From the NCBI GenBank assembly GCA_900318535.1, contig ONKU01000013.1, positions 1-64,000 on the forward strand: 64,000 nucleotides of DNA, written 5' to 3'. This DNA comes from an uncultured Prevotellaceae bacterium (GTDB lineage: Bacteria; Bacteroidota; Bacteroidia; Bacteroidales; Muribaculaceae). Below the pieces are notes generated by a model. That model had not been told where the DNA came from. It saw only the letters and a program-made list of their open reading frames with translations, and did not search any database. Every line of letters starts with the position of its first letter. Position 1 is the first letter of the stretch. A program made the position numbers and the translations under genes. Of this stretch, positions 1 through 64,000 are shown one piece after another.

Positions 1-2056
1 CATCACCTACGTGGGCATTATCCAAACCGCCCGCGCCAGTGGTCTCGAGAAGTTCCCCCTGCCCTACGCAATGACCAACTGCCACAACTCGCTGTGCGCT
101 GTTGGCGGCACCATCAACGAGGATGACCACGTGTTCGGTCTCTCGGCTGCCAAGAAGTACGGCGGTATCTACGTTCCCGCTAACCAGGCCGTTATCCACC
201 AGTTCGCCCGCGAGGCAATGGTGAAGTGCGGTAACATGATTCTGGGTAGCGACAGCCACACCCGCTATGGTTCGCTCGGTAACATGGGCGTTGGTGAAGG
301 TGGTGGCGAGCTCGTGAAGCAGCTGCTGCGCAACACTTGGGACATCAATGCTCCCGAGGTTGTCCTCGTATGGCTGGAAGGCGCTCCCCGCAAGGGTGTA
401 GGTCCCCACGATGTTGCTATCTCGCTCGTTAAGGCTACCTTCGAGAGCGGCTTTGTAAAGAACAAGGTGCTCGAGTTCGCTGGCCCTGGCGTGAAGAATC
501 TGCCCATCGACTTCCGTAACGGTATCGACATCATGACCACCGAAACCACCTGCTTGAGCTCGATCTGGGTAACCGACGACGAGGTGAAGCACCACTACGA
601 GATCCACGAGCGTCCCGAGGACTTCAAGGTTCTCCAGCCCGGTGAGGTGGCTTACTACGACAGCATGATTAAGATCGACCTGAGTACTCAGGAGTGTATG
701 ATCGCTCTGCCCTACCACCCCAGCAACGCATTCACCATCCACGAGCTGCAGGCTAATCCCACCGAGATCCTGCGCAAGGTCGAGGAAGACACCAAGAAGC
801 GTTTTGGCGACAAGGTACAGTGCGACCTCGTTGACAAGGTGATGAAGGACGGCAAGGTACAGGCCGACCAGGGTATCATCGCCGGCTGCTCGGGCGGTAC
901 CTATGACAACCTGAGCGAGGCTGCCAGCATCATGCGCGGCACAAGCATCGGTAACGACTACTTCACCATGAGCGCTTATCCCCAGTCGGTTCCCGTTTAT
1001 ATGGCAGCCGTACGTGAGCGCATCGTTGAGGAGCTGCTCGAGACCGGTACGATCATCAAGCCCGCCTTCTGCGGTCCTTGCTTCGGTGCAGGCGACGTGC
1101 CCAGCAACAATGGTCTGTCGATCCGCCACACCACCCGCAACTTCCCCAACCGCGAGGGTTCCAAGCCCGGTCAGGGTCAGATCTCGCTGGTTGCCCTGAT
1201 GGACGCCCGCTCGATTGCTGCCACCGCAGCTAACGGAGGCGTTATCACCGCTGCCACCGACATTGACTACACCAACGACCACAATCCTTACAAGTACGAT
1301 GCAAACATCTACAAGCGCCGCGTATATTACGGCTTCGACAAGGCTGAGGCTGACGTTGAGCTGCGCTACGGTCCCAACATCAAGGACTGGCCCAAGATGT
1401 ATGCTATGGAGGACAACATGCTGCTCGAGCTGGCAGCCGTTATCCACGACAGCGTAACCACCACCGACGAGTTGATCCCCAGCGGTGAGACCTCGAGCTA
1501 CCGCTCGAACCCGCTGAAGCTCTCTGAGTTCGCCCTGTCACGCCGCGTGCCTGAGTACGTTGGCCTGAGCAAGCGCATCCAGGAGCAGGATCACGAGCGC
1601 CGCGACGGCAAGTGCCCGCAGCACGTGCTCGACGCTCTCGCAAAGGTTGGTGCTAAGCCCGAGAACACCTCGTTCGGCTCATGCGTATTCGCCCACAAGC
1701 CCGGTGACGGTTCCGCTCGCGAGCAGGCCGCATCGTGCCAGAAGGTGCTCGGCGGTGACGCCAACATCTGCTACGAGTACGCTACCAAGCGCTATCGCAG
1801 CAACTGCATCAACTGGGGTATCGTTCCCTTCACCATCGCTGCCGATGTTGAGTTCAACTACAACCCCGGTGACATGGTATTCGTTCCCGGCATCCGTGAG
1901 GCCATCATCAATGGCAAGGAGGAGATTGATGCCAAGGTTATCGCTGCCGACGGCGTGCATGACCTGCACCTCTACTTCCAGAACCTGACCCAAGACGAGC
2001 GCACCATCCTCGCCGAGGGCTGCCTGATGAACTTCTACGCTTCGCAGAAGAAGTAA
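1..2056 (+). CDS. acn: Aconitate hydratase family protein (5' partial)
   Basis: Isomerises citrate to isocitrate through a [4Fe-4S] cluster in the cytoplasm. The frame is open from base 2, so the true start lies off the left edge; 684 residues remain, suggesting about 60-70 are missing. Three candidate cluster cysteines are visible: one in AGCSGGTYDN (codon at 887) and two in CGPCFGAGD (about 1070-1081). The first site differs from the GSCTNSSYED of classical aconitases, so this looks like the divergent, YbhJ-like branch. The isocitrate dehydrogenase gene 150 bp downstream supports a real aconitase role. A strong hairpin follows the stop. The aconitase/hydratase family is sure; the exact substrate is inferred from context. 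Confidence 0.9.
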   Translation, partial: ITYVGIIQTARASGLEKFPLPYAMTNCHNSLCAVGGTINEDDHVFGLSAAKKYGGIYVPANQAVIHQFAREAMVKCGNMILGSDSHTRYGSLGNMGVGEGGGELVKQLLRNTWDINAPEVVLVWLEGAPRKGVGPHDVAISLVKATFESGFVKNKVLEFAGPGVKNLPIDFRNGIDIMTTETTCLSSIWVTDDEVKHHYEIHERPEDFKVLQPGEVAYYDSMIKIDLSTQECMIALPYHPSNAFTIHELQANPTEILRKVEEDTKKRFGDKVQCDLVDKVMKDGKVQADQGIIAGCSGGTYDNLSEAASIMRGTSIGNDYFTMSAYPQSVPVYMAAVRERIVEELLETGTIIKPAFCGPCFGAGDVPSNNGLSIRHTTRNFPNREGSKPGQGQISLVALMDARSIAATAANGGVITAATDIDYTNDHNPYKYDANIYKRRVYYGFDKAEADVELRYGPNIKDWPKMYAMEDNMLLELAAVIHDSVTTTDELIPSGETSSYRSNPLKLSEFALSRRVPEYVGLSKRIQEQDHERRDGKCPQHVLDALAKVGAKPENTSFGSCVFAHKPGDGSAREQAASCQKVLGGDANICYEYATKRYRSNCINWGIVPFTIAADVEFNYNPGDMVFVPGIREAIINGKEEIDAKVIAADGVHDLHLYFQNLTQDERTILAEGCLMNFYASQKK

Positions 2057-2064
2057 TTCATTTA

Positions 2065-2096
2065 TTCCTGTCATGGGCGCAGGCCCATGACAGGAA
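2065..2096 (+). terminator. Hairpin after aconitase gene
   Basis: A 14-bp perfect stem (TTCCTGTCATGGGC with its complement) and a 4-base loop lie 8 bases after the aconitase stop. No long T-run follows, so it may act as an attenuator or mRNA 3' stabiliser rather than a full terminator. Next comes a short TTTAGAGTTTAG-type repeat (2099-2130), an AT-rich filler also seen at other gene junctions in this window. Confidence 0.55.
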
Positions 2097-2206
2097 GTTT
2101 AGAGTTTAGAGTTTAGGGTTTAGAGACTTTAGCTTGAACTCTTAAAAACAACAGAAACAACAATTATCAATATTTTTATCAACGAAACTGATTTAATTCA
2201 ATCAAG

Positions 2207-3418
2207 ATGGAAAAAATTAAAATGACCACTCCCATCGTGGAGATGGACGGTGACGAGATGACCCGCATCCTGTGGAAGATGATCAAGGACGAACTGATTC
2301 TTCCGTTTGTAGACCTCAAGAGTGAGTACTACGACCTGGGTCTTGTAAAGCGCGACGAGACTGGTGACAAGATCACCATCGAGGCTGCTGAGGCTTGCAA
2401 GAAGTATGGTGTTGGCGTGAAGTGCGCTACCATCACCCCCAACCTGAAACGTATGGACGAGTACAAGCTGCACGAGATGTGGAAGAGCCCCAACGGCACC
2501 ATCCGTTCCATCCTCGACGGTACCGTATTCCGCGCTCCCATCACCATCCCGAGCATCAAGCCCGTGGTGAAGAACTGGGAAAAGCCCATCACCATCGCTC
2601 GTCATGCCTATGGCGACGTTTACAAGAGTGTTGAGCTGCGTGCCGACGAACCCGGTGTTGCCAAGCTCGTCTTTGACGGCGTTAGCGGCAAGCACGAGGA
2701 AGTGGTGATCCACGAGTTCAAGGGCGAGGGCGTCCTCCAAGGTATGCACAACCTGGACAAGTCCATCCGTTCGTTTGCTCACAGCTGCTTCAAGTATGCT
2801 ATCGACACCAAGCAGGATCTGTGGTTCTCGACCAAGGACACCATCAGCAAGAAGTATGACGCTCAGTTCCGCATCATCTTTGAGGAGGTTTACGAGCAGA
2901 ACTACAAGGCTGAGTTCGAGAAGCTGGGTCTGGAGTACTTCTACACCCTGATCGACGATGCCGTTGCTCGCGTAATCCGCAGCAAGGGTGGTTACATCTG
3001 GGCTTGCAAGAACTACGACGGCGACGTGATGAGCGACATGGTCAGCACCGCCTTCGGTTCACTGGCTATGATGACCAGCGTACTCGTTAGCCCCGACGGC
3101 AACTACGAGTATGAGGCTGCCCACGGTACCGTAACCCGCCACTACTACAAGTACCTCGAGGGTGAGGAGACTTCGACCAACCCCATGGCTACCATCTTCG
3201 CATGGAGCGGTGCCCTGCGCAAACGCGGTGAGAAGGACGGTATCAAGGAGCTCATGAACTTTGGTGACCAGCTCGAGGGCGCTTGCTTCGACACCCTGAA
3301 TGCCGGTATCGTTACCAAGGACCTCGTGAACCTGATGGAAGGTGTTGAGGCTAAGGCTGTCAACAGCGCCGAGTTCATCAAGGCCATCCGCACCAACCTC
3401 GAGAAGCGCCTCGGCTAA
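2207..3418 (+). CDS. icd: NADP-dependent isocitrate dehydrogenase (eukaryote-type)
   Basis: Oxidatively decarboxylates isocitrate to 2-oxoglutarate with NADP+. The 403-residue protein aligns along its length with the homodimeric eukaryote-type enzymes (IDH1-like) and not with the E. coli Icd type. Signature stretches are VEMDGDEMTRILW near the N-terminus, MWKSPNGTIR, the substrate-binding segment RHAYGDVY, ACKNYDGDVMSD and EAAHGTVTRHY. It sits just downstream of the aconitase gene, forming the citrate-to-2-oxoglutarate branch that feeds glutamate synthesis. Its last 33 codons are duplicated 1.8 kb downstream at the far side of an AT-rich insert, so this gene end is a probable insertion site. 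Confidence 0.96.
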   Translation: MEKIKMTTPIVEMDGDEMTRILWKMIKDELILPFVDLKSEYYDLGLVKRDETGDKITIEAAEACKKYGVGVKCATITPNLKRMDEYKLHEMWKSPNGTIRSILDGTVFRAPITIPSIKPVVKNWEKPITIARHAYGDVYKSVELRADEPGVAKLVFDGVSGKHEEVVIHEFKGEGVLQGMHNLDKSIRSFAHSCFKYAIDTKQDLWFSTKDTISKKYDAQFRIIFEEVYEQNYKAEFEKLGLEYFYTLIDDAVARVIRSKGGYIWACKNYDGDVMSDMVSTAFGSLAMMTSVLVSPDGNYEYEAAHGTVTRHYYKYLEGEETSTNPMATIFAWSGALRKRGEKDGIKELMNFGDQLEGACFDTLNAGIVTKDLVNLMEGVEAKAVNSAEFIKAIRTNLEKRLG

Positions 3419-3432
3419 TCCCCAATCGACGT
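3320..3432 (+). repeat. Direct repeat, left copy (icd 3' end)
   Basis: These 113 bases cover the last 33 codons of icd and 14 bases beyond the stop. They recur at 5116-5228 in the same orientation with only two differences (G to A at the position matching 3341 and A to G at the position matching 3424). Similarity stops abruptly at both ends. This copy is part of the intact gene; the other is a gene fragment. Confidence 0.95.
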
Positions 3433-3448
3433 CACTTTAAAACATCTC

Positions 3449-3480
3449 AGCGAGAGAGCCTAGGCTTAGGCTCTCTCGCT
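3449..3480 (+). terminator. Terminator after icd (on insert side)
   Basis: A 12-bp perfect stem, AGCGAGAGAGCC paired with GGCTCTCTCGCT around an 8-base loop, lies 30 bases after the icd stop and is followed by GTATTTAGTTATT. It is just inside the insert boundary, so the insert appears to bring its own stop signal for icd transcription, while a second, stronger terminator follows the duplicated icd end at 5248. Confidence 0.7.
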
Positions 3481-3589
3481 GTATTTAGTTATTCTCAACT
3501 CGTCACTACACCTCTTTTTTATGCGTTAATAAATGATTATTCTAAACTCAGTTTTTATTAAAACTGAACCTATTGTAAATAAAAAGAGC

Positions 3590-3597
3590 TATCTTTG
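3590..3597 (+). promoter_or_regulatory. Bacteroidetes -7 box TATCTTTG
   Basis: TATCTTTG matches the TAnnTTTG -7 element read by the Bacteroidetes primary sigma factor. It lies 84 bases ahead of the preferred ATG of the K+ channel gene, within the AT-rich insert, so the insert has its own promoter. Confidence 0.65.
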
Positions 3598-3680
3598 CAT
3601 TTACTACATTATTATTGAAACTATAATAACTTAACTATTTAATATGCCTTTTGTCAAACCAACATATCGCTACTTTTTCC

Positions 3681-4469
3681 ATGGAAATAAGAGAATTGAT
3701 TTATAAAATAGTTGAGCCACAATATAATAGCAACGATAATAAATGGTCTCGTGTATATGACTGGGTGATGCTGGTTGCTATAATTATTGGCATCATTCCG
3801 CTCATGTTCAGGGAACACTATAAATTGTTCTTTATCTTTGATATCGTTTCTTGCGCTCTCTTTATTATTGACTACATCTTGAGGTGGATGACTGCAGACT
3901 ATCGCTTCAGAAAAAAAAGCAATGCGATTGCTTCATTTGCGATATATCCTTTCACCCCTATGGCCATAATTGATTTATTATCGATCCTCCCCACATTTAA
4001 TTATATAACAAACGCATTCAAACTAACTAGGGTTGTAAGATTACTCAAAATAATTCGAGTGGTCAAGATTATTAGATATTTTGCACCACTTCGTTTAGTT
4101 GTTGCTGTCATCAAAGCACAAAAGGCCGTTTTGGCTACTGTATTAGGATTAGCATTCTTCTATGTGTTTTTGACAGCATTGATAATGTTTAATGCCGAAC
4201 AACCCATTAATCCCGAAACAGGAGAACTTCTGTTTAATAACTTCTTCGACGCTTTTTATTGGGCAGCATGTACTCTCACAACAGTCGGCTATGGAGATAT
4301 CTATCCCATATCCACAACAGGTAGAATCATCAGTATTATTTCATCTGTAGTTGGCATAGCCATCATTGCTCTGCCCTCTGGCATTATTACTGCTGGTTAT
4401 ATGGAAGAAGCGAGAAAGCTTCGAAACGAAAATATAAGAGAATCAAATGAGGATAATGAGAGCATTTAA
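3681..4469 (+). CDS. Voltage-gated-type potassium channel (6 TM)
   Basis: Predicted inner-membrane K+ channel subunit of 262 residues with S1-S4 plus pore topology. The S4 segment carries spaced arginines and lysines (TRVVRLLKIIRVVKIIRY), and the selectivity filter TVGYGD is at residues 201-206, followed by a last helix and a short charged tail with no cytosolic regulatory domain. I start at the ATG at 3681; a TTG at 3651 in the same frame would add ten residues of poor quality. The gene is markedly AT-rich compared with icd and lies with the DUF4236 gene between two direct copies of the icd 3' end, which points to horizontal acquisition. Whether it sets membrane potential or serves some defence or stress role cannot be seen. 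Confidence 0.88.
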   Translation: MEIRELIYKIVEPQYNSNDNKWSRVYDWVMLVAIIIGIIPLMFREHYKLFFIFDIVSCALFIIDYILRWMTADYRFRKKSNAIASFAIYPFTPMAIIDLLSILPTFNYITNAFKLTRVVRLLKIIRVVKIIRYFAPLRLVVAVIKAQKAVLATVLGLAFFYVFLTALIMFNAEQPINPETGELLFNNFFDAFYWAACTLTTVGYGDIYPISTTGRIISIISSVVGIAIIALPSGIITAGYMEEARKLRNENIRESNEDNESI

Positions 4470-4505
4470 TCTTCTCTTCCTCTATTCAGATTTATTGCAT
4501 TTAAT

Positions 4506-5078
4506 ATGGCCTGGAATTATCGAAAAAGAATAAAAATATTCCCTGGAATTTACTTGAACTTTAGTAAAGGTGGGGTAAGCACATCTATTGGTCCAAAAGG
4601 GGCTAAAGTTTCGTTTGGGAAAAAAGGCACATTTCTCAACACTAGCATACCCGGCACAGGACTTTACTCACGAAAAAAGATATCAAACAATAATGATGAC
4701 AATAATGAAAATCATCCTATCAATGAGACACATCAAAATAAAGACGGATTTTTTAAAATTAAGAATACGTGGGGATGTTGTTTTAGATGGTTAGGACTTA
4801 TTTCTATTGTATTTCTGATAATAAACCTTTTCCTGTTATTAATAGGTAGTTTTGATTATTCTGAAGACAACCTAAATGCTCTTCTTTTCTATGGTTTATT
4901 TGCTGCAATATTCATTATTGTGTATTTTGGTAGATTTATGTCTTTTCTTAGGGGTAAATGTGAGAATAAATCTAATAAAATGCCCCTCACTGACATCGAT
5001 GAGAAAACAAAAAACGATTCGATTGAAAGAACAAGAGAAATGTTAACCAAAATAATTAATCAAAACGACAGTAAATAA
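4506..5078 (+). CDS. DUF4236 domain membrane protein
   Basis: 190 residues. The first 55 or so match the DUF4236 pattern: a basic start (MAWNYRKRIKIFPG), then glycine-rich KGGVSTSIGPKGAKVSFGKK and GTFLNTSIPGTGLY. A hydrophilic Asn-rich linker follows, then two hydrophobic segments at about residues 92-115 and 125-145, and a polar tail. The function of DUF4236 is unknown. It begins 36 bases after the K+ channel stop on the same strand, shares its AT-rich composition, and is the second and last gene of the insert, so the two are probably co-transcribed. Confidence 0.75.
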   Translation: MAWNYRKRIKIFPGIYLNFSKGGVSTSIGPKGAKVSFGKKGTFLNTSIPGTGLYSRKKISNNNDDNNENHPINETHQNKDGFFKIKNTWGCCFRWLGLISIVFLIINLFLLLIGSFDYSEDNLNALLFYGLFAAIFIIVYFGRFMSFLRGKCENKSNKMPLTDIDEKTKNDSIERTREMLTKIINQNDSK

Positions 5079-5115
5079 ATGACAATTAATAAGTAATGTT
5101 GATTCGTGATAAAAT

Positions 5116-5228
5116 GACCTCGTGAACCTGATGGAAAGTGTTGAGGCTAAGGCTGTCAACAGCGCCGAGTTCATCAAGGCCATCCGCACCAACCTCGAGA
5201 AGCGCCTCGGCTAATCCCCGATCGACGT
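5116..5228 (+). pseudogene. Duplicated 3' fragment of icd (right direct repeat)
   Basis: This stretch holds a 5'-truncated copy of the last 33 codons of icd, stop included, plus 14 bases of downstream sequence, 111 of 113 bases identical to 3320-3432. It has no start or promoter of its own. It is followed directly by a strong intrinsic terminator, most simply the original icd terminator. It is therefore best read as the displaced end of icd left when the two-gene insert arrived. Confidence 0.93.
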
Positions 5229-5247
5229 TTCTGACGAGAAACCCCAA

Positions 5248-5289
5248 CGAGGGCTGCGACAACTGGTGCCGCAGCCCTCGTTTTTTTTT
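5248..5289 (+). terminator. Intrinsic terminator after icd remnant
   Basis: An 11-bp stem (CGAGGGCTGCG with CGCAGCCCTCG), an 11-base loop and a run of nine T. It is 30 bases after the stop codon of the icd fragment, the spacing expected if it was the ancestral icd terminator. Confidence 0.9.
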
Positions 5290-5412
5290 AGCCTTTCCCG
5301 TATTATGGGCTGATAGCCCGCAATACAAGGACAGCACACTTTCATGGAGTTGCGGGTCGAGAGCGGTCATAAAAAAAGCAGAGTAGAAGTTGGTGTGTTG
5401 GATGGTTTTCTT

Positions 5413-5420
5413 TAAATTTG
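5413..5420 (+). promoter_or_regulatory. -7 box TAAATTTG
   Basis: TAAATTTG fits the Bacteroidetes -7 element and lies 50 bases ahead of the likely ATG (5470) of the secreted protein gene. Apart from this, the icd remnant and its terminator, 5079-5457 holds nothing recognisable. Confidence 0.6.
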
Positions 5421-5469
5421 CGGGTGAATAACCAACTTTGTTTTCAACCTTTTAATCATGTTTTTAGTT

Positions 5470-7098
5470 ATGAAGCGAACAATTACTCTTATTGCACTGG
5501 TTGCTGCCCTGCTCATCCCGAGCATGGCCAGCGCTCAACGCATGCCCGCCAAGAGTGGCATGAGGTTGTCTCAGTTCAAGGCTCCTGCCGCTGCACCCGC
5601 GCGTGCCGAGGAAGAGCCCATTATGGAGGCTCCTGAGGGCACCCTGTATGACAACATGTATGCTTCCTCGTTTGCCTATGGCCTGGGCTGGGGCGACATC
5701 TATATCCAGAATGTGGATGGCGGCATCGGCAAGGTAGTCGAGGGCAACGACGGCAACCTGTACATCTACAATCCCATCTCACAGGGCTACATCTGGTTCT
5801 CGATCCTGCCCTGGATCAAGGCTGAACCGGCAGGCGACGGCAAGTATGTCGTAAAACTGCCTCAACTCTACATCATTGACGTTGGCGACCCGTACTATGC
5901 CTACTGCATGCACTATGACGAGGATGAGGGCATGCCCGTCGTCGAGGAGGAAGGCGAAATCGAGTTCACCTGGGAAAACGGCGTGCTCACACAGCTGGGC
6001 GACAAGTTCATCGGCTTGTGCGACGCCACGGCCGACTGGTTCTACATGGCCGATCAGCACATCGTGTATGCGCCCATGACCGAAGAGCCCATCACGCTGT
6101 CGGAAACCGAATACTACATTCAGTCCTACACCATGACCTACCTGTCAGATCCCACCGACTTGACCAAGACCAAGGAGCGCATTGTGGACGTGGTCATCGA
6201 TGGCGAGGACATCTACATCGGTTACCTCAACAACAACAATCCTGATGCATTCATCAAGGGTCATCTGGCTGACGGCAAGGCTACCTTCCCCACCCGCCAG
6301 TACCTGGGTGTTGACGCTTACTACAACGGACACATCTATGTGCTCACCGGCGATGCGTTTGTCGATACCGAGACCTACGGCAGCCCCGTGTTCAACTACA
6401 ACCTGAACGACGAAATCGTCTTTGATGTCGATGAGGAGGCCCATAACCTCGTTGCCGAGTGGCCCGCAGCCATGGTCACCAACGTTGGTCCCAACACGCT
6501 GTCAATCATCAACGACTATGTTGCTCCCGGCCTCGTTGCGTTTGAAGAATTCCCTGCAGTTCCCGCAACACCCATCTTTACCGAGGACGACATCACCATC
6601 AACCAGACCTCAGGCTTCACCGTGCTGCATTTCACCATCCCCACCGTTGACGTTGACGGCTACAAGCTCAACGAGAACAAGCTGTACTACAACATTCTCC
6701 TCGACGGTGATGTATTCACCTTCGACCCCGAGCTCTACATCGGCCTGCCCACGTACATGACTGACATTCCTTACAGCTTTGAGGACAATGTCAACTTTGA
6801 CATCTACATCAGCGGTAACGGCCGCCACACGGTTTACCTCTATACCACCGACTTTGAGACCGTAGGTGTGCAGAGCATCTACACTGCCGGCGATGAGGTG
6901 AACCGCTCTGAGGTTGCCTATGTCGCCAATCCCCTCCCCTCGGGCATCAACGAGGTGGGCACCGGCGCACAGGTTGTCGAGACCCGCTACTATGACCTGA
7001 CCGGCCGTGAGCTGCCCGCAGCACCCGCTAAGGGCCTGTACCTGCAACGCAGAACCTACAGCAACGGCACCTCCGCCACCATCAAGGTCGTGAAGTAA
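5470..7098 (+). CDS. Secreted protein with C-terminal sorting-like motif
   Basis: 542 residues from the second ATG, which opens directly on a signal peptide (MKRTITLIALVAALLIPSMASAQ); the ATG at 5458 would add four residues. The body is acidic and rich in Tyr, Asp and Gly with repeated phrases such as DGEDIYIGYL and TFPTRQYLG. It ends in YYDLTGRELP...GLYLQ...IKVVK, the pattern of Bacteroidetes C-terminal secretion/anchoring tails. It is a paralogue of the 39752-41335 product (shared GVQSIYTAGDEVNRSE-like motif and tail). Function unknown; expected outside the inner membrane. An intrinsic terminator follows. Confidence 0.85.
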   Translation: MKRTITLIALVAALLIPSMASAQRMPAKSGMRLSQFKAPAAAPARAEEEPIMEAPEGTLYDNMYASSFAYGLGWGDIYIQNVDGGIGKVVEGNDGNLYIYNPISQGYIWFSILPWIKAEPAGDGKYVVKLPQLYIIDVGDPYYAYCMHYDEDEGMPVVEEEGEIEFTWENGVLTQLGDKFIGLCDATADWFYMADQHIVYAPMTEEPITLSETEYYIQSYTMTYLSDPTDLTKTKERIVDVVIDGEDIYIGYLNNNNPDAFIKGHLADGKATFPTRQYLGVDAYYNGHIYVLTGDAFVDTETYGSPVFNYNLNDEIVFDVDEEAHNLVAEWPAAMVTNVGPNTLSIINDYVAPGLVAFEEFPAVPATPIFTEDDITINQTSGFTVLHFTIPTVDVDGYKLNENKLYYNILLDGDVFTFDPELYIGLPTYMTDIPYSFEDNVNFDIYISGNGRHTVYLYTTDFETVGVQSIYTAGDEVNRSEVAYVANPLPSGINEVGTGAQVVETRYYDLTGRELPAAPAKGLYLQRRTYSNGTSATIKVVK

Positions 7099-7125
7099 CC
7101 GCATCAACACTGTTTTGACACTGAC

Positions 7126-7163
7126 AAGGGCCGCGACACGTGCTGTGTGTCGCGGCCCTTTCT
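7126..7163 (+). terminator. Intrinsic terminator
   Basis: A 14-bp stem (AAGGGCCGCGACAC paired with GTGTCGCGGCCCTT), 7-base loop, then TTCTATG. It closes the secreted-protein transcript 28 bases after its stop. Confidence 0.8.
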
Positions 7164-7261
7164 ATGTATAGTTTCCAAACCGGCTGTTCAAGTATTACGG
7201 GCTAACAGTTACTTTGAGAGGAAATATCTCCTGTGTGAATCTAAGAATTAGGAAAATTCAT

Positions 7262-7269
7262 TATCTTTG
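7262..7269 (+). promoter_or_regulatory. -7 box TATCTTTG for corA-like gene
   Basis: TATCTTTG, 27 bases ahead of the ATG at 7297, implies a very short 5' leader. Confidence 0.65.
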
Positions 7270-7296
7270 CATGATTAAACGTGGAGGAACGGGAAT

Positions 7297-8226
7297 ATGA
7301 TCAGTTATTGGAAATGCAAGGACGGATTTCGTGAAATCCATCAGTGGAAGTCGGGGTGCTGGGTTAAGGTCTCCAACCCGACTGCAGAGGAACTGGCAGT
7401 GCTCAAGGAGCGCTTTGCTGTTCCCGACTTCACCCACGATGCCGAGGACATCGAGGAGCGCCCCCGCGTGGACCATGAGAACAACTGGATGCTGGTTTTC
7501 ATTCGCATTCCAAACCGCAGCCTCGACGAGGACGGCGAGACGATGTTCACGACGGCACCGATGGCCGTTCTCATTCGCGACGACGTGTTCATCACGGTCA
7601 ACTATTTCGAGAACGAGGTCCTTGACGATTTCATCAGCTGGAGCCAGCGCCGCCACCTCAATTCCTGCAAGGGATATGACCTGCTGTTGTCGCTGATGCT
7701 GTCCACATCGGTGTGGTACCTGAAGTACCTCAAGCAGATGAACACGATGATGAGCGCCGCCGAGGAGCGGCTGGAGCAGAAGATGGACAATGACGAGCTG
7801 ATGCGCACCATGGGCTTGAGCAAATTCCTGATCTACTTCATCACGTCGCTCAAGGGCAACATGACCGTGCTGGCGCGCCTCAAGAAGCGCCTGCGCACAT
7901 TGCCCCACGACGAGGACCTGTTTGAGGATGTTGAAATCGAGACACAGCAGGCCCTGGACACCGCCAGCATCTACAACGACATTCTGGAGCGACAGCAAGA
8001 GACCTATTCATCGGTTATCGGCAACAACCTGAACCGCATCATGAAGACGCTCACCGTGGTGACCATCCTGCTGATGATTCCCACTGTGGTGGCAGGCTAT
8101 TATGGCATGAACGTGCCCAACGGTCTGGAGACACGTTGGGTGGGTTTCCCGCTGGCCGTTATCATCTCGCTGTTGCTGATGGCCATCGGCTACGTCTTCA
8201 TCCGTCACAGCAAATTTTTCAAATAA
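7297..8226 (+). CDS. corA: CorA family divalent cation transporter
   Basis: Inner-membrane Mg2+ (or Co2+/Ni2+) channel of 309 residues, the usual CorA length. A long cytosolic N-terminal domain with a helical region (about residues 130-245) precedes two C-terminal transmembrane helices. The YGMN signature, which forms the selectivity entrance, is at residues 269-272 directly after the first helix. The protein ends with a short basic tail. It has its own TAnnTTTG promoter and terminator, so it is a single-gene unit. CorA versus a Zn2+-exporting ZntB-like relative cannot be settled by eye; the GMN motif is common to both. Confidence 0.92.
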   Translation: MISYWKCKDGFREIHQWKSGCWVKVSNPTAEELAVLKERFAVPDFTHDAEDIEERPRVDHENNWMLVFIRIPNRSLDEDGETMFTTAPMAVLIRDDVFITVNYFENEVLDDFISWSQRRHLNSCKGYDLLLSLMLSTSVWYLKYLKQMNTMMSAAEERLEQKMDNDELMRTMGLSKFLIYFITSLKGNMTVLARLKKRLRTLPHDEDLFEDVEIETQQALDTASIYNDILERQQETYSSVIGNNLNRIMKTLTVVTILLMIPTVVAGYYGMNVPNGLETRWVGFPLAVIISLLLMAIGYVFIRHSKFFK

Positions 8227-8243
8227 CAGCAGCACATCACACA

Positions 8244-8279
8244 ACAAGCCCGGCAGCGCAATCACTGCCGGGCTTGTTT
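8244..8279 (+). terminator. Bidirectional-looking terminator
   Basis: ACAAGCCCGGCAG pairs with CTGCCGGGCTTGT around a 7-base loop, followed by TTTG. It separates the corA-like gene from the converging DUF3332 gene. Confidence 0.8.
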
Positions 8280-8305
8280 GTGGTAAATGATGACCGATTG
8301 GCGAT

Positions 8306-8860
8306 TTACTTCAGAGCGAAGGCTACACCGCCAATGCCCACCAGCTCCTGATAGGCGAGCACACCAGGCTGCGACAGCTCTACACGGGTGTAGCTGCCAT
8401 CACGGGTGATGACATCAACGTGGGTGTCGTCAACAAAGGTGAAGAGCTTCACTTCCTGACCGTTGTTCTCGAGTGACCAGGAGTTGTCCTCGGCGTTGAA
8501 GTTGAAGCGGGTTACCTGCTTGGTAGTCATGTTGGTGATGGTATAACCACCCTCGTTGCGGGCCACCAGATACTTGGCATCCTTGCCGTCAACGACCTTG
8601 ACCTCGGATGCGAGGGCAGGATTCTCGCCTGACCAGAACTCAATCGAGTTCAGGATGAACAGGTCGGCAACAAAGCACAACTCATAAACGGGCAATACCC
8701 ACATGGCCACAAAGACGATTTCGTTCACAAACTTGTCGCCTACATGATCGTTCCAGTTCTTTACCTTGTTGAACAGGGCAAAGCTGCCGATACATGACTG
8801 CATCATCATGGATGCTGAGAGAGCCACTACAGTGGCCAGAATCAAATGTTTCTTTCTCAT
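8306..8860 (-). CDS. DUF3332 family lipoprotein
   Basis: 184 residues from the preferred start (MRKKHLILATVV); an ATG four codons upstream is possible. The signal sequence ends at a lipobox-like SMMMQSC with Cys23, so it is probably a lipoprotein. SCIGSFALFNKV and WNDHVGDKFVNEIVF, followed by a hydrophobic pair of segments, match DUF3332, whose function is unknown. It lies 26 bases after mltF on the same strand and is probably the last gene of a cdsA-mltF-DUF3332 operon. Confidence 0.8.
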   Translation of the reverse strand: MRKKHLILATVVALSASMMMQSCIGSFALFNKVKNWNDHVGDKFVNEIVFVAMWVLPVYELCFVADLFILNSIEFWSGENPALASEVKVVDGKDAKYLVARNEGGYTITNMTTKQVTRFNFNAEDNSWSLENNGQEVKLFTFVDDTHVDVITRDGSYTRVELSQPGVLAYQELVGIGGVAFALK

Positions 8861-8886
8861 AATGATTGACATGTTGATTGGTTACG

Positions 8887-10272
8887 TTATTTCTTATAAT
8901 TCTTTTTGTAGTTCTCGTAGCAATTAAGCACCTTAACGACATAGTCCACGGGCTCAGTGCCGCGACAATAACCGTTGGAGCACACCGAGTCGTTATAATA
9001 CTCCGGATCCATCTTCCACAACATCGCCTGCTCGACATTCTCGCTCCACACGCGCGGATCGAGCTCATATTTGCGGGCAAGGGCGATAGCGTCGGTCACA
9101 TGGCCAGAACCGGCATTGTAAGCGGCCAAGACAAACTTGATGCGGTCGTCGGGGCCGGTGCGGCTGCGCATGATGCCGTCAAGCTCCTTGAGAATCTTGG
9201 ATGCCACGCGGATGCTCACCTCAGGGTTGCTCAAGTCATTCTCATCCACGCCAAAGAGCCGTGCCGTCTTGGGCATCACCTGCATGATGCCGCGGGCACC
9301 CATCCATGAAGTGGCATTGGGGTCGAAGCCCGATTCCGAGAAGGCTATCGCCGCCAACAGGCGCCAATCCCATCCCAGTTCCTGGGCATACTGCTTGAAC
9401 ACATTGTCATAGGGCGAAATGCCGCCTGGAGGCGTCACGGCCAGCGTATCGACCTTGATCGAGTCGGGTTTGGGGCCACGGTTCATCTCAAAATAGTGCT
9501 TGAGAGCCTGCTTGGAATACTCCTGCGCATTGCTGCTAGCCGCCCACTCGTTGATGCTGTCGGCCAACCACTGGTTGCGCCTGGCGACGGCCCACGACGA
9601 GCGTTGTTCAAAGCCTACACGCAACTGGATGTTGATGCTGTCATAGTAGGTGAGATTCATCTGGGCGATATCGCTGTCCACGATGGTAAACGAGATATCA
9701 CGCTTAGAAACCTGCTGGATGAGTTCGGTGGGCAAGGCCGCTTCGCCCTCCACCGTGTGGATGTCAATACCGCCACCCACCTCGTTGTCCAGGTTGCGCA
9801 GGCGGGACTCATATTTGGAGCCTTTTTCCACATACACGTCGCGCCCGATGAGTTCCGTCACATCATGTATCAGCCCTGCGCCGCTGTGCTGCACGAGCAC
9901 CTGATAGGTCTCGTTGACGGCACCGCAGTGCAACACGCGCGACTTATACTCGGCCGTGACGGGAATTTCGCAGGCCAGCACATCCACCGTGCGTTTGTCA
10001 AGCATTTTGAGCAGGTCTTTCATGCTGCGGGCGACCTTGAATCGCAAGGCTATGCCACGCGAGCGCGCAAAGTCACAGATGCGGTCATAGTCATATCCCA
10101 TGGTGTCGCCCTTAAGGATGAAAAATCCCGTCGGGCTGTAGAGGGTGCCCACATTGAGCGTGTCGGGCAAGCGGTGCTGCGGTGCCGGCTGGTTTTTCTT
10201 GCCGCCACACGACATCACGATCGACAGCAGCAATGCCAAAAACAATGAGGGCAGGAGACCACGCATAATCAC
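8887..10272 (-). CDS. mltF: Membrane-bound lytic transglycosylase F
   Basis: Cleaves peptidoglycan glycan strands, forming 1,6-anhydromuramic ends, on the periplasmic side of the outer membrane. The 461-residue protein has a lipobox (VMSCGG, Cys22), then a solute-binding-type (SBP_bac_3) regulatory domain at about 35-265, then a lysozyme-like SLT domain with catalytic Glu in AFSESGFDP and the family segments GARGIMQVMPKTA and FVLAAYNAGSGHV. This order is diagnostic of MltF. Its start overlaps the cdsA stop by four bases (ATGA), so the two are translationally coupled. Confidence 0.93.
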   Translation of the reverse strand: MIMRGLLPSLFLALLLSIVMSCGGKKNQPAPQHRLPDTLNVGTLYSPTGFFILKGDTMGYDYDRICDFARSRGIALRFKVARSMKDLLKMLDKRTVDVLACEIPVTAEYKSRVLHCGAVNETYQVLVQHSGAGLIHDVTELIGRDVYVEKGSKYESRLRNLDNEVGGGIDIHTVEGEAALPTELIQQVSKRDISFTIVDSDIAQMNLTYYDSINIQLRVGFEQRSSWAVARRNQWLADSINEWAASSNAQEYSKQALKHYFEMNRGPKPDSIKVDTLAVTPPGGISPYDNVFKQYAQELGWDWRLLAAIAFSESGFDPNATSWMGARGIMQVMPKTARLFGVDENDLSNPEVSIRVASKILKELDGIMRSRTGPDDRIKFVLAAYNAGSGHVTDAIALARKYELDPRVWSENVEQAMLWKMDPEYYNDSVCSNGYCRGTEPVDYVVKVLNCYENYKKNYKK

Positions 10273-11117
10273 AGGTAGTTGGGAACAACGAGCAGGAGAT
10301 AGATAAACACCGCAGGCGCCACAAGCAAGAGGCTGTCGATGCGGTCCAGGATGCCGCCATGCCCCGGCAGCAGGTTGCCCGAGTCCTTGACGCCCACCGT
10401 GCGCTTAATGAGCGATTCCACGAGGTCGCCAAAAGTGGCGAACACAGCAACCACCACGCTCATACCAACCCAAACCGTCAGGTCAGGTACCTGGAAGAAC
10501 TCGTTGAACCAGTGGTGGGTTGCATAGGCCCCAGCAACACAAAACGCCACACCACCGATGACGCCTTCCCACGATTTTTTAGGGGAAATGCGCTCGAACA
10601 GGCGGTGACGGCCCAGCAGCATGCCCACACAATAGGCACCCGTGTCGTAGAGCCAGATGAAGATGAACATGCCCAGCAGCAAGCGGGGGGCAGTGATGCT
10701 CATGATGCCGTTGAGCATCGCTATGGGCAGCGCCACATAGCCCAACGAGAAGAATGAGCGTTCAAGACTGTGGACCGCATTCTGGCGCGGGCGGTAGAGC
10801 TGCACGATGGTGCGCAATAACAGATAGGCAGCGATGGGCAGCAGCCACAAGGAACGCGACTGCATCGTCGTGCTCTCATAATGCAGGTAGAGGGCCACAA
10901 ACACCCCGATGCCACCCAGCATGTCGATGATATTGACCAGCCACGACTGCGTGGCGTCGTCCTTGGCCATGGAAATCATCTCACCGATGCCCAGCACAAT
11001 CAGCAACGGGAACACCAGCAGGTACATGACCGGCGAGTTGTCGAGCAGCAGGATTGCCGCCACAATCAATGCGATATAGATGACGCCCGAGAGGACGCGT
11101 TTAATCAAGTTCACCAT
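10269..11117 (-). CDS. cdsA: Phosphatidate cytidylyltransferase
   Basis: Makes CDP-diacylglycerol from phosphatidate and CTP in the inner membrane, the branch point of phospholipid synthesis. 282 residues with about eight hydrophobic segments and the CDS signature near the C-terminus: KRTVGVKDSGNLLPGHGG followed by ILDRIDSLL. The segment SPKKSWEGVIGG is also typical. It has its own -7 box and leads an operon with mltF and the DUF3332 gene. In many Bacteroidetes rsfS and ftsH precede cdsA; here they do not. Confidence 0.96.
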   Translation of the reverse strand: MVNLIKRVLSGVIYIALIVAAILLLDNSPVMYLLVFPLLIVLGIGEMISMAKDDATQSWLVNIIDMLGGIGVFVALYLHYESTTMQSRSLWLLPIAAYLLLRTIVQLYRPRQNAVHSLERSFFSLGYVALPIAMLNGIMSITAPRLLLGMFIFIWLYDTGAYCVGMLLGRHRLFERISPKKSWEGVIGGVAFCVAGAYATHHWFNEFFQVPDLTVWVGMSVVVAVFATFGDLVESLIKRTVGVKDSGNLLPGHGGILDRIDSLLLVAPAVFIYLLLVVPNYL

Positions 11118-11139
11118 AGCGTATTCGTCTTATTTGGTG

Positions 11140-11147
11140 CAAATGTA
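11140..11147 (-). promoter_or_regulatory. -7 box TACATTTG for cdsA operon
   Basis: On the minus strand TACATTTG lies 23 bases ahead of the cdsA ATG. Confidence 0.65.
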
Positions 11148-11201
11148 CAATTTTATCACGACATAAACAACATCCGTTCAGCCAAGAGTCTAAAAAAATG
11201 A

Positions 11202-11234
11202 AACCTTCCGTCACCATCATGGGCGAGGAAGGTT
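11202..11234 (-). terminator. Terminator after small ORF
   Basis: AACCTTCC and GGAAGGTT pair around a 17-base loop. On the minus strand the stem is followed by TTTCATTTTTTTAG. It lies just downstream of the 11270-11428 ORF, which supports that small ORF being transcribed as its own unit. Confidence 0.65.
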
Positions 11235-11269
11235 CCTTTTAACCTTGGGGAGAGGGCGATTATTCTGGT

Positions 11270-11428
11270 TTAATTCAAAATCATCGACTCTAATCCTCTC
11301 GGCAACTCGACGTTGTACTGATAAGCCCTTGCAAACTGCTTGAGGAACTCCACGGTTGCCTTTCTCGGGCCTTTAACTGATGTCATAACGTCTTTTTCTT
11401 GTTTCGTCGAAGTAGTCATTTTGTGCAT
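11270..11428 (-). CDS. Small hypothetical protein
   Basis: 52 residues from the ATG at 11428 (alternatives at 11473 and 11419). The core reads MTSVKGPRKATVEFLKQFARAYQ, a basic amphipathic helix region, followed by a short tail ending GLESMILN. There is no signal peptide or membrane segment. I recognise no named family, though short proteins with a 'KGPRKxTxxFLKQFAR' core seem to occur in other Bacteroidales. A dedicated terminator just downstream favours a real gene. Start and function are uncertain. Confidence 0.55.
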   Translation of the reverse strand: MHKMTTSTKQEKDVMTSVKGPRKATVEFLKQFARAYQYNVELPRGLESMILN

Positions 11429-11539
11429 AGGCAAACCTGTTTTAAAATTCTTACACTTTGATAACGCACACATGGCCCCTAATATTATATCGTTCTCGTA
11501 ATTTAATATTTTTTTTCATTTAGGTATCAGAAAAAGAAA

Positions 11540-11566
11540 GCCTGCGACTATTCACTAGCGGCAGGC
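11540..11566 (-). terminator. Terminator of uridine phosphorylase gene
   Basis: GCCTGC and GCAGGC pair around a 15-base loop; on the minus strand the stem is followed by TTTCTTTTTCTG. It lies 31 bases after the udp stop. Confidence 0.7.
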
Positions 11567-11596
11567 CCTCACATGAAACAAAAAATTCACTCTTCG

Positions 11597-12478
11597 TTAT
11601 TCCGTCAGTCGGTCAAGGACGGTGCGTACCAGGTCCTCGACTGCTGTCTTGTAGTTGGGATTGACATCGGTGGCGACACGATTGGCGATAATGGAGCAAA
11701 CGGTCATCGCACGGTGCCCCAGCATGAGTGCCATGCCCTGCAGGGCACTGCTCTCCATCTCATAGTTGGTGATGTGTCCGCCATTGTACTCAAATTTCTC
11801 AATGCGGCTGTTGAGCTCTGGCTCGGCCAGTTCCAGGCGCACGCGGCGTCCTTGCGGTCCGTAAAAGCCCACAGCGCTGATGGTGTAGCCGCGCACCATA
11901 TCGTCACGACCGATTTTCTCGACCAGCCACGGGTCAGCATCCACGACATAGGGCTTGGCGAGTAGCGGATTCCACTTCACAAATTCGCAGAATTTCTTCT
12001 CGAATTCCAGGTCAGCCACCTTGTTGCGGTCAGCATAATAGTTGATGACGCCATCAAAGCCGATGGCCTTGGATGCGATTACTGAAGTGCCTACGGGTAC
12101 ATAGGGCTGCAGACCGCCCGAGGTGCCAATGCGCACAATGTTGAGCGTGCGGTGCTCGGCACGAGGCGTGCGGGTCTCGAAATCGATGTTAGCCAAGCCG
12201 TCGAGCTCAGTCATCACGATGTCGATGTTATCGGGACCGATACCATGAGAAAGCGCCATGATGGGCTTGCCGTGATAGGTGCCACCAATAGCGTGGAACT
12301 CACGGCTGGATGTTTCCCAATCCCGTGTGTCAAAATAGGAGGCAATCATGGTCACACGGCCTGGGTCGCCACACACGATGATGTTGTCGGTCAACTGTTC
12401 GGGCTTCACATGGATGTGGAACGCTGAGCCATCATCATTGATGATGAATTCTGAGTCGGGGATTCTGTTAGTATTCAT
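11597..12478 (-). CDS. udp: Nucleoside phosphorylase, probable uridine phosphorylase
   Basis: Cytosolic enzyme of pyrimidine (or purine) nucleoside salvage, splitting nucleoside and phosphate into base and ribose 1-phosphate. 293 residues with the PNP/UDP fold: phosphate-binding VCGDPGRV near residue 36, HGIGPDNIDI, IGTSGGLQP, and the base/ribose-binding NYEMESSALQG. The EMES element and the uridine-phosphorylase-like FYGPQGRR insertion favour uridine as substrate, but substrate choice is inferred. It is a single-gene unit with its own -7 box and terminator. Confidence 0.85.
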   Translation of the reverse strand: MNTNRIPDSEFIINDDGSAFHIHVKPEQLTDNIIVCGDPGRVTMIASYFDTRDWETSSREFHAIGGTYHGKPIMALSHGIGPDNIDIVMTELDGLANIDFETRTPRAEHRTLNIVRIGTSGGLQPYVPVGTSVIASKAIGFDGVINYYADRNKVADLEFEKKFCEFVKWNPLLAKPYVVDADPWLVEKIGRDDMVRGYTISAVGFYGPQGRRVRLELAEPELNSRIEKFEYNGGHITNYEMESSALQGMALMLGHRAMTVCSIIANRVATDVNPNYKTAVEDLVRTVLDRLTE

Positions 12479-12524
12479 ATCGTTGTATTATTAGCGTTTC
12501 GGTTCTTAGTTGCGAATTAAATAG

Positions 12525-12532
12525 CAAAGGTA
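12525..12532 (-). promoter_or_regulatory. -7 box TACCTTTG for udp
   Basis: TACCTTTG on the minus strand, 47 bases ahead of the udp start. Confidence 0.6.
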
Positions 12533-12584
12533 CTAAGTTCTATTGAATTATCAAAATCCCCAGCCATAAAAAATAAAAATAAAA

Positions 12585-13706
12585 CTATGCTATCACATAG
12601 CGGCAACCTGGTAGGGTGGCTATTACATTTTTGCAGTCAAGTTCAACCAGGATGCTCATGAGTTTATAGACCGGAGCATGAAGAGCATCGGCAAGAGCGT
12701 TGAGATGGATTTCGCCGCGGTCGCGAATGACGTCAACCACAGCCTGCTCCTCCTTGGTCAGTTCCGGGAAGAGATCAAGCTGCTGGGGGACCAATCGGGC
12801 ACCCTCCCAGCGCATGGCCGCCATCAGGTCGTCGGCACCGGTAATGAGTGCTGCCTTGTTGGTGGCAATGAGCTTGTTGCAGCCAGCCGAGAACTCGTCG
12901 CCGCAGCGGCCGGGAACGGCCATCACGTCACGGTTATAGCTCATGGCCAGCGAAGCGGTGACAAGAGCACCGCCCGACCCCGCTGACTCGACAATCACCG
13001 TGCAGTCGCTCAAAGCTGCCACGATGCGGTTGCGAGCCAGGAAATTACTCTTCTGCACCTCGTCCTGAGTGGTATAGTCGGTCAGCAGCATGCCTCCATG
13101 CTTGGCAATGGCGATGGCGTCGTTGCGGTGCATGGCAGGATAGATATGGTTCAACCCTCGCGGCAACACGGCTACAGTCGCTACACCATGCTTGAGGGCA
13201 GCGCGATGGGCCGCAATGTCGATACCATAGGCCAAGCCGCTCACCACGGCCAGGTCGGGCAGGCGCTGGGCCAGTTCCCCGATGAGCGTTTCACAGAACC
13301 TGATGCCATATTGCGTGGCATGCCTGGTCCCCACGACGCTGATGACATGGGCACTCTCCAGATCACACTTGCCCAGCGTGTAAATCATCGCCGGAGCATC
13401 AGCGGCCTCGACAAGGCGATGCGGGTAATTCTCATCGGTAAAATAGGTGGCAGCAATGCCGTGTTCTCGCACAAAGGCCTCCTCTTTCACCGCACGTTGC
13501 AAGCGCTCCTGGCGGTACTTGTCGCTGTAGATCTTACTGCGACCACGCGTGAGGGCGCGCAGTTCTTTCTCACTCATCGTGAAAAACCGCTGCTCGTCGC
13601 CCACGACGTCCATCAGCTTGCGCGCCAGATCTACACCCATGCCCTGCAGGCTGGCAAAGGCAATGCGGTAGGTCAGTGGAGTATATGTTGCGTCATTGCC
13701 GGTCAT
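12585..13706 (-). CDS. dprA: DNA-processing protein DprA
   Basis: Loads RecA on incoming single-stranded DNA during transformation and recombination. 373 residues: an N-terminal HhH/SAM-like region (about 1-75), the Rossmann-like DprA core (VVGTRHATQYG, SGLAYGIDIAAHRAAL, LPRGLNHIYP, ARNRIVAALSDCTVIVES, VTASLAMSYNRDVMAVPG), and a C-terminal winged-helix region from about 305. Its start overlaps the stop of the upstream thioesterase gene by four bases, so the pair forms an operon. Confidence 0.95.
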   Translation of the reverse strand: MTGNDATYTPLTYRIAFASLQGMGVDLARKLMDVVGDEQRFFTMSEKELRALTRGRSKIYSDKYRQERLQRAVKEEAFVREHGIAATYFTDENYPHRLVEAADAPAMIYTLGKCDLESAHVISVVGTRHATQYGIRFCETLIGELAQRLPDLAVVSGLAYGIDIAAHRAALKHGVATVAVLPRGLNHIYPAMHRNDAIAIAKHGGMLLTDYTTQDEVQKSNFLARNRIVAALSDCTVIVESAGSGGALVTASLAMSYNRDVMAVPGRCGDEFSAGCNKLIATNKAALITGADDLMAAMRWEGARLVPQQLDLFPELTKEEQAVVDVIRDRGEIHLNALADALHAPVYKLMSILVELDCKNVIATLPGCRYVIA

Positions 13707-14122
13707 TGTTGCTCAAGGTATTTGGAAATCTGCGCGGCCAGGTCATCGCCACGGTTGATGCGTCCATCCTTTTCCATGCACACGATGGTGACCACGGCAC
13801 TCACGACCGCCGCTCCGTCCCCTTTCCTGAAAATGTCCTGGTAGAAAATGAAGCGCGGTCCCTTGCGTTCTATCCACAGCCGGCTCAGCATCACGTCGCC
13901 GCTGCGCAATGGCGTGTGGTAATCGATTTCCATGCGCCGCACCACGGGAATCAGCCCCTCACGGGTCAAACTGCCGAAGGGGATGCCCTCCTGCTTGACA
14001 AAGGCATGACGCGTGTGCTCGAGATAGTGCAGATAGATGGCGTTGTTGACGATGCCCTCGCTGTCGAGTTCATAGTCCCGCACAGCGATCTCCAGCGCGA
14101 AGATGTATTTGTCCTGTATCAT
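13703..14122 (-). CDS. Acyl-CoA thioesterase, YbgC/4HBT family
   Basis: 139-residue hot-dog-fold thioesterase. The N-terminal segment VRDYELDSEGIVNNAIYLHYLEH matches the 4-hydroxybenzoyl-CoA thioesterase active-site region, with Asp replaced in part by the DSEGIVNN form common in Bacteroidetes. No signal peptide is seen; the probable substrates are short or aromatic acyl-CoAs or acyl-ACP. It is the first gene of a two-gene unit with dprA (ATGA overlap) and has a -7 box close to its start. Confidence 0.85.
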   Translation of the reverse strand: MIQDKYIFALEIAVRDYELDSEGIVNNAIYLHYLEHTRHAFVKQEGIPFGSLTREGLIPVVRRMEIDYHTPLRSGDVMLSRLWIERKGPRFIFYQDIFRKGDGAAVVSAVVTIVCMEKDGRINRGDDLAAQISKYLEQQ

Positions 14123-14129
14123 TGTGTCG

Positions 14130-14137
14130 CAAAGATA
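14130..14137 (-). promoter_or_regulatory. -7 box TATCTTTG for thioesterase-dprA
   Basis: TATCTTTG on the minus strand only 8 bases ahead of the ATG, so the transcript would be nearly leaderless. Confidence 0.65.
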
Positions 14138-14317
14138 GCTAAAAAAGAAGTTACACCTGAGGGTAAATCACATTTTTTTGCCATAGCGACAACTAGCTGG
14201 GCACAATTGTGCCGGCGGCGCAGTATGGGTCGAAGACCCAATCGACCTTTTCAAGGTCACATCCGCATCCGCAAATTATCATAAAAAACAAGTTTTTTCC
14301 ATCCCGGGCAAAATGAA

Positions 14318-14356
14318 GCCTGCCCGCGGGCTGATCATCTCAGCGGGCGGGCAGGC
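14318..14356 (-). terminator. Terminator of rpmB-rpmG-DUF4295
   Basis: GCCTGCCCGC and GCGGGCAGGC form a 10-bp GC stem enclosing a further partial stem (GGGCTGA/TCAG). On the minus strand it is followed by TTCATTTTG. It lies 24 bases after the DUF4295 stop. Confidence 0.7.
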
Positions 14357-14379
14357 AGATATTGTTGAACGGCCTCAAA

Positions 14380-14529
14380 TTACTTCAGCCAGTCCTGTAC
14401 CTTGTCGTTGGGGACCATGCGCTCCTCAAACACGTAAGCGCCAGTCTTCTCGGAGCGGACCATCTTGATCACCTTGCTCCATGAGCGTCCTTCACCAGTC
14501 TGAAGGGTTGCAACTACTTTCTTTGCCAT
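14380..14529 (-). CDS. DUF4295 small protein
   Basis: 49 residues, MAKKVVATLQTGEGRSW ... ending in NDKVQDWLK. Length, basic N-terminus, aromatic core (AYVFEERMVP) and position right after rpmB and rpmG match DUF4295, a family found in Bacteroidetes next to these ribosomal genes. A ribosome-associated role is inferred from this fixed context and not shown. It begins 30 bases after the rpmG stop. In many relatives ftsY follows; here a terminator comes instead. Confidence 0.9.
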   Translation of the reverse strand: MAKKVVATLQTGEGRSWSKVIKMVRSEKTGAYVFEERMVPNDKVQDWLK

Positions 14530-14559
14530 ACTGTTATATAGTCGTTTAAAGGGTTGTTA

Positions 14560-14748
14560 TTACTTGATCTCCTTGTGAACGGTCATGCGTTTCAGATAGG
14601 GGTTGTATTTCTTGAGCTCCAAACGCTCGGTGGTGTTCTTGCGGTTCTTGGTCGTAATGTAACGGCTGATGCCGGGAACGCCAGTACCCTTCTGCTCGGT
14701 GCACTCCAGAATGACCTGTACGCGGTCGCCTTTTGCTTTCTTTGCCAT
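14560..14748 (-). CDS. rpmG: 50S ribosomal protein L33
   Basis: 62 residues, basic, with the L33 core: [47 protein letters not shown]. The zinc-binding CxxC pairs of the C+ form are missing (a single Cys remains), so this is the zinc-free type. It lies 18 bases after rpmB in the same operon. Confidence 0.97.
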
Positions 14749-14766
14749 AATACAGTTGCTCCTTTC

Positions 14767-15024
14767 TTACTTGTTGATAACTTGGATTTCAGTGAGGTGG
14801 CCTTCCTCGGCAGCCTTCTTCAGGGCAGCGTCGAGACCCATCTTGTTAATGTTGCGCAAGCCCGAGGCCGACACGGTCAGGCGAATCCACTGTCCCTGCT
14901 CGGGCCAGAAGAACTTGCGGTTGAAGACGTTAACGTTGAATTTGCGTTTCGTCCTGCGCTTGGAGTGCGACACGTTGTTGCCCGTGATCGCCTTCTTTCC
15001 GGTGATTTGACAAACTTTAGACAT
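14767..15024 (-). CDS. rpmB: 50S ribosomal protein L28
   Basis: 85 residues from the ATG at 15024, which begins [11 protein letters not shown]; a longer in-frame start at 15147 would add 41 residues of non-ribosomal character and is rejected. The motifs [19 protein letters not shown] and [16 protein letters not shown] are diagnostic of L28. It leads the rpmB-rpmG-DUF4295 operon behind a leader of about 345 nt. Confidence 0.97.
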
Positions 15025-15369
15025 AGTTTCTCTTTTTTGTTTAGTTATTGTTCTTGTTTTACATTCTCTCGTTGTCGACTCGCGCGCTACATGCCTGCCT
15101 GTACACAGAAAAACACAGGCGCAGCACAATAAACCGGGTGTGGACATCCAATCGTGGAGAGGGCGCTCTATCCCACCGGTGTGAGAAGCCCACCGGCATC
15201 CAGGGATCGAACAACAATCGGGTGTCTCGCTCGTTTAATATCGTCCTACGCTTGACTGCCAGGCACTTAGCATCATAGCCTTGACATCGAAGTTTCAACG
15301 ATCAAGTGTCACACTCTTGACTTGACTAACGCATGAGCATCAACGCCAGCAAGACATGTGCCGCGAAAT
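15025..15369 (-). promoter_or_regulatory. Long 5' leader of rpmB operon
   Basis: If transcription starts about 7 bases after the -7 box at 15376-15383, the rpmB mRNA has a leader of about 345 nt, unusually long here. It is GC-rich and can form hairpins, for example CCGGTG (15176-15181) with CACCGG (15191-15196), and GCCTGT (15097-15102) with ACAGGC (15115-15120). One minus-strand frame is open for 79 codons (15298 to 15059), but its composition is not protein-like. It could be a ribosomal-protein autoregulatory leader or a separate RNA; I recognise no known class. Confidence 0.4.
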
Positions 15370-15375
15370 CGGCTG

Positions 15376-15383
15376 CAAAGATA
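15376..15383 (-). promoter_or_regulatory. -7 box TATCTTTG for rpmB leader
   Basis: TATCTTTG on the minus strand, the only TAnnTTTG match in the 500 bases ahead of rpmB that faces it. Confidence 0.6.
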
Positions 15384-15467
15384 GATACATTTTTTGAACT
15401 ACACAACACATTTCCAACACTTTTCTTCATTTTTTTGTCATGGCGCCATCGATTCAATGAAGAAAAA

Positions 15468-15497
15468 GGGTGCGGTTTCCCGATGGCAACCGCACCC
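15468..15497 (-). terminator. Terminator of dockerin protein gene
   Basis: GGGTGCGGTT and AACCGCACCC form a perfect 10-bp stem with a 10-base loop; on the minus strand TTTTTCTTC follows. It lies 35 bases after the stop of the gene at 15532. Confidence 0.88.
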
Positions 15498-15531
15498 CTA
15501 TCAGTTGAAACGCTACCGTTCAAGAAGGCCT

Positions 15532-16443
15532 CTACTGGCAATTGATGATACGGTCAATCATGAAGGTGACGTCGGCAATCGATACCATGCCGTCAGCATT
15601 CATGTCGGACGCGTTAGGCATATCGTCATCCCCCAGCAGCAGGTCAATCAGCGACGTCACGTCAGCGATGCACGGATTAGCCCGTCCCTCAAGCGTGATG
15701 ACAATTGTGCTGCTTCCCGGGCAACTGCAGGTGAGTGTCGCCTGATGAGGGCCTTCGTTGGTGGGATGATAGACAATCTTCACCGAGCTGGTCTTGACAA
15801 TGTCGCTCGCCTTGACAACGTAATAACTGAAACAGCCGTCACCGCTAAGTTCAAAACTATAGTTCGAGAGTCCGTCAAGGTCGGGGACCTTTCCAAATGT
15901 CGTGGATTGGCCAGGAGTTCTCACCACAGGGGTATTGGGGTCGTGCGGAACCTCAGCATCGGCCCAACGCAGCACCTCGGTACTGGTTGTCATCTGGCCT
16001 ACAGTGGCAAAGAGTGACAGTGTCGTCGAGTGGGTGACCGTGGCATTGACGTCGTTGACGTGAGCGGTCATGGGAATGACCACATCGTCAGCAGCACCGC
16101 TGGCAAGGACAAGGTCGGCATCGCACGTGCCGTAAAAGACAGGCACCATTTTCACCGTCACCCTTACGCCAGCAGCAGCCTCCTGTGGTGTAATGGATGC
16201 AGGTGTCACATGGTATTGGAAGGCATGATTGCCTCCGTCAACGGTCAGCATCACGTCATCGCTGAGGTTTGCACCAGTTACCGTAAAGCTTGAGGTCCTG
16301 GGATAGCCCAACGACAGCTCGCCGAAGTCCAACACGTCAGCATTCACCGTAATCACGGGAGTGGCCTCTTGGCCAACTGCAGCCGACCACGATTGAAGGG
16401 CCGTGAACAGCAGTACCGTCATAAATAGTGTAATCTTCTTCAT
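15532..16443 (-). CDS. Secreted dockerin-like protein
   Basis: 303 residues. A signal peptide (MKKITLFMTVLLFTALQSWSAA) is followed by beta-rich Ig-like domains with the ASPM/MSP-like phrase LDFGELSLGYPRTSSFTVTG. The last 60 residues carry two EF-hand-like dockerin repeats: a degenerate ANPCIADVTSLIDLLLG and a good DMNADGMVSIADVTFMIDRIINC. Dockerins bind cohesins in clostridial cellulosomes; in Bacteroidales such tails are common with no known cohesin partner. Function is unknown. It has its own promoter and terminator. Confidence 0.85.
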   Translation of the reverse strand: MKKITLFMTVLLFTALQSWSAAVGQEATPVITVNADVLDFGELSLGYPRTSSFTVTGANLSDDVMLTVDGGNHAFQYHVTPASITPQEAAAGVRVTVKMVPVFYGTCDADLVLASGAADDVVIPMTAHVNDVNATVTHSTTLSLFATVGQMTTSTEVLRWADAEVPHDPNTPVVRTPGQSTTFGKVPDLDGLSNYSFELSGDGCFSYYVVKASDIVKTSSVKIVYHPTNEGPHQATLTCSCPGSSTIVITLEGRANPCIADVTSLIDLLLGDDDMPNASDMNADGMVSIADVTFMIDRIINCQ

Positions 16444-16513
16444 ATTCTTGTTTGGTTTATTCCCATGTCAGGGCCCAGCCCCTGGTGGAATCACATTACA
16501 TTATATTATGTTG

Positions 16514-16521
16514 CAAATGTA
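16514..16521 (-). promoter_or_regulatory. -7 box TACATTTG for dockerin gene
   Basis: TACATTTG on the minus strand, 70 bases ahead of the start at 16443. Confidence 0.55.
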
Positions 16522-16766
16522 CTCAAAATCCAACATCATCCAACACTTTTAGGCCTACTTTGTGGCCCATCCGCTATTTTTCCCAAAAAGCACTACCTGA
16601 TTCTGATACTGCTGAGGCCTCAATCTTATCCTGATGCACCATTGGTTTTTAGCCCCTATCACGGTTTTCAATCATGGCTAGAGTCAATGTCGGGCTATTT
16701 ACATAATGAAAATAATTTTTTTTTGAAAATTTCCGCATTTTGTTTTGTAAATTCAAAAAATGTGTT

Positions 16767-16774
16767 TACCTTTG
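16767..16774 (+). promoter_or_regulatory. -7 box TACCTTTG for small transcript
   Basis: TACCTTTG on the plus strand, preceded by very AT-rich sequence. No annotated gene follows on this strand; the only downstream plus-strand structure is the terminator at 16882. Confidence 0.5.
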
Positions 16775-16780
16775 TGCACT

Positions 16781-16909
16781 CAAGCAAATTCATGAGCTAT
16801 GGAATGTATAAATGTTATTCGCTGGCTGTGAAGCCTCGCGTGACTTTAAGTGCTTAGTAATGGTTTGTTTTACAGAACGATAACCCAGATCTTGACGATC
16901 TGGGTTTTT
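16781..16909 (+). ncRNA. Candidate small RNA or 21-codon mRNA
   Basis: A self-contained unit of about 130 nt: a -7 box at 16767-16774, then a perfect intrinsic terminator (AACCCAGATC with GATCTGGGTT, 5-base loop, five T) at 16882-16909. Inside is an ATG-started frame of 21 codons at 16792-16857 (MSYGMYKCYSLAVKPRVTLSA). It could be a regulatory RNA, a small-protein mRNA, or both. The rest of 16444-17013 is AT-rich intergenic sequence with no other supportable feature. Confidence 0.5.
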
Positions 16910-16930
16910 CGCATCCCAACCTTTAGACAC

Positions 16931-16965
16931 AGCGATGGCGCGGAAACAGTTTCCACGCCATCGCT
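16931..16965 (-). terminator. Hairpin after DUF2582 gene
   Basis: AGCGATGGCG and CGCCATCGCT form a 10-bp stem that continues inward as GGAAAC/GTTTCC. It lies about 50 bases after the stop of the DUF2582 gene and back to back with the terminator of the small transcript. The T-run is weak. Confidence 0.6.
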
Positions 16966-17013
16966 GCTATATCAGGGATATTGATTCTTAATCCAGGACC
17001 GGGGTAAATTTAC

Positions 17014-17217
17014 TTAGCACAGCGACACCTTGATGTCGTCCTTGCCCTCTTCAAAGTTGAGCTTACCTTCCTTGGCGAGCCAACCGAGAGCGCAGTGCAT
17101 CTCATTCACTTTGAGCTTAGTCACCTTGCGCAGCTCCTTAGTGGGAAGAGCCTTCTGCGCATCGTTCAGGGCGTTCCACACGAGACCAGCCCAAGTTCCA
17201 ATGTTTTCAGCGTTCAT
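17014..17217 (-). CDS. Winged-helix protein, DUF2582 family
   Basis: 67 residues: MNAENIGTWAGLVWNALNDAQ, then KELRKVTKLKVNEMHCALGWLAKEGKLNFEE, a compact winged-helix pattern with the tail DDIKVSLC. Length and sequence match DUF2582, a family of small winged-helix proteins presumed to bind DNA. It has its own -7 box, and three direct plus one inverted TGCAA-type repeats sit just upstream, consistent with autoregulation, which is an inference. Confidence 0.85.
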   Translation of the reverse strand: MNAENIGTWAGLVWNALNDAQKALPTKELRKVTKLKVNEMHCALGWLAKEGKLNFEEGKDDIKVSLC

Positions 17218-17274
17218 AAAATTAAACCTTTAATAAAACAATCAAAATAATAATGTTGATTCTAAAATCGGGGG

Positions 17275-17282
17275 CAAAGGTA
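17275..17282 (-). promoter_or_regulatory. -7 box TACCTTTG for DUF2582 gene
   Basis: TACCTTTG on the minus strand, 58 bases ahead of the start. Confidence 0.6.
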
Positions 17283-17310
17283 GTATTTTTTTGATTTGCC
17301 GCACAAAAAA

Positions 17311-17362
17311 TCATGCAAAAAGTCATGCAAATGCCCGAAAACAGTCATGCAATCCGTTGCAT
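17311..17362. repeat. TCATGCAA repeat cluster upstream of DUF2582 gene
   Basis: TCATGCAA occurs at 17311, 17323 and 17345 (spacings 12 and 22 bases), and the inverted form TTGCAT at 17357-17362. The cluster lies 30-80 bases upstream of the -7 box of the winged-helix gene and also just past the stop of the gene at 17397. Possible operator. Confidence 0.5.
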
Positions 17363-17396
17363 AGCCAGCAAATTGTATAGGGTAAAGGGCGACTAT

Positions 17397-18272
17397 CTAG
17401 AGTCTGCCGCCCAGCAGGCGATACAGGTCAAGCGTGTGGGCAAAGTCGGTGCGCTGGCCGTCGGTGAGCATTTTCACGTGGTGGATGCCACGGGTGCTCA
17501 TCAGCTTCAGGACAATCCAGTTGCTGTGTGCCAAGGCATAGACCAGATCCTTGTGGACCGGTTGCAGCACGTCGTCGCTGCATTCCCAATAATAGACGTC
17601 GTCAATCGCGCCGCCCTCGTGATTGCTGGGATAAAACGGGTAGTCATAGCCATCGATGTTGAAAATCAGCTGGTCAAAGTCCAGCGGGTCGTCGGCACAA
17701 TACTGCACACGCAGGCGCAACGGCCCGGGCACGCTGTCCTCGCCCATGGCAAAGGTGAAATACACCTCGTTGCTCGACTTGTCGCGCGCGACGTAGCGGG
17801 AATGGCAATCGCCCGCTTCATCCACCTCAAAGCCCGGCATGAGCTGCTCGATTGTGGTGGTGACGGGCAGGTCGCGCCAGGTCATGCGACGATAACCGTA
17901 CTCGGTGAGCGAGTAATCCCCGCCCAGCAGAGAGTCGAGCGCGGCTTGCTCAGCAGGCGTCTTGGTGGTGTGCAGTTTGAGCCGATGGCCCACGACGGCA
18001 TTACTGTCGCGCGATGCAGCAGGCGGCAGGTCAACAGTGCCCCACACCTCGTCGCTGGTATCCCACGGGTCAGCCTTGGGCTCGGCCTTGCGAGACATTT
18101 GTTCCTGCAGCTTTTTCACAGCCTTGGCACGTTCCCGCTCGGGGTGCAGGCGACGTATCCCGGGCTTGATGCTCGGGTCCTTGTCGTCATCATCACGCGC
18201 CACACTAGCCATCCCCACAGGCACAGCCAGCAAAGCCACAAGCAACAAAATAATGTATTTTCTCATCATCAA
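17397..18272 (-). CDS. Hypothetical exported protein
   Basis: 291 residues with an N-terminal signal peptide (MMMRKYIILLLVALLAVPVGMAS) followed by a very acidic stretch (ARDDDDKDPS) and a basic helical segment (RERAKAVKKLQEQMSRKAE). The rest is mixed and predicted globular, with GHRLKLHTTKTPAEQAALDSL and FDQLIFNIDGYDYPFYPSN. I recognise no family. It is expected in the periplasm or outer membrane. It stands alone between the repeat cluster and the palindromic element, with no clear promoter box. Confidence 0.75.
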   Translation of the reverse strand: MMMRKYIILLLVALLAVPVGMASVARDDDDKDPSIKPGIRRLHPERERAKAVKKLQEQMSRKAEPKADPWDTSDEVWGTVDLPPAASRDSNAVVGHRLKLHTTKTPAEQAALDSLLGGDYSLTEYGYRRMTWRDLPVTTTIEQLMPGFEVDEAGDCHSRYVARDKSSNEVYFTFAMGEDSVPGPLRLRVQYCADDPLDFDQLIFNIDGYDYPFYPSNHEGGAIDDVYYWECSDDVLQPVHKDLVYALAHSNWIVLKLMSTRGIHHVKMLTDGQRTDFAHTLDLYRLLGGRL

Positions 18273-18340
18273 ATAATCTATTAAAACCAGTTATCACAAG
18301 CCCCTTTCCCTGGATATTCAGCCAAGGAGATGCCTCGCGA

Positions 18341-18493
18341 AACTCCCCCTCTTGGATAAGAGGGGGTGCCCGTCAGGGCGGGGGCATCGATTGTACAGCT
18401 GGCACTGACCGAGACCGGGGCATCCTTCGAGGGGGTGATTTTCAACGCCCCCGTCGCTCTCGCGCCACCCCCTCTAATCTTAGAGGGGGAATT
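18341..18493. repeat. Palindromic repeat element (REP/MITE-like)
   Basis: A 150-bp GC-rich element with related, inverted ends. Each end is itself a hairpin: CCCCCTCTT/AAGAGGGGG at 18345-18366 and CCCCCTCTAATCTTAGAGGGGG at 18468-18489, and both continue inward as GGGGGTG followed by a G-rich tract. This two-hairpin layout is that of REP or MITE-like intergenic elements. It carries no gene; an open frame through it is fortuitous. It sits between cinA and the hypothetical gene downstream. Confidence 0.7.
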
Positions 18494-18549
18494 TAAGGTT
18501 ACCGTCTTATCGTGATCGCCTTGTGCCATCGTTAATGGACAATAGCAGG

Positions 18550-19785
18550 TTATAGTAGTGAGAGGAGCAGGAGTTGGGCCTCGAGGGTGGCACGGGTGAT
18601 GACGCGGTCACGGTCTCCGGGCAACTGCTTGACTTGGGTAACCACCTTGTCCCCGCATTTGGCCGCCATCCACACGGTGCCCACGGGCTTGGTGGGTGTA
18701 CCGCCTCCAGGACCGGCAATGCCGCTTGTGGCGATGGCGCAGTCGGTGCCAATGGCACGGCAAGCACCCTCGGCCATCTGGCGCACAACGGGCTCACTCA
18801 CCACACCGTGGTCGATGATGTCCTGCTCGCTGACGCCCAGCAGCGACATCTTCACCTCGTTGGCATAGCTCACCACAGCGCCCTTGAAGTAGTCGCTGCT
18901 ACCGGCAATGGTGGTAATCTGATGGGCGATGTTACCGCCAGTGCAACTCTCGGCAGTGGCAAGGGTCAAGCCACGCTCACGCAGGCGATCGCCCAGTATC
19001 TCGGGCAGACGCTTGTCGCCATCGGCAATGATGTGACCGCCCAAAATCTCGTGCAACTCACGCGAAAGACGTTCCATATCGTCGTTAATCTGGCGGGTAT
19101 CGGTGGATGAACCCGTCAACCGCAAACGGATGATGCCGCCCTCGGGCAGATAAGCCAGATGGATACCGTGAGGCATATTGCGCTCAAACTCGTCGAGCCG
19201 CATCGCCAGTGCCGACTCGATGATGCCCGTCACGACAAAGGTGCGGAACTCGATGTCTTCGCCGTCGTTGAACCGGGCCAGCAACTGCGGGATGACGGCA
19301 CGTTCCATCATTCCCTGCAACTCAAAGGGCACGCCAGGCATGCTCACCAGCACCTTGCCGTCACGCTCAAACCACATCAGCGGTGCCGTTCCCACCTCGT
19401 TCTGGATCACGCGGCACGACGAGGGCACCATGGCCTGCAGGCGGGTGTACTCGTTGAGTTTGAGGTGGCGGCGTTCCATCACCTGGCGCACATTGGCTTC
19501 GACGGCCTCGTCGAGCACCATTTCGCCGCCAAAGTAGCGGCACAGCGTGGGCTTGGTGATATCGTCCTTGGTGGGTCCCAGGCCACCCGTCATCAAGATG
19601 ACGTCGGTTTGGGCAAAGGCGCGGTCGATGGCGAGCTCAATCTGCTCGGCATCGTCGGGCACCACCTGCACGGTGTTCACGTCCCAGCCGCGGGGCGTCA
19701 TATGACGGGCAATCCAGCCCGAGTTAGTGTCGGTGACCTGCCCGATAAGCAGCTCGTCACCGATGGCAATAATGCTGTATTTCAT
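18550..19785 (-). CDS. cinA: CinA-like protein (NMN amidohydrolase)
   Basis: 411 residues with the two classical parts: an N-terminal molybdopterin-binding-like (COG1058) domain at about 1-170 with IGDELLIGQVTDTNSGWIA and MTGGLGPTKDDITK, and a C-terminal nicotinamide-nucleotide amidase domain at about 255-411 with TAESCTGGNIAHQI and ATSGIAGPGGGTPTKPVG. It probably recycles NMN to NaMN (pyridine nucleotide salvage); the historical competence link is indirect. It is in a minus-strand run downstream of the lipoprotein gene, with an AACTAAAAACTA-type spacer between. Confidence 0.95.
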   Translation of the reverse strand: MKYSIIAIGDELLIGQVTDTNSGWIARHMTPRGWDVNTVQVVPDDAEQIELAIDRAFAQTDVILMTGGLGPTKDDITKPTLCRYFGGEMVLDEAVEANVRQVMERRHLKLNEYTRLQAMVPSSCRVIQNEVGTAPLMWFERDGKVLVSMPGVPFELQGMMERAVIPQLLARFNDGEDIEFRTFVVTGIIESALAMRLDEFERNMPHGIHLAYLPEGGIIRLRLTGSSTDTRQINDDMERLSRELHEILGGHIIADGDKRLPEILGDRLRERGLTLATAESCTGGNIAHQITTIAGSSDYFKGAVVSYANEVKMSLLGVSEQDIIDHGVVSEPVVRQMAEGACRAIGTDCAIATSGIAGPGGGTPTKPVGTVWMAAKCGDKVVTQVKQLPGDRDRVITRATLEAQLLLLSLL

Positions 19786-19814
19786 TGATTTAGTTTTAAG
19801 TCCTTAGTTTTTAG

Positions 19815-20447
19815 TTACAGGGCGGGGATTTCCCTGGCGGGCCAGCCGTAGTCCTGATAGAACTTGACGGGCAGCTTGTTGTCCTTCACATACTTGGCAA
19901 TGAAGATTGCACGGACCTGCTCACGGGTCTCCTGGTCACTGTTGATGCTGTGGAAGGCCTCGTACATTTCGCCAAAGATACGCTTGGCGCTCTGCAGGTT
20001 GTTGCTGCCGTCTTCCACCTGCTCAAACGAGATGACCTCAAACTCGCCCTTCTCGTTCTTCTTGAGGCACATCTTGCCCGGATGGTCACCGCCTGACACA
20101 GTCTTCAGCGTATCACCAACCACATTGAAATTGAAAACCCAGAAGTCGCCCAACACCACAACGCTGTCGACAACGCTGTCGGTGGTCCATTGGTCACAGG
20201 CTACAACCGTGGCACAAGGAATACACATCTCGCCTGGAGCATATTGCGAGCCGATGGACTCAGCCAGATACTTATTCATGGCTGCATAGAACTCAGGGCT
20301 TTTCTCTATCTCGGCCATAAAAGCTTTATCCGATTCCTCCCTGGTAATCGGGGCCTCAGCCTTTGAATTAGACTGACACGCGCTCACAGCCATCACGCCG
20401 CACCACATCATGAAAGCGGCAATCATCCATGATTTCATCTTTTTCAT
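19815..20447 (-). CDS. Hypothetical lipoprotein
   Basis: 210 residues with a signal sequence ending in VSACQSN (lipobox Cys24), then a charged stretch and a globular domain with MCIPCATVVACDQWTTDS and GDFWVFNFNVVGDTLKTVSGGDHPG. No family recognised. It resembles other Bacteroidales periplasmic lipoproteins of about 200 residues with a SnoaL/NTF2-like feel, which is only an impression. Its -7 box lies back to back with that of the M48 protease gene. Confidence 0.75.
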   Translation of the reverse strand: MKKMKSWMIAAFMMWCGVMAVSACQSNSKAEAPITREESDKAFMAEIEKSPEFYAAMNKYLAESIGSQYAPGEMCIPCATVVACDQWTTDSVVDSVVVLGDFWVFNFNVVGDTLKTVSGGDHPGKMCLKKNEKGEFEVISFEQVEDGSNNLQSAKRIFGEMYEAFHSINSDQETREQVRAIFIAKYVKDNKLPVKFYQDYGWPAREIPAL

Positions 20448-20479
20448 AATCTACATGATTTATTTTTGTAATAGCTCCG

Positions 20480-20487
20480 CAAATATA
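20480..20487 (-). promoter_or_regulatory. -7 box TATATTTG (lipoprotein gene)
   Basis: Minus-strand TATATTTG, 33 bases ahead of the lipoprotein start, in a 93-bp divergent promoter region. Confidence 0.65.
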
Positions 20488-20510
20488 CTTCGAATTCCCG
20501 AAAATGGATG

Positions 20511-20518
20511 TATATTTG
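20511..20518 (+). promoter_or_regulatory. -7 box TATATTTG (M48 gene)
   Basis: Plus-strand TATATTTG, 22 bases ahead of the protease ATG; the two divergent boxes are 23 bases apart. Confidence 0.65.
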
Positions 20519-20540
20519 TGGGAAGAAATAGGTTTCGATT

Positions 20541-21815
20541 ATGGCAAAGACTTTGTTATTGTTGATTATCGCATTTGTCACGCTGGATTTTGTCATCAGC
20601 AGTGTCCTGTCGTGGCTCAATACACGGTGGATGACACACCCCGTGCCGCCCGAGTTGGAAGGGCTGTATGACGAGGAGAAGTACTGCAAGCAACAGGACT
20701 ACATGCGCACCAACAAGCGGGTGTCGCTCATTGCCCGCTGCGTATCGTTTGCGCTGACGCTGGTGATATTGGGCTTTGGCCTGCTGGGATGGCTCGACAA
20801 CCAGTGCAAGACGTGGACCGATGTGCCCGTGCTGCAGGTGATCCTGTTCCTGGTGATTTACAACCTGTTCAACACCGTCATTGCCTTGCCGTTCAGCTAC
20901 TACTCGACGTTTGTCATCGAGGAGCGCTTCGGCTTCAACCGCACGACGCACAAGACCTTTTGGCTCGATGCCGTCAAGTCCTTTGCCGTTTCCACGGTGC
21001 TGAGTGCCGTGCTGCTGGGCGTGGTCTACTGGCTGTACCAGACCTTCGGGCAACAGTTCTGGATCTGGGCGACGCTGGTGTGTGCCGCGTTCATCATCTT
21101 CTTCTCGATGTTCTACAGCAATCTGATTGTGCCCCTGTTCAACAAGCAGACACCCCTGCCCGAAGGCGAGTTGCGTGACGCCATCACGGCAGCCGTGGAA
21201 AGCTTCGGCTCCCGCTTCAAGGACATCTACATCATCGACGGCAGCAAGCACTCGACCAAGGCCAACGCCTATTTCACCGGCTTTGGTCCCAAGAAGCGCA
21301 TCGTACTCTACGACACGCTGCAGGACCAGATGACCAATGACGAGATTGTCGCTGTGCTGGCCCACGAATTCGGGCATTACAAGCACCGCGACACCTTCAA
21401 GAACATGTTCATCTCGATTGCCATGGTGGCCGTCAACCTGTTTATCTTCTCATTGCTGGTGAGCAACCCTGACCTGCCTGCAGCCCTGGGGGGCACCGCC
21501 CCGTCGTTCATCCTGGCGCTAGTGGCGTTCTCGCTGCTGTTCTCGCCCATCGACCTGCTGCTCAACCCCGCCAGCAACGCCATCTCGCGACGTGCCGAAT
21601 ACCGCGCCGACGCCTATGCTACCGAGCACGGCCACAGCGAAACCCTCATCAGCGGACTGAAGAAACTGGCGAGCCACGGCCTGAGCAACCTCACGCCCCA
21701 CCCGCTCGTCGTGTGGTTCAGCTACAGCCACCCCACCCTGGCGCAACGCATCCGCGCCATCCGCACAACGACCGAAACGACAACCGGGATAAAAGGAAAA
21801 CAACAAATACAATAA
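20541..21815 (+). CDS. M48 family zinc metalloprotease (Ste24-like)
   Basis: Inner-membrane protease of 424 residues with about seven hydrophobic segments, similar to eukaryotic Ste24/CAAX prenyl protease in full length. The zinc site HEFGH is at residues 275-279, with the third ligand Glu353 in SRRAEYRADAYA. The N-terminal FNTVIALPFSYYSTFVIEERFGFN matches the M48 N-terminal domain. A quality-control role in the membrane is likely, as bacteria lack prenylated CAAX substrates. Single gene with its own promoter. 21816-21977 downstream holds nothing recognisable. Confidence 0.93.
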   Translation: MAKTLLLLIIAFVTLDFVISSVLSWLNTRWMTHPVPPELEGLYDEEKYCKQQDYMRTNKRVSLIARCVSFALTLVILGFGLLGWLDNQCKTWTDVPVLQVILFLVIYNLFNTVIALPFSYYSTFVIEERFGFNRTTHKTFWLDAVKSFAVSTVLSAVLLGVVYWLYQTFGQQFWIWATLVCAAFIIFFSMFYSNLIVPLFNKQTPLPEGELRDAITAAVESFGSRFKDIYIIDGSKHSTKANAYFTGFGPKKRIVLYDTLQDQMTNDEIVAVLAHEFGHYKHRDTFKNMFISIAMVAVNLFIFSLLVSNPDLPAALGGTAPSFILALVAFSLLFSPIDLLLNPASNAISRRAEYRADAYATEHGHSETLISGLKKLASHGLSNLTPHPLVVWFSYSHPTLAQRIRAIRTTTETTTGIKGKQQIQ

Positions 21816-21977
21816 AAACAATGCTATCCAGCGCGTCGCATTTAAACGACAACTTGGACAACTAAAACAACTTTCATTAATAGGAATTAAAGGGAAACAA
21901 GTTGCTCAAGTCCTTCGATGCAACGGGCAACATCAGCTGGGATAGGTTCTTTTTATGGCCAAAGCGAAGCGGTGCCA

Positions 21978-23363
21978 TCACAAAGACTCGTTCAGATGAT
22001 GCACCTTGACAACGTCAACACTACCATCGCTATAGGTTGTCAGCATGATATTGACACCATTCCACGGCTTATCGCTGCTCATTCCTGCCATGTTAATGTA
22101 TTTCACGTTGACAATATTTTTCTCACCCGGGTCAGTGCCATGATCAATTCCTGCGGCATGTGGCAGATGCTTGTCAAACCATTCAATATTGGCGATTAAC
22201 GAGTTCTTTATTCTTTCCACTTTATCAGCAATGCTTTCAATATTGCTTCGGTTCCATCGGATATTGTCTTGATAGAGTGCTTCGCCGCAATGCAGCAGAT
22301 TTTCATCGATATATTCCATCCACGGTTGCACCTGAACAGGGTAAAATTGATTCCAGGCATCTTTAACAGCGTCACAAAAGTCACCATCCTTTATCAGTTC
22401 ACCTATCCAGTGTGGAGTGAAGCCGTAAGAAGTTTTCATGCGGAAGGTATAATCGGTCTTTTCTCGTTGATTGCAATTCAAGTCCCACAATGGGCCTGCC
22501 ACCCAACGGGCATCATCCTCCAAATCCTTGTGCAGGTAAAAACTGCCATGAAATCCGTCGCTGTTGTCAAGAACTTCTTGAATGATGAAATAACGCGCCA
22601 TTGCGTCCACATCAATCAGCCGCTCCCACGCTCCACTGGTTTTGTCGTCGTCATAGATGGCCGTATTGATTGCCCTAAACTCATCGGTCAACCAATTCTT
22701 TTGTGCGTTGGAAAGCGAATCGGGAGAGTGATATGTGATTCTGATACCCCATTGATCATTCTCAGGCAAATAAATCTGATTGGCCTCGTAATAATTGTCA
22801 ACCTCCACAAGCCAACCGTAAGGGATTGTACTCCCATCTTTATTCCAGTTGGGCTGCTCATATATGTTGAGACGGTTCTTGCCGATGCGAATGGTCTCGG
22901 TGAGCAGATACAACCCGACGTAGTCGCCGTTGAGCACCACTTCCACAGGCTTGGTCGATGGTGTCCATTCCATGCCCATGATGTTTCCGAGTTGCATTCC
23001 TGCCACTGTCGGCAGATGAAAATGAAGCAATGCCCAATGCCTGTTCTTCTTCATGCCAAGCAACGAGGTTTTATTCGCCAACTTAATTTTATAGGGCTTC
23101 TTGGCATCCCTCCATGAGGAGTTTCCACGACCGCGTATCTCAAGCTGCTCTGGGCTATCTTTACTGCCTATATTCATGTCTGGATTCAGATTGTCAACCA
23201 GGTAGTAGGTTGCTGGGACGTAAACTGTCTTGGAAGTGACAGGCTGGTGATTTCGGGTCTCGATGTACATCACTGGCAGTGTGCCCGATTGCCCAGCCAC
23301 GGTCAAAGCCGCCAGCCACAAGCAGAGGGTCACTGATGTTCTAAAAAGTAGATTTCCTTTCAT
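21978..23363 (-). CDS. Secreted CotH-domain protein
   Basis: 461 residues with a signal peptide ending near VAGQSG. The CotH kinase-like domain spans about 70-360: LEIRGRGNSSWRDAKKPYKIKL, LNGDYVGLYLLTETIRIG, YGWLVEVDNYY and GPLWDLNCN. CotH proteins are atypical protein kinases in Bacillus spores; in Bacteroidetes they are secreted and their role is unknown. The tail YINMAGMSS...GVNIMLTTYSDGSVDVVKV resembles a C-terminal sorting motif. It diverges from the TPR regulator gene and shares with it a control region with GTTCACAA repeats. Confidence 0.87.
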   Translation of the reverse strand: MKGNLLFRTSVTLCLWLAALTVAGQSGTLPVMYIETRNHQPVTSKTVYVPATYYLVDNLNPDMNIGSKDSPEQLEIRGRGNSSWRDAKKPYKIKLANKTSLLGMKKNRHWALLHFHLPTVAGMQLGNIMGMEWTPSTKPVEVVLNGDYVGLYLLTETIRIGKNRLNIYEQPNWNKDGSTIPYGWLVEVDNYYEANQIYLPENDQWGIRITYHSPDSLSNAQKNWLTDEFRAINTAIYDDDKTSGAWERLIDVDAMARYFIIQEVLDNSDGFHGSFYLHKDLEDDARWVAGPLWDLNCNQREKTDYTFRMKTSYGFTPHWIGELIKDGDFCDAVKDAWNQFYPVQVQPWMEYIDENLLHCGEALYQDNIRWNRSNIESIADKVERIKNSLIANIEWFDKHLPHAAGIDHGTDPGEKNIVNVKYINMAGMSSDKPWNGVNIMLTTYSDGSVDVVKVHHLNESL

Positions 23364-23389
23364 GATTTTTCAGAATTAAAATAGCGATG

Positions 23390-23397
23390 CAAAAGTA
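23390..23397 (-). promoter_or_regulatory. -7 box TACTTTTG for CotH gene
   Basis: Minus-strand TACTTTTG, 27 bases ahead of the CotH start. Confidence 0.55.
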
Positions 23398-23438
23398 GAA
23401 GTGCCCCCAGTGAACCTCAAGCACACTGAATCATAACT

Positions 23439-23467
23439 GTTCACAATGTGTTCACAAATGTTCACAA
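23439..23467. repeat. Three GTTCACAA direct repeats
   Basis: GTTCACAA begins at 23439, 23450 and 23460, so the copies are about one helical turn apart; an inverted half-site GTGAAC is at 23410-23415. They lie between the divergent -7 boxes of the CotH and TPR genes, a fitting place for a shared regulator. The binding protein is unknown. Confidence 0.6.
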
Positions 23468-23514
23468 GACGCATGAAATCCCATTGTTGCGACAGCAATA
23501 TTACCGAAATGCAC

Positions 23515-23522
23515 TAACTTTG
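23515..23522 (+). promoter_or_regulatory. -7 box TAACTTTG for TPR gene
   Basis: Plus-strand TAACTTTG only 4 bases ahead of the ATG at 23527, implying a leaderless or nearly leaderless mRNA. Confidence 0.65.
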
Positions 23523-23526
23523 CAGC

Positions 23527-25119
23527 ATGGAACGATGCGTACAATACTTCATCGCGTGTTGCTGCTTGCTGACAATTGTTTCATGCGGCAGCAACCACCA
23601 CTCACAACCTCTTGCACTATTGACAGCCGACAGTCTGATCACCAACCACCCCGATAGTGCATTGCTGCTGCTTGCCGAAATAGCTGCCGATGCCGAAACA
23701 TGGCCCAAGGAAGACCGTATGCAGTACTATTTGCTCAGGAACAGAGCCGAGGATAAATGTCATAACCTCCACGACAACGACTCGGTCATGCAAGAGGCGG
23801 TTCGTTACTTTGACAAGCACGGCTCATCTCAAGAGAGGGCGCTTGCCTGGTTTGAATTGGGGCGCGTCTATGACGAGATGCAGCTCACGGGGGATGCCAT
23901 AAACGCCTATAACCATTCACAGGCAACCGATACGCTATCAACCGACAGTGCCGTCCTTTCTATCAGGGCACGCGCTGCCAATCAGATCGGGCAAGTGAAT
24001 ATGTATCAGGATTTGTACCGTCAGAGCCAGCCCCACTTCAGGAAGGCCATTCAACTTGGAGAACTGGCTGGCGATACAGTGGTTCAAATATACGCCATCC
24101 GCAATCTGGCTCGCAGCCATGTGGCGCTCGAGCAATATGAGCAAGGTGTCGCAATGTTCAAGAAAGCGGCACAGATGGCTCTTGACTGCGATGATGTAGA
24201 GTCGTTCCAGACCATACAAGTGGAGCTTTCGGACACATACCTTAACCTGGATGATTTGCCCCGGATGAAAGCATCGCTCGATGCCTGTCACAGCCTTGGG
24301 ACAACCGATAGTTGCATCCTCACCAATCAGTATGCCAACTACTATCTGGCAACTGGCAATCTTGATTCGGCTGCGTTGTTGTTCCGCCGGGGACTTGACG
24401 CCGACAATCCCTATGTTCAGCGGGATGCCATGCTCAACTCGGCCGACATTCTGGCCGAACGTCAACAATATCGTGAAGCATTTGAACTGCTGGGTAGGAG
24501 CATTGCCAAAGATGACTCGCTGACGGCTGTGGAAAAGGGACAGCATGCCAATCTGATTGCCACGCTCAACAAGAAGTTGGAAAATGAACGCCGACAGGAT
24601 GCCATGCTGCGCAGGCAAGACCTGATTATTATCGTCCTGTCACTTTTCCTGCTTGGCCTAATGCTGTTTGCCTATTTTACTATCAAGCATAAAAACCTGC
24701 TCAACCGACTACAGCGCGAGAAAGCAGACAAACTGATGCAAGAGCTGCGCGAAGCTCAGCAGCAACCGCGCCCAAGCAGAGTGCAAGGAGCGCGTGAATT
24801 TTCCGAAACAACGCTTTACACCAATTTCCACGACCCCCGATTTGTGCCCAAATTAGCAGACTACAACGCTCTTGAAGACGCGCTCAATACCACTTATGAC
24901 GGTTGCATCGAGAAGGTGAGGCAACTCAATGGTAAACTCAAAGACAAAGAGATTATGCTTTGTATGCTTGAGAAAGCCAAAGTTCCCAATAAACTGATCT
25001 GCGCCTTCCTGGGCATGGAGCCCAACGCCTTGAGCATGATGCGTTCAAGGCTCTATTACAAACTTTTTAAAAGAAAAGGGACTGCCGACTTGTTCCATGA
25101 ATTCATCAGTACCCTTTAA
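23527..25119 (+). CDS. TPR lipoprotein with TM and C-terminal DNA-binding-like domain
   Basis: 530 residues. A lipobox-like start (CLLTIVSCG, Cys20) is followed by several TPR-type helical repeats (about 30-350), one transmembrane helix (about 367-388), a coiled stretch rich in Leu, Lys and Glu, and a C-terminal helical domain with VRQLNGKLKDKEIMLCMLEKAKVPNKLICAFLGMEPNALSMMRSRLYYKLF, which looks like a LuxR-type helix-turn-helix. This domain order is typical of Bacteroidetes membrane-bound TPR regulators. A periplasmic sensing and cytoplasmic DNA-binding role is inferred. The next gene follows after 14 bases. Confidence 0.82.
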   Translation: MERCVQYFIACCCLLTIVSCGSNHHSQPLALLTADSLITNHPDSALLLLAEIAADAETWPKEDRMQYYLLRNRAEDKCHNLHDNDSVMQEAVRYFDKHGSSQERALAWFELGRVYDEMQLTGDAINAYNHSQATDTLSTDSAVLSIRARAANQIGQVNMYQDLYRQSQPHFRKAIQLGELAGDTVVQIYAIRNLARSHVALEQYEQGVAMFKKAAQMALDCDDVESFQTIQVELSDTYLNLDDLPRMKASLDACHSLGTTDSCILTNQYANYYLATGNLDSAALLFRRGLDADNPYVQRDAMLNSADILAERQQYREAFELLGRSIAKDDSLTAVEKGQHANLIATLNKKLENERRQDAMLRRQDLIIIVLSLFLLGLMLFAYFTIKHKNLLNRLQREKADKLMQELREAQQQPRPSRVQGAREFSETTLYTNFHDPRFVPKLADYNALEDALNTTYDGCIEKVRQLNGKLKDKEIMLCMLEKAKVPNKLICAFLGMEPNALSMMRSRLYYKLFKRKGTADLFHEFISTL

Positions 25120-25133
25120 TTATCAATTGAACA

Positions 25134-25727
25134 ATGAAGAAGATCTTAGGCTTTATCATTCTTATCCTAGTCGGCACGGTTCTTGTGGCGGCGGCCACAC
25201 AGCGTCCTAACAAGAAGTATCGCCATGTGCGAACCAATAAAAAGGCATGGGCCAGGAAAGATGCCACCAGCGACACGCTCTCAATAGATGAATACGCACC
25301 TGAAGTGTGGATCTCATGCGACTCAATTCTTATCGGTACCGAAGTCACCTACGATGATGTGGAAGTGAGCATAACAGACCTGATGCACGACAACGCCGTA
25401 ATAAAATACTACTCATTTGAGCAGCTCACTCCCGAGCGGGATGAGCGCATCAACATCTCGGAATGGGATGACGGAATCTACATGATCCGAATCTACATGA
25501 AATATGACCCTGAAGTTTGCATGTATGGCTACTTTGCTAAGGGCGATCAATACGAGGCTGAGGTTGAAACACTGAATGATGAAATCTCGGCAGTTACAAC
25601 AGTCGTAGAGGATCGCACAGGCTTGCACGACAACACTATCTTTGACCTGCAAGGGCACCGCGTTGCACCGCAACACCTGATTGAAGGCCAGATCTATATA
25701 CAAAACGGCAGGAAATTCCGCAAGTAG
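25134..25727 (+). CDS. Small exported protein with sorting-like tail
   Basis: 197 residues: signal peptide (MKKILGFIILILVGTVLVAAATQ), basic segment, beta-rich middle (EVWISCDSILIGTEVTYDDVEVSITD), and a tail IFDLQGHRVAPQHLIEGQIYIQNGRKFRK like the C-terminal motif of many Bacteroidetes exported proteins. The central segment resembles the DUF3244 pattern (a beta-sandwich family), which I suggest only weakly. It begins 14 bases after the TPR regulator, so the two are co-transcribed and may work together. Confidence 0.75.
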   Translation: MKKILGFIILILVGTVLVAAATQRPNKKYRHVRTNKKAWARKDATSDTLSIDEYAPEVWISCDSILIGTEVTYDDVEVSITDLMHDNAVIKYYSFEQLTPERDERINISEWDDGIYMIRIYMKYDPEVCMYGYFAKGDQYEAEVETLNDEISAVTTVVEDRTGLHDNTIFDLQGHRVAPQHLIEGQIYIQNGRKFRK

Positions 25728-25759
25728 GCATTCACCTCCTGAGGAGCACTTTAGGTTTT

Positions 25760-26776
25760 CTAGATGATGACGCGCTGGAAGGGGGGCGCGGTGATGTCGC
25801 AGAATTCTTTGTTCAGGTATTTGTAGTGGCCGGCGATGGCGATCATCGCGGCATTGTCGGTCGTGAAGACGCGCTTGGGGATAAAGGCCTTGAGGCGATG
25901 ACGGCGTGCATAGTCCTCAACGGCGGCACGCATGCCGCTGTTGGCCGACACACCGCCGCCAATGGCGATGGTCTTGATGCCCGTATCCTTGATGGCCTTA
26001 CCGAACTTGTCCATCAATATCTCGATGATGGTGCGCTGCAGCGAAGCCGCCAGGTCGGCCTTATTTTCCTCGATGAAATTGGGATTCTCTTTGAGGGCGT
26101 CACGCAGCGTGTAAAGGAACGACGTCTTCAGGCCGCTGAAGCTGTAATTGTAGCCGTCAACGTGCGGTTTGGCAAACTTGAAGGCCTTGCTGTCGCCCTC
26201 GGCGGCCAGCTTGTCGATGACGGGACCGCCGGGATAAGGCAGTCCCATGACCTTGGCACACTTGTCGAAGGCCTCGCCCGCAGCATCGTCGATGGTCTGA
26301 CCCAGCACTTCCATGTCGCGTGGGGAATTGACCTTGATGATCTGGCTGTTGCCGCCGCTGATGAGCAGGCACAAGTAGGGGAAGCCGGGTACCTCGGCAT
26401 CAGGTTCCTCTTTGACGAAATGGGACAGCACATGGCCGTGCAGGTGGTTTACATCCACCAGCGGGATGTCGAGTGCCAGAGCCAATCCCTTGGCAAACGA
26501 AGTGCCCACATGCAGTGAACCGGGCAGGCCGGGACCGCGCGTGAAAGCGATGGCATCGATGTCCTTGCGGTCGATGCCTGCCTGACGGATAGCCTCGCTC
26601 ACAACAGGCACAATGTTCTGCTGATGGGCACGCGATGCCAGTTCAGGCACCACACCACCATAGGCCTCATGCACACGCTGGCTGGCGATGACGTTGCTCA
26701 GCAGCACCGTGTCGCGCAGCACCGCTGCCGACGTGTCGTCACACGACGACTCTATTCCTAATATCGTTACACTCAT
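25760..26776 (-). CDS. tsaD: tRNA N6-adenosine threonylcarbamoyltransferase TsaD
   Basis: Transfers threonylcarbamoyl to A37 of ANN-decoding tRNAs with TsaB and TsaE. 338 residues with the ASKHA fold: ILGIESSCDDTSAAVL at the start, ELASRAHQQNIVP, FTRGPGLPGSLHVG, the metal-binding NHLHGH, LLISGGNSQI and AIGGGVSANSGMR. Full length. It lies downstream of DUF4421 and tamB on the same strand, an arrangement seen in other Bacteroidetes, with a short AT-rich spacer. Confidence 0.97.
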   Translation of the reverse strand: MSVTILGIESSCDDTSAAVLRDTVLLSNVIASQRVHEAYGGVVPELASRAHQQNIVPVVSEAIRQAGIDRKDIDAIAFTRGPGLPGSLHVGTSFAKGLALALDIPLVDVNHLHGHVLSHFVKEEPDAEVPGFPYLCLLISGGNSQIIKVNSPRDMEVLGQTIDDAAGEAFDKCAKVMGLPYPGGPVIDKLAAEGDSKAFKFAKPHVDGYNYSFSGLKTSFLYTLRDALKENPNFIEENKADLAASLQRTIIEILMDKFGKAIKDTGIKTIAIGGGVSANSGMRAAVEDYARRHRLKAFIPKRVFTTDNAAMIAIAGHYKYLNKEFCDITAPPFQRVII

Positions 26777-26815
26777 TATAGTTTTTAGTTGTTAGTTCTT
26801 AGTTTTCAGTTTGAG

Positions 26816-28084
26816 CTAGAAGCGGAAACCGGCGGTAAAGTCAAAGTCACTGTAACTGTTGTAGAAACTGTGCATTGTACTGTGGTACCAATGCCCCTCG
26901 TGGTTGGCAGTCAAGGCATAGAAGAAGTTTCCCGCGGTGCGCACTAGCGCCATCTTGGCGGTCACGTTGGTGGAGAACATCGACTTCTTGCCATCGATGG
27001 AATTGGGGAAGCTGTGGCGGTAACCGATGCTGGGTGCAAACGTAATGTTGTACAACCAGCCGTGATGGAACACCCAGCTGTAGCCATAGCCACACAAGAA
27101 TCCGAAGTCACGGTAACGGAAACGGTAATCGGTGACCTCGTCGGGCAAATGGGTCTTGAGTTCGGGGCTGAGTGTACTCATATCCATGACCACATCCTGG
27201 TGGCTTGCATAGATGCCTGCCAGCAACGAGCCGGAACTGCGTTTCTGATACTTCGAGAAACAATAGGCGGCAGCCTGGCTGTAATGGGTGTGGTTGAAGA
27301 TGTAATAGGCGTCAAAACCGTAACTCTCGCGCTTGAGGCCCGAGAAAATCACGCTACCGTGCCACCTGCCCAGCCAATTCAGGTGCAGCGAGCTTTGATC
27401 GTGCTTGCGGTAATAGGCCTCGACAAAGATGCGCGACGTGGTGAACGAGAACTGCAGGCGGCGGTTGCGGATGAATTTTCCAGCCAACAGGTCACGCGCA
27501 TTGATCATGTAAGTGAAACTGAGGCCCATACCGCAAATCTGGAAGCCGAAGAGCGAGGTGACGTCACTGTTCATCTGCACATAGGACTTCCACTGGCTCA
27601 AGTGCCCCGAGTAGAAGTCGATCCAGTTGTCGTTCTTGAGCATGATTTTCCACTTCTTGCCGCTGGTCTTGCCAGGGTTAACGACATAGGCAGTATCATA
27701 GTAATTGAGCGCGTGGTTGAGCCAGCGATAGGCCTTGAAGCCGAAATCAAGCACAGGGGGATAGACAATGGAAGTGTCGTTGATGCTCCAGCCGTGACGA
27801 AAGATGACCGATTCCCAGTAGCGGAGCTTATCAGTATCCCTAGCCACCGAAAGGCTGTCCATATAGCTTGCAACGCTGTCCAATCGGCTGGCTACGTTGT
27901 TCATTCGCAAGGAAATATCATCCAAACGGTAAGCAACACTGTCAGCCCCTTTGGCCAGGCTGTCGAGATGCCACATCGGGGCATCGGCCGTTGCCACATC
28001 ATTCTGGGCCGACACTTCGCCACACCAGGCCAAGCCCATTGTGAAGAATGTCAGCAGGAATGATATGAACAAGCGTTTTGTCAT
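26816..28084 (-). CDS. DUF4421 family outer-membrane protein
   Basis: 422 residues: a signal peptide (about 1-26), a coiled region of repeated LDS/RLD phrases, then a beta-rich C-terminal part ending in FDFTAGFRF with a terminal aromatic, as in outer-membrane barrels. The segments DTAYVVNPGKTSGKKWKI and FGFQICGMGLSFTY match DUF4421. Function unknown. Its start overlaps the tamB stop by four bases, so a link to envelope assembly is plausible. Confidence 0.78.
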   Translation of the reverse strand: MTKRLFISFLLTFFTMGLAWCGEVSAQNDVATADAPMWHLDSLAKGADSVAYRLDDISLRMNNVASRLDSVASYMDSLSVARDTDKLRYWESVIFRHGWSINDTSIVYPPVLDFGFKAYRWLNHALNYYDTAYVVNPGKTSGKKWKIMLKNDNWIDFYSGHLSQWKSYVQMNSDVTSLFGFQICGMGLSFTYMINARDLLAGKFIRNRRLQFSFTTSRIFVEAYYRKHDQSSLHLNWLGRWHGSVIFSGLKRESYGFDAYYIFNHTHYSQAAAYCFSKYQKRSSGSLLAGIYASHQDVVMDMSTLSPELKTHLPDEVTDYRFRYRDFGFLCGYGYSWVFHHGWLYNITFAPSIGYRHSFPNSIDGKKSMFSTNVTAKMALVRTAGNFFYALTANHEGHWYHSTMHSFYNSYSDFDFTAGFRF

Positions 28085-31000
28085 TTAGTGGACGATGGTG
28101 TGCTGTTGTGATGCGACGAGCGGAGCGTTACCATAGGTACCGGCTGACGCACACTGCTGTCTCGGGATGAGGCAGGTGACGGTTCCCGCTTGGGAATGCT
28201 GTCGGTGGCAGGCTCCAGCTGCAGCGGCTGCTTGGATTTGGACCGCGGCTTGTCAAAGTCGTGCTTCCACACGATGCCCACGCCCTGTGTCGTGAGGGCA
28301 TTGCGCAGATAGTAGTTCTGGTCGTTGAAGTGGTTATAGGCTTTGAGCCTGAAGGTTCCCTTGCTGTTGAGCAGGTATTCCAGGTCAAAATCGCCAATGA
28401 AATTGGTGTTACTCGTGTTGTAGGTGTTGTCGCGGTAGCCGAAGTTGCCGTTGAGCAACAGGCGGTTGTTGAGCAACTGGCTCGACAGGGCCACATCCAC
28501 CTCCACATCGCTGAAGTCACCCTTATCGGTGCGCACATTGGGCGCAATCGACAGGTTGTCGGTCATCTTGCCCAAAATGTTGCTCAACTGCCCGGCAAGG
28601 GTCGATGAGGCCACCGAGGTGATGAACTCGTTCTGCCTAGCTGAAGTACCCATGTATTCGGGCGTGTAGAAGCGGTTGAGCGCCAGCAGGTAGATGATCT
28701 GCCTGTTCATCATCTCATCGGTGCTGATGATGCTCTTCACCTTGTGGTAGGCATCGGTGGTGAGCGACGGGAACTCCAGGTCAAACGAGATGTCAGGCTG
28801 GCTGATGATGCCTTTGGCGCGCAACAGGGCATGGACAGGCACACTGGTGCGGTTCAGATCCTTGTCTTGTCCAAAGGACTCATCCAGGTCGCGGATGTTG
28901 GCATTGAGCGCATAGACCGCCTCCAGATCCAGCGTTGCCGCATAGGGGTCACCCTGGAAGCTGATGCTGCTGCCGTCGCGAATGGTGAAATCCTTGATGA
29001 TGACATCCTGCAGCGTGAAATTGTAGGTACCCTTGTTCAGGGTGTATTTGCCATAGGTCTCCAATTCGCCGTTGTTGTTGTAGGTCATGCGCATGTGGCC
29101 GTTACCGGTGGCCTTGATGCGGTCACCGCCCACGGGGTCCATTACCACGGTGAGAGCCACATCGGGGGTGATATCGCCCTGCAGGTCGATGTTGTAGGCG
29201 CTGGGCTCACTGTTCTCCTCCTGCTGGACGTGCTGTTTCAACTGGCTGAGGACGAGGCTGACGCTATCGGTAACCTGCGGCTCGACGGGCGCATCCTTCG
29301 CCTCCCTGTCACGGAAGGTGATGAAGTCATAGCTGTTGGCCTGCTGGGTGTCGCTCATCACAAAGGTGAACTTGCTGTGCGGTGCCGACGTCATGTTGAC
29401 CCTGATGTTCACAATGCCCGGTCCGCCATCGACAAAGCAGGCGCCGTTGCCATAGATGGTACCGTACCAGTCTGGATTGATGGACGGATTGGTATCATAG
29501 GACAGGAAATTGCGGGCATCGGTGATGGCGAAACTGAATTCCGGACGGTGGAACGCGTCATGCTTGAGCCAGCCGCCCAACTTGGCCTCATGGCCCTCCC
29601 TGTCGTGGATGGGGATGTCGCTGAACTCAATATAGTCAGGGATGATGTGGATGGGCACATCACTGGCCGTATAGTAGCAGTTCACATAATCGATCAGGAA
29701 ACGGATGGAGTCGGCCACGATGTCGCCCTCCAGGTTGATGGTGTGGAAGTTGCCGAACAGGATTGCCTTGCCCGACATCTCGCCCTGCACATCGCTGGTG
29801 AAAGCCTCCATATAGGGCTTGAGGAAAGCGACGTTGGCATGGTCGGTGTCAAACTCGATATAAAGTGAATCCTCGGCAATGTAGATGCCACCGTTGAGCT
29901 GGCTGCGACGGCCATTAGGCTGGGCGATGTCGCCCGCCACCAGGATACCCTTGGACTCGCTGTCAAACTCGGCGCTGATGTCCAAATCGCCCATCATACA
30001 GTCGTTATAGGAAATGTTCTTGATGAACAGGCTGGGCGTGTACAATCGGGGATTGCCTGACATCAGGTCGCTAGCATAAATCTTACTCGTCGCCCTGCCG
30101 CCAAAGTCCACATGGTCGATGGCCAGCGTCTCGAAGACGTAATCCAGGTTCAGGTCGTTCATTTCCAGGCACAACTGGTCATCGGGGTCTTGCGAAATCT
30201 TGCCGTTCACCTGAATGAACTGGTCTCCCCTGCCGCCAGCCAGGTTGTCGATGGTCACCACATTGTTGTCGATGTCGATATGGCCTTTTTCCACTTCCCA
30301 GATAGTATCGTTGAACACCAGCTGCGACGGGTTGATATTGATATCGGCCTTGAGACCGCCATTGGTGCCGCGGTCTAGCAAGGCATCCAGGTTCAGGTTG
30401 CCGTGGAAATCATGCTCCACGGGCATGCGCCATGCCAGATTCGCGTCGATGCGGTTATCCTGGCCGCTGGCATCCAGGTTCAGGTCAATCATGCCCTTCT
30501 TGGCAGGATAACGCGACTGGGCGTTGAGTACCACCTTGTTGGAAAGGCTGTCAAGCTCCACCAGCAGGCGCGTCTGCTCGATGACCTTGTTGCTGCCCTG
30601 TACAATCAACGGTGCATCCACCACCAGGTCAAAGGTCGTGTCACTCTCGTTCAGGTAGGCTTCAACAACCGTGCGGTAAGCCAGTCTGAAGGGCAGATTG
30701 TGCATCTGGTGCAATGCCTCATCGGGATTGATTACCAGATTCAGGTGCAGGTCGTTGGGAGCACCACCATGGCTATAGTCGGCATAGTCACCGAAGTACT
30801 GCGGGAAGGCGTTGGAGAGCATGTGCTTGATGGTGGGCACAATCGTCTTGAAGTCATACTGGCCCGACACGAAACCGTTCAAGTGGTCACTGTCGATGCT
30901 GATGACCTTGTCGATGCCGTTGTTATCGGCATTCAATTGCAATGAGTTGAAAGTCAAGCCCTCGCCCTGGCCATCGGTGAGCGAGAAATCGTTGACCTCG

Positions 31001-32703
31001 ACGTGTCCCGAGATGTTATCGAGAGAATTGCCCCAGAACGAAGCGGTCGCCGTGGCTGCCAGCCGATGGTTGGGATACTTGTCGTAGATGCCCAGCCTGG
31101 CCAGGTTCAGGCCATCGGTCGATATGTTCACGTCATAATTGGAATTGGGGCCGTCGAGCAGGGCCTTTCCGTCAACGTGGATGCGTCCGTTGGGGTCATT
31201 CATGGTCAACATGCCCGTGAAATCATTGCCCTGTTTGTCCACGTCGGCAGTGATGTCGTGATACCGGTTACCCTTGAAGTCGATGAAGGGGATGTGACCT
31301 TGCAGATGACCCGAAACGTCCGAGCCATGAATCAGAGCGTCCACCTGGGCATCAATAGCGACCTGGTCCACCAGATCACGTTTGTCCAGCAAGGTGCCCA
31401 GATGCAGTCCGTCGGACTTGACATAGCCCGTGAAGCGGCTTGTCCCCTGCTGCCGGGTTAAAGTGCCGTTCAGGTCGGCATTGCCCAGCGCAGTTCCCAA
31501 CTTGCCGTTGAAGCGCGTGCTGCTGGGCGTGTTGTGCAATTCACCGTCCACCACCACGTTGCCGCAACGGTTGATGATATTCCTTGCCTGGGGAGAGAGA
31601 CCGGGGACAAGATTAATCAACTGGGCCATCTTACCCGAAGTGACATTCAGGTCGATACGGTCCAGGTCCAAGGCATGGTAGCCGCCCGATGTGGGCAAAG
31701 TCATGCCGCCACGGGCATCGAGGGCAAGGGCGCCGTCATTGGAGTGAACACTCAAGACGGGCACCTCAATACGGTTGCCGTCACGTACCACGGTGGTAGC
31801 GATGCGCATGGGATCATTAAAACTCTTGAGTTGCGGTGCGAAAGCCGCGAGGTCCGATGGCGTGATGGTACTGCCCGGTGTGCTCACCTTCAAGGGCATC
31901 TGCGCCAACTCGTTGCCCATGTTCTTGAGGGAAGTGTATTCCAGATGCACATCATCCAGGCGGATGTCGCTATTGGGCAACTGTATCCTGATGTCCTTGA
32001 CGTCGAGTGCATTATCGGTGAGGTGGACATCGGTCGATAGCCGCTTGAGTGACAAGCCGCTGGCCTCGTCAAAGGATAACCGCTTGACACGGATGTCAAA
32101 GTCATCGTTCTTGAGGTGTGGCAGGGTCAAATCAGCACGCAGGTTGCTTATCGACAAATGGTTGGCGTCGAATTGGCCTGGTTTGCGGGGCTGATCGAGC
32201 ACATCATAGGACAACTGGGACTGGCGCACCACCACCGTGTTGACCTGCACATCAAACGGCTTGGAGGGCTTGTCCTCCTTGGGTTTGAAGGCATCGATGA
32301 TGAACTGCATGTTGGTGGGGCTGGCCTTATCGGGGCGCGTGACATGTCCGTTGAGCCCGATGATTTCGCCATAAGTGACAACGATGCGGCGGTCGGCAAT
32401 CAGGTCCTTGAGGCTGATTCCGGCGCCCAATTTGCCGATTGTCAACAGGGAGTCGCCCTGCTGGTCGTTGACAAGGACATTGTTGAGTTCCAGCTGATTA
32501 AACGGTGTGATAGACACCGAGCCGATACCCACCTTGGTATGGAGATACTCGCTCAGTGCCTTTTCGCCCTCGTGGCGCAAGCGTTCCTGCACGGGAGGCA
32601 GGAGCAGCAACAGATAAGCCAATGCGAACAGGGCAACGACAATCACCAGTATGGTTACCACCACACTGCGCATCACGTTATATGTCCCTCTCGAAATGTT
32701 CAT
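28081..32703 (-). CDS. tamB: TamB-like translocation/assembly module
   Basis: 1540-residue AsmA/TamB-type bridge protein thought to carry phospholipids or help assemble outer-membrane proteins across the periplasm. A single N-terminal membrane anchor (about 12-35) is followed by a very long repetitive beta-rich region of the form 'DxxxLNGxxxxN...' and a C-terminal TamB (DUF490) domain at about 1070-1470 (LQGDITPDVALTVVMDP, YTLNKGTYNFTLQDVIIKDF, SNILGKMTDNLSIAPN). A Pro/Ser/Lys-rich tail extends past the domain. No tamA is visible in the window. It is first in the tamB-DUF4421-tsaD run. Confidence 0.93.
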   Translation of the reverse strand: MNISRGTYNVMRSVVVTILVIVVALFALAYLLLLLPPVQERLRHEGEKALSEYLHTKVGIGSVSITPFNQLELNNVLVNDQQGDSLLTIGKLGAGISLKDLIADRRIVVTYGEIIGLNGHVTRPDKASPTNMQFIIDAFKPKEDKPSKPFDVQVNTVVVRQSQLSYDVLDQPRKPGQFDANHLSISNLRADLTLPHLKNDDFDIRVKRLSFDEASGLSLKRLSTDVHLTDNALDVKDIRIQLPNSDIRLDDVHLEYTSLKNMGNELAQMPLKVSTPGSTITPSDLAAFAPQLKSFNDPMRIATTVVRDGNRIEVPVLSVHSNDGALALDARGGMTLPTSGGYHALDLDRIDLNVTSGKMAQLINLVPGLSPQARNIINRCGNVVVDGELHNTPSSTRFNGKLGTALGNADLNGTLTRQQGTSRFTGYVKSDGLHLGTLLDKRDLVDQVAIDAQVDALIHGSDVSGHLQGHIPFIDFKGNRYHDITADVDKQGNDFTGMLTMNDPNGRIHVDGKALLDGPNSNYDVNISTDGLNLARLGIYDKYPNHRLAATATASFWGNSLDNISGHVEVNDFSLTDGQGEGLTFNSLQLNADNNGIDKVISIDSDHLNGFVSGQYDFKTIVPTIKHMLSNAFPQYFGDYADYSHGGAPNDLHLNLVINPDEALHQMHNLPFRLAYRTVVEAYLNESDTTFDLVVDAPLIVQGSNKVIEQTRLLVELDSLSNKVVLNAQSRYPAKKGMIDLNLDASGQDNRIDANLAWRMPVEHDFHGNLNLDALLDRGTNGGLKADININPSQLVFNDTIWEVEKGHIDIDNNVVTIDNLAGGRGDQFIQVNGKISQDPDDQLCLEMNDLNLDYVFETLAIDHVDFGGRATSKIYASDLMSGNPRLYTPSLFIKNISYNDCMMGDLDISAEFDSESKGILVAGDIAQPNGRRSQLNGGIYIAEDSLYIEFDTDHANVAFLKPYMEAFTSDVQGEMSGKAILFGNFHTINLEGDIVADSIRFLIDYVNCYYTASDVPIHIIPDYIEFSDIPIHDREGHEAKLGGWLKHDAFHRPEFSFAITDARNFLSYDTNPSINPDWYGTIYGNGACFVDGGPGIVNIRVNMTSAPHSKFTFVMSDTQQANSYDFITFRDREAKDAPVEPQVTDSVSLVLSQLKQHVQQEENSEPSAYNIDLQGDITPDVALTVVMDPVGGDRIKATGNGHMRMTYNNNGELETYGKYTLNKGTYNFTLQDVIIKDFTIRDGSSISFQGDPYAATLDLEAVYALNANIRDLDESFGQDKDLNRTSVPVHALLRAKGIISQPDISFDLEFPSLTTDAYHKVKSIISTDEMMNRQIIYLLALNRFYTPEYMGTSARQNEFITSVASSTLAGQLSNILGKMTDNLSIAPNVRTDKGDFSDVEVDVALSSQLLNNRLLLNGNFGYRDNTYNTSNTNFIGDFDLEYLLNSKGTFRLKAYNHFNDQNYYLRNALTTQGVGIVWKHDFDKPRSKSKQPLQLEPATDSIPKREPSPASSRDSSVRQPVPMVTLRSSHHNSTPSSTK

Positions 32704-32768
32704 GTCATCGATTTGCCTGTTTCTTGCAAATCCAGTGCCACATCACACAGTATTATCGTTAAAAAAGA

Positions 32769-34757
32769 TTATTCCGGCAATTCGTCACACTGGGCCAGCC
32801 ACAAACGCGACGAGGCGTCGCTGGGCATGCGCCAGTCGCCCCTGGGTGACAGCGACACGCTACCCACCTTGGGCCCGTCGGGCAGACACGAGCGCTTGAA
32901 CTGCTGCGCAAAGAAACGGCGGCAGAAGGTCCTGAGCCACTTTTTGATCGTCGCGGCATCATACTCGCCCTTGAAAGCCTTGCGGGCCAACAGGTAGAGC
33001 TTGACAGGTGCGAAGCCGTAGCGCAGCATGTTGAACAGGAAGAAGTCGTGCAGCTCGTAGGGGCCCACGATATCCTCGGTCACCTGCAGGATAGTGCCGT
33101 CCTTGGCGGCAGGTGTCAGTTCGGGGCTGATGGGCGTGTCGAGCACGTCAAGCAGCGTGTCGTGAATGGCTTTGCCCTTCTTGGTGCCGTCATTGAGCGA
33201 ACCTGCAAACCAGCGCACCAGGTGACGCACCAGGGTCTTGGGAATGCTCACGTTGACGTTGTACATCGACATGTGGTCACCGTTGTAGGTGGCCCAACCC
33301 AGAGCCAACTCCGACAGGTCGCCCGTGCCCAGCACGAGGCCGTTGACCTTGTTGGAGAAGTCCATCAGAATCTGGGTGCGCTCACGTGCCTGGCTGTTTT
33401 CATAGGTCACGTCGTGGTTATTCGGATCGTGGCCGATGTCCTTGAAATGCTGAGTCACTGCAGCGGCGATGCTGATCTCATGCAGCGTCACGCCCAGCGA
33501 CTTGACCATGGCGCAGGCATTGGTGTAAGTGCGGTCGGTGGTGCCGAAGCCCGGCATGGTGATGGCATGGATGTCCTTGCGGTCGCGGCCCATGCGGTCA
33601 AAGGCCCGCACGGCAACCAGCAGCGCCAGCGTCGAGTCCAGGCCTCCCGAAACGCCCACGACAATCGTCTTGATACCAGTGAATTCCAAGCGGCGCATCA
33701 GTCCTTCGGTCTGTATGGCGATAATTTCCTCGCAGCGGGCATTCAGGCGGTCATCCTCGGCAGGGACGAACGGCAGACGGCGCACGGGACGCAGCAGTTC
33801 CTCCTTTTCGTAGTCCAGCGGACCGGCAACAACCATCGGGATGCGCTCAAACGGTGTCCCGAACTGCACCATGCTGTCGGCAAAGCTGCCGTTGACGCGG
33901 CGCTCGTTCTCGAGGGCAGCCACGTCGATGTCGGCGATGGACATCTGGGGCTTGGTGGTGAAGCGCTCACCCTCGGCGAGCATCTTGCCGTTCTCGGCAA
34001 TGACGGCGTTGCCGCCAAAGACGAGGTCGGTCGTTGATTCGCCGAAACCGCAAGAGGCATAGACATAGGCAGCGATGCAATGGGCGCTCTGGTGCTTGAT
34101 GAGGTCCATCAGATAGGTGTGCTTGCCGATGAGCTCGTTGCTCGCCGACAGGTTCACAATCACATTGGCGCCATTGATGGCGGCGATGCTGCTGGGAGGA
34201 GCAGGAACCCACAGGTCCTCGCAGATTTCCACCGCAACACGGGCACAGCCCGCCTCAAAAATCTGATGGGTGCCGAAAGGCACTTCCTCATCACCCACCA
34301 CAATGCTGCTCTTGCCGGCGATGGCGGTGATGTTGCTCGTGGTGAACCACCGCTTCTCGTAGAATTCTTTATAATTGGGGATATAGGTCTTGGGCACTAC
34401 CCACATCTCGCCCTGATTGAGCACCACGGCACAGTTGAACAGGTGGCCGCTGCTGCGCAACGGAGCACCCACGACAAGCATTACGGGGGTGTCCTTGTAG
34501 CGGTCGCTCAGGGTAACTAGTGCCTGCTCGGCGGCATCCAGCAGCAACTCGTTGCCCAGCAGGTCGCCACAGGTATAACCCGTCACACACAACTCGGGCA
34601 GCGCCACAATGTGGGCACCGGCCTTGACGGCCTTGTCAACGCTCTCGATGATGTGGGACACATTGCCCTCAACATCGGCGACATTAACCTGGGGCACAAC
34701 GGCTGCCACGCGCACCATACCGTAATCGGTAACTGCCTTTTTTCTTGTCTTTGCCAT
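32769..34757 (-). CDS. nadE: Glutamine-dependent NAD+ synthetase
   Basis: Last step of NAD synthesis: amidates deamido-NAD using ammonia from glutamine. The 662-residue two-domain form: an N-terminal nitrilase-type glutaminase (about 10-290) with its Glu-Lys-Cys triad in [18 protein letters not shown] and EICEDLW, and a C-terminal ATP-PPase synthetase (about 340-640) with the loop [14 protein letters not shown]. Full length, with its own -7 box. Confidence 0.96.
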
Positions 34758-34789
34758 ATCCTTACTGTCGTTACATTTGGTTTAACCTG

Positions 34790-34797
34790 CAAAATTA
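34790..34797 (-). promoter_or_regulatory. -7 box TAATTTTG for nadE
   Basis: Minus-strand TAATTTTG, 33 bases ahead of the nadE start. Confidence 0.6.
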
Positions 34798-34943
34798 AGA
34801 ATTTTAGATGGAAATGGACCCATTTCACCAATAGATTTTTTCAATAGACATACAATAAAGGGCCGTTGCCGAAAAAAGCGTAACTTTGGCACGGTTTAAG
34901 AATAATTTAAAGGTTCTTTGTTGCAAAATACAATTCTTTGCAT

Positions 34944-34951
34944 TACCTTTG
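34944..34951 (+). promoter_or_regulatory. -7 box TACCTTTG for dockerin/lipoprotein pair
   Basis: Plus-strand TACCTTTG, 40 bases ahead of the start at 34991. A second candidate, TAACTTTG at 34881-34888, could give a longer transcript. Confidence 0.65.
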
Positions 34952-34990
34952 CGACAAGAAACAAATCCTAACATTTAAAATAATCAGAAT

Positions 34991-35347
34991 ATGAAGAAAA
35001 TCTTTACACTCCTGTTTTGTGTTGTCGCCATGGGCTTCGCCGCCAACGCCAGCGAGCTGCCCCTGGTAGACAAGTGCATCAATGTGCTGTTGGGTGTCGA
35101 GCAACCCACAGCCATCATGGCCGCCAATCTTGACGCCAACGGTGACGGCGTGATTAACATCGCCGACGTGACGACGCTCATCGACATGGCTCTGCTGGCC
35201 CAGCAACAGCAGGCTCCGGCCCAGCAACAGGCCGGTGAAATCGATGTGCAGGCCATCATCAACGACATGCTTGACGATGAGCCCCCTACGCCCGTCATCA
35301 CCGATGTAACCGATGGTATTGACCACAACATCAAATTGAAAAAATAA
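34991..35347 (+). CDS. Small secreted dockerin-like protein
   Basis: 118 residues with a signal peptide (MKKIFTLLFCVVAMGFAANA), one clear dockerin EF-loop helix (LDANGDGVINIADVTTLIDMALL, about 47-69), a degenerate first half (LVDKCINVLLG) and a Gln/Ala-rich linker (QQQQAPAQQQ). It carries no other domain, so it is essentially a free dockerin. The following lipoprotein gene starts 21 bases on, suggesting an operon. Confidence 0.8.
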   Translation: MKKIFTLLFCVVAMGFAANASELPLVDKCINVLLGVEQPTAIMAANLDANGDGVINIADVTTLIDMALLAQQQQAPAQQQAGEIDVQAIINDMLDDEPPTPVITDVTDGIDHNIKLKK

Positions 35348-35368
35348 TTCAATCATCCGGACAAACAC

Positions 35369-35812
35369 ATGAAACACTTATCCAAGCTATGGCAAGCGCT
35401 GCCGCTGGTAGCGCTGCTTGTCGTTGCCGCATTGACGCTGACATCATGTGGTGGCGATGACGAGCCCCAAGGGACCGTTATCGACTACTACATCAACGTG
35501 GAGGAGGAATTGCTGGTGAATGGAGAAAGTAACTCCACGGGGCGTTTCTTGAATCCCGTAACGCGCATGAGGGAAGCCATCCGCAGCGTCTATCCCACTG
35601 CCAATGCCCAAGGGGCCGACATGGCTGTGCTGGCGGCCTGCGAGAAGGAGCAGGTGGATTATATCCAGATGTACACCGGCCTGCCCGAGCACCTCACGTG
35701 CATGTTCCACCTGGTGCGCGTCGTTAAAGACGGCACACGGGTTAAACTGAGCGAGAGACTCAAGACCTATGTCTACGACATCAACCCAAAAGCAACTGAT
35801 GTCGAAGACTAA
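35369..35812 (+). CDS. Hypothetical lipoprotein
   Basis: 147 residues: signal sequence with lipobox LTLTSCGGDDE (Cys27), then a small mixed domain (VIDYYINVEEELLVNGESN, MREAIRSVYPTANAQGADMAVLAACEKEQ). No family recognised. The acidic residues right after the Cys fit a surface-export signal for Bacteroidetes lipoproteins, which is an inference. It is the second gene behind the small dockerin protein. Confidence 0.75.
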   Translation: MKHLSKLWQALPLVALLVVAALTLTSCGGDDEPQGTVIDYYINVEEELLVNGESNSTGRFLNPVTRMREAIRSVYPTANAQGADMAVLAACEKEQVDYIQMYTGLPEHLTCMFHLVRVVKDGTRVKLSERLKTYVYDINPKATDVED

Positions 35813-35824
35813 ACCGCACACAGC

Positions 35825-36829
35825 CTAACGGGCTGATATTAAGTCAAATAATTTTTGGAGAAGGCGCGGCACGGCATAATCGTCGAGGCCGCGTTCGTTT
35901 ATCCATTGATACTCATCGGGCAAGGAGGGGCGCAGCTCAGGCTCGGCAAGATAGAAATCGACAAACAGGACACGGTGGGTGAGCACATGCTTGACACCGC
36001 TGGCCAGCAATGTGAGCGGGCAGCCCAGGTCGGGCAACGGCCCGTTCTCAACAAGCAGCGGTTCCCACAAGCCTTGCCAGATGTCGCCGGCGGGCCGGCG
36101 GCGCAAGGCTGTAGTGCCCTTATAACGGACGTAGATATATGAAAAGCGGCGCTCACGCACCTTGAGTTTCTTCTCCTTGACAGGCAGTTGGTCAACACGT
36201 CCCGTGCGCAGGGCATCACAGGTGTCGGCAACAGGGCAATAGATGCAGCGCGGCGACCGTGGAGTGCACCACGTGGCGCCGAAATCCATCATAGCCTGAT
36301 TGAAAGTACCGGATTCCTGCGCTGGCAGCAGTTCCTGTGCCAAGGCCTCAAACGTATGCTTACCCCGAGCCGTGTTGATGGGCACATCGATGCCATAGTG
36401 CCGTGCCAACACGCGATAGACATTACCGTCGACGGCGGCGGCAGGCAAGCCGAAAGCCATCGAACCGACGGCGGCGGCAGTATAATCCCCCACCCCTTTC
36501 AGGGCGCGCAGCCCCTCGATGGATCGAGGGAAACCGCCTTGCTCCACAATCTGACGGGCTGCGGCGTGCATGTTGCGGGCTCGGCTGTAGTAACCCAGTC
36601 CCTGCCACTGGAGTAGCACTTCGTCCTCGCTGGCGGCGGCCAGCGCCTCGACCGTGGGGAAACGTTCCATAAAGCGCAGCCAGTAGTCACGCCCCTGCTC
36701 GATGCGCGTCTGCTGCAGGATGATCTCACTCACCCAGATGCCATACGGGTCACTGATACCACGCCAAGGCAGTTCGCGCCCATATTGCGCAAACCACCTC
36801 AACAAAGCTGTCGTGAATGCCGCTTGCAT
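35825..36829 (-). CDS. mutY: A/G-specific adenine glycosylase
   Basis: Removes adenine opposite 8-oxoguanine in base-excision repair. 334 residues from the ATG at 36829, which lies 10 bases after the upstream stop; a longer frame start at 36919 would overlap that gene by 80 bases and adds an unlikely basic N-terminus. Visible are LPWRGISDPYGIWVSEIILQQT with the catalytic Glu environment, the HhH segment ALKGVGDYTAAAVGSMAFG, catalytic Asp in AVDGNVYRVL, and the [4Fe-4S] cysteines in CTPRSPRCIYCPVADTC. The C-terminal NUDIX-like 8-oxoG domain is present. Confidence 0.96.
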   Translation of the reverse strand: MQAAFTTALLRWFAQYGRELPWRGISDPYGIWVSEIILQQTRIEQGRDYWLRFMERFPTVEALAAASEDEVLLQWQGLGYYSRARNMHAAARQIVEQGGFPRSIEGLRALKGVGDYTAAAVGSMAFGLPAAAVDGNVYRVLARHYGIDVPINTARGKHTFEALAQELLPAQESGTFNQAMMDFGATWCTPRSPRCIYCPVADTCDALRTGRVDQLPVKEKKLKVRERRFSYIYVRYKGTTALRRRPAGDIWQGLWEPLLVENGPLPDLGCPLTLLASGVKHVLTHRVLFVDFYLAEPELRPSLPDEYQWINERGLDDYAVPRLLQKLFDLISAR

Positions 36830-36839
36830 GGCCGTCAAC

Positions 36840-38624
36840 TCACTCCAGCGGGAGGATATTCTTGAAGTTTTTCCAATTCTTGGCGCTCTTGTAGGCGGGA
36901 AGGGAAGTGTCGGGGACACGCAGTTCCACCTTGTTGTTGCTCACGCCGTCGAGCTTGGGAGGCAAGACCGCATGGCAGTCGATACGGGTCAGGTCCTTGC
37001 ACTTCTCGGCCACTTTCTTGCCCACATGGGTAATACCCTCGGGCAGAACCAGTGTGGTGATGGCAGTCTCACGCAAGGCGTTATCGCCCAGCGTTTTGAC
37101 GCCTTGTCCCAAATCGATGACCGTCAGAGCAATGCATTCACGGAAGGCCTCTTTATCCACCAGTGTGCAGGCATCGGGCAAAGAGACATGAGTCAAACCG
37201 CGACAGTTCTTAAAGGCACGTTCGCCTATCGATTTCAGCGCCGACGGCAGGTCGATGGCCGTCAACGCCTTGTTTCCCTCGAAAGCTTCCTTCCCGATCT
37301 CGGTCAAGCCGATAGGGAACTCTACCGAAGCGATATTCGGGCAGTTCTTGAACGCCCTCATGGCGATGGTATTCACCGATGACGGCAGGTTGACCTTCGT
37401 CAACTGTTTGCACTCCTCAAAACACTCCTGGGGGATAACGGCGATATCGCGGTTCAAATTGAAGGCGTTCAAGGCACCGCAATACTTAAAGGCAGCCTTG
37501 CCCAGCGTGGTGACGCCAGGCAGGTCGATGCGCTGCAGGTGTGAGCATTTCTCAAAGGCCGACTCACCGATGGCCGTCACACTCTCGGGTATGTCGATAT
37601 CCTCGATCTGGGAACCCATGAAGGCACGGCTAGCGATACCTTCCACACCGTCGGGCACCATACAGGCGCCGGTGCGTCCAGCGGGATACAACAGCAGCAC
37701 GCGACCCGTGTTGTCATAGAGCACCCCTTCCTCACAAGTATAATAACGGCTGCCGTTCTCGACAGTGATATCCTGAAGCTTTGACATGTAACCCAGGTAA
37801 TTGTCAGTAATCTGGGTAGATGCAGGGATATCCAGCTCTATCAGCGGTGTGCTTTCAAATGCAGCTGAACCCAGCGTGAGCAAACCGTAGGGCAACGCTA
37901 CCCGCTGCAGTCCTGTGCCCTTGAAGGCCCTGTCCCCGATTTCGGTCACGCTGCGGGGGATGGTGACGTTGTGCAGTTTCTCACAGCCGCTGAAGCACTC
38001 GTCTCCAATGCTTTCAATTCCCTCGGTCAAGGTGATGTACTCCAGGCGATAGCACCCCGAAAAGGCACTGCTGCCTAGCGACCGCACTCCATTGGGCATG
38101 ATCACCTCCTCGAGCTGGCTGCAACCGCTCAAGGCACCGTTGCCAATGCGCTTGAGGCGCTCGGGCAAGACGATTGTGCGCAAGTGACTGCAGTAGGCCA
38201 GTGCATTGTCAAGCACGTCGCGCTGGCCGCTGCTGCCCAGCAGTCCGCGTGTGCCGGCACTGATGATGCGGGCGCGTCCCAGCTCCAGGTCAATATAATT
38301 GTCTACCGACTTATCGCGACCATCGACACAGCGGGAACGGTCACACAGTTTTTTCACATACTTGAAGTCATCGTTGTTCATGGGACCCTCTATGCGCAAC
38401 AGGCGCACGCGGTTCTCCATTGCCGGAGGCATTTTAGACTCCAACGTGCCTGGCTCGCTCAGGCGTATCTCCACCACGTCGCCATAAGTGCTAGTGCGCT
38501 CAAACCGGTCACGGTAACGCTTGTCGCCACGGCTTCCATATTGGGCGCTTGCGGGCACAATGCTCACAGCAACAAGCAGCATCACCACTGCCCATCTGAT
38601 GAATGGTCTTGATTTCGTGTCCAT
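36840..38624 (-). CDS. BspA-like leucine-rich repeat secreted protein
   Basis: 594 residues from MDTKSRPFIRW; an ATG 8 codons upstream is possible. A signal peptide ends at ASAQ. From about residue 155 to the end there are about 17 LRR_5 (BspA/Treponema-type) repeats of 22-23 residues with the consensus 'IxxxAFxxCxxLxxVxLPxxLxxIG', e.g. RIGNGALSGCSQLEEVIMP. Such proteins act at the cell surface in adhesion in oral and gut Bacteroidetes and protozoa. No sorting tail is seen. mutY follows after 10 bases. Confidence 0.88.
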   Translation of the reverse strand: MDTKSRPFIRWAVVMLLVAVSIVPASAQYGSRGDKRYRDRFERTSTYGDVVEIRLSEPGTLESKMPPAMENRVRLLRIEGPMNNDDFKYVKKLCDRSRCVDGRDKSVDNYIDLELGRARIISAGTRGLLGSSGQRDVLDNALAYCSHLRTIVLPERLKRIGNGALSGCSQLEEVIMPNGVRSLGSSAFSGCYRLEYITLTEGIESIGDECFSGCEKLHNVTIPRSVTEIGDRAFKGTGLQRVALPYGLLTLGSAAFESTPLIELDIPASTQITDNYLGYMSKLQDITVENGSRYYTCEEGVLYDNTGRVLLLYPAGRTGACMVPDGVEGIASRAFMGSQIEDIDIPESVTAIGESAFEKCSHLQRIDLPGVTTLGKAAFKYCGALNAFNLNRDIAVIPQECFEECKQLTKVNLPSSVNTIAMRAFKNCPNIASVEFPIGLTEIGKEAFEGNKALTAIDLPSALKSIGERAFKNCRGLTHVSLPDACTLVDKEAFRECIALTVIDLGQGVKTLGDNALRETAITTLVLPEGITHVGKKVAEKCKDLTRIDCHAVLPPKLDGVSNNKVELRVPDTSLPAYKSAKNWKNFKNILPLE

Positions 38625-38654
38625 ATCTCTTTTATTGCTTTTTTGCAAGAGTGT

Positions 38655-39548
38655 TTATCGGTGGCTTCCACTCAGCAAGTAATCAATCAAGTCGGTCACG
38701 TCGCTGATGTTGACCTTACCGTCCCGGTTTATGTCGGCAGCATCCAAATCGATAGCCGAGGCATTGCCGCTGAGCAGGTAGTCGATCACCGCCGTCACAT
38801 CGTTGATGTTCACTTTGCCATCGCCATCGGCATCACCGGGAATGGAGGACGAGTCTCCCCTCAGCAAGTAGTCAATCACATCGGTCACGTCGTTGATGTT
38901 GACCTTTCCGTCCTGGTTCATGTCGGCATTGTCCAAATCGATACCCGAGGTATTGCCGCTGAGCAGGTAGTCGATCAGTGCTGTGATGTCGCTGATGCTT
39001 ACTTTGCCGTCACCATCGGCATCGCCGGGAATGGAGACTGAGTTGGATTTGACAGCGACATTATCCACAGCAAAGTAGTCTCCGTCAGGATTGAAGCTGC
39101 CGTCCTTAATGTAAACCCACGTCAGCGTGTGAGTGCCGGCAGAAATTTCCACCGAATAGGTTTCCCAACCGTTATCACGGGCGCCATAGACGAACTGTAC
39201 TGCGCCATCTATCGTGAACATGCATCTGTCATAGGTTGGTCCTTCGCCACGAGCCTGGAAGTCAAAAGATAAAATGGACGGCCTCCCAATATTGACAACG
39301 CTCGTCAACATTGATGAGCTGGAGGAAATGCCAGCGTTGCTCGATTTGGCATAGGTAAGCTCTCCCTCTTCCTTCACTATCCAGGGATAGGTGCCGCTGC
39401 TGGTAAAGTGGATTGTGCCGCCGGCGACATTTAAGGCATTGTCAAGGCTGGAGGCAGCGCTTAATGTATCGGCTGCACTGGCGCCAAATGCGCATGTCAG
39501 CACCGTCATCAGGGCGAATACCCGAAAGAGTAATAGTATTTTTTTCAT
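38655..39548 (-). CDS. Secreted protein with doubled dockerin
   Basis: 297 residues starting MKKILLLFRVFALMTVLTCAFGASA. A longer open frame to 39737 exists but would cross the promoter, so it is rejected. After the signal peptide comes a jelly-roll-like domain (about 30-165; LSFDFQARGEGPTYDRCMF, YSVEISAGTHTLTWVYIKDG). The C-terminal half carries four dockerin EF-loop repeats, that is two complete dockerins in tandem (GDADGDGKVSISDITALIDYLL and three near copies). The DNA encoding them is a 200-bp tandem duplication. Function unknown. Confidence 0.85.
   Translation of the reverse strand: MKKILLLFRVFALMTVLTCAFGASAADTLSAASSLDNALNVAGGTIHFTSSGTYPWIVKEEGELTYAKSSNAGISSSSSMLTSVVNIGRPSILSFDFQARGEGPTYDRCMFTIDGAVQFVYGARDNGWETYSVEISAGTHTLTWVYIKDGSFNPDGDYFAVDNVAVKSNSVSIPGDADGDGKVSISDITALIDYLLSGNTSGIDLDNADMNQDGKVNINDVTDVIDYLLRGDSSSIPGDADGDGKVNINDVTAVIDYLLSGNASAIDLDAADINRDGKVNISDVTDLIDYLLSGSHR
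38661..39045 (-). repeat. Tandem duplication encoding two dockerins
   Basis: Two units of about 200 bp, roughly 38661-38845 and 38861-39045, share most of their bases, including ATGTTGACCTT.CCGTCC and CATTGCCGCTGAGCAGGTAG blocks. Each encodes a full two-helix dockerin. A recent in-gene duplication explains them. Confidence 0.8.
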
Positions 39549-39593
39549 CGTTTCCATATAGATTAAACCTACTCGGCATGATAAACAGTTGCG

Positions 39594-39601
39594 CAAAAAT
39601 A
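39594..39601 (-). promoter_or_regulatory. -7 box TATTTTTG for doubled-dockerin gene
   Basis: Minus-strand TATTTTTG, 45 bases ahead of the ATG at 39548. It decides against the longer open frame that starts at 39737. Confidence 0.5.
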
Positions 39602-39751
39602 ATGATAATACTTGAGAAATAACAAGCCAACAGGCAGAAAAATGCTTGTTTGCAGCCAAGCAGAGACCGCTAGCCAAGTTGATTTCACAACACGCCCCCG
39701 TTGCAGCTTGTCTTGCAACGGGGACGTTATCGTTCACTATGTCAAATCACT

Positions 39752-41335
39752 TTATTTAACAAGGATCTTGCGGCCGTCGCTGGTCACATAGATGCCACGG
39801 GTCAACTTGCTGGAGTCGACACGGCGACCCATCAGGTCGTAATACTCGATGACGCGGTTATCATCGGCAGTGATCGACGTCACGCTTGACGCGGTAAGGT
39901 CATACCAGCCAATCTCAGAGTAGTTGGTCTCGCCGCCGCCCTCATAGACGCTCTGCACGCCGATGCGCTGCAGGCCATCACCGATGAAGTAAACCACCAC
40001 GAGCTGACCGCCCACCAGGAAGTTCATGTCGTCGTTGAAGGAATAGGGGATCACCGTCTGATCCTCGTCAAAGCCGTAGATATCGGCCCAGAAGATGTAA
40101 GGCTCGGGGCCATCTCCATAATCGCAGAAGATCTGATAGCCCAGCTTGTCAACCATCAAGGGATAACCCTCAACATCGATGACAGGGATTTCAAGCATGA
40201 GCATACCCAGTTCCTCATCGTCATAATACTCGTAGTAGAGTACCGTGGGATCGGCCGGAACGGCGGGCTCGTCAACCATGGGCGACAGCACGACATTGCC
40301 CAGCAGGTCATACCAGTTCATTTCTATATCGTCAGCGCAGATGCCATACCACTGTTGGGCGACAAACGCACCGGTCTCTTCGTCCAGCGTCAAAGTGAAG
40401 GTTTCGACATCCTCGGTCCCGGGTGCGCAGCCCATGAAGTAGAGCGGATAGATTTCGCCGCCAAAGGCAAAGGGCCCGAAGTACTGACCGTTGTCAAACA
40501 CATAGCTGTCGCCCTCACGGTGACCCTTCACCCATGCCTTGGGCAGATAGGAGCACAGACCCTGTACATAGATGTCGTCGCCGTCAAAGCCCACCTGGGC
40601 AATACCCAGCAGGGGGTCACCCTCGTACCATTCACCGTTATCGAGATAGTAACCCATATAGGCGCCCGTCAGCAGATAAGGCTCAGTCTCCAAGCCCTCG
40701 GGCGGGGTAACGGTATTGGCATCGGAAGCGATGTCCATCTCGCTGTCATACATGTAGTACCAGCCAACATGGTCGTCATAGGCATTCTCCAGGATGTAGC
40801 ACACCTGATCCTGGTCCAGCATGAAGACGTCGGCACGTTCGTCATAATTGAACACCGCATCAATAGCCACATATTCGCCATCTACAGGAGAGACAGGATA
40901 GAAATAGATGTCGTAGCCATAATAGCTGCCGAAGTACTGAGCGGGGAACGTGACTTGCGTCATGTCGTCGTTGATCGTTCCCTTGATCCAGGCTTCGGGC
41001 AGATAGACGCTGAAGCCCTGCAGATACACGTCATTGCCGTCAAAGCCGATTTGCAGCGTGCGGTCGGTGGCCTCCCAGCTCGAGCCGTCAAAGATGTAGC
41101 CGTTCAGGCGGTAGCTGTTGGTCACGAGATCTTCGGGAGGCGTCACAACACTAGCAGCCAGTTTTGGTGTCTCGCCGCGTATCGACTGAGCGAAGTGGGC
41201 CCGTGGAACGGTCATCGAGTGGCGCTCCTTGTCCTGGTTGGGCTTAGGCAGCGTCACGGATTGCACTTGATGTGCACTCACCGCCATCGACAAGACAGCA
41301 GCAAGCATCAGAAAAAAGAATGTTTTCATAAACAT
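39752..41335 (-). CDS. Secreted repeat protein with sorting-like tail
   Basis: 527 residues (or 525 from the third codon) with a signal peptide (MKTFFFLMLAAVLSMAVSA). Two tandem modules of about 140 residues share 'TxPYxLxG...IGFDGxDVYxQGxxxYLPxAWxKG...FxxxQYFG', beginning near 70 and 215. The tail YYDLMGRRV...GIYVTSDGRKILVK matches that of the 5470-7098 product, of which this is a paralogue 33 kb away. Expected to be exported; function unknown. It has its own -7 box. Confidence 0.84.
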   Translation of the reverse strand: MFMKTFFFLMLAAVLSMAVSAHQVQSVTLPKPNQDKERHSMTVPRAHFAQSIRGETPKLAASVVTPPEDLVTNSYRLNGYIFDGSSWEATDRTLQIGFDGNDVYLQGFSVYLPEAWIKGTINDDMTQVTFPAQYFGSYYGYDIYFYPVSPVDGEYVAIDAVFNYDERADVFMLDQDQVCYILENAYDDHVGWYYMYDSEMDIASDANTVTPPEGLETEPYLLTGAYMGYYLDNGEWYEGDPLLGIAQVGFDGDDIYVQGLCSYLPKAWVKGHREGDSYVFDNGQYFGPFAFGGEIYPLYFMGCAPGTEDVETFTLTLDEETGAFVAQQWYGICADDIEMNWYDLLGNVVLSPMVDEPAVPADPTVLYYEYYDDEELGMLMLEIPVIDVEGYPLMVDKLGYQIFCDYGDGPEPYIFWADIYGFDEDQTVIPYSFNDDMNFLVGGQLVVVYFIGDGLQRIGVQSVYEGGGETNYSEIGWYDLTASSVTSITADDNRVIEYYDLMGRRVDSSKLTRGIYVTSDGRKILVK

Positions 41336-41369
41336 GATGATTTTGGTGATGAATAAATTGAGGTCGTTG

Positions 41370-41377
41370 CAAATTTA
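41370..41377 (-). promoter_or_regulatory. -7 box TAAATTTG for secreted repeat gene
   Basis: Minus-strand TAAATTTG, 35 bases ahead of the start at 41335. Confidence 0.6.
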
Positions 41378-41507
41378 GATAAAAACCTATCAACCAACAA
41401 ATAAAATCCACATAATTTTTACCCAAAACAAAAACCGCCATTTCAAGGTGACAAAAACAATAGCCACCCGGATGCAAAAAAAACAACTGAAGAGTCTGAT
41501 GAATCAG

Positions 41508-41543
41508 AACTCGGAGAACTCAGAGAACTCGGAGAACTCAGAG
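41508..41543. repeat. Short tandem repeat, 4 x 9 bp
   Basis: Four back-to-back units of AACTCNGAG (N alternating G and A) just after the 3' end of the beta-flower gene. Similar short motifs fill other gene junctions in the window. Confidence 0.75.
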
Positions 41544-41558
41544 ATTTCAGTCGTTCTT

Positions 41559-42005
41559 TTAATCAAAGAAGTCGAAGAAGAAATAGAGGGCGGCATATCG
41601 CATGGGAACATCCTTGGCGTATCCGATGACGCTGTTGCTGCTGTTCCTCACGGTGCCGTCTTGGTAGACTTTTCCCAGGTAGGCATTGCTGCGGTTGCGC
41701 ACGGTGCCGTCGCTCTCGATTTTGCCCATATAGGAGTTGCTGCTGTCACGCACGTCACCATTGCTGCAGAGTTTACCAAGCAAACGGTTGCTGCCGTCGC
41801 GGATATCGCCGTCGCTGTAGATGCGGCCGATATAGGAGTTACTGCTGTTGCGCACGGTGCCGTCACTCTCTATCTTGGCTATCATCGAGTTGCTGTTGTT
41901 GCGTATCGTCTGAGCATAGCCTGCCTGAGCAACACCCACTGCCATGAAAAGAGAAAACGCCACGATGGCCTTCATGAAATGTTTCATTAAACGATGCATG
42001 ATCAT
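41559..42005 (-). CDS. 5-fold beta-flower-like repeat protein
   Basis: 148 residues; the start could also be the Met at 41987, which gives a cleaner signal peptide (MKHFMKAIVAFSLFMAVGVAQA). Five to six repeats of about 19 residues follow, with the form 'IGKIESDGTVRNSSNSY'. This matches the small repeat family called 5-fold beta-flower proteins in Bacteroidetes. It ends in an aromatic-rich tail (YAALYFFFDFFD). Function unknown; probably periplasmic or surface. Confidence 0.8.
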   Translation of the reverse strand: MIMHRLMKHFMKAIVAFSLFMAVGVAQAGYAQTIRNNSNSMIAKIESDGTVRNSSNSYIGRIYSDGDIRDGSNRLLGKLCSNGDVRDSSNSYMGKIESDGTVRNRSNAYLGKVYQDGTVRNSSNSVIGYAKDVPMRYAALYFFFDFFD

Positions 42006-42032
42006 CTCGTTGTCAGATTTGGTTTTTTATGG

Positions 42033-42040
42033 CAAATGTA
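42033..42040 (-). promoter_or_regulatory. -7 box TACATTTG for beta-flower gene
   Basis: Minus-strand TACATTTG, 27 bases ahead of 42005; it is divergent to the porin promoter. Confidence 0.6.
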
Positions 42041-42113
42041 ATCCTTTGTGACGACACAACGAAATTTTGAGGAAAAAATGGCGGGAAATAGTGCCATTTT
42101 AGAAGAAAAAGGT

Positions 42114-42121
42114 TACATTTG
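42114..42121 (+). promoter_or_regulatory. -7 box TACATTTG for porin gene
   Basis: Plus-strand TACATTTG, 42 bases ahead of the ATG at 42164. It excludes the in-frame TTG at 42119 as the start. Confidence 0.65.
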
Positions 42122-42163
42122 TTGCCGAAAAAAAATTATCAACCTCCAATACTAAGAGATTTT

Positions 42164-43285
42164 ATGACAAAACGACTACTCTTGACCCTGTTGGGGTCGA
42201 TGTTGCTGCTCCCGGTATTTGCACAGAGCGACGGCAACAACCCGATTTTTACCAAGCCCAAATTCAGCGGCTTTGCCATGGCTTCCTATCAGGCCACATT
42301 CCAAGATGGCAACAACAGTAACTCATTTGACCTGAGGCTTGTCAGGGCATCGATCGAGGGACGCATCCTCAACGATTTCTATTACAAGATCCAAGGCCAG
42401 ATCAACGGCAACACCACGACGATGGGCAGCAGCCCCAGGCTGGTGGACTACTTCATGGAATGGCAAAAGCTGGACTTCTTCCGCGTGAAGTTGGGCCAGT
42501 TCAAGCGCCCGTTCACCTATGAGAACCCGATGAACCCCATCGACCAGGGCTTCATGAGCTATTCGCAGCCCGTGAGCAAGCTGGCAGGCTTCAGCGACCG
42601 CACCGGCATGCATGCCAGCAACGGCCGTGACATCGGTCTGCAGTTCCAGGGCGATTTCCTCAAGAACAGCAGCGGGCGCAACCTGTTGCACTACCAGGTG
42701 GGCGTGTTCAACGGCCAGGGTATCAACGTCAAGGACGTGGACGAGAGGAAGGACATCATTGGCGGCGCATGGGTCATGCCCATCGAGGGCATGCGCATCG
42801 GTGCCTTTGGCTGGGAGGGCTCCTATGCCCGCAAGGCCGCCGGCCAGACCGTGAGCCTGCGCCAACACCGCTATGCCCTGAGTGCCGAGTACAAGAAGGG
42901 TGACCTGCAGCTGCGCACCGAGTACATCCACTCGACGGGCCTCGGCTTTGCTACCACCTATCAGAAGAGTGCCGACGCCAACGACGTCGCCATCAAGACC
43001 TATACCGACAAGGACGGCAACCCCGTGGCCAACAACAAGAGCGACGGTATCTATGCCCTCGCCATCGTGCCCGTTGTGAAAGACAAGCTGATGGCCAAGG
43101 CTCGCTATGACCTGTACCGCCCCACAGCATCGAGCGTGGCAGCCAAGACCAACTACGAGGTGGGTCTGAATTACCGCTTCTGCAAGTACCTTGAAGTGCA
43201 GACCGAGTACTGCTTCACCCACGACCGTGCCCTCGCCGATCCCGACTACAGCACCGTCTTCGTGCAAGTATCCATCAGGTACTAA
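42164..43285 (+). CDS. Outer-membrane porin, OprO/OprP-like
   Basis: 373 residues from the ATG at 42164. A signal peptide (MTKRLLLTLLGSMLLLPVFAQ) is followed by alternating beta strands of a Porin_O_P-type barrel: FDLRLVRASIEGRILNDFYYKIQGQ, LDFFRVKLGQFKRPFTYENPM, and a terminal strand ending YSTVFVQVSIRY with the aromatic last residue typical of barrels. It probably passes anions. The Dcu carrier gene follows 40 bases later, so the pair may form a dicarboxylate route across both membranes. Confidence 0.9.
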   Translation: MTKRLLLTLLGSMLLLPVFAQSDGNNPIFTKPKFSGFAMASYQATFQDGNNSNSFDLRLVRASIEGRILNDFYYKIQGQINGNTTTMGSSPRLVDYFMEWQKLDFFRVKLGQFKRPFTYENPMNPIDQGFMSYSQPVSKLAGFSDRTGMHASNGRDIGLQFQGDFLKNSSGRNLLHYQVGVFNGQGINVKDVDERKDIIGGAWVMPIEGMRIGAFGWEGSYARKAAGQTVSLRQHRYALSAEYKKGDLQLRTEYIHSTGLGFATTYQKSADANDVAIKTYTDKDGNPVANNKSDGIYALAIVPVVKDKLMAKARYDLYRPTASSVAAKTNYEVGLNYRFCKYLEVQTEYCFTHDRALADPDYSTVFVQVSIRY

Positions 43286-43325
43286 ATCTAACAACTGAAA
43301 ACTATCAACTAAAAACTAAAATAAC

Positions 43326-44789
43326 ATGTCACTCATCATGATTTTACAGCTCCTCATCGTACTTGGAGCGTTGTGGCTGGGCTCCCGATACGGCAGTCTG
43401 GCGTTGGGAGCGATTTCGGGCATTGGCCTGGCCATCCTCGTGTTTGGCTTCGGCATGAAACCTGGCACGCCTCCCACCGATGTGATTTACATTATCATTG
43501 CCGCTGTCACCTGCGCCGGCATCATGCAGGCCTCAGGCGGTATGGACTGGCTTATCCAGCTGGCCGAAAAGATGCTGCGTAAGCATCCTGACCGCATTAC
43601 CTTCCTGGCCCCCCTCTGCACGTTCTTCCTGACGGTGCTCGTCGGCACGGGTCACGTGGTTTACACGCTGATGCCCATCATCTGCGACATCGCCATCAAG
43701 AAGGGCATCCGCCCCGAGCGTCCTTGCGGTATCGCCAGCATCGCCTCGCAGATCGGTATCACCTGCTCGCCCATTGCAGCAGCGGTGGTTGCCTTCATCA
43801 CCATCAGCGGCGCTAACGGCTATACCATTTCCATCCCACAGGTGTTGATGGTTACCATCCCCGCCTGTCTGCTGGGTATCCTCATGGCTTCTATCGCTTC
43901 TTACAAGCGCGGTAAGGACCTGGACAAGGATCCCGAGTTCCAGAAGAAAATCGCCGACCCCGCACAGCGCGAATACATCTACGGCAGCAGCGCCACCACC
44001 CTCGACAAGAAGATTGCTCCCGAGAGCAAGCGTGCTGTCTATATCTTCTTCGGCGCACTGCTGGTCATCGTGTTCTTCGCTATCTTCCAGGATCTGCTGC
44101 CGGCCTATGATACCATCAAGGCCATTGACGGTGACGCTACGGTAGAGCTCATCGGTTCACGTGTCACCATCACCGCCGACCAACTCGCGAAGCTGGGCAT
44201 CGCCGTTGAAGGTTTAACCAAGATACATCCTACCCCGCTGAAGATGAACCTTGTTATCCAGATAGTGATGATTACCGCCGCCGCGCTGATGATTATCTTC
44301 TGCAAGGCAAAACCCAAGAAGGCCATCGCCGGTCCCGTTTGGCAGAGCGGTATGGTCGCTGTAGTCGCCATCTACGGTATCGCTTGGCTCGCCGACACCT
44401 ACTTCGCCAACTATCTGGGCGAAATCCAGGACATGTTGGCCGGTCTGGTTGAGCAATACCCGTGGTCGATCGCCTTTGCGTTCTTCCTCGTGTCGGTACT
44501 CGTCAACTCCCAGGGCGCCGTGGTCGTTGCCATGCTGCCGCTGGCCTACAAGTTGGGCATCGAGGGCTGGGTCCTGCTGGGCGTTCTTCCCTCGGTCTAT
44601 GGCTACTTCTTTATCCCGAACTATCCGTCGGATATCGCCACCGTGAACTTCGACCGCACGGGCACAACCGTCATCGGCAAGTACCTCTTGAACCACTCGT
44701 TCATGATGCCCGGTATGGTCCACACCGTCGTAGCCTGCGTCGCCGGCTACCTCATCGCCTTCCTGTACCACTCCATGGGCTGGATCTAA
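43326..44789 (+). CDS. dcuB: Anaerobic C4-dicarboxylate transporter (Dcu family)
   Basis: Inner-membrane exchanger for fumarate, succinate, malate or aspartate during anaerobic growth. 487 residues, about twelve hydrophobic segments, close to E. coli DcuA/DcuB (FGFGMKPGTPPTDVIYIIIAAVTCAGIMQASGG, LVGTGHVVYTLMPIICDIAIK, RPERPCGIASIASQIGITCSPIAAAVV). It is about 40 residues longer than the E. coli proteins, with a loop insertion around 250-290. The DcuA versus DcuB assignment is not certain. It ends with a strong terminator. Confidence 0.92.
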   Translation: MSLIMILQLLIVLGALWLGSRYGSLALGAISGIGLAILVFGFGMKPGTPPTDVIYIIIAAVTCAGIMQASGGMDWLIQLAEKMLRKHPDRITFLAPLCTFFLTVLVGTGHVVYTLMPIICDIAIKKGIRPERPCGIASIASQIGITCSPIAAAVVAFITISGANGYTISIPQVLMVTIPACLLGILMASIASYKRGKDLDKDPEFQKKIADPAQREYIYGSSATTLDKKIAPESKRAVYIFFGALLVIVFFAIFQDLLPAYDTIKAIDGDATVELIGSRVTITADQLAKLGIAVEGLTKIHPTPLKMNLVIQIVMITAAALMIIFCKAKPKKAIAGPVWQSGMVAVVAIYGIAWLADTYFANYLGEIQDMLAGLVEQYPWSIAFAFFLVSVLVNSQGAVVVAMLPLAYKLGIEGWVLLGVLPSVYGYFFIPNYPSDIATVNFDRTGTTVIGKYLLNHSFMMPGMVHTVVACVAGYLIAFLYHSMGWI

Positions 44790-44818
44790 AGCGACATCAC
44801 ATAACTCTGATAAAACCG

Positions 44819-44857
44819 ATTGCAAGGGCCCCTTTCTGGACCCTTGCAATTGTTTTT
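44819..44857 (+). terminator. Terminator after dcu
   Basis: ATTGCAAGGG and CCCTTGCAAT form a perfect 10-bp stem around a 12-base loop, followed by TGTTTTTA, 30 bases after the dcu stop. Confidence 0.88.
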
Positions 44858-44891
44858 ATCACCATTTCTTTACAAGCATTCACATCAAACA

Positions 44892-44993
44892 TTATACCTT
44901 ATCGGGGATATTTTCATCCAAGATCATGAAATTTATACCCGAAAGGGGTTGTTTTTCATGGTTTTTATATAAATTATACCCGAAAAGGTGTAA
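44892..44993. promoter_or_regulatory. HipB operator array (three sites)
   Basis: Three imperfect palindromes begin with TTATACC at 44892, 44933 and 44974, exactly 41 bases apart: TTATACC-ttatc-GGGGATA, TTATACC-cgaaag-GGGTT and TTATACC-cgaaaa-GGTGTAA. They stand directly upstream of the -7 box of hipB. E. coli HipB binds a similar split palindrome (TATCC-N8-GGATA). Autorepression by HipB is inferred. Confidence 0.7.
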
Positions 44994-45011
44994 TCAATTT
45001 GATTTATTGAC

Positions 45012-45019
45012 TATCTTTG
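45012..45019 (+). promoter_or_regulatory. -7 box TATCTTTG for hipBST
   Basis: TATCTTTG, 21 bases ahead of the hipB ATG and 19 bases after the third operator. Confidence 0.7.
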
Positions 45020-45039
45020 CGGCAAAATCAATATCGACA

Positions 45040-45258
45040 ATGATGACTAATCTATCTATGCAAGTGAAAGCATTGCGCAAGCAATATGGCTTGACACAAG
45101 AAGACTTATCAGCCAAAGCAGGTGTTGGGCTTCGCTTTGTGCGAGATTTAGAGCAAGGTAAAAACACCTTGAGAATGGACAAAGTGAATGCTGTCCTCAA
45201 TCTCTTTGGTGCTGAACTTGGGGTTATTCCTCAACAGAAGGGAGGTGATGAATCATGA
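45040..45258 (+). CDS. hipB: HipB-like antitoxin, XRE-family regulator
   Basis: 72 residues from the ATG at 45040 (a second Met follows at once); an earlier in-frame start at 44926 would run through the operators and promoter. One HTH_3 domain fills the protein: MQVKALRKQYGLTQEDLSAKAGVGLRFVRDLEQGK, with the recognition helix around AGVGLRFVRDLE, then NAVLNLFGAELGV. It probably binds the TTATACC sites and represses its own operon. Its stop overlaps the next start by four bases (ATGA). Confidence 0.92.
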   Translation: MMTNLSMQVKALRKQYGLTQEDLSAKAGVGLRFVRDLEQGKNTLRMDKVNAVLNLFGAELGVIPQQKGGDES

Positions 45259-45584
45259 GACAAGCCAATGTTCTATATCGAAACATCGTAGCAGGCCGAC
45301 TCATTGAAGATGAGAATGGCTATACATTCGCTTATGACGAAGATTTCCTTGCAAATGAAAATGCTGAGCCCATCAGTTTGACGTTTCCTCTCACAAGCAA
45401 GACTTACCAGTCCAACGTACTTTTCCCATTTTTTGACGGATTGATTCCTGAGGGCTGGTTGCTTGACATTGCTACCCATAACTGGAAAATCAACCCAAAT
45501 GACCGCATGGGATTGCTGCTGGCCTGCTGCAAGGACTGCATTGGTGCTATCGGCATTGTCGCAACACAGAACGAGGAGGACTAA
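45255..45584 (+). CDS. hipS: HipS-like protein (HipA N-terminal subdomain)
   Basis: 109 residues equal to the N-subdomain-1 (Couple_hipA) of HipA as a separate protein: VLYRNIVAGRLIEDENGYTFAYDEDFL, ISLTFPLTSKTYQSNVLFPFFDGLIPEGWLL, and NPNDRMGLLLACCKDCIGAIG. In the tripartite HipBST system of E. coli O127 the corresponding HipS is the antitoxin that inhibits the HipT kinase. The frame is complete with its own stop and a 3-base gap to the next gene, so the split is genuine and not a frameshift of one hipA (the next gene has its own N-terminal motif). Confidence 0.88.
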   Translation: MRQANVLYRNIVAGRLIEDENGYTFAYDEDFLANENAEPISLTFPLTSKTYQSNVLFPFFDGLIPEGWLLDIATHNWKINPNDRMGLLLACCKDCIGAIGIVATQNEED

Positions 45585-45587
45585 ATC

Positions 45588-46535
45588 ATGTGCAAGTGCT
45601 TATATTGTTATCGACCATTACATGAGGGCCAAAAGGATTTCCACCCCTCATGTGCCAAGAAAATATTTGGAAGTGCTACCGCACCCAGCCTGCCATATTC
45701 CCGAGCAGATATCGACGACCTTGCCCGTGAAGTGATCCAAAACCAGACGACAGTGACCGGTGTGCAGGCCAAATTATCATTGGACATCAACAAGGGAGGC
45801 AAGAATGAGCCCGACAGGTTGACACTCGTTGGGCTGTGGGGCCGCTATATCCTCAAACCCAAATCCGACATATACCCGTGGTTGCCTGAAGACGAAGACC
45901 TCACCATGCATTTAGCCACAATAGCTCGCATCGATGTGGTGCCTCATTCCCTCATCCGCTTTGACGATGGTGAGTTGGCCTATATCACCAAGAGAGTTGA
46001 TCGTGGCGATGACGGCATGAAATATCTCATGGAAGATGCATGCCAACTGAGTGAACGTCTCACCAGTGACAAATACAAGTCATCTTACGAGAATGTCGCT
46101 AAACTCATCAAACATTATTCCTCTACTCCTCAGCTTGATTTGGTTAACTATTGGGAAATGGCAGTTTTCTCATGGATAACGGGCAATTCTGACATGCACC
46201 TGAAGAATTTCTCGCTATTGAGTAAGGCAAAAGGTAGCTACCGATTGGCTCCTGCCTATGACCTACTGAATGTACATTTGATCTTTGATGACCCCGAAGA
46301 GCTGGCATTGACTCTCAGTGGCAAGAAGAAAAAAATCAAACGTGAGAATTTCGTTGATGCTATGCTGGCATCAGGACTAGACGAAAAAGTCATCGACAAT
46401 ATCTTCAAGAAATTTATCAAGGTCTTACCTAAATGGGTTGAATTTATAGACATCAGTTTCCTGCCCGAAGAACTAAAGGAGCGATACAAACATGAAATTG
46501 CAGCCAATATCGAAAGGCTGAGAACAGAGGCATAA
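45588..46535 (+). CDS. hipT: HipT-like serine/threonine kinase toxin
   Basis: 315 residues, the HipA kinase core without N-subdomain-1. It opens with a cysteine motif CKCLYCYRPLHEGQKDFHPSC that looks metal-binding. The Gly-rich loop TVTGVQAKLSL is at 55-65, the ATP lysine in YILKPK (Lys90), the catalytic loop TGNSDMHLKNFSLL (Asp202, Asn207), and the DFG-like APAYDLL (Asp225). In E. coli HipT two serines (SxS) precede the Gly loop and are autophosphorylated; here these are Thr55-Val-Thr57. Known HipA/HipT kinases phosphorylate aminoacyl-tRNA synthetases; the target here is unknown. Confidence 0.88.
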   Translation: MCKCLYCYRPLHEGQKDFHPSCAKKIFGSATAPSLPYSRADIDDLAREVIQNQTTVTGVQAKLSLDINKGGKNEPDRLTLVGLWGRYILKPKSDIYPWLPEDEDLTMHLATIARIDVVPHSLIRFDDGELAYITKRVDRGDDGMKYLMEDACQLSERLTSDKYKSSYENVAKLIKHYSSTPQLDLVNYWEMAVFSWITGNSDMHLKNFSLLSKAKGSYRLAPAYDLLNVHLIFDDPEELALTLSGKKKKIKRENFVDAMLASGLDEKVIDNIFKKFIKVLPKWVEFIDISFLPEELKERYKHEIAANIERLRTEA

Positions 46536-46619
46536 AGTGTATTGCCATTTCATGGATTGTATCGATTATTCTTGCTAAAAAGACTATTTTAATGAGTGAT
46601 TACCAAAATATTGAGTGAT

Positions 46620-47324
46620 ATGGAATTAAGGGAGTTTATTGAGAGTTATCGGGAGGCGTTTGGGGAGAAGGCGCAGTTGCCGTTGTTGTTCGGGTATTGT
46701 GACACGGCGGTGGCCGACACGGCGAAGATTGGGGGATGTTTCTTCAAGGGGCTGCAGGCGGCACGAGAGGGTACACCTGTGAGCCTGAGCGCCGAGATCA
46801 TCGGTTGCGGGGGCGGCAAACTCTACACGGGATTCAGCGACATGCCTGAACGGGTGCCCAAGTTTGTCTCGCTCACCGAGAAGTATAAACGCACTCCAGA
46901 GATGGTTGCTGAGTATGTCAAGGGCCTGGAAATGCCCCGTACCAACAAGCCTTATCTGAATTTCGTAAGGATAGACCAAGCGGCTTCTTTTGACGACTTT
47001 GAGGGCGTGATGTTCTATGCCACACCCGACATGCTGTCAGGGTTGTGCGGCTGGACTTTCTATGACAACAACGAACCTGATGCCGTAGTGGCCCAATTCG
47101 GCTCTGGCTGCAGTACCGTGGTGTCGATGACCGTGGTTGAGAACGCCCGGCACGGCCATCGCTGCTTCCTCGGGTTATTTGACCCGTCAGTACGGCCCTG
47201 GGTGGGTAAGGACGAGCTGAGTTTCACCGTGCCGATGAGCCGCTTCAAGGTGATGCTGAGCACGATGCGCGAATGCTTCCTGTTTGGCAGTCATGCCTGG
47301 GAACGCGTCAAAGAACGCCTGTAA
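46620..47324 (+). CDS. DUF169 domain protein
   Basis: 234 residues from the ATG at 46620 (a GTG at 46596 would add eight). The pattern PVSLSAEIIGCGGGKLYTGFSDMPERVP, GVMFYATPDMLSGLCGWTFYDN, VAQFGSGCSTVVSM and CFLGLFDPSVRPWVGKDELSFTVP matches DUF169, whose role is unknown; conserved cysteines (GCGGG, SGCS) suggest metal or redox binding. No signal peptide. It stands alone between hipBST and the esterase gene, with no clear -7 box. Confidence 0.87.
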   Translation: MELREFIESYREAFGEKAQLPLLFGYCDTAVADTAKIGGCFFKGLQAAREGTPVSLSAEIIGCGGGKLYTGFSDMPERVPKFVSLTEKYKRTPEMVAEYVKGLEMPRTNKPYLNFVRIDQAASFDDFEGVMFYATPDMLSGLCGWTFYDNNEPDAVVAQFGSGCSTVVSMTVVENARHGHRCFLGLFDPSVRPWVGKDELSFTVPMSRFKVMLSTMRECFLFGSHAWERVKERL

Positions 47325-47382
47325 AACATGTTATATAATGTGAATTGCCCCGTTATCATTTTTGGTTGTGGGGGATTTGATA

Positions 47383-47390
47383 TATATTTG
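47383..47390 (+). promoter_or_regulatory. -7 box TATATTTG for esterase gene
   Basis: TATATTTG, 25 bases ahead of the ATG at 47416. It rules out the longer in-frame start at 47362, which would lie upstream of the promoter. Confidence 0.7.
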
Positions 47391-47415
47391 CACAAACTTT
47401 ATTAACCAAAATAAT

Positions 47416-48552
47416 ATGAGACGATATTTATTCTTTCTGTTTGTTTTAATGGCGTTCACGATGACAAGCCAGAGCTATTTTGCCCCGTCAGTGAACAGTC
47501 CTGATATTGCCAAGGATGGCTCGGTAACCTTCAAGGTCAAGGCAGCAGGTGCCGACACAGTTCGCCTGATCATCGATTCCCGCTTGGACACGCTGATGAA
47601 GCACACGGGCAACGAGACGTGGAGCATCACCCTGCGAGACCTGGAACCCGACCTGTATATGTACTTCTTCACCGTTGACGGCATGAAAGTGCTGGATACC
47701 GAGAATGCACAGGTGCTGCGTGATGTCAAGAGCGTGATGAACACGTTTGTGCTTGACCCAAAGGGCGACTGCCCCATGGCAGTGCATGATGTGCCCCATG
47801 GCGAGGTCAGGGCCGTGTGGTACGACTCCCCCACCCTAGGTACGACACGCCGCATGATGATCTATCTGCCCCCTGGCTATGAGCAGGGCCGTCAACGCTA
47901 CCCCGTGTTCTATCTGCTGCACGGATCGGGCGGTGACGAGACGGTATGGCTTGAGCAGGGCCGCGCCGCCCAAGTGCTCGACAACCTCATTGCCAGCGGC
48001 AAGGCCGAACCCATGATCGTGGTCATGCCCAACGGCAATGTGGACGAGAAGGCAGCGTCCAACATGAGTGATCTGGGGAACGTGCAGCCCACGTTTGCCC
48101 ACAAGAACTGGATGGACGGCACGTTTGAGCAGTCATTCAACGACATCATGAACTGGGTGGACAAGAATTACCGCACACGCGCCGCCAAGCGCTACCGTGC
48201 CATCGCAGGCCTGTCGATGGGCGGCTACCACTCGCTCTACATCAGCGCCAACCAGCCCGACGACTTTGCCTACGTGGGCCTGTTCTCACCCGCCATCAGC
48301 CGCATGGATCAGGGCAAGTGCAAAATCTATGACGACCTGGAGGGCAAACTGATTGCCCAGTTCAAACAGCGTCCCCGCCTGTACTGGTTGGGCATCGGAG
48401 AAAAGGATTTCCTCTACAAAGACAACGAGGCGTTCAGGCAGCTCCTTGACAAGAACCGCCTGCGCTACACCTATCACGAGAGCGGAGCCGGCCACGAGTG
48501 GGCCAACTGGCGCGACTACCTGGTAATATTCACGCAACAACTTTTCAAATGA
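47416..48552 (+). CDS. Secreted esterase, carbohydrate esterase family 1-like
   Basis: 378 residues: signal peptide (MRRYLFFLFVLMAFTMTSQS), an N-terminal CBM48-like E-set domain (about 30-115; VTFKVKAAGADTVRLIID), then an alpha/beta-hydrolase of the Esterase D/CE1 type. Oxyanion segment YLLHGSGGDETVWLEQG, nucleophile Ser267 in GLSMGG, catalytic His360 in GAGHEWANWR. Relatives remove feruloyl or acetyl groups from xylan; this domain pair is common in gut Bacteroidetes xylan degraders. Substrate is inferred. Confidence 0.9.
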   Translation: MRRYLFFLFVLMAFTMTSQSYFAPSVNSPDIAKDGSVTFKVKAAGADTVRLIIDSRLDTLMKHTGNETWSITLRDLEPDLYMYFFTVDGMKVLDTENAQVLRDVKSVMNTFVLDPKGDCPMAVHDVPHGEVRAVWYDSPTLGTTRRMMIYLPPGYEQGRQRYPVFYLLHGSGGDETVWLEQGRAAQVLDNLIASGKAEPMIVVMPNGNVDEKAASNMSDLGNVQPTFAHKNWMDGTFEQSFNDIMNWVDKNYRTRAAKRYRAIAGLSMGGYHSLYISANQPDDFAYVGLFSPAISRMDQGKCKIYDDLEGKLIAQFKQRPRLYWLGIGEKDFLYKDNEAFRQLLDKNRLRYTYHESGAGHEWANWRDYLVIFTQQLFK

Positions 48553-48599
48553 TACAGATGGCCGTGGCATAGCCCCGGCACACAGAACCAACAGAACAA

Positions 48600-49067
48600 A
48601 TGCTTGACGCACTCATCCATTTCTTTACCCAATGGGGTTACCTGGGGTTGTTCCTGGGGTCTTTTCTGGCGGGCAGCATCGTCCCCTTCAGCAGCGAGGC
48701 CTTGGTCATCGCCTGTGTGGGGCCGTTGCACATGAGTCCTGTCACCAGCCTTTTAGTTGCGCTGGCGGGCAATGTGAGCGGCGGCATGACATGCTACTAC
48801 ATCGGCCACCTGGGCAAAATCGAGTGGATTGAGAAATATGCCCGCGTGAGCGAGGAAAAACTCAACCGCGCCCTGCACTTCATGCACAACCGCGGCGCGT
48901 GGATGGGCTTCTTCGCTTTTATTCCCATATTGGGCACTGCCATCAGTGTCGCGCTAGGCTATGTGCGGTCCAACGTGTGGATTGTCCTCGTCACCATGAC
49001 CATAGGCAAACTGCTGCGCTACGCCGCCATCATCTGGGGTTCCCTCAAACTCATCAACATGTTCTAA
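48600..49067 (+). CDS. DedA/YqaA family membrane protein
   Basis: 155 residues with four to five membrane segments: YLGLFLGSFLAGSIVPFSSEAL, SPVTSLLVALAGNVSGGMTCYYIGHLG, and RGAWMGFFAFIPILGTAISVALGYVR. These match the short YqaA type of the DedA (SNARE-associated/VTT) superfamily, whose larger members flip polyprenyl phosphates or phospholipids. The specific role here is unknown. It follows the esterase gene after 47 bases and precedes the LUD gene. Confidence 0.87.
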   Translation: MLDALIHFFTQWGYLGLFLGSFLAGSIVPFSSEALVIACVGPLHMSPVTSLLVALAGNVSGGMTCYYIGHLGKIEWIEKYARVSEEKLNRALHFMHNRGAWMGFFAFIPILGTAISVALGYVRSNVWIVLVTMTIGKLLRYAAIIWGSLKLINMF

Positions 49068-49104
49068 ACATTCACTCATCACTCACCTCAAATCACTCAT
49101 CACT

Positions 49105-49743
49105 ATGACACCTATCGAAATCCATAACGAACAGCTTGCCGGGCGCATCATCAAGCAACTGGAGCACCGCAATTTCAACGCCCACTACTGCGCCACCCAC
49201 GACGAGGCCATCGACCTCGTCAAGTCGCTCATGCCCAAGGGCAGCATCGTCACTTGGGGCGGTTCACAGACCATCCGCGAGATGGGCTTGACCCAGCAGC
49301 TCATTGACAGCGGCGACTACAAGGTCATCGACCGTGACAAGGCCGTCACCAACGAGGAGAAGCGCCAATGCTATCTCGACGCCATGGACGTGGACTACTT
49401 CCTCACCAGTGCCAATGCCATCACCCAGGACGGCGTCATCGTCAACATCGACGGCCGCGGCAACCGCGTCGCTGCCATCACCTTGGGCCCGCACAACGTG
49501 ATACACGTCATCGGCATGAACAAGGTCGCTCCCACCATCGAGGCCGCCCTAGCGCGTGCCCGCAACACCGCTGCGCCCATCAACACGGCCCGCTTGGGCT
49601 GCGACACCCCCTGCAAACTCGACGGCGTATGCCACAACTGCAACAGTCCGCAGTGCATCTGCAACTACATCCACTTCACCCGCAACAGTTTTCCGGCCCA
49701 CCGCCACACCGTCATCCTCATCGGCGAGAACTGGGGCTACTGA
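49105..49743 (+). CDS. LUD domain protein (lactate utilisation-like)
   Basis: 212 residues matching the single-domain LUD/LutC-type family: MPKGSIVTWGGSQTIREMG, DVDYFLTSANAITQDGVIVNIDGRGNRVAAITLGPHNVIHVIGMNKV, and a Cys cluster (LGCDTPCKLDGVCHNCNSPQCICNY) near 170-194 that is present in stand-alone members and probably binds an Fe-S cluster or metal. The lutA/lutB partners are not nearby, so a lactate role is not supported by context. Confidence 0.88.
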   Translation: MTPIEIHNEQLAGRIIKQLEHRNFNAHYCATHDEAIDLVKSLMPKGSIVTWGGSQTIREMGLTQQLIDSGDYKVIDRDKAVTNEEKRQCYLDAMDVDYFLTSANAITQDGVIVNIDGRGNRVAAITLGPHNVIHVIGMNKVAPTIEAALARARNTAAPINTARLGCDTPCKLDGVCHNCNSPQCICNYIHFTRNSFPAHRHTVILIGENWGY

Positions 49744-49876
49744 GAAGCAAGAAAACATTAAACACAACTTACTAAATAATCAAAAAACAACTTGAACAAC
49801 TCAAACAACTGATACATAAAATCTACAGTATTTAGGTTGTTACAGTTGCTCGAGTTGCCTTCTATTAGAACGCATA

Positions 49877-50638
49877 ATGAACGAGGAATTAAGTTTTATT
49901 GGGATTATTCCGGCGAGGTATGCCTCGACGAGGTTCCCGGGCAAGCCGCTGGCCATGCTGGGCGGCAAGACAATGATAGAGCGGGTTTATACCCAGGTGA
50001 GCAAGGTGCTGGACCATGTGGTGGTCGCTACCGACGATGACCGCATCATGGCGGCGGTAGAGGCTTTCGGCGGCAAGGCGGTGATGACGAGCGCCGAGCA
50101 CCGCAGCGGCACCGACCGCTGCCAGGAGGCCTACCTGAAGAATGGCGGCCATGAGGATGTCATCATCAACATCCAGGGTGACGAGCCGTTTATACAGCCT
50201 GACCAGTTGCAAGCCATTATGGCCTGCTTTGACGACAAGACAACCGACATCGCCACACTGGTTCGCCCCTTTGACGCCAGTCGTCCCTATAGCGAGCTGG
50301 AGAACCCTAACAGCCCCAAGGTGGTGCTGGACAGCCAAATGCGTGCCCGCTACTTCTCGCGCTCGGTCATCCCGTTTGTGCGCGGCCACGAACGCGAGCA
50401 ATGGCCCGCACTGACTCAATATTATACCCATGTGGGCATGTATGCCTACCGCGCCAACGTATTGGCCGAGATCACCCGCCTGCCGCAGTCTCCGCTGGAA
50501 CTGGCCGAGTCGCTTGAGCAGTTGCGCTGGCTCGAGAACGGCTATACCATCAAGGCCGGCATCTCCACCACAGCCACCATCGGCATCGACACGCCCGAGG
50601 ACCTTGCCCGCGCTAACGAGCTGTTGGCCTCACGCTAA
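49877..50638 (+). CDS. kdsB: 3-deoxy-manno-octulosonate cytidylyltransferase
   Basis: Activates Kdo as CMP-Kdo for LPS inner-core synthesis in the cytoplasm. 253 residues with IGIIPARYASTRFPGKPLAMLGGKTMIERVY at the N-terminus, HRSGTDRCQEAY, NIQGDEPFIQPDQL and GIDTPEDLARA, all hallmark KdsB elements. Full length. 49744-49876 upstream is an AT-rich spacer with AACAACTNAAACAACT-type repeats and no promoter box I can defend. Confidence 0.96.
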   Translation: MNEELSFIGIIPARYASTRFPGKPLAMLGGKTMIERVYTQVSKVLDHVVVATDDDRIMAAVEAFGGKAVMTSAEHRSGTDRCQEAYLKNGGHEDVIINIQGDEPFIQPDQLQAIMACFDDKTTDIATLVRPFDASRPYSELENPNSPKVVLDSQMRARYFSRSVIPFVRGHEREQWPALTQYYTHVGMYAYRANVLAEITRLPQSPLELAESLEQLRWLENGYTIKAGISTTATIGIDTPEDLARANELLASR

Positions 50639-53758
<3,120 letters not shown>

Positions 53759-53774
53759 CAACTGTAATTGAATT

Positions 53775-53838
53775 AAACAACTGAACCATCTGAATGCTCT
53801 GAGAATTAACTCAGATTTTTCAGATGGTTCAGTTGTTT
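53775..53838. terminator. Long bidirectional hairpin terminator
   Basis: AAACAACTGAACCATCTGAA pairs perfectly over 20 bp with 53819-53838, and the interior holds a second small stem (CTGAG/CTCAG). It lies between the converging beta-galactosidase and CDF genes and carries T-rich flanks on both strands. Confidence 0.8.
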
Positions 53839-53913
53839 TAGCATTTAGTGATGTGTAGATGCCTCACTAAACTTTAACCACTAAACTCTAAACTGCGAGC
53901 GCAGCGAGCATTC

Positions 53914-55017
53914 CTACTCGCTGTAATTGTGGTCGATGACGATGGAGACCGTGTCGTTGGGGACAAGGGGCTGGAGTTCGGCCTTCAGCTCCTGGATGAA
54001 GGCGGCATCGTCGTGGACGGTGATGTCGGGCACCACGTCGAGAGAGATGCGGCGTTCGTCTTCGAAATAGTAGAAGCCATGCACCTGCTCGACGTGCTCG
54101 TGGGCGGCAGCGGCCTGCATGAGGGTGTGTTGTAACTCGGCACGCTTGTTCTCGCCTGTGGCGACGGCATACACGCCGACGGTCATGATGATGCCGTGAC
54201 GGTCAAACATCTCTTCGCTGATGCGGCGAGTGAGGCCGTGAATCTTGTGGGCATCCATCGTGTCCATGACATTGATGTGGAGGGAACCGATTTGCACGTC
54301 GGGGCCATAATTGTGGACGATGATGTCAAACACACCGTGAACACCGTCAAAGTCGTTGACTTCCTTCTTGATCTGAGACAGCAGCTCGGGCGATATCTTG
54401 GCACCGAGCAATTCGTTGACGGGCGAGGCGAGCATCTCAATACCAGCCTTGATGATGACCAGCGAGATGAGGGCGCCCAGGATACCATCGAGTGAGACAT
54501 TCCACAACAGCATCACACCCGCCGAGACGAGCGTTGCCAGCGTGATAATGGCATCAAACAGGGCATCGGAGCCCGAAGCGATAAGGGCATCGCTCTTGAG
54601 TTTCTCGCCCTGTGACTTGACATAGCGCCCCAGTACCAGTTTCACGACAATCGCCACGATGATGACGATGAGCGTGACCGTGGTGTAAGTGGGTGTTGTC
54701 GGTTCAATGATCTTTTTTATAGACTCGATGAGCGAGGTCACACCTGCCGAGAGCACAATCACCGCGATGATGATGGCGCTGAAGTACTCGATGCGCCCGA
54801 ACCCGAAGGGGTGCTTCCTGTCTGCCGGTCGCTGCGAGAGTTTGGTGCCAACGATGGTGATGACGCTCGACAGGGCATCGCTCAGGTTGTTCACCGCATC
54901 CATGACAATAGCCACCGAACTGGCCAGCAGGCCCACAACGGCCTTGAAAGCGGCTAATAATACATTGGCGATAATGCCAATCCAACTTGTCCTGATAATC
55001 TGTGAAGAACGATCCAT
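53914..55017 (-). CDS. Cation diffusion facilitator exporter
   Basis: Inner-membrane metal/proton antiporter, 367 residues with six membrane helices and a C-terminal cytosolic ferredoxin-like domain (about 225-367, somewhat long). The metal-site motifs are DAVNNLSDALSS in helix 2 (an Asn/Asp-xxx-Asp form rather than HxxxD) and SDALFDA in helix 5. Such all-acidic sites are usual in Mn2+/Fe2+ members, so Mn2+ or Fe2+ export is more likely than Zn2+; this is inference. A palindrome with TTGCGAAAATTTTCGCAA lies just upstream. Confidence 0.92.
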   Translation of the reverse strand: MDRSSQIIRTSWIGIIANVLLAAFKAVVGLLASSVAIVMDAVNNLSDALSSVITIVGTKLSQRPADRKHPFGFGRIEYFSAIIIAVIVLSAGVTSLIESIKKIIEPTTPTYTTVTLIVIIVAIVVKLVLGRYVKSQGEKLKSDALIASGSDALFDAIITLATLVSAGVMLLWNVSLDGILGALISLVIIKAGIEMLASPVNELLGAKISPELLSQIKKEVNDFDGVHGVFDIIVHNYGPDVQIGSLHINVMDTMDAHKIHGLTRRISEEMFDRHGIIMTVGVYAVATGENKRAELQHTLMQAAAAHEHVEQVHGFYYFEDERRISLDVVPDITVHDDAAFIQELKAELQPLVPNDTVSIVIDHNYSE

Positions 55018-55052
55018 ATTCAGTTTATAGTTTTTAATCCTTAGTCATTGTA

Positions 55053-55086
55053 TTGCGAAAATTTTCGCAACGAAATTTTTCGCAAT
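55053..55086. promoter_or_regulatory. Palindrome TTGCGAAAATTTTCGCAA plus third half-site
   Basis: A perfect 18-bp palindrome (55053-55070) stands 36 bases upstream of the CDF start, and another half, TTTTTCGCAAT, follows at 55076-55086, so two alternative hairpins are possible. It could be an operator for CDF control or a terminator for the gene at 55096. No TAnnTTTG box for the CDF gene was found nearby. Confidence 0.5.
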
Positions 55087-55095
55087 GTTTTGAGG

Positions 55096-55545
55096 TTAAT
55101 TTTGGTTGGGTTGCCACAGGTGGAGGCCTGCTGCGGTGGCGAGTTGCTCGGCGAGTTGCAGCAGGTCGGGCGACGGGTTGTAGAGGGTAAGGTGTGTGTC
55201 ACCGCCACTGGCAGTAATCAGGGCCGTGCCGTCATCAATCAGGGCGCACAGATAGCCGTGGTGCAGGTCATCGTCGAGCCAATCAGCCAAGGCCTCAGGC
55301 TCAGGGTTCATGACCCAGTCGTCTCCAAAATGACTCACCGTCAGGTCGTGATAGCAGTTCAGCTTCAGCACCACGTCGGCCAGTTGGCGGCACAAGCGTT
55401 CATGACGCTTACCCGTCAGGTAATACTGCTCCACAGCGAAGAATTGCCCGCGACTGTCTTGCGGCACCTGCTTGGGCAGGAAGTCAATTACCCAATAGGG
55501 CTGCAAAAGCAACCGCTCCGTTATTATGTCATAATCCTTGTCCAT
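55096..55545 (-). CDS. Hypothetical protein
   Basis: 149 residues from the ATG at 55545 (MDKDYDIITERLLLQPYWVIDFLPKQVP); an ATG at 55557 overlaps the -7 box and is rejected. The protein is soluble with many aromatic residues: RGQFFAVEQYYLTGKRHERL, DDLHHGYLCALIDDGTALITASGGDTHLTLYNP. No family recognised. It is the first of a divergent pair with the PASTA gene and upstream of the CDF gene on the same strand. Confidence 0.75.
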   Translation of the reverse strand: MDKDYDIITERLLLQPYWVIDFLPKQVPQDSRGQFFAVEQYYLTGKRHERLCRQLADVVLKLNCYHDLTVSHFGDDWVMNPEPEALADWLDDDLHHGYLCALIDDGTALITASGGDTHLTLYNPSPDLLQLAEQLATAAGLHLWQPNQN

Positions 55546-55554
55546 ATCCACCCA

Positions 55555-55562
55555 CAAAGGTA
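55555..55562 (-). promoter_or_regulatory. -7 box TACCTTTG (hypothetical gene)
   Basis: Minus-strand TACCTTTG, 9 bases ahead of the ATG at 55545. Confidence 0.65.
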
Positions 55563-55635
55563 ACTAAAAAACGAAGGAAAACCCAAATATCCGAAAAAAA
55601 CAGGTGAACTTGTTGGCTCGGTGCGTCTCTTTCAC

Positions 55636-55643
55636 TAATTTTG
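55636..55643 (+). promoter_or_regulatory. -7 box TAATTTTG for PASTA-rluD
   Basis: Plus-strand TAATTTTG, 28 bases ahead of the GTG start at 55672. Confidence 0.6.
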
Positions 55644-55671
55644 CAGGTTGTAACTAAACTACTGAACCACC

Positions 55672-56478
55672 GTGAGCAATAACAACGACAAAAATATGAG
55701 CGGATTTGACCGCTTTCGTGACCGCCACCCCATCCTGCTGAATTCCGCACTGATGGCGCTGGCACTGGTAGCGCTGGGCTACATTGCCCTGCTGTTTATC
55801 GACGTGTTCACCTCCCATGGCCAGCAGGTGCAGGTGCCCGACGTGCGCAACCTGCCGCTGGAAAAGGCCATCGACATCCTAGAGGATGCCGGCCTGCGTT
55901 GGGAAATCAGCGACTCGACGACGTTCTATGAGAACTACAAGCCGGGTACCGTCATCGACCAAGACCCCAAGGCCAAATCCTATATCAAGAAAATACGTAT
56001 CATCTACCTGAACGTGAACGCGATGCATGCACCCATCATCGCTCTGCCCAAGCTGGTTGACCTGCCCGGACGACAAGGTGTGGCGACATTGAAGGCGATG
56101 GGCTACAAGCACGTGACCATGGACAGCATTCCCAGCGAGATGAGCGGTCTGATCCTGCAAGTGACCGTAGATGGCCACAATGTGGCTCCTGGCACACCCG
56201 TGAGCGTCAACAGCAAGATCAAGATCACCGTGGGCGACGGCTCCATCGTGGACTTGAACCCCGAGCAGATCATTGATCCCGAACTGATGGACTCCATCGA
56301 CGAGGCCAACTATCAGGATGCCCAAAAGAATTACGAGGAAGAGCTGAAGGCAGCCCAGGCCCGCGCCGAACAGGAACGCAAGGCCCAGGCATCCGAGGAA
56401 AAGAAGGACCAGAAGTCGGACAAAGACAAGAAAAAAGAGCAGGACAAGAAGTCTGACAAGGACAAGAAGAAAAACTGA
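55672..56478 (+). CDS. PASTA domain membrane protein
   Basis: 268 residues from a GTG at 55672; an ATG eight codons later (MSGFDRFRD) is an alternative start. One membrane helix at about 22-45 is followed by two PASTA domains (VQVPDVRNLPLEKAIDILEDAGLRW... and LPKLVDLPGRQGVATLKAMGYK...), which bind peptidoglycan fragments or lipid II-like ligands, and a highly charged tail of Lys/Asp/Glu repeats. There is no kinase domain. It is co-transcribed with rluD (6-base gap). Confidence 0.88.
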   Translation: MSNNNDKNMSGFDRFRDRHPILLNSALMALALVALGYIALLFIDVFTSHGQQVQVPDVRNLPLEKAIDILEDAGLRWEISDSTTFYENYKPGTVIDQDPKAKSYIKKIRIIYLNVNAMHAPIIALPKLVDLPGRQGVATLKAMGYKHVTMDSIPSEMSGLILQVTVDGHNVAPGTPVSVNSKIKITVGDGSIVDLNPEQIIDPELMDSIDEANYQDAQKNYEEELKAAQARAEQERKAQASEEKKDQKSDKDKKKEQDKKSDKDKKKN

Positions 56479-56484
56479 CCCATC

Positions 56485-57585
56485 ATGGCGCTGGACGACG
56501 AGCTGCTGGATGCCGAACTGGAAGCTGGCGGCCACGAAATTCAATATGACTACAGCGAGCCCGACTTCACCGAGGACGGGCGGGACTACTGGGAGCACTA
56601 TCACTATGTGGTAGAGCCCGGGCAGGTGTTGCTGCGCATTGACAAATACTTGGTCGAGCGCATCAAGGGTACCAGCCGCAACCGTGTGCAGAATGCTGCT
56701 GAGGCGCAGTGCATCCGCGTCAACGGCCGTCCCGTCAAGAGCAACTACCGCGTGCATCCCGGTGACATCATCAGCGTGGTCATGGACCGTCCGCGCTATG
56801 AATGCGAAATCGTCGCCCAGGACATCCCCCTGAACATCGTCTATGAGGACGCCAGCCTGATGGTCGTCAACAAACCCGCCGGCATGGTGGTTCACCCCGG
56901 CCACGGCAACTTCGACGGCACGCTCGTCAACGCCCTGGCCTGGCACTTCAAGGACAACCCCGACTATGACGTGACCGACCCTCGTCTGGGCCTCGTGCAT
57001 CGCATCGACAAGGACACCAGCGGCCTGCTCGTGATTGCCAAGACGCCCAACGCCAAGACCTCGCTGGGTGCCCAATTCTTCAAGAAATCCACCAAACGCC
57101 AGTACATCGCTGTAGTATGGGGAGAGATGAAGCAGGAGGACGGCACCGTGACGGGCAACATCGGGCGTGACCCGCGCGACCGCGTGCTCATGAAAGTATT
57201 TCCCGACGGGGACCAGGGCAAACATGCCGTCACCCACTGGCACACTGTCGAGAACCTCGCCCACGTGGCCGTCGTGCGCTGCCAGTTGGAGACGGGCCGC
57301 ACCCACCAGATCCGTGTGCACATGAAACACATCGGCCACCCGCTGTTCAACGACGCCCGCTACGGCGGCGACCAGATCCTGCGCGGTAACCGTTCATCCA
57401 GCTACGCCCAGTTCATCCACAACTGCTTCGAGTTGTGCCCCCGCCAGGCCCTGCACGCCAAGACCCTCGGTTTTGTCCACCCCGAGACCGGCCAGCAGAT
57501 GGATTTCGACAGCGACCTCCCCGCCGACATGGCCGCCCTCATCACCAAGTGGGAAGACTACGCCCGCAACCTCGCCAACAAGTAA
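56485..57585 (+). CDS. rluD: Ribosomal large subunit pseudouridine synthase RluD-like
   Basis: Converts uridines in 23S rRNA to pseudouridine. 366 residues: an acidic N-terminal extension (about 1-40), an S4 RNA-binding domain (about 45-105; VLLRIDKYLVERIKGTSRNRVQ), and the RluA catalytic domain with HRIDKDTSGLLVIAKT (catalytic Asp) and LETGRTHQIRVHMKHIGHPLFND. Length and domains fit RluD. The operon with a PASTA gene is usual in Bacteroidetes. Confidence 0.95.
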   Translation: MALDDELLDAELEAGGHEIQYDYSEPDFTEDGRDYWEHYHYVVEPGQVLLRIDKYLVERIKGTSRNRVQNAAEAQCIRVNGRPVKSNYRVHPGDIISVVMDRPRYECEIVAQDIPLNIVYEDASLMVVNKPAGMVVHPGHGNFDGTLVNALAWHFKDNPDYDVTDPRLGLVHRIDKDTSGLLVIAKTPNAKTSLGAQFFKKSTKRQYIAVVWGEMKQEDGTVTGNIGRDPRDRVLMKVFPDGDQGKHAVTHWHTVENLAHVAVVRCQLETGRTHQIRVHMKHIGHPLFNDARYGGDQILRGNRSSSYAQFIHNCFELCPRQALHAKTLGFVHPETGQQMDFDSDLPADMAALITKWEDYARNLANK

Positions 57586-57651
57586 AAAAAACACGTGCTC
57601 GCGCGAGTTTGACGACAACAAAGACCTACTAATCAACAGATTAAACTGTAT

Positions 57652-57725
57652 AGACGCAAGATTTTGCGTCTCCAATCGTGAGAAATCACTAACAGCCCAC
57701 CCTGAGACGCAAGATTTTGCGTCTC
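57652..57725. repeat. Two copies of a GACGCAAGATTTTGCGTC palindrome
   Basis: AGACGCAA-gatt-TTGCGTCT at 57652-57671 and GAGACGCAA-gatt-TTGCGTCTC at 57704-57725 are near-identical palindromes 52-53 bases apart. They look like members of a dispersed intergenic palindrome family. The stretch 57586-57944 holds only these and the terminator below. Confidence 0.75.
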
Positions 57726-57881
57726 TACATGTCTTGTGGCCAATAAGCCGGACAGTTCATGCGTTTTTCAGGTTCTCCTGAGTTTAAAAAGAAAACCAGT
57801 ACAATAAAAACAAACCATTGGTTGCCAAATCCTAATAATGCGCCTATTGCTTGTCGTTTTTCGTCAGTATTTTAAGAAAAA

Positions 57882-57919
57882 CGGTTGGTTTTTCCTCTTA
57901 AACCAAGGTAAACCAACCG
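57882..57919 (-). terminator. Terminator of 57945 gene
   Basis: CGGTTGGTTT and AAACCAACCG form a perfect 10-bp stem with an 18-base loop; on the minus strand a TTTTTCTT run follows. Confidence 0.82.
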
Positions 57920-57944
57920 CTTTATGCCTTGAAAAGACAGGGGA

Positions 57945-58439
57945 TTATGGCATAACATTCAAAGGGCCGATGTTATCAGTCAAGATGACACCGCCATAAA
58001 AACAGTTATCAAATCCTTTGTTCTCTCTCGTTAACAAATCAGTCCCTTTCTTGAATATGTTATTCTTTACTATCAGTTGCTTCTCAAAGATGCAGTCAAA
58101 GAAACTGAAGAAGCCATAAAAGATATTATCCGATATGACCATTTCTTCATTATTATGTCCTCCCATCTGGTAATCGATATCAGACATTACGATGTTTCCT
58201 GTGAACATAAGACCAGCACCAAACACAGTAGAATGAATGCCCAATTTGTCAATAATACAGTTACAGATACTCACTTTCCCCGAAAATCTAACCGCCACTA
58301 TATCAAGCTCATGAATATGGCAATGTTCAAGAATCATGCCTTCACTATCACTGTCATGACCATTAACAGTGAATTCATCAATACGTTCTATTATTTGATT
58401 CTTTATATCTAGCATAACCTGTTTTTCGCGAACATTCAA
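57945..58439 (-). CDS. Hypothetical parallel beta-helix-like protein
   Basis: 164 residues (or 156 from the Met in MLDIKNQ). The sequence shows a repeating pattern of short hydrophobic strands ending in C/N-I-I/F: MILEHCHIHELDIVAVRFSGKVSICNCIIDKLGI, MVISDNIFYGFFSFFDCIFEKQLIVKNNIF, which suggests a right-handed beta-helix or pentapeptide-like solenoid. No signal peptide. AT-rich compared with core genes, in an accessory stretch. The gene upstream is 21 bases away, so the two may be co-transcribed. Function unknown. Confidence 0.68.
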   Translation of the reverse strand: MNVREKQVMLDIKNQIIERIDEFTVNGHDSDSEGMILEHCHIHELDIVAVRFSGKVSICNCIIDKLGIHSTVFGAGLMFTGNIVMSDIDYQMGGHNNEEMVISDNIFYGFFSFFDCIFEKQLIVKNNIFKKGTDLLTRENKGFDNCFYGGVILTDNIGPLNVMP

Positions 58440-58460
58440 TTAGTTATTTGTAAAGATATG

Positions 58461-58868
58461 TCACTTGTGCTGCGCGACGAAAATGCTGACTGCGATAAAA
58501 CTAAACAATGACAGTATGTAGTAGAGGAAAACTAGGTAGCCTTTGAGTGTCCGATATTTCTCATCTCTATATTTCTCATCCAGCATTTTGTAAAACCGTT
58601 CATCATCGTTATCAGTGAATATCTTGTTCAGCAATAAAAGGCCAATGATAAGACTCGGAATCGCCAATAGTAACTCTGCATCTCGTTGCATTTCACCGAT
58701 AATCAGATACGCCAAAATCAAGATTATCGTATAGATATTCGATATGATGATACCAGAATTCCAATTGGCGCAATGAAATGAGTAATTCTTGCTCCAACCA
58801 AAATTAATCATCGCATGGGCCCAACGGTAATAGAAGTATCTGAAGAATTCCATTATCTTGTCATTCAT
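58461..58868 (-). CDS. Hypothetical membrane protein
   Basis: 135 residues with three hydrophobic segments: about 38-58 (IIISNIYTIILILAYLIIG), 66-82 (LLLAIPSLIIGLLLLNKIF) and 110-131 (GYLVFLYYILSLFSFIAVSIFV). A charged stretch (DNDDERFYKMLDEKYRDEKYRTLK) lies between the second and third. No family recognised. AT-rich; it has a -7 box and is followed after 21 bases by the beta-helix-like gene. Confidence 0.68.
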   Translation of the reverse strand: MNDKIMEFFRYFYYRWAHAMINFGWSKNYSFHCANWNSGIIISNIYTIILILAYLIIGEMQRDAELLLAIPSLIIGLLLLNKIFTDNDDERFYKMLDEKYRDEKYRTLKGYLVFLYYILSLFSFIAVSIFVAQHK

Positions 58869-58887
58869 ATGATAAATGTTTCATCGG

Positions 58888-58895
58888 CAAAGTTA
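58888..58895 (-). promoter_or_regulatory. -7 box TAACTTTG
   Basis: Minus-strand TAACTTTG, 19 bases ahead of the membrane protein start at 58868. Confidence 0.6.
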
Positions 58896-58906
58896 GTAAA
58901 AAACAT

Positions 58907-58957
58907 GCCTAAACACTCACTTTCTTTTAGATTTAGGTGAGTTATTGTTCATGAGGC
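58907..58957 (-). repeat. Structured intergenic repeat, copy A (attC-like)
   Basis: A long imperfect hairpin: GCCT-AAACA-CTCAC, a 16-base AT-rich loop, GTGAG-(ttat)-TGTTC-(atg)-AGGC, with unpaired bases on one arm only. It lies after the stop of the DUF2442 gene. It aligns with copies B and C (shared TAAACAC..CAC, CTTTTAGATTT and ATGA.GCG blocks). Confidence 0.55.
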
Positions 58958-59012
58958 GCTAGTTACTTTTCCCATGCGTGCTTGATGATACATCTTGATG
59001 AAATTCAACAAT

Positions 59013-59267
59013 CTAATTGAGTTGAACACCACGTTCGTAAAGGTATTCAGGAGCAAATCCTATTTCATCGTTCCAGTCAATTGTGAATGGGTCAAGAGTG
59101 AACGCTTTGAAGTAGTCAATATCTTGCAACTTCTTGCAGATTCCCTTTTGCATCAATGGTGTGAAATCCACAAGTCGAACTTCTCCATTGCTGAATGTGA
59201 TACGCAGTGTATAGTCTCTATCATATTCAGCTTTTGTTACTGTCAGCAATAATGAATTAGCATCCAT
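59013..59267 (-). CDS. DUF2442 family protein
   Basis: 84 residues: LLLTVTKAEYDRDYTLRITFSNGEVRLVDFTPLM, then KLQDIDYFKAFTLDPFTIDWNDEIGFAPEYLYERG, the classical DUF2442 (NE0471-like N-terminal fold) pattern. It follows the DUF4160 gene after 7 bases. Such DUF4160-DUF2442 pairs recur in many bacteria and are often treated as possible toxin-antitoxin modules, but activity is unproven. Confidence 0.88.
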   Translation of the reverse strand: MDANSLLLTVTKAEYDRDYTLRITFSNGEVRLVDFTPLMQKGICKKLQDIDYFKAFTLDPFTIDWNDEIGFAPEYLYERGVQLN

Positions 59268-59274
59268 GATATAA

Positions 59275-59532
59275 TTATTTTAAGGGTTCTATCTTCTCGG
59301 GCTTTTCACTATTGGTAAGGCGTTCCCAGTTGCTCATCAACTCATCTTTATGTAGGTCAAGCCATTCATAGACAAGTTTTAATGCCCTGCGAGGCAAAGA
59401 ACCAGTAACAATTCCGTCCTGGATAGTGATTATCGCTTTGTAGTTTTCATACCACACATGAAAATGCGGCGGATTGTGGTCATCTATATACATGTAGATG
59501 ATAATACCGTAAAATCTGCTAATCTCTGGCAT
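59275..59532 (-). CDS. DUF4160 family protein
   Basis: 85 residues from the ATG at 59532 (MPEISRFYGIIIYMYIDDHNPPHFHVWYENYKAIITI), with the family's HNPPHFHV signature. A longer start at 59568 would lie beyond the predicted transcription start and is rejected. The -7 box is at 59556-59563. First gene of a two-gene unit with DUF2442. Confidence 0.88.
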   Translation of the reverse strand: MPEISRFYGIIIYMYIDDHNPPHFHVWYENYKAIITIQDGIVTGSLPRRALKLVYEWLDLHKDELMSNWERLTNSEKPEKIEPLK

Positions 59533-59555
59533 AATCAAACATTTTTCTAAATTCG

Positions 59556-59563
59556 CAAATATA
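59556..59563 (-). promoter_or_regulatory. -7 box TATATTTG for DUF4160-DUF2442
   Basis: Minus-strand TATATTTG, 23 bases ahead of the ATG at 59532; it decides that start. Confidence 0.65.
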
Positions 59564-59626
59564 GACACTTTTCTTCAATTGGTGGCAAAATTGAATGGAA
59601 TTTATTGAGAATCTCGCAAATCTAGT

Positions 59627-59697
59627 GCCAAACGCTTCACTTTTCTTAAGATTTCGGTGATTCTAATAAGGTGTTTATGAGCGTTATTCGTCCTGAC
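59627..59697 (-). repeat. Structured intergenic repeat, copy B (attC-like)
   Basis: GCCAAACGCTTCAC ... GTGA ... GCGTT ... TGAC: the same layout as copy A with different paired bases (AACGC/GCGTT instead of AAACA/TGTTC; TCAC/GTGA retained) and a longer unpaired insert on the same arm. Similarity to copy C continues further right (GTTCAACCGTGT versus GTTAGACCGCGT). It lies after the stop of the gene at 59752. Confidence 0.5.
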
Positions 59698-59751
59698 TTT
59701 TATAATTTTGGAAAAGTCGTTCAACCGTGTATGTCATGAAAAGACGGTATT

Positions 59752-60285
59752 TTATTCTTTATCAATCAGGTCTTGCAGTTGCTTTATAATCTCCATATCT
59801 CTGGCGCGTACCGAGCCTGGTTTATTGGTTACGTATATTAAGTACGCCAATGCAACTAACGCGATAGCCAATAACACTTGTTCAAAGCCAATTGTGGTGG
59901 TTTTAAATAATTTCACACATTTCACTCCAAACAATGCAAACCAAAGGGCAAGACAAAAATAGATGTCGATTCGGCTTTTCCTCTCAAAGAAGTGCAATAA
60001 CTCACTAGGTTTGTCAATTTTTTCTATTTTCTTTTTATACCAATAACTGTTCAGAACCAGCCATCCCGCCATACATACAAGAATTATATCAAAGATGGAA
60101 CTGGAGAAATTTGCATCATCGAATAAAATCGTCCCACGGCAGATGAGGTAGATGAACGATGCAATTAAAATGATGAGGATAATAATTCCACCGTAGAAAT
60201 CGACACGCGACCTCGATATGCACTTGCGTTTGATCTTCTCAAACAACTCATCTCTGCTCAAGTTATCTAATTCTTTTGTTTCCAT
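59752..60285 (-). CDS. Hypothetical membrane protein
   Basis: 177 residues: a charged N-terminus (METKELDNLSRDELFEKIKRK), four hydrophobic segments (about 31-51, 62-80, 109-127 and 133-152), and a charged C-terminal helix. No family recognised. AT-rich and in the accessory stretch; no clear -7 box. It ends against repeat copy B. Confidence 0.68.
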   Translation of the reverse strand: METKELDNLSRDELFEKIKRKCISRSRVDFYGGIIILIILIASFIYLICRGTILFDDANFSSSIFDIILVCMAGWLVLNSYWYKKKIEKIDKPSELLHFFERKSRIDIYFCLALWFALFGVKCVKLFKTTTIGFEQVLLAIALVALAYLIYVTNKPGSVRARDMEIIKQLQDLIDKE

Positions 60286-60350
60286 ATTGCCTTGTATCTA
60301 TCGGTTAATTGATGTTACTCTTTCTCATCTATCATGTCGCAAAGTTCTTG

Positions 60351-61031
60351 TTATTTATTGATAAACTCCAGGACTTGCTGTGCGATTGCCTTCATTCCTT
60401 TTACCGTGGGATGATTGAGTTTTTTGTCAATATCCTTGAGCTCGATATATGGAATGCTGTAATGACTGCAGATCACCTTAGTTGATTCTACAATTCCTTT
60501 TCGCAACTCGCTATTGATGATGAATAAGATTTTGACGTTGGGATACCTCTCCTTTGCCTGCTGGCACAAGTAAGCCAATGCTGGACGATAGGTATAGAAA
60601 TCGGCCTGAGTAAAATGATCATATTGATACTCGCCCAGTTCTGCCCCCGCCCAGTCGTCGTTGGTACCGCCAAAGATGAGAATTATATCAGGGCTGCCAA
60701 GGCGCGGTAATCGGGTAATAAATGACCGGGCGCTGTAGTCCTGGTTATCATATCCGTGGTAGCTGACCGTGGCACCGCTGTAGGAGTCATTCTTCTCAAT
60801 GAGGCAACCCGCCTGATTGATGACCTGCCACCACCACGTCTGGGTAACATTGTCCACATCGGTTCTGGAAGTGTCGACTGGAGTGTAGTACCAGGCTTCG
60901 TTACCTTCAGGTATATACCCTTGAAAAGTCGAGTAAGAGTCACCCAAAACTGAAACGCGAGGCCGATTCTGTGCGCAGGCTAGCAGCGGAATCAACAGCG
61001 CAAAAAGCAATGATAAGAGGTTCTTTTTCAT
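60351..61031 (-). CDS. Secreted SGNH/GDSL hydrolase
   Basis: 226 residues with a signal peptide (MKKNLLSLLFALLIPLLACAQ). SGNH blocks: GDSYS with nucleophile Ser32, a Gly in the Y-S-G-A-T block, GGTNDDW near 117-123 (block III Asn), and the C-terminal DIDKKLNHPTVKG with His207. It probably removes acyl groups from a carbohydrate or lipid; substrate unknown. The C69 dipeptidase gene lies upstream after 46 bases. Confidence 0.87.
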   Translation of the reverse strand: MKKNLLSLLFALLIPLLACAQNRPRVSVLGDSYSTFQGYIPEGNEAWYYTPVDTSRTDVDNVTQTWWWQVINQAGCLIEKNDSYSGATVSYHGYDNQDYSARSFITRLPRLGSPDIILIFGGTNDDWAGAELGEYQYDHFTQADFYTYRPALAYLCQQAKERYPNVKILFIINSELRKGIVESTKVICSHYSIPYIELKDIDKKLNHPTVKGMKAIAQQVLEFINK

Positions 61032-61077
61032 AATCTGTTATTTATAAAAATGACCTGATAAATAGTATTTCACACGT

Positions 61078-62730
61078 TTACAGCGACTTGATGTCACCTG
61101 AGCTTTCGGGCATCTGGTAACGGGTACCGGTGTCCTTGCTGATCTGTTCACGGAACTGCTGGTCATAGCCGGGTGTAGTATAGCGTCCCGGAACGACGAC
61201 ACCATTCTCCGATGGCTTCATGATCTGGTCGTTGTGCTTGACGGCGATGAGGCGGAAGAGCTTGTCCCAACGCTGCATCATGCGGGCGGTGTAGGCAGCA
61301 CTCTTGCTGGTGAGATAGCTGACGCGCTCACGCTTGGTGAGTGGCTCTACGTCTTTCAACACCTGTGCCTGATCGGCGGCGTAGAAGTCCTCCAGCTCCT
61401 GCTGCGCCTCACGCAGGTCACCTATCATGACGCTGTAGCGCGGATAAATCATGTTGGCCACCAGATTGTTCAACCAGAAAGCGCTGTGCTCGCTGAACTC
61501 GTTGCTCACGTTGTTCTCACGGCGGAAGGCTTCGGGCACCTCATTCACGCAGCAATACACAGGCACGTAGGCTATCATGTTGGCATCGTCGCAGTTGAAG
61601 TACATGATGCCGCCCACGTCATCGGGGAGCCAACTGCGAAGCTGTGATACCAGCGTGAAGCCCGACTGCGGGGTGCCGATGGCACGCTCACGGAAGTAGT
61701 TCTTTCCGTCGACTTCCCAGTTCATGGGCAGCGGGCGGTAAGGTGAACTCCAAGGGCCCGCACTCACGTCGGCTGTCATGTCCAGCGCAGTACCCTCGTA
61801 ATGGTCGCGCATGTCATTCATGATGTCACGCACCGACAACTTTCTCTCGGGCTTGATGTAGAGCGGCAGATGGTCGCAAACGTCATGCTGGCCGTTGATG
61901 TAGGGCAGGTACTTGTCCATCTCGGCCTTGTCGTAGTGGTGGCGGAAGAAACTCCACACGCGGGCATCGGCATAGCGCACCGAGGAGAACGAGATAGGGC
62001 AATAGGCATCGCGGAAGCTGAAGTCCTCATCCTTGCCACTGAAGTAGCCCTTCTCGCGTGCAAAGGAGATCACGTCCTTGGCATACAGGCAGTTTTTGCG
62101 GTCCTTCAACGGGAACTGACGTATGCGGGAGAGATTGGCATGGGCACAGATGCAGTCGTCAGGGATGCGAACGGCTACCCACACGGCACCTTTCACGCCA
62201 GGGCCCTTGCCCACGATTTCGAGAATCCAAGCCTCGTTCTTGTCACACACGGTGATCGTCTCTCCCGTGCTGCTGTAGCCATGCTCCTGCACGAGGTCGG
62301 TCATGATGATGATGGCCTCACGGGCCGTAGCGGCACGCTCCAGTCCCAAATGCATCATGGTGAAATAATCGAGCAAGCCATCAGGGTTCTGCAGCTCCAA
62401 ACGGCCGTCGAAGGTGGTTTCCACGATGCTCACCTGCTTCTCGTTGATAAAGCCGATGACGTCATAGGTGTATTCCACTTGAGGAATATAACCTCTCACG
62501 GGTCCCCTGCCCCATTCACGGATGGCAATCATCTCGTCTTTCTCGTGCCTGCCACCTGGAGTGCGCGACAGGGAGCCGGCAAAGCCATAGCCATCACAAT
62601 TATAGGTACAAATCACGGAGCCATCGACCGAGGCAGCCTTGCCAACGATCAGGTTGGTACATGCCCATGACTGAGCGACTGCCAGCGCCAACGTCGTCAC
62701 GAGGAAAGAGAGAAATCGTTTAGGTTTCAT
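61078..62730 (-). CDS. C69 family dipeptidase, secreted
   Basis: N-terminal nucleophile hydrolase (PepD/U34 family) of 550 residues. A signal-like peptide ends in SWAC, leaving Cys24 (ACTNLIVGKAASVDGS) as the processed N-terminal nucleophile. Other family segments: TTFDGRLELQNPDGLLDYFTMMHLGLERAATAREAI, EHGYSSTGETITVCDKNEAWILEIVGKGPG, and CAHANLSRIRQFP. It cleaves a range of dipeptides, likely in the periplasm. It has a -7 box and leads a likely unit with the SGNH hydrolase gene. Confidence 0.93.
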   Translation of the reverse strand: MKPKRFLSFLVTTLALAVAQSWACTNLIVGKAASVDGSVICTYNCDGYGFAGSLSRTPGGRHEKDEMIAIREWGRGPVRGYIPQVEYTYDVIGFINEKQVSIVETTFDGRLELQNPDGLLDYFTMMHLGLERAATAREAIIIMTDLVQEHGYSSTGETITVCDKNEAWILEIVGKGPGVKGAVWVAVRIPDDCICAHANLSRIRQFPLKDRKNCLYAKDVISFAREKGYFSGKDEDFSFRDAYCPISFSSVRYADARVWSFFRHHYDKAEMDKYLPYINGQHDVCDHLPLYIKPERKLSVRDIMNDMRDHYEGTALDMTADVSAGPWSSPYRPLPMNWEVDGKNYFRERAIGTPQSGFTLVSQLRSWLPDDVGGIMYFNCDDANMIAYVPVYCCVNEVPEAFRRENNVSNEFSEHSAFWLNNLVANMIYPRYSVMIGDLREAQQELEDFYAADQAQVLKDVEPLTKRERVSYLTSKSAAYTARMMQRWDKLFRLIAVKHNDQIMKPSENGVVVPGRYTTPGYDQQFREQISKDTGTRYQMPESSGDIKSL

Positions 62731-62761
62731 ATTATTCCCATTTGTCGTTTTTCTATTGGGA

Positions 62762-62769
62762 CAAAGGTA
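62762..62769 (-). promoter_or_regulatory. -7 box TACCTTTG for C69 gene
   Basis: Minus-strand TACCTTTG, 31 bases ahead of the C69 start. Confidence 0.65.
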
Positions 62770-62779
62770 GCGATTATTT

Positions 62780-62831
62780 CGCTAAACACTTCATTATCTT
62801 TTAGATTTTGTGTACTGTTGTCCATGAAGCG
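62780..62831 (-). repeat. Structured intergenic repeat, copy C (attC-like)
   Basis: CGCT-AAACAC-TTCAT ... ATGA-AGCG with an internal CTTTTAGATTTTG block shared with copy A. The outer pair changed together (GCCT/AGGC in A, CGCT/AGCG here). It lies after the stop of the gene at 62908 and right beside the C69 promoter. Confidence 0.5.
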
Positions 62832-62907
62832 CTGGTACTCGCCCTAAGTATTATCATTTTAGCATAAGTTGTTAGACCGCGTGATTCTTGGAAAGAGACA
62901 GAGTCAG

Positions 62908-64000
62908 CTATTGGGCGAGTCGTAGCCCGCGAGCTCCATCTAAGTAAAAAGGATAGTCTGCATCACGATATGACACACGACAAGAAGCGGGGTCGCTGGT
63001 GCTCCAATAGCCGCCACGAATGACACGACCAACACCACTTGCCGGACCAGTAGGATTGGTTTGTGCTGCTGCAGTGTAATCACCCCAGAAGTCGTTACAC
63101 CACTCTTGGACATTTCCCGACATATCATACACGCCTAATTCGTTCGCCTTTTTAGAGCCTACGGCATGAGTGATGGATCCGCAATTCATCCAGTACCAAG
63201 CGACCTCGTCAACGTTATTGCTGCCCGAGAATTTATAGCGCTTACTCTTGTTGCCGCCACGCGCAGCAAACTCCCACTCGGCCTCGGTCGGCAATCGGAA
63301 TTGCTTGCCCGTCATCTGGTTCAATTTTGTGATGAATTCCTGGCATGCATCCCATGTAACCAATTCTACAGGAAGATTCAGATCACCGGTTTTAAAAAAG
63401 CTGGGATTGGTGCCCATCACGGCTATCCACAGTTTCTGCGTCACCTCGGTCTCGCCAATGCTGAACGAAGATAGTGTCACTTGGTGGGCAGGCTTCTCAT
63501 TATCATTTGCATCACTGCCTTGTTCAACGGTTGCACCCATAGTGAATGTGCCGCCATCGACTTTGATCATTTTGAAAGACACTCCCTTTACTGTAATTGT
63601 CTCGGTGGCGGACGGTGTTGGTTCATCACCACCCAGAATGATGTTAATGATTGCGTTCACGTCGGCGATATTGACCTCCTGGTCGCCATTCACATCGGCT
63701 GCAGCTTCATCACCATGGCCATCCAATATGATGCCAATGACGACATTCACATCGGCGATGTTGACTTCGCCATCGCCATTGACATCGCCAACGACATCGC
63801 TCTCACGTGAGATAATGATGTGATCGGCAAAATTATCATCGCCATAGGCGATGTAATAGCCATAATCACCATACTCGCTTTCGTCATGCACGATATAGGC
63901 ATCCGTGGGATAGGTAATGGCGCAGTTCCTCAAGGTAATGCCTTCACCGATCCTCGCTACACCCCCGTGGATGTCAGCTTTCACATGGTCAAACGTAAGC
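62908..64000 (-). CDS. Dockerin and FGE-like (sulfatase-modifying-like) protein (5' partial)
   Basis: At least 363 residues; the frame is open to the right edge, so the N-terminus is missing. Order: a fragment of an N-terminal domain, two dockerin-type EF loops (VNGDGEVNIADVNVVIGIILDG and VNGDQEVNIADVNAIINIILGG, about 75-125), then a C-terminal FGE-sulfatase domain (about 135-363) with TFTMGAT, FSIGETEVTQ, FRLPTEAEWEFAARGG, GNVQEWCNDFWGD and VIRGGYW. The redox Cys pair of true formylglycine-generating enzymes is not visible, so this is probably a binding or structural version. A dockerin inside rather than at the end is unusual. Confidence 0.85.
   Translation of the reverse strand, partial: LTFDHVKADIHGGVARIGEGITLRNCAITYPTDAYIVHDESEYGDYGYYIAYGDDNFADHIIISRESDVVGDVNGDGEVNIADVNVVIGIILDGHGDEAAADVNGDQEVNIADVNAIINIILGGDEPTPSATETITVKGVSFKMIKVDGGTFTMGATVEQGSDANDNEKPAHQVTLSSFSIGETEVTQKLWIAVMGTNPSFFKTGDLNLPVELVTWDACQEFITKLNQMTGKQFRLPTEAEWEFAARGGNKSKRYKFSGSNNVDEVAWYWMNCGSITHAVGSKKANELGVYDMSGNVQEWCNDFWGDYTAAAQTNPTGPASGVGRVIRGGYWSTSDPASCRVSYRDADYPFYLDGARGLRLAQ

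Follow-up and report, generated by a model that had tools for sequence, protein, structure and literature searches.

How do accessory genes come to occupy a fixed place in a bacterial chromosome when no mobile element is visible there? The window analysed here, a stretch of 64,000 nucleotides from an uncultured Prevotellaceae bacterium, raises this question behind icd, the gene that in Escherichia coli serves as insertion site of e14 and phage 21. Two genes lie there between two copies of the icd 3' end (Table 1), each made of the final 102 nt of icd and 14 nt beyond its stop codon. The copies are 116 nt long and identical at 113 positions (97%), with mismatches at 3319, 3341 and 3424, so that 100 of the 102 coding nucleotides match and the 14 nt past icd, which vary in relatives, differ once. 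The preliminary description had given the duplication as icd bases 3320-3432 recurring at 5116-5228, and its two mismatches per 113 were confirmed. Direct repeats of at least 40 nt number two in the window, the other being an adjacent duplication (38667-39043), and the 116-mer occurs at just these two places of its own assembly (2.92 Mb, 43 contigs).

Table 1. Features of the icd region, in window coordinates
Feature	Position	Strand	Basis
icd, isocitrate dehydrogenase, Iso_dh family, 403 aa; host gene of the insertion	2207..3418	+	PF00180 E 1.1e-55
Left repeat copy: true icd end and 14 nt	3317..3432	+	direct repeat search
Terminator B, icd terminator of the present arrangement	3448..3481	+	15-pair stem
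TAnnTTTG match, possible cargo promoter	3590..3597	+	candidate motif match
Kv-like potassium channel gene	3681..4469; frame open from TTG 3651	+	PF00520 E 1.5e-26, PF07885 E 2e-13
DUF4236 protein, 190 aa; hydrophobic stretches behind the domain	4506..5078	+	PF14020 E 5.9e-21; alignment
Right repeat copy: displaced icd end	5113..5228	+	direct repeat search
Terminator A, usual icd terminator in near relatives	5246..5282	+	inverted repeat; same place in relatives
Palindrome after terminator A behind icd, many relatives	5303..5323	.	own-genome search; relatives' loci read
Right flank gene c0, 546 aa, no Pfam/NCBIfam match	5458..7098	+	
Right flank gene c1, 309 aa; CorA-like by reading only	7297..8226	+	

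The insert holds these two genes only, none for integration or transfer. It had been described as AT-rich, with a channel and a DUF4236 gene, and this holds (PF00520, PF07885, PF14020): its GC content is 0.334 against 0.526 for the window and 0 of 624 sliding windows fell below it, which makes it the window's most AT-rich stretch. The channel is of the voltage-gated potassium type, with Ion_trans (PF00520) above the cut-off and a TTVGYGD filter in frame. Its start is more likely ATG 3681 than TTG 3651: translation from 3681 gives MEIRELIY.., in line with MKFRERIF.. or MKIRERIF.. in the relatives. The two cargo genes are an accessory pair that recurs. A defence module had been one of the roles suggested for them in the preliminary description, but they are no known defence system, PADLOC models giving 0 families for the two proteins at E 0.1. 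They probably act as an accessory module at the membrane, in which the channel has the DUF4236 protein as its partner. DUF4236 genes are found repeatedly next to channels elsewhere, and this recurrent neighbourhood with a Kv-like channel offers a testable partner for DUF4236. The cargo had also been credited with its own promoter, but a sigma-70-type scan of bases 1-20000 gave 17 sites against 16.6 in shuffles. The TAnnTTTG match at 3590 corresponds to the Bacteroides -7 motif and is a candidate promoter of the cargo.

The pair was seen at none of the icd loci of 74 relatives. Among phage records, five have the channel and 15 have DUF4236, and the IMG/VR loci (L247, L248) give two channels and no DUF4236. 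The channel of Dulem virus 33 (PP511792) is 46.5% identical to that of the window over 89% of the latter; its gene has an Xre gene on one side and an integrase gene on the other, four hypothetical genes fall within this interval, and there is no DUF4236 among the 28 annotated features listed. Unlike this context, the interval between the two icd copies of the window has no phage genes.

The two copies are followed by different terminators. The hairpin after the right copy, earlier thought to be the original icd terminator, is indeed part of the usual icd flank of relatives, which this copy keeps (terminator A and palindrome). The left copy also has a terminator-like hairpin, absent from the preliminary description, and it is this one that a terminator scan with loops of 3-8 lists, not the right one. 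Terminator A (up to 3 mismatches allowed) and the palindrome (up to 2) each occur at one place in the own genome, and we rejected the idea that they are dispersed repeats. The window's own terminator B is the sole occurrence within the 64 kb. A search for the exact consensus of terminator B, from which the window's variant deviates, gave hits in 4 of 101 genomes, each time just behind icd. Terminator B therefore resembles an allele of the icd flank more closely than it does a dispersed element's end, an alternative that this exact-consensus search did not support.

The icd loci of the 74 relatives provided the material for the two comparisons proposed in the preliminary description, for empty sites and for other cargo between icd-end repeats, and both were found. 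In L055, L060, L071, L076 and L077, icd and a terminator are followed by the 546-aa gene at +168 to +283. Second icd ends are clear in G095 (124 bp, 94% identity) and G046 (62-column alignment, 95% identity, on a 333-kb contig), with other cargo before them (HipA_2-type in one of the two genomes, Fic in the other), and G057 has a decayed copy (score 26 against 18 in 100 shuffles); the same test at 26 other loci gave none above its own shuffles, with a tie in L072. The opposite picture, the same pair everywhere and no empty sites, was looked for and did not occur among the 74 loci. The left copy has terminator B and the right one terminator A in the window, G095 and the decayed G057, whereas G046 has the usual terminator of its clade after the left copy and not after the right. 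In the window and G095, whose cargo and icd sequences differ, the repeats begin at almost the same base of icd; in G046 the start lies elsewhere. The window's copies are closer to each other (100/102) than to the icd end of G095. A second scar, of a different sort, is present in G095, where a DUF4143 gene is followed by half a terminator A. Some loci have the flank genes c0 and c1 in swapped order, one (L042) has a DDE transposase behind icd and 12 terminator-A loci have a RAYT-like gene there. Conserved flanks, differing accessory genes and empty sites, as in integrase-less gene-turnover hotspots, are thus all seen at icd in the relatives.

A family-wide protein search found the icd end in 89 of 397 genomes, and twice in G000, G046 and G095. 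In this search G138 gave a weak second match (other contig, E 0.087). Further matches of the icd end include a weak second one in G024. Those in G063 and G092 share a single open frame, by reading that of a GDP-fucose synthase-like protein, and the one in G087 falls within a different frame; we dismissed these three as coding coincidences.

The icd flanks of near relatives are of two types, terminator A followed mostly by the flank genes or the RAYT-like gene, and terminator B followed mostly by foreign cargo; the B stem stands behind icd in nine relatives, mostly with cargo. Foreign cargo occurs at 9 of 10 B loci versus 4 of 25 A loci (p 9e-5; 2e-4 without the window), L076 being the B locus without it. 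On the icd tree, which is weakly resolved, the 9 B rows among 32 need 8 changes, the same as shuffled labels, so B is scattered. Seven of the 10 B loci are scarless (tested for those with flank genes; L069 is outside that test). With the window excluded, clear end duplications affect 2 of 69 icd ends versus 0 of the 428 ends of other genes in these loci, in a comparison framed after the cases were known (Fisher p 0.019; 0.0026 with the decayed G057 copy added). Across 183 loci (1.76 Mb, window again excluded), a repeat at a gene end was found in five: the icd cases G095, counted once although the end of its cargo frame also touches the right copy, and G046, together with L187, where the repeat is almost wholly intergenic, L225 and L230.

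The preliminary description had proposed a search of the genome itself for a tyrosine recombinase with a matching att core. Of the 7 Phage_integrase matches in this genome, none lies on the contig of the window. Phage_integrase occurs in 99 of 101 genomes of the genus, among the matches listed. A tyrosine recombinase profile gave no match in 80 fetched loci, whose stretches reach at most ~11.6 kb behind icd; two of its seven model sequences were in wrong frames, but as a control the profile picked up both the seven known recombinase loci and the integrase of the Dulem virus. No credible attP-like icd end was found in the own genome, phages, plasmids or IMG/VR. The icd-end query gave short matches only, in 2 phage and 3 plasmid records, which we take as chance. 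In IMG/VR nothing matched the DNA pattern, and none of the 18 pattern stretches for the 60-aa icd end was confirmed. A long icd query found icd-like genes in 5 unannotated phage-collection records and 65 plasmid records (20 of the 65 were listed, at 63.9-71.2% identity, and one other is in the 90-95% band). The mobile-element reading of the preliminary description therefore survives in part: the empty sites, the other cargo and the usual flank of the right copy agree with it, but neither integrase nor attP was found and a self-contained 1.8-kb element was not borne out.

We consider that the interval behind icd has about an even chance of being a gene-turnover hotspot of the genus, entered by homology at the icd end. 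Comparison with the relatives shows that, in the window, a B flank with its channel-DUF4236 cargo is joined to a resident A flank. By the likeliest route, the donor would be the icd locus of a relative, carrying icd end, terminator B and cargo. On the left this DNA would have entered by homologous crossover at or close to the icd end, and on the right it would have been rejoined to the resident icd, at a point 102 nt upstream of the stop codon's last base. The outcome would be an intact icd under terminator B, with the resident icd end, terminator A and the palindrome left behind the cargo as a scar. Because the cargo is flanked by two terminators, it should need a promoter of its own. Hotspots lacking integrases and recombining at their flanking core genes, and one-ended insertion by homology, are described in PMC5635113 and PMC3240628, respectively. 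Entry by homology is favoured by the A flank of the right copy and the B flank of the left, the relatives in which this place is empty or holds varied cargo, the link of B to foreign cargo and its scatter on the icd tree, the exact-consensus B only just behind icd, the fetched stretches without tyrosine recombinase, the swapped c0/c1 order and the second scar of G095. Against it stand the scarless majority of B loci and the usual terminator after the left copy of G046. No donor with the channel-DUF4236 cargo at its icd locus was found among the 74 loci, which we also count against it, and a distant donor is unlikely because the 14 nt past icd are nearly the same in both copies and variable in relatives.

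Two further observations weigh against homology and for its main rival, site-specific integration: the repeat start shared by the window and G095, unpredicted by random right-hand joints, and the more frequent duplication of icd ends than of other gene ends. This possible but rather unlikely explanation supposes a cis-mobilizable-type islet whose attP would carry the last ~100 nt of icd and terminator B, moved by an integrase acting in trans or since lost, the left copy being attL and the right one attR. The left B/right A order of the window, G095 and decayed G057 fits it as well, and precedents at icd include attP sites of Proteobacteria with a replacement gene end and long blocks of identity (PMC10111431) and many E. 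coli islands (PMC7545054). The recombinase and attP searches speak against integration, as do the different repeat start of G046 and the B locus without cargo. A bolder version, which we find doubtful, would have very small integrase-less cassettes (~1-3.5 kb) share the last ~100 nt of icd as one attachment site, bring a spare icd end and terminator B with HipA-like, phosphate-uptake-like or channel-DUF4236 cargo, and replace one another across the species of the genus through a recombinase encoded elsewhere.

The closer match of the copies to each other than to the G095 icd end, and the 14 nt behind the stop that they have in common bar one base, could instead reflect local duplication, in which repair or replication copied the icd end in this genome and trapped foreign genes in the middle, in the manner of a very long target-site duplication. 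We hold this to be improbable, since the left copy's terminator B also stands behind icd in nine relatives, mostly with other cargo, and G095 and G046 repeat this anatomy. That recurrence with other cargo, in G046 on a 333-kb contig, also makes it very hard to believe that differing icd flanks of several strains or species were joined in the assembly. In favour of such an artefact are the draft state of the assembly and the contigs of several relatives, which stop no more than a few hundred bases away from the icd end; against it, the window's contig spans the two copies, and three bases distinguish them.

The locus is a legible case in which accessory genes enter the chromosome at a fixed place, with no visible mobile element and the host gene left at full length. 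The site has empty versions and several independent-looking scars, and its events are marked by a displaced icd end and two terminator types, so it could discriminate between homologous recombination and a hidden integrase acting in trans. No published description of a Bacteroidales icd insertion site was found in the literature searched. Among known systems, the prophages and islands of E. coli icd (PMC7545054, PMC10111431) resemble it in inserting at the icd end, replacing the gene end and leaving a displaced fragment, but they are much larger, carry integrases and belong to another phylum. CIMEs, as outlined in PMC5704250, likewise lie between two copies of a gene end and are devoid of integration and transfer genes, a trait that the two-gene insert has; they differ in that no related integrative element that could be source or mover was found at the icd site (fetched loci, own genome, phages, plasmids and IMG/VR), nor an attP, and the repeats are putative att sites only. 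The hotspots of PMC5635113 share with the icd site fixed flanking genes, changing accessory genes and empty sites. No integrase is seen in them, and none of the tyrosine type was seen within the at most ~11.6 kb covered behind icd. The icd site departs from them in leaving a displaced end of the core gene and two types of terminator.

The preliminary description had claimed that a duplicated end of icd, the isocitrate dehydrogenase gene, flanks an AT-rich insert of two genes, and this is borne out. The two copies of the direct repeat (table below) are identical at 113 of 116 positions, and the 2.92-Mb assembly has no further site with this repeat. The DNA between them encodes a Kv-like channel and a protein of the DUF4236 family; no other 1.7 kb of the window is as AT-rich (GC 0.334 versus 0.526 overall, with 0 of 624 sliding windows lower). 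The hairpins behind the two copies, here called terminators A and B, differ in sequence. Elsewhere in the window, a 188-nt segment is directly duplicated next to itself, at 85% identity.

Features of the icd end and of related loci (L, loci fetched from other genomes, each in its own coordinates)
Feature	Sequence	Position	Description
Left copy	window	3317-3432	true icd end (PF00180) plus 14 nt past the stop
Terminator B	window	3448-3481	hairpin behind left copy
Right copy	window	5113-5228	isolated icd fragment
Terminator A	window	5246-5282	hairpin behind right copy
Adjacent duplication	window	38667-39043	
DUF4236 frame and channel	L165 (Prevotella sp. khp7)	3798-6774	745-aa frame directly before channel, frames overlapping
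DUF4236 frame and channel	L189	317-3736	745-aa frame one frame before channel gene
Channel relative	L246 (Dulem virus 33, PP511792)	5156-8989	between Xre and integrase genes
115-nt repeat	L187	3293-3406 / 11734-11846	90% identical
DUF4143 gene	L032 (genome G095)	2100-3620 past icd stop	between full terminator A and right half of A
RAYT-like gene	L029, L037, L053, L054, L057, L059, L061, L062, L064, L066, L068, L070		just behind icd and terminator A

The icd end was searched in 101 genomes of the genus, including its own; 76 matched, one of them (G087) outside icd, and the downstream side of 74 other icd loci was fetched, with a reach of between 108 bp and about 11.5 kb past the gene. In near relatives terminator A lies at +29 to +36 from the icd stop (a strict pattern, which caught 15 loci), and a short palindrome often comes next. 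In the window both stand behind the right copy, and the genome was found to hold a single instance of each; the old icd end is therefore the right copy together with its flank, shifted by 1,796 bp. Empty sites and other cargo between icd-end repeats, which the preliminary description had proposed to look for in relatives, both turned up. At the empty sites (L055, L060, L071, L076 and L077) icd is followed after 168-283 bp by the 546-aa gene, which in the window comes behind the right copy. In several relatives' assemblies, for example at L053, L057 and L059, the contigs break off only a few hundred bases away from the end of icd.

The interval behind icd has varied content. A RAYT-like gene, so labelled from a weak NCBIfam match (REP_Tyr_transpos) under its cut-off, occupies it in 12 of 25 loci with terminator A, 7 in plus and 5 in minus orientation; its relatives in the window's own genome lie on contigs C27 and C34, away from icd. 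Other loci hold a sensor kinase accompanied by genes that look PhoB- and NptA-like on reading, a HipA_2 kinase paired with a small protein that matches no Pfam family, DUF4143 ATPases, or a Fic protein, and at some the 546-aa and 309-aa flank genes are in swapped order. The channel and DUF4236 genes were found in none of the 74 relatives' icd loci over the lengths fetched.

Relatives of the channel are widespread (46 of 397 family genomes sampled, E 1e-20); among the best 80 of 93 loci in a scan of named genomes, the best came mostly from Prevotella-like or Bacteroidales assemblies. The nearest in the genus are in G048, G073, G077 and G079 (66-69%); the icd loci of G048, G073 and G079 showed none of these relatives, and G077 gave no icd match. 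In G073 and G048 a DUF4236 gene precedes the channel gene with a gap of about 20 nt, at one and the same site, and in G248 DUF4236 opens a 1015-aa frame behind the channel. DUF4236 shares the stretch in 4 of 109 scanned channel loci, and in G248 from a separate set, so the pair is occasional but recurrent, in both gene orders. Both cargo proteins match phage protein families, a channel relative occurs in Dulem virus 33, and the pair is probably an accessory membrane module, possibly phage-derived; neither protein matched a defence model in PADLOC. The L187 repeat, almost entirely intergenic, encloses 8.4 kb including a channel gene.

Duplicated icd ends recur with other cargo. G095 has a 124-bp copy (94%) behind HipA_2-type cargo, G046 a 62-column copy (95%) behind a Fic gene, and G057 a decayed one behind kinase-phosphate-type cargo (Smith-Waterman score 26 versus at most 18 in 100 shuffles); none of the 26 other loci in the shuffle test scores above its own shuffles. 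Mapped onto icd, the start of the repeat in the window and that in G095 almost coincide, with an uncertainty of a few bases left by mismatches around it; in G046 the start lies about 45 nt further into the icd end. Since the right copies are closer to their own left copies (100/102 in the window, 99/102 in G095) than to each other (88/102), the two duplications look either like separate events or like pairs homogenized by conversion. Terminator B stands at the left copy and A at the right in the window, G095 and, decayed, G057; in G046 the polarity differs: the terminator usual in its clade stands at the left copy, and the right copy has an unusual one. The DUF4143 gene of G095 marks a second insertion scar.

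Typed by a text rule of our own, with the window counted among the B loci, terminator B follows icd in 10 loci and A in 25. The first gene is foreign, by which we mean neither the 546-aa or 309-aa flank gene, nor c12, nor RAYT-like, in 9 of 10 loci with B versus 4 of 25 with A (p = 9e-5; 2e-4 without the window); at L076, also of type B, there is no cargo. In a tree of icd from which the repeat was excluded, B on 9 of 32 rows needs 8 changes, the level of shuffled labels (341 of 500 shuffles need no more), in a weakly resolved topology (a star on 4 of 29 inner branches, an unsettled bootstrap, an absurd branch for L102, L076 left out). The exact B consensus occurs in 4 of 101 genomes, every time directly behind icd by coordinates; the window and five other loci carry variants outside this search.

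The preliminary reading of a mobile insert thus holds in part: insertion at the icd end, displacement of the old flank, empty sites and other cargo all stand, and no recombinase or attP was found for the site. The data show insertion and displacement; the responsible enzyme lies outside what they show. We put first homologous import into a hotspot behind icd, because B flanks act like allelic forms of the icd locus and nothing resembling the machinery of an element was seen. An integrase acting in trans at the icd end comes second, on account of the near-common repeat start in the window and G095 and a preference for icd ends (2 of 69 are duplicated, versus 0 of 428 ends of other genes; p = 0.019, in a test framed afterwards); tiny icd-targeted cassettes moved in this way are possible. 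Against it, a search with a working positive control found no tyrosine recombinase in 80 fetched loci, and searches of the own genome, phages, plasmids and IMG/VR gave no icd end fit to be attP. The seven Phage_integrase matches of the own genome all lie on contigs other than the window's, and whole icd-like genes are present in plasmids and in some unannotated phage-collection records.

With homologous import preferred, the site is best read as a gene-turnover hotspot of a known kind with an unusually legible scar. Published parallels concern both the homologous or hotspot route (PMC5635113, PMC3240628) and the integrase or mobilizable-element route (PMC10111431, PMC5704250).
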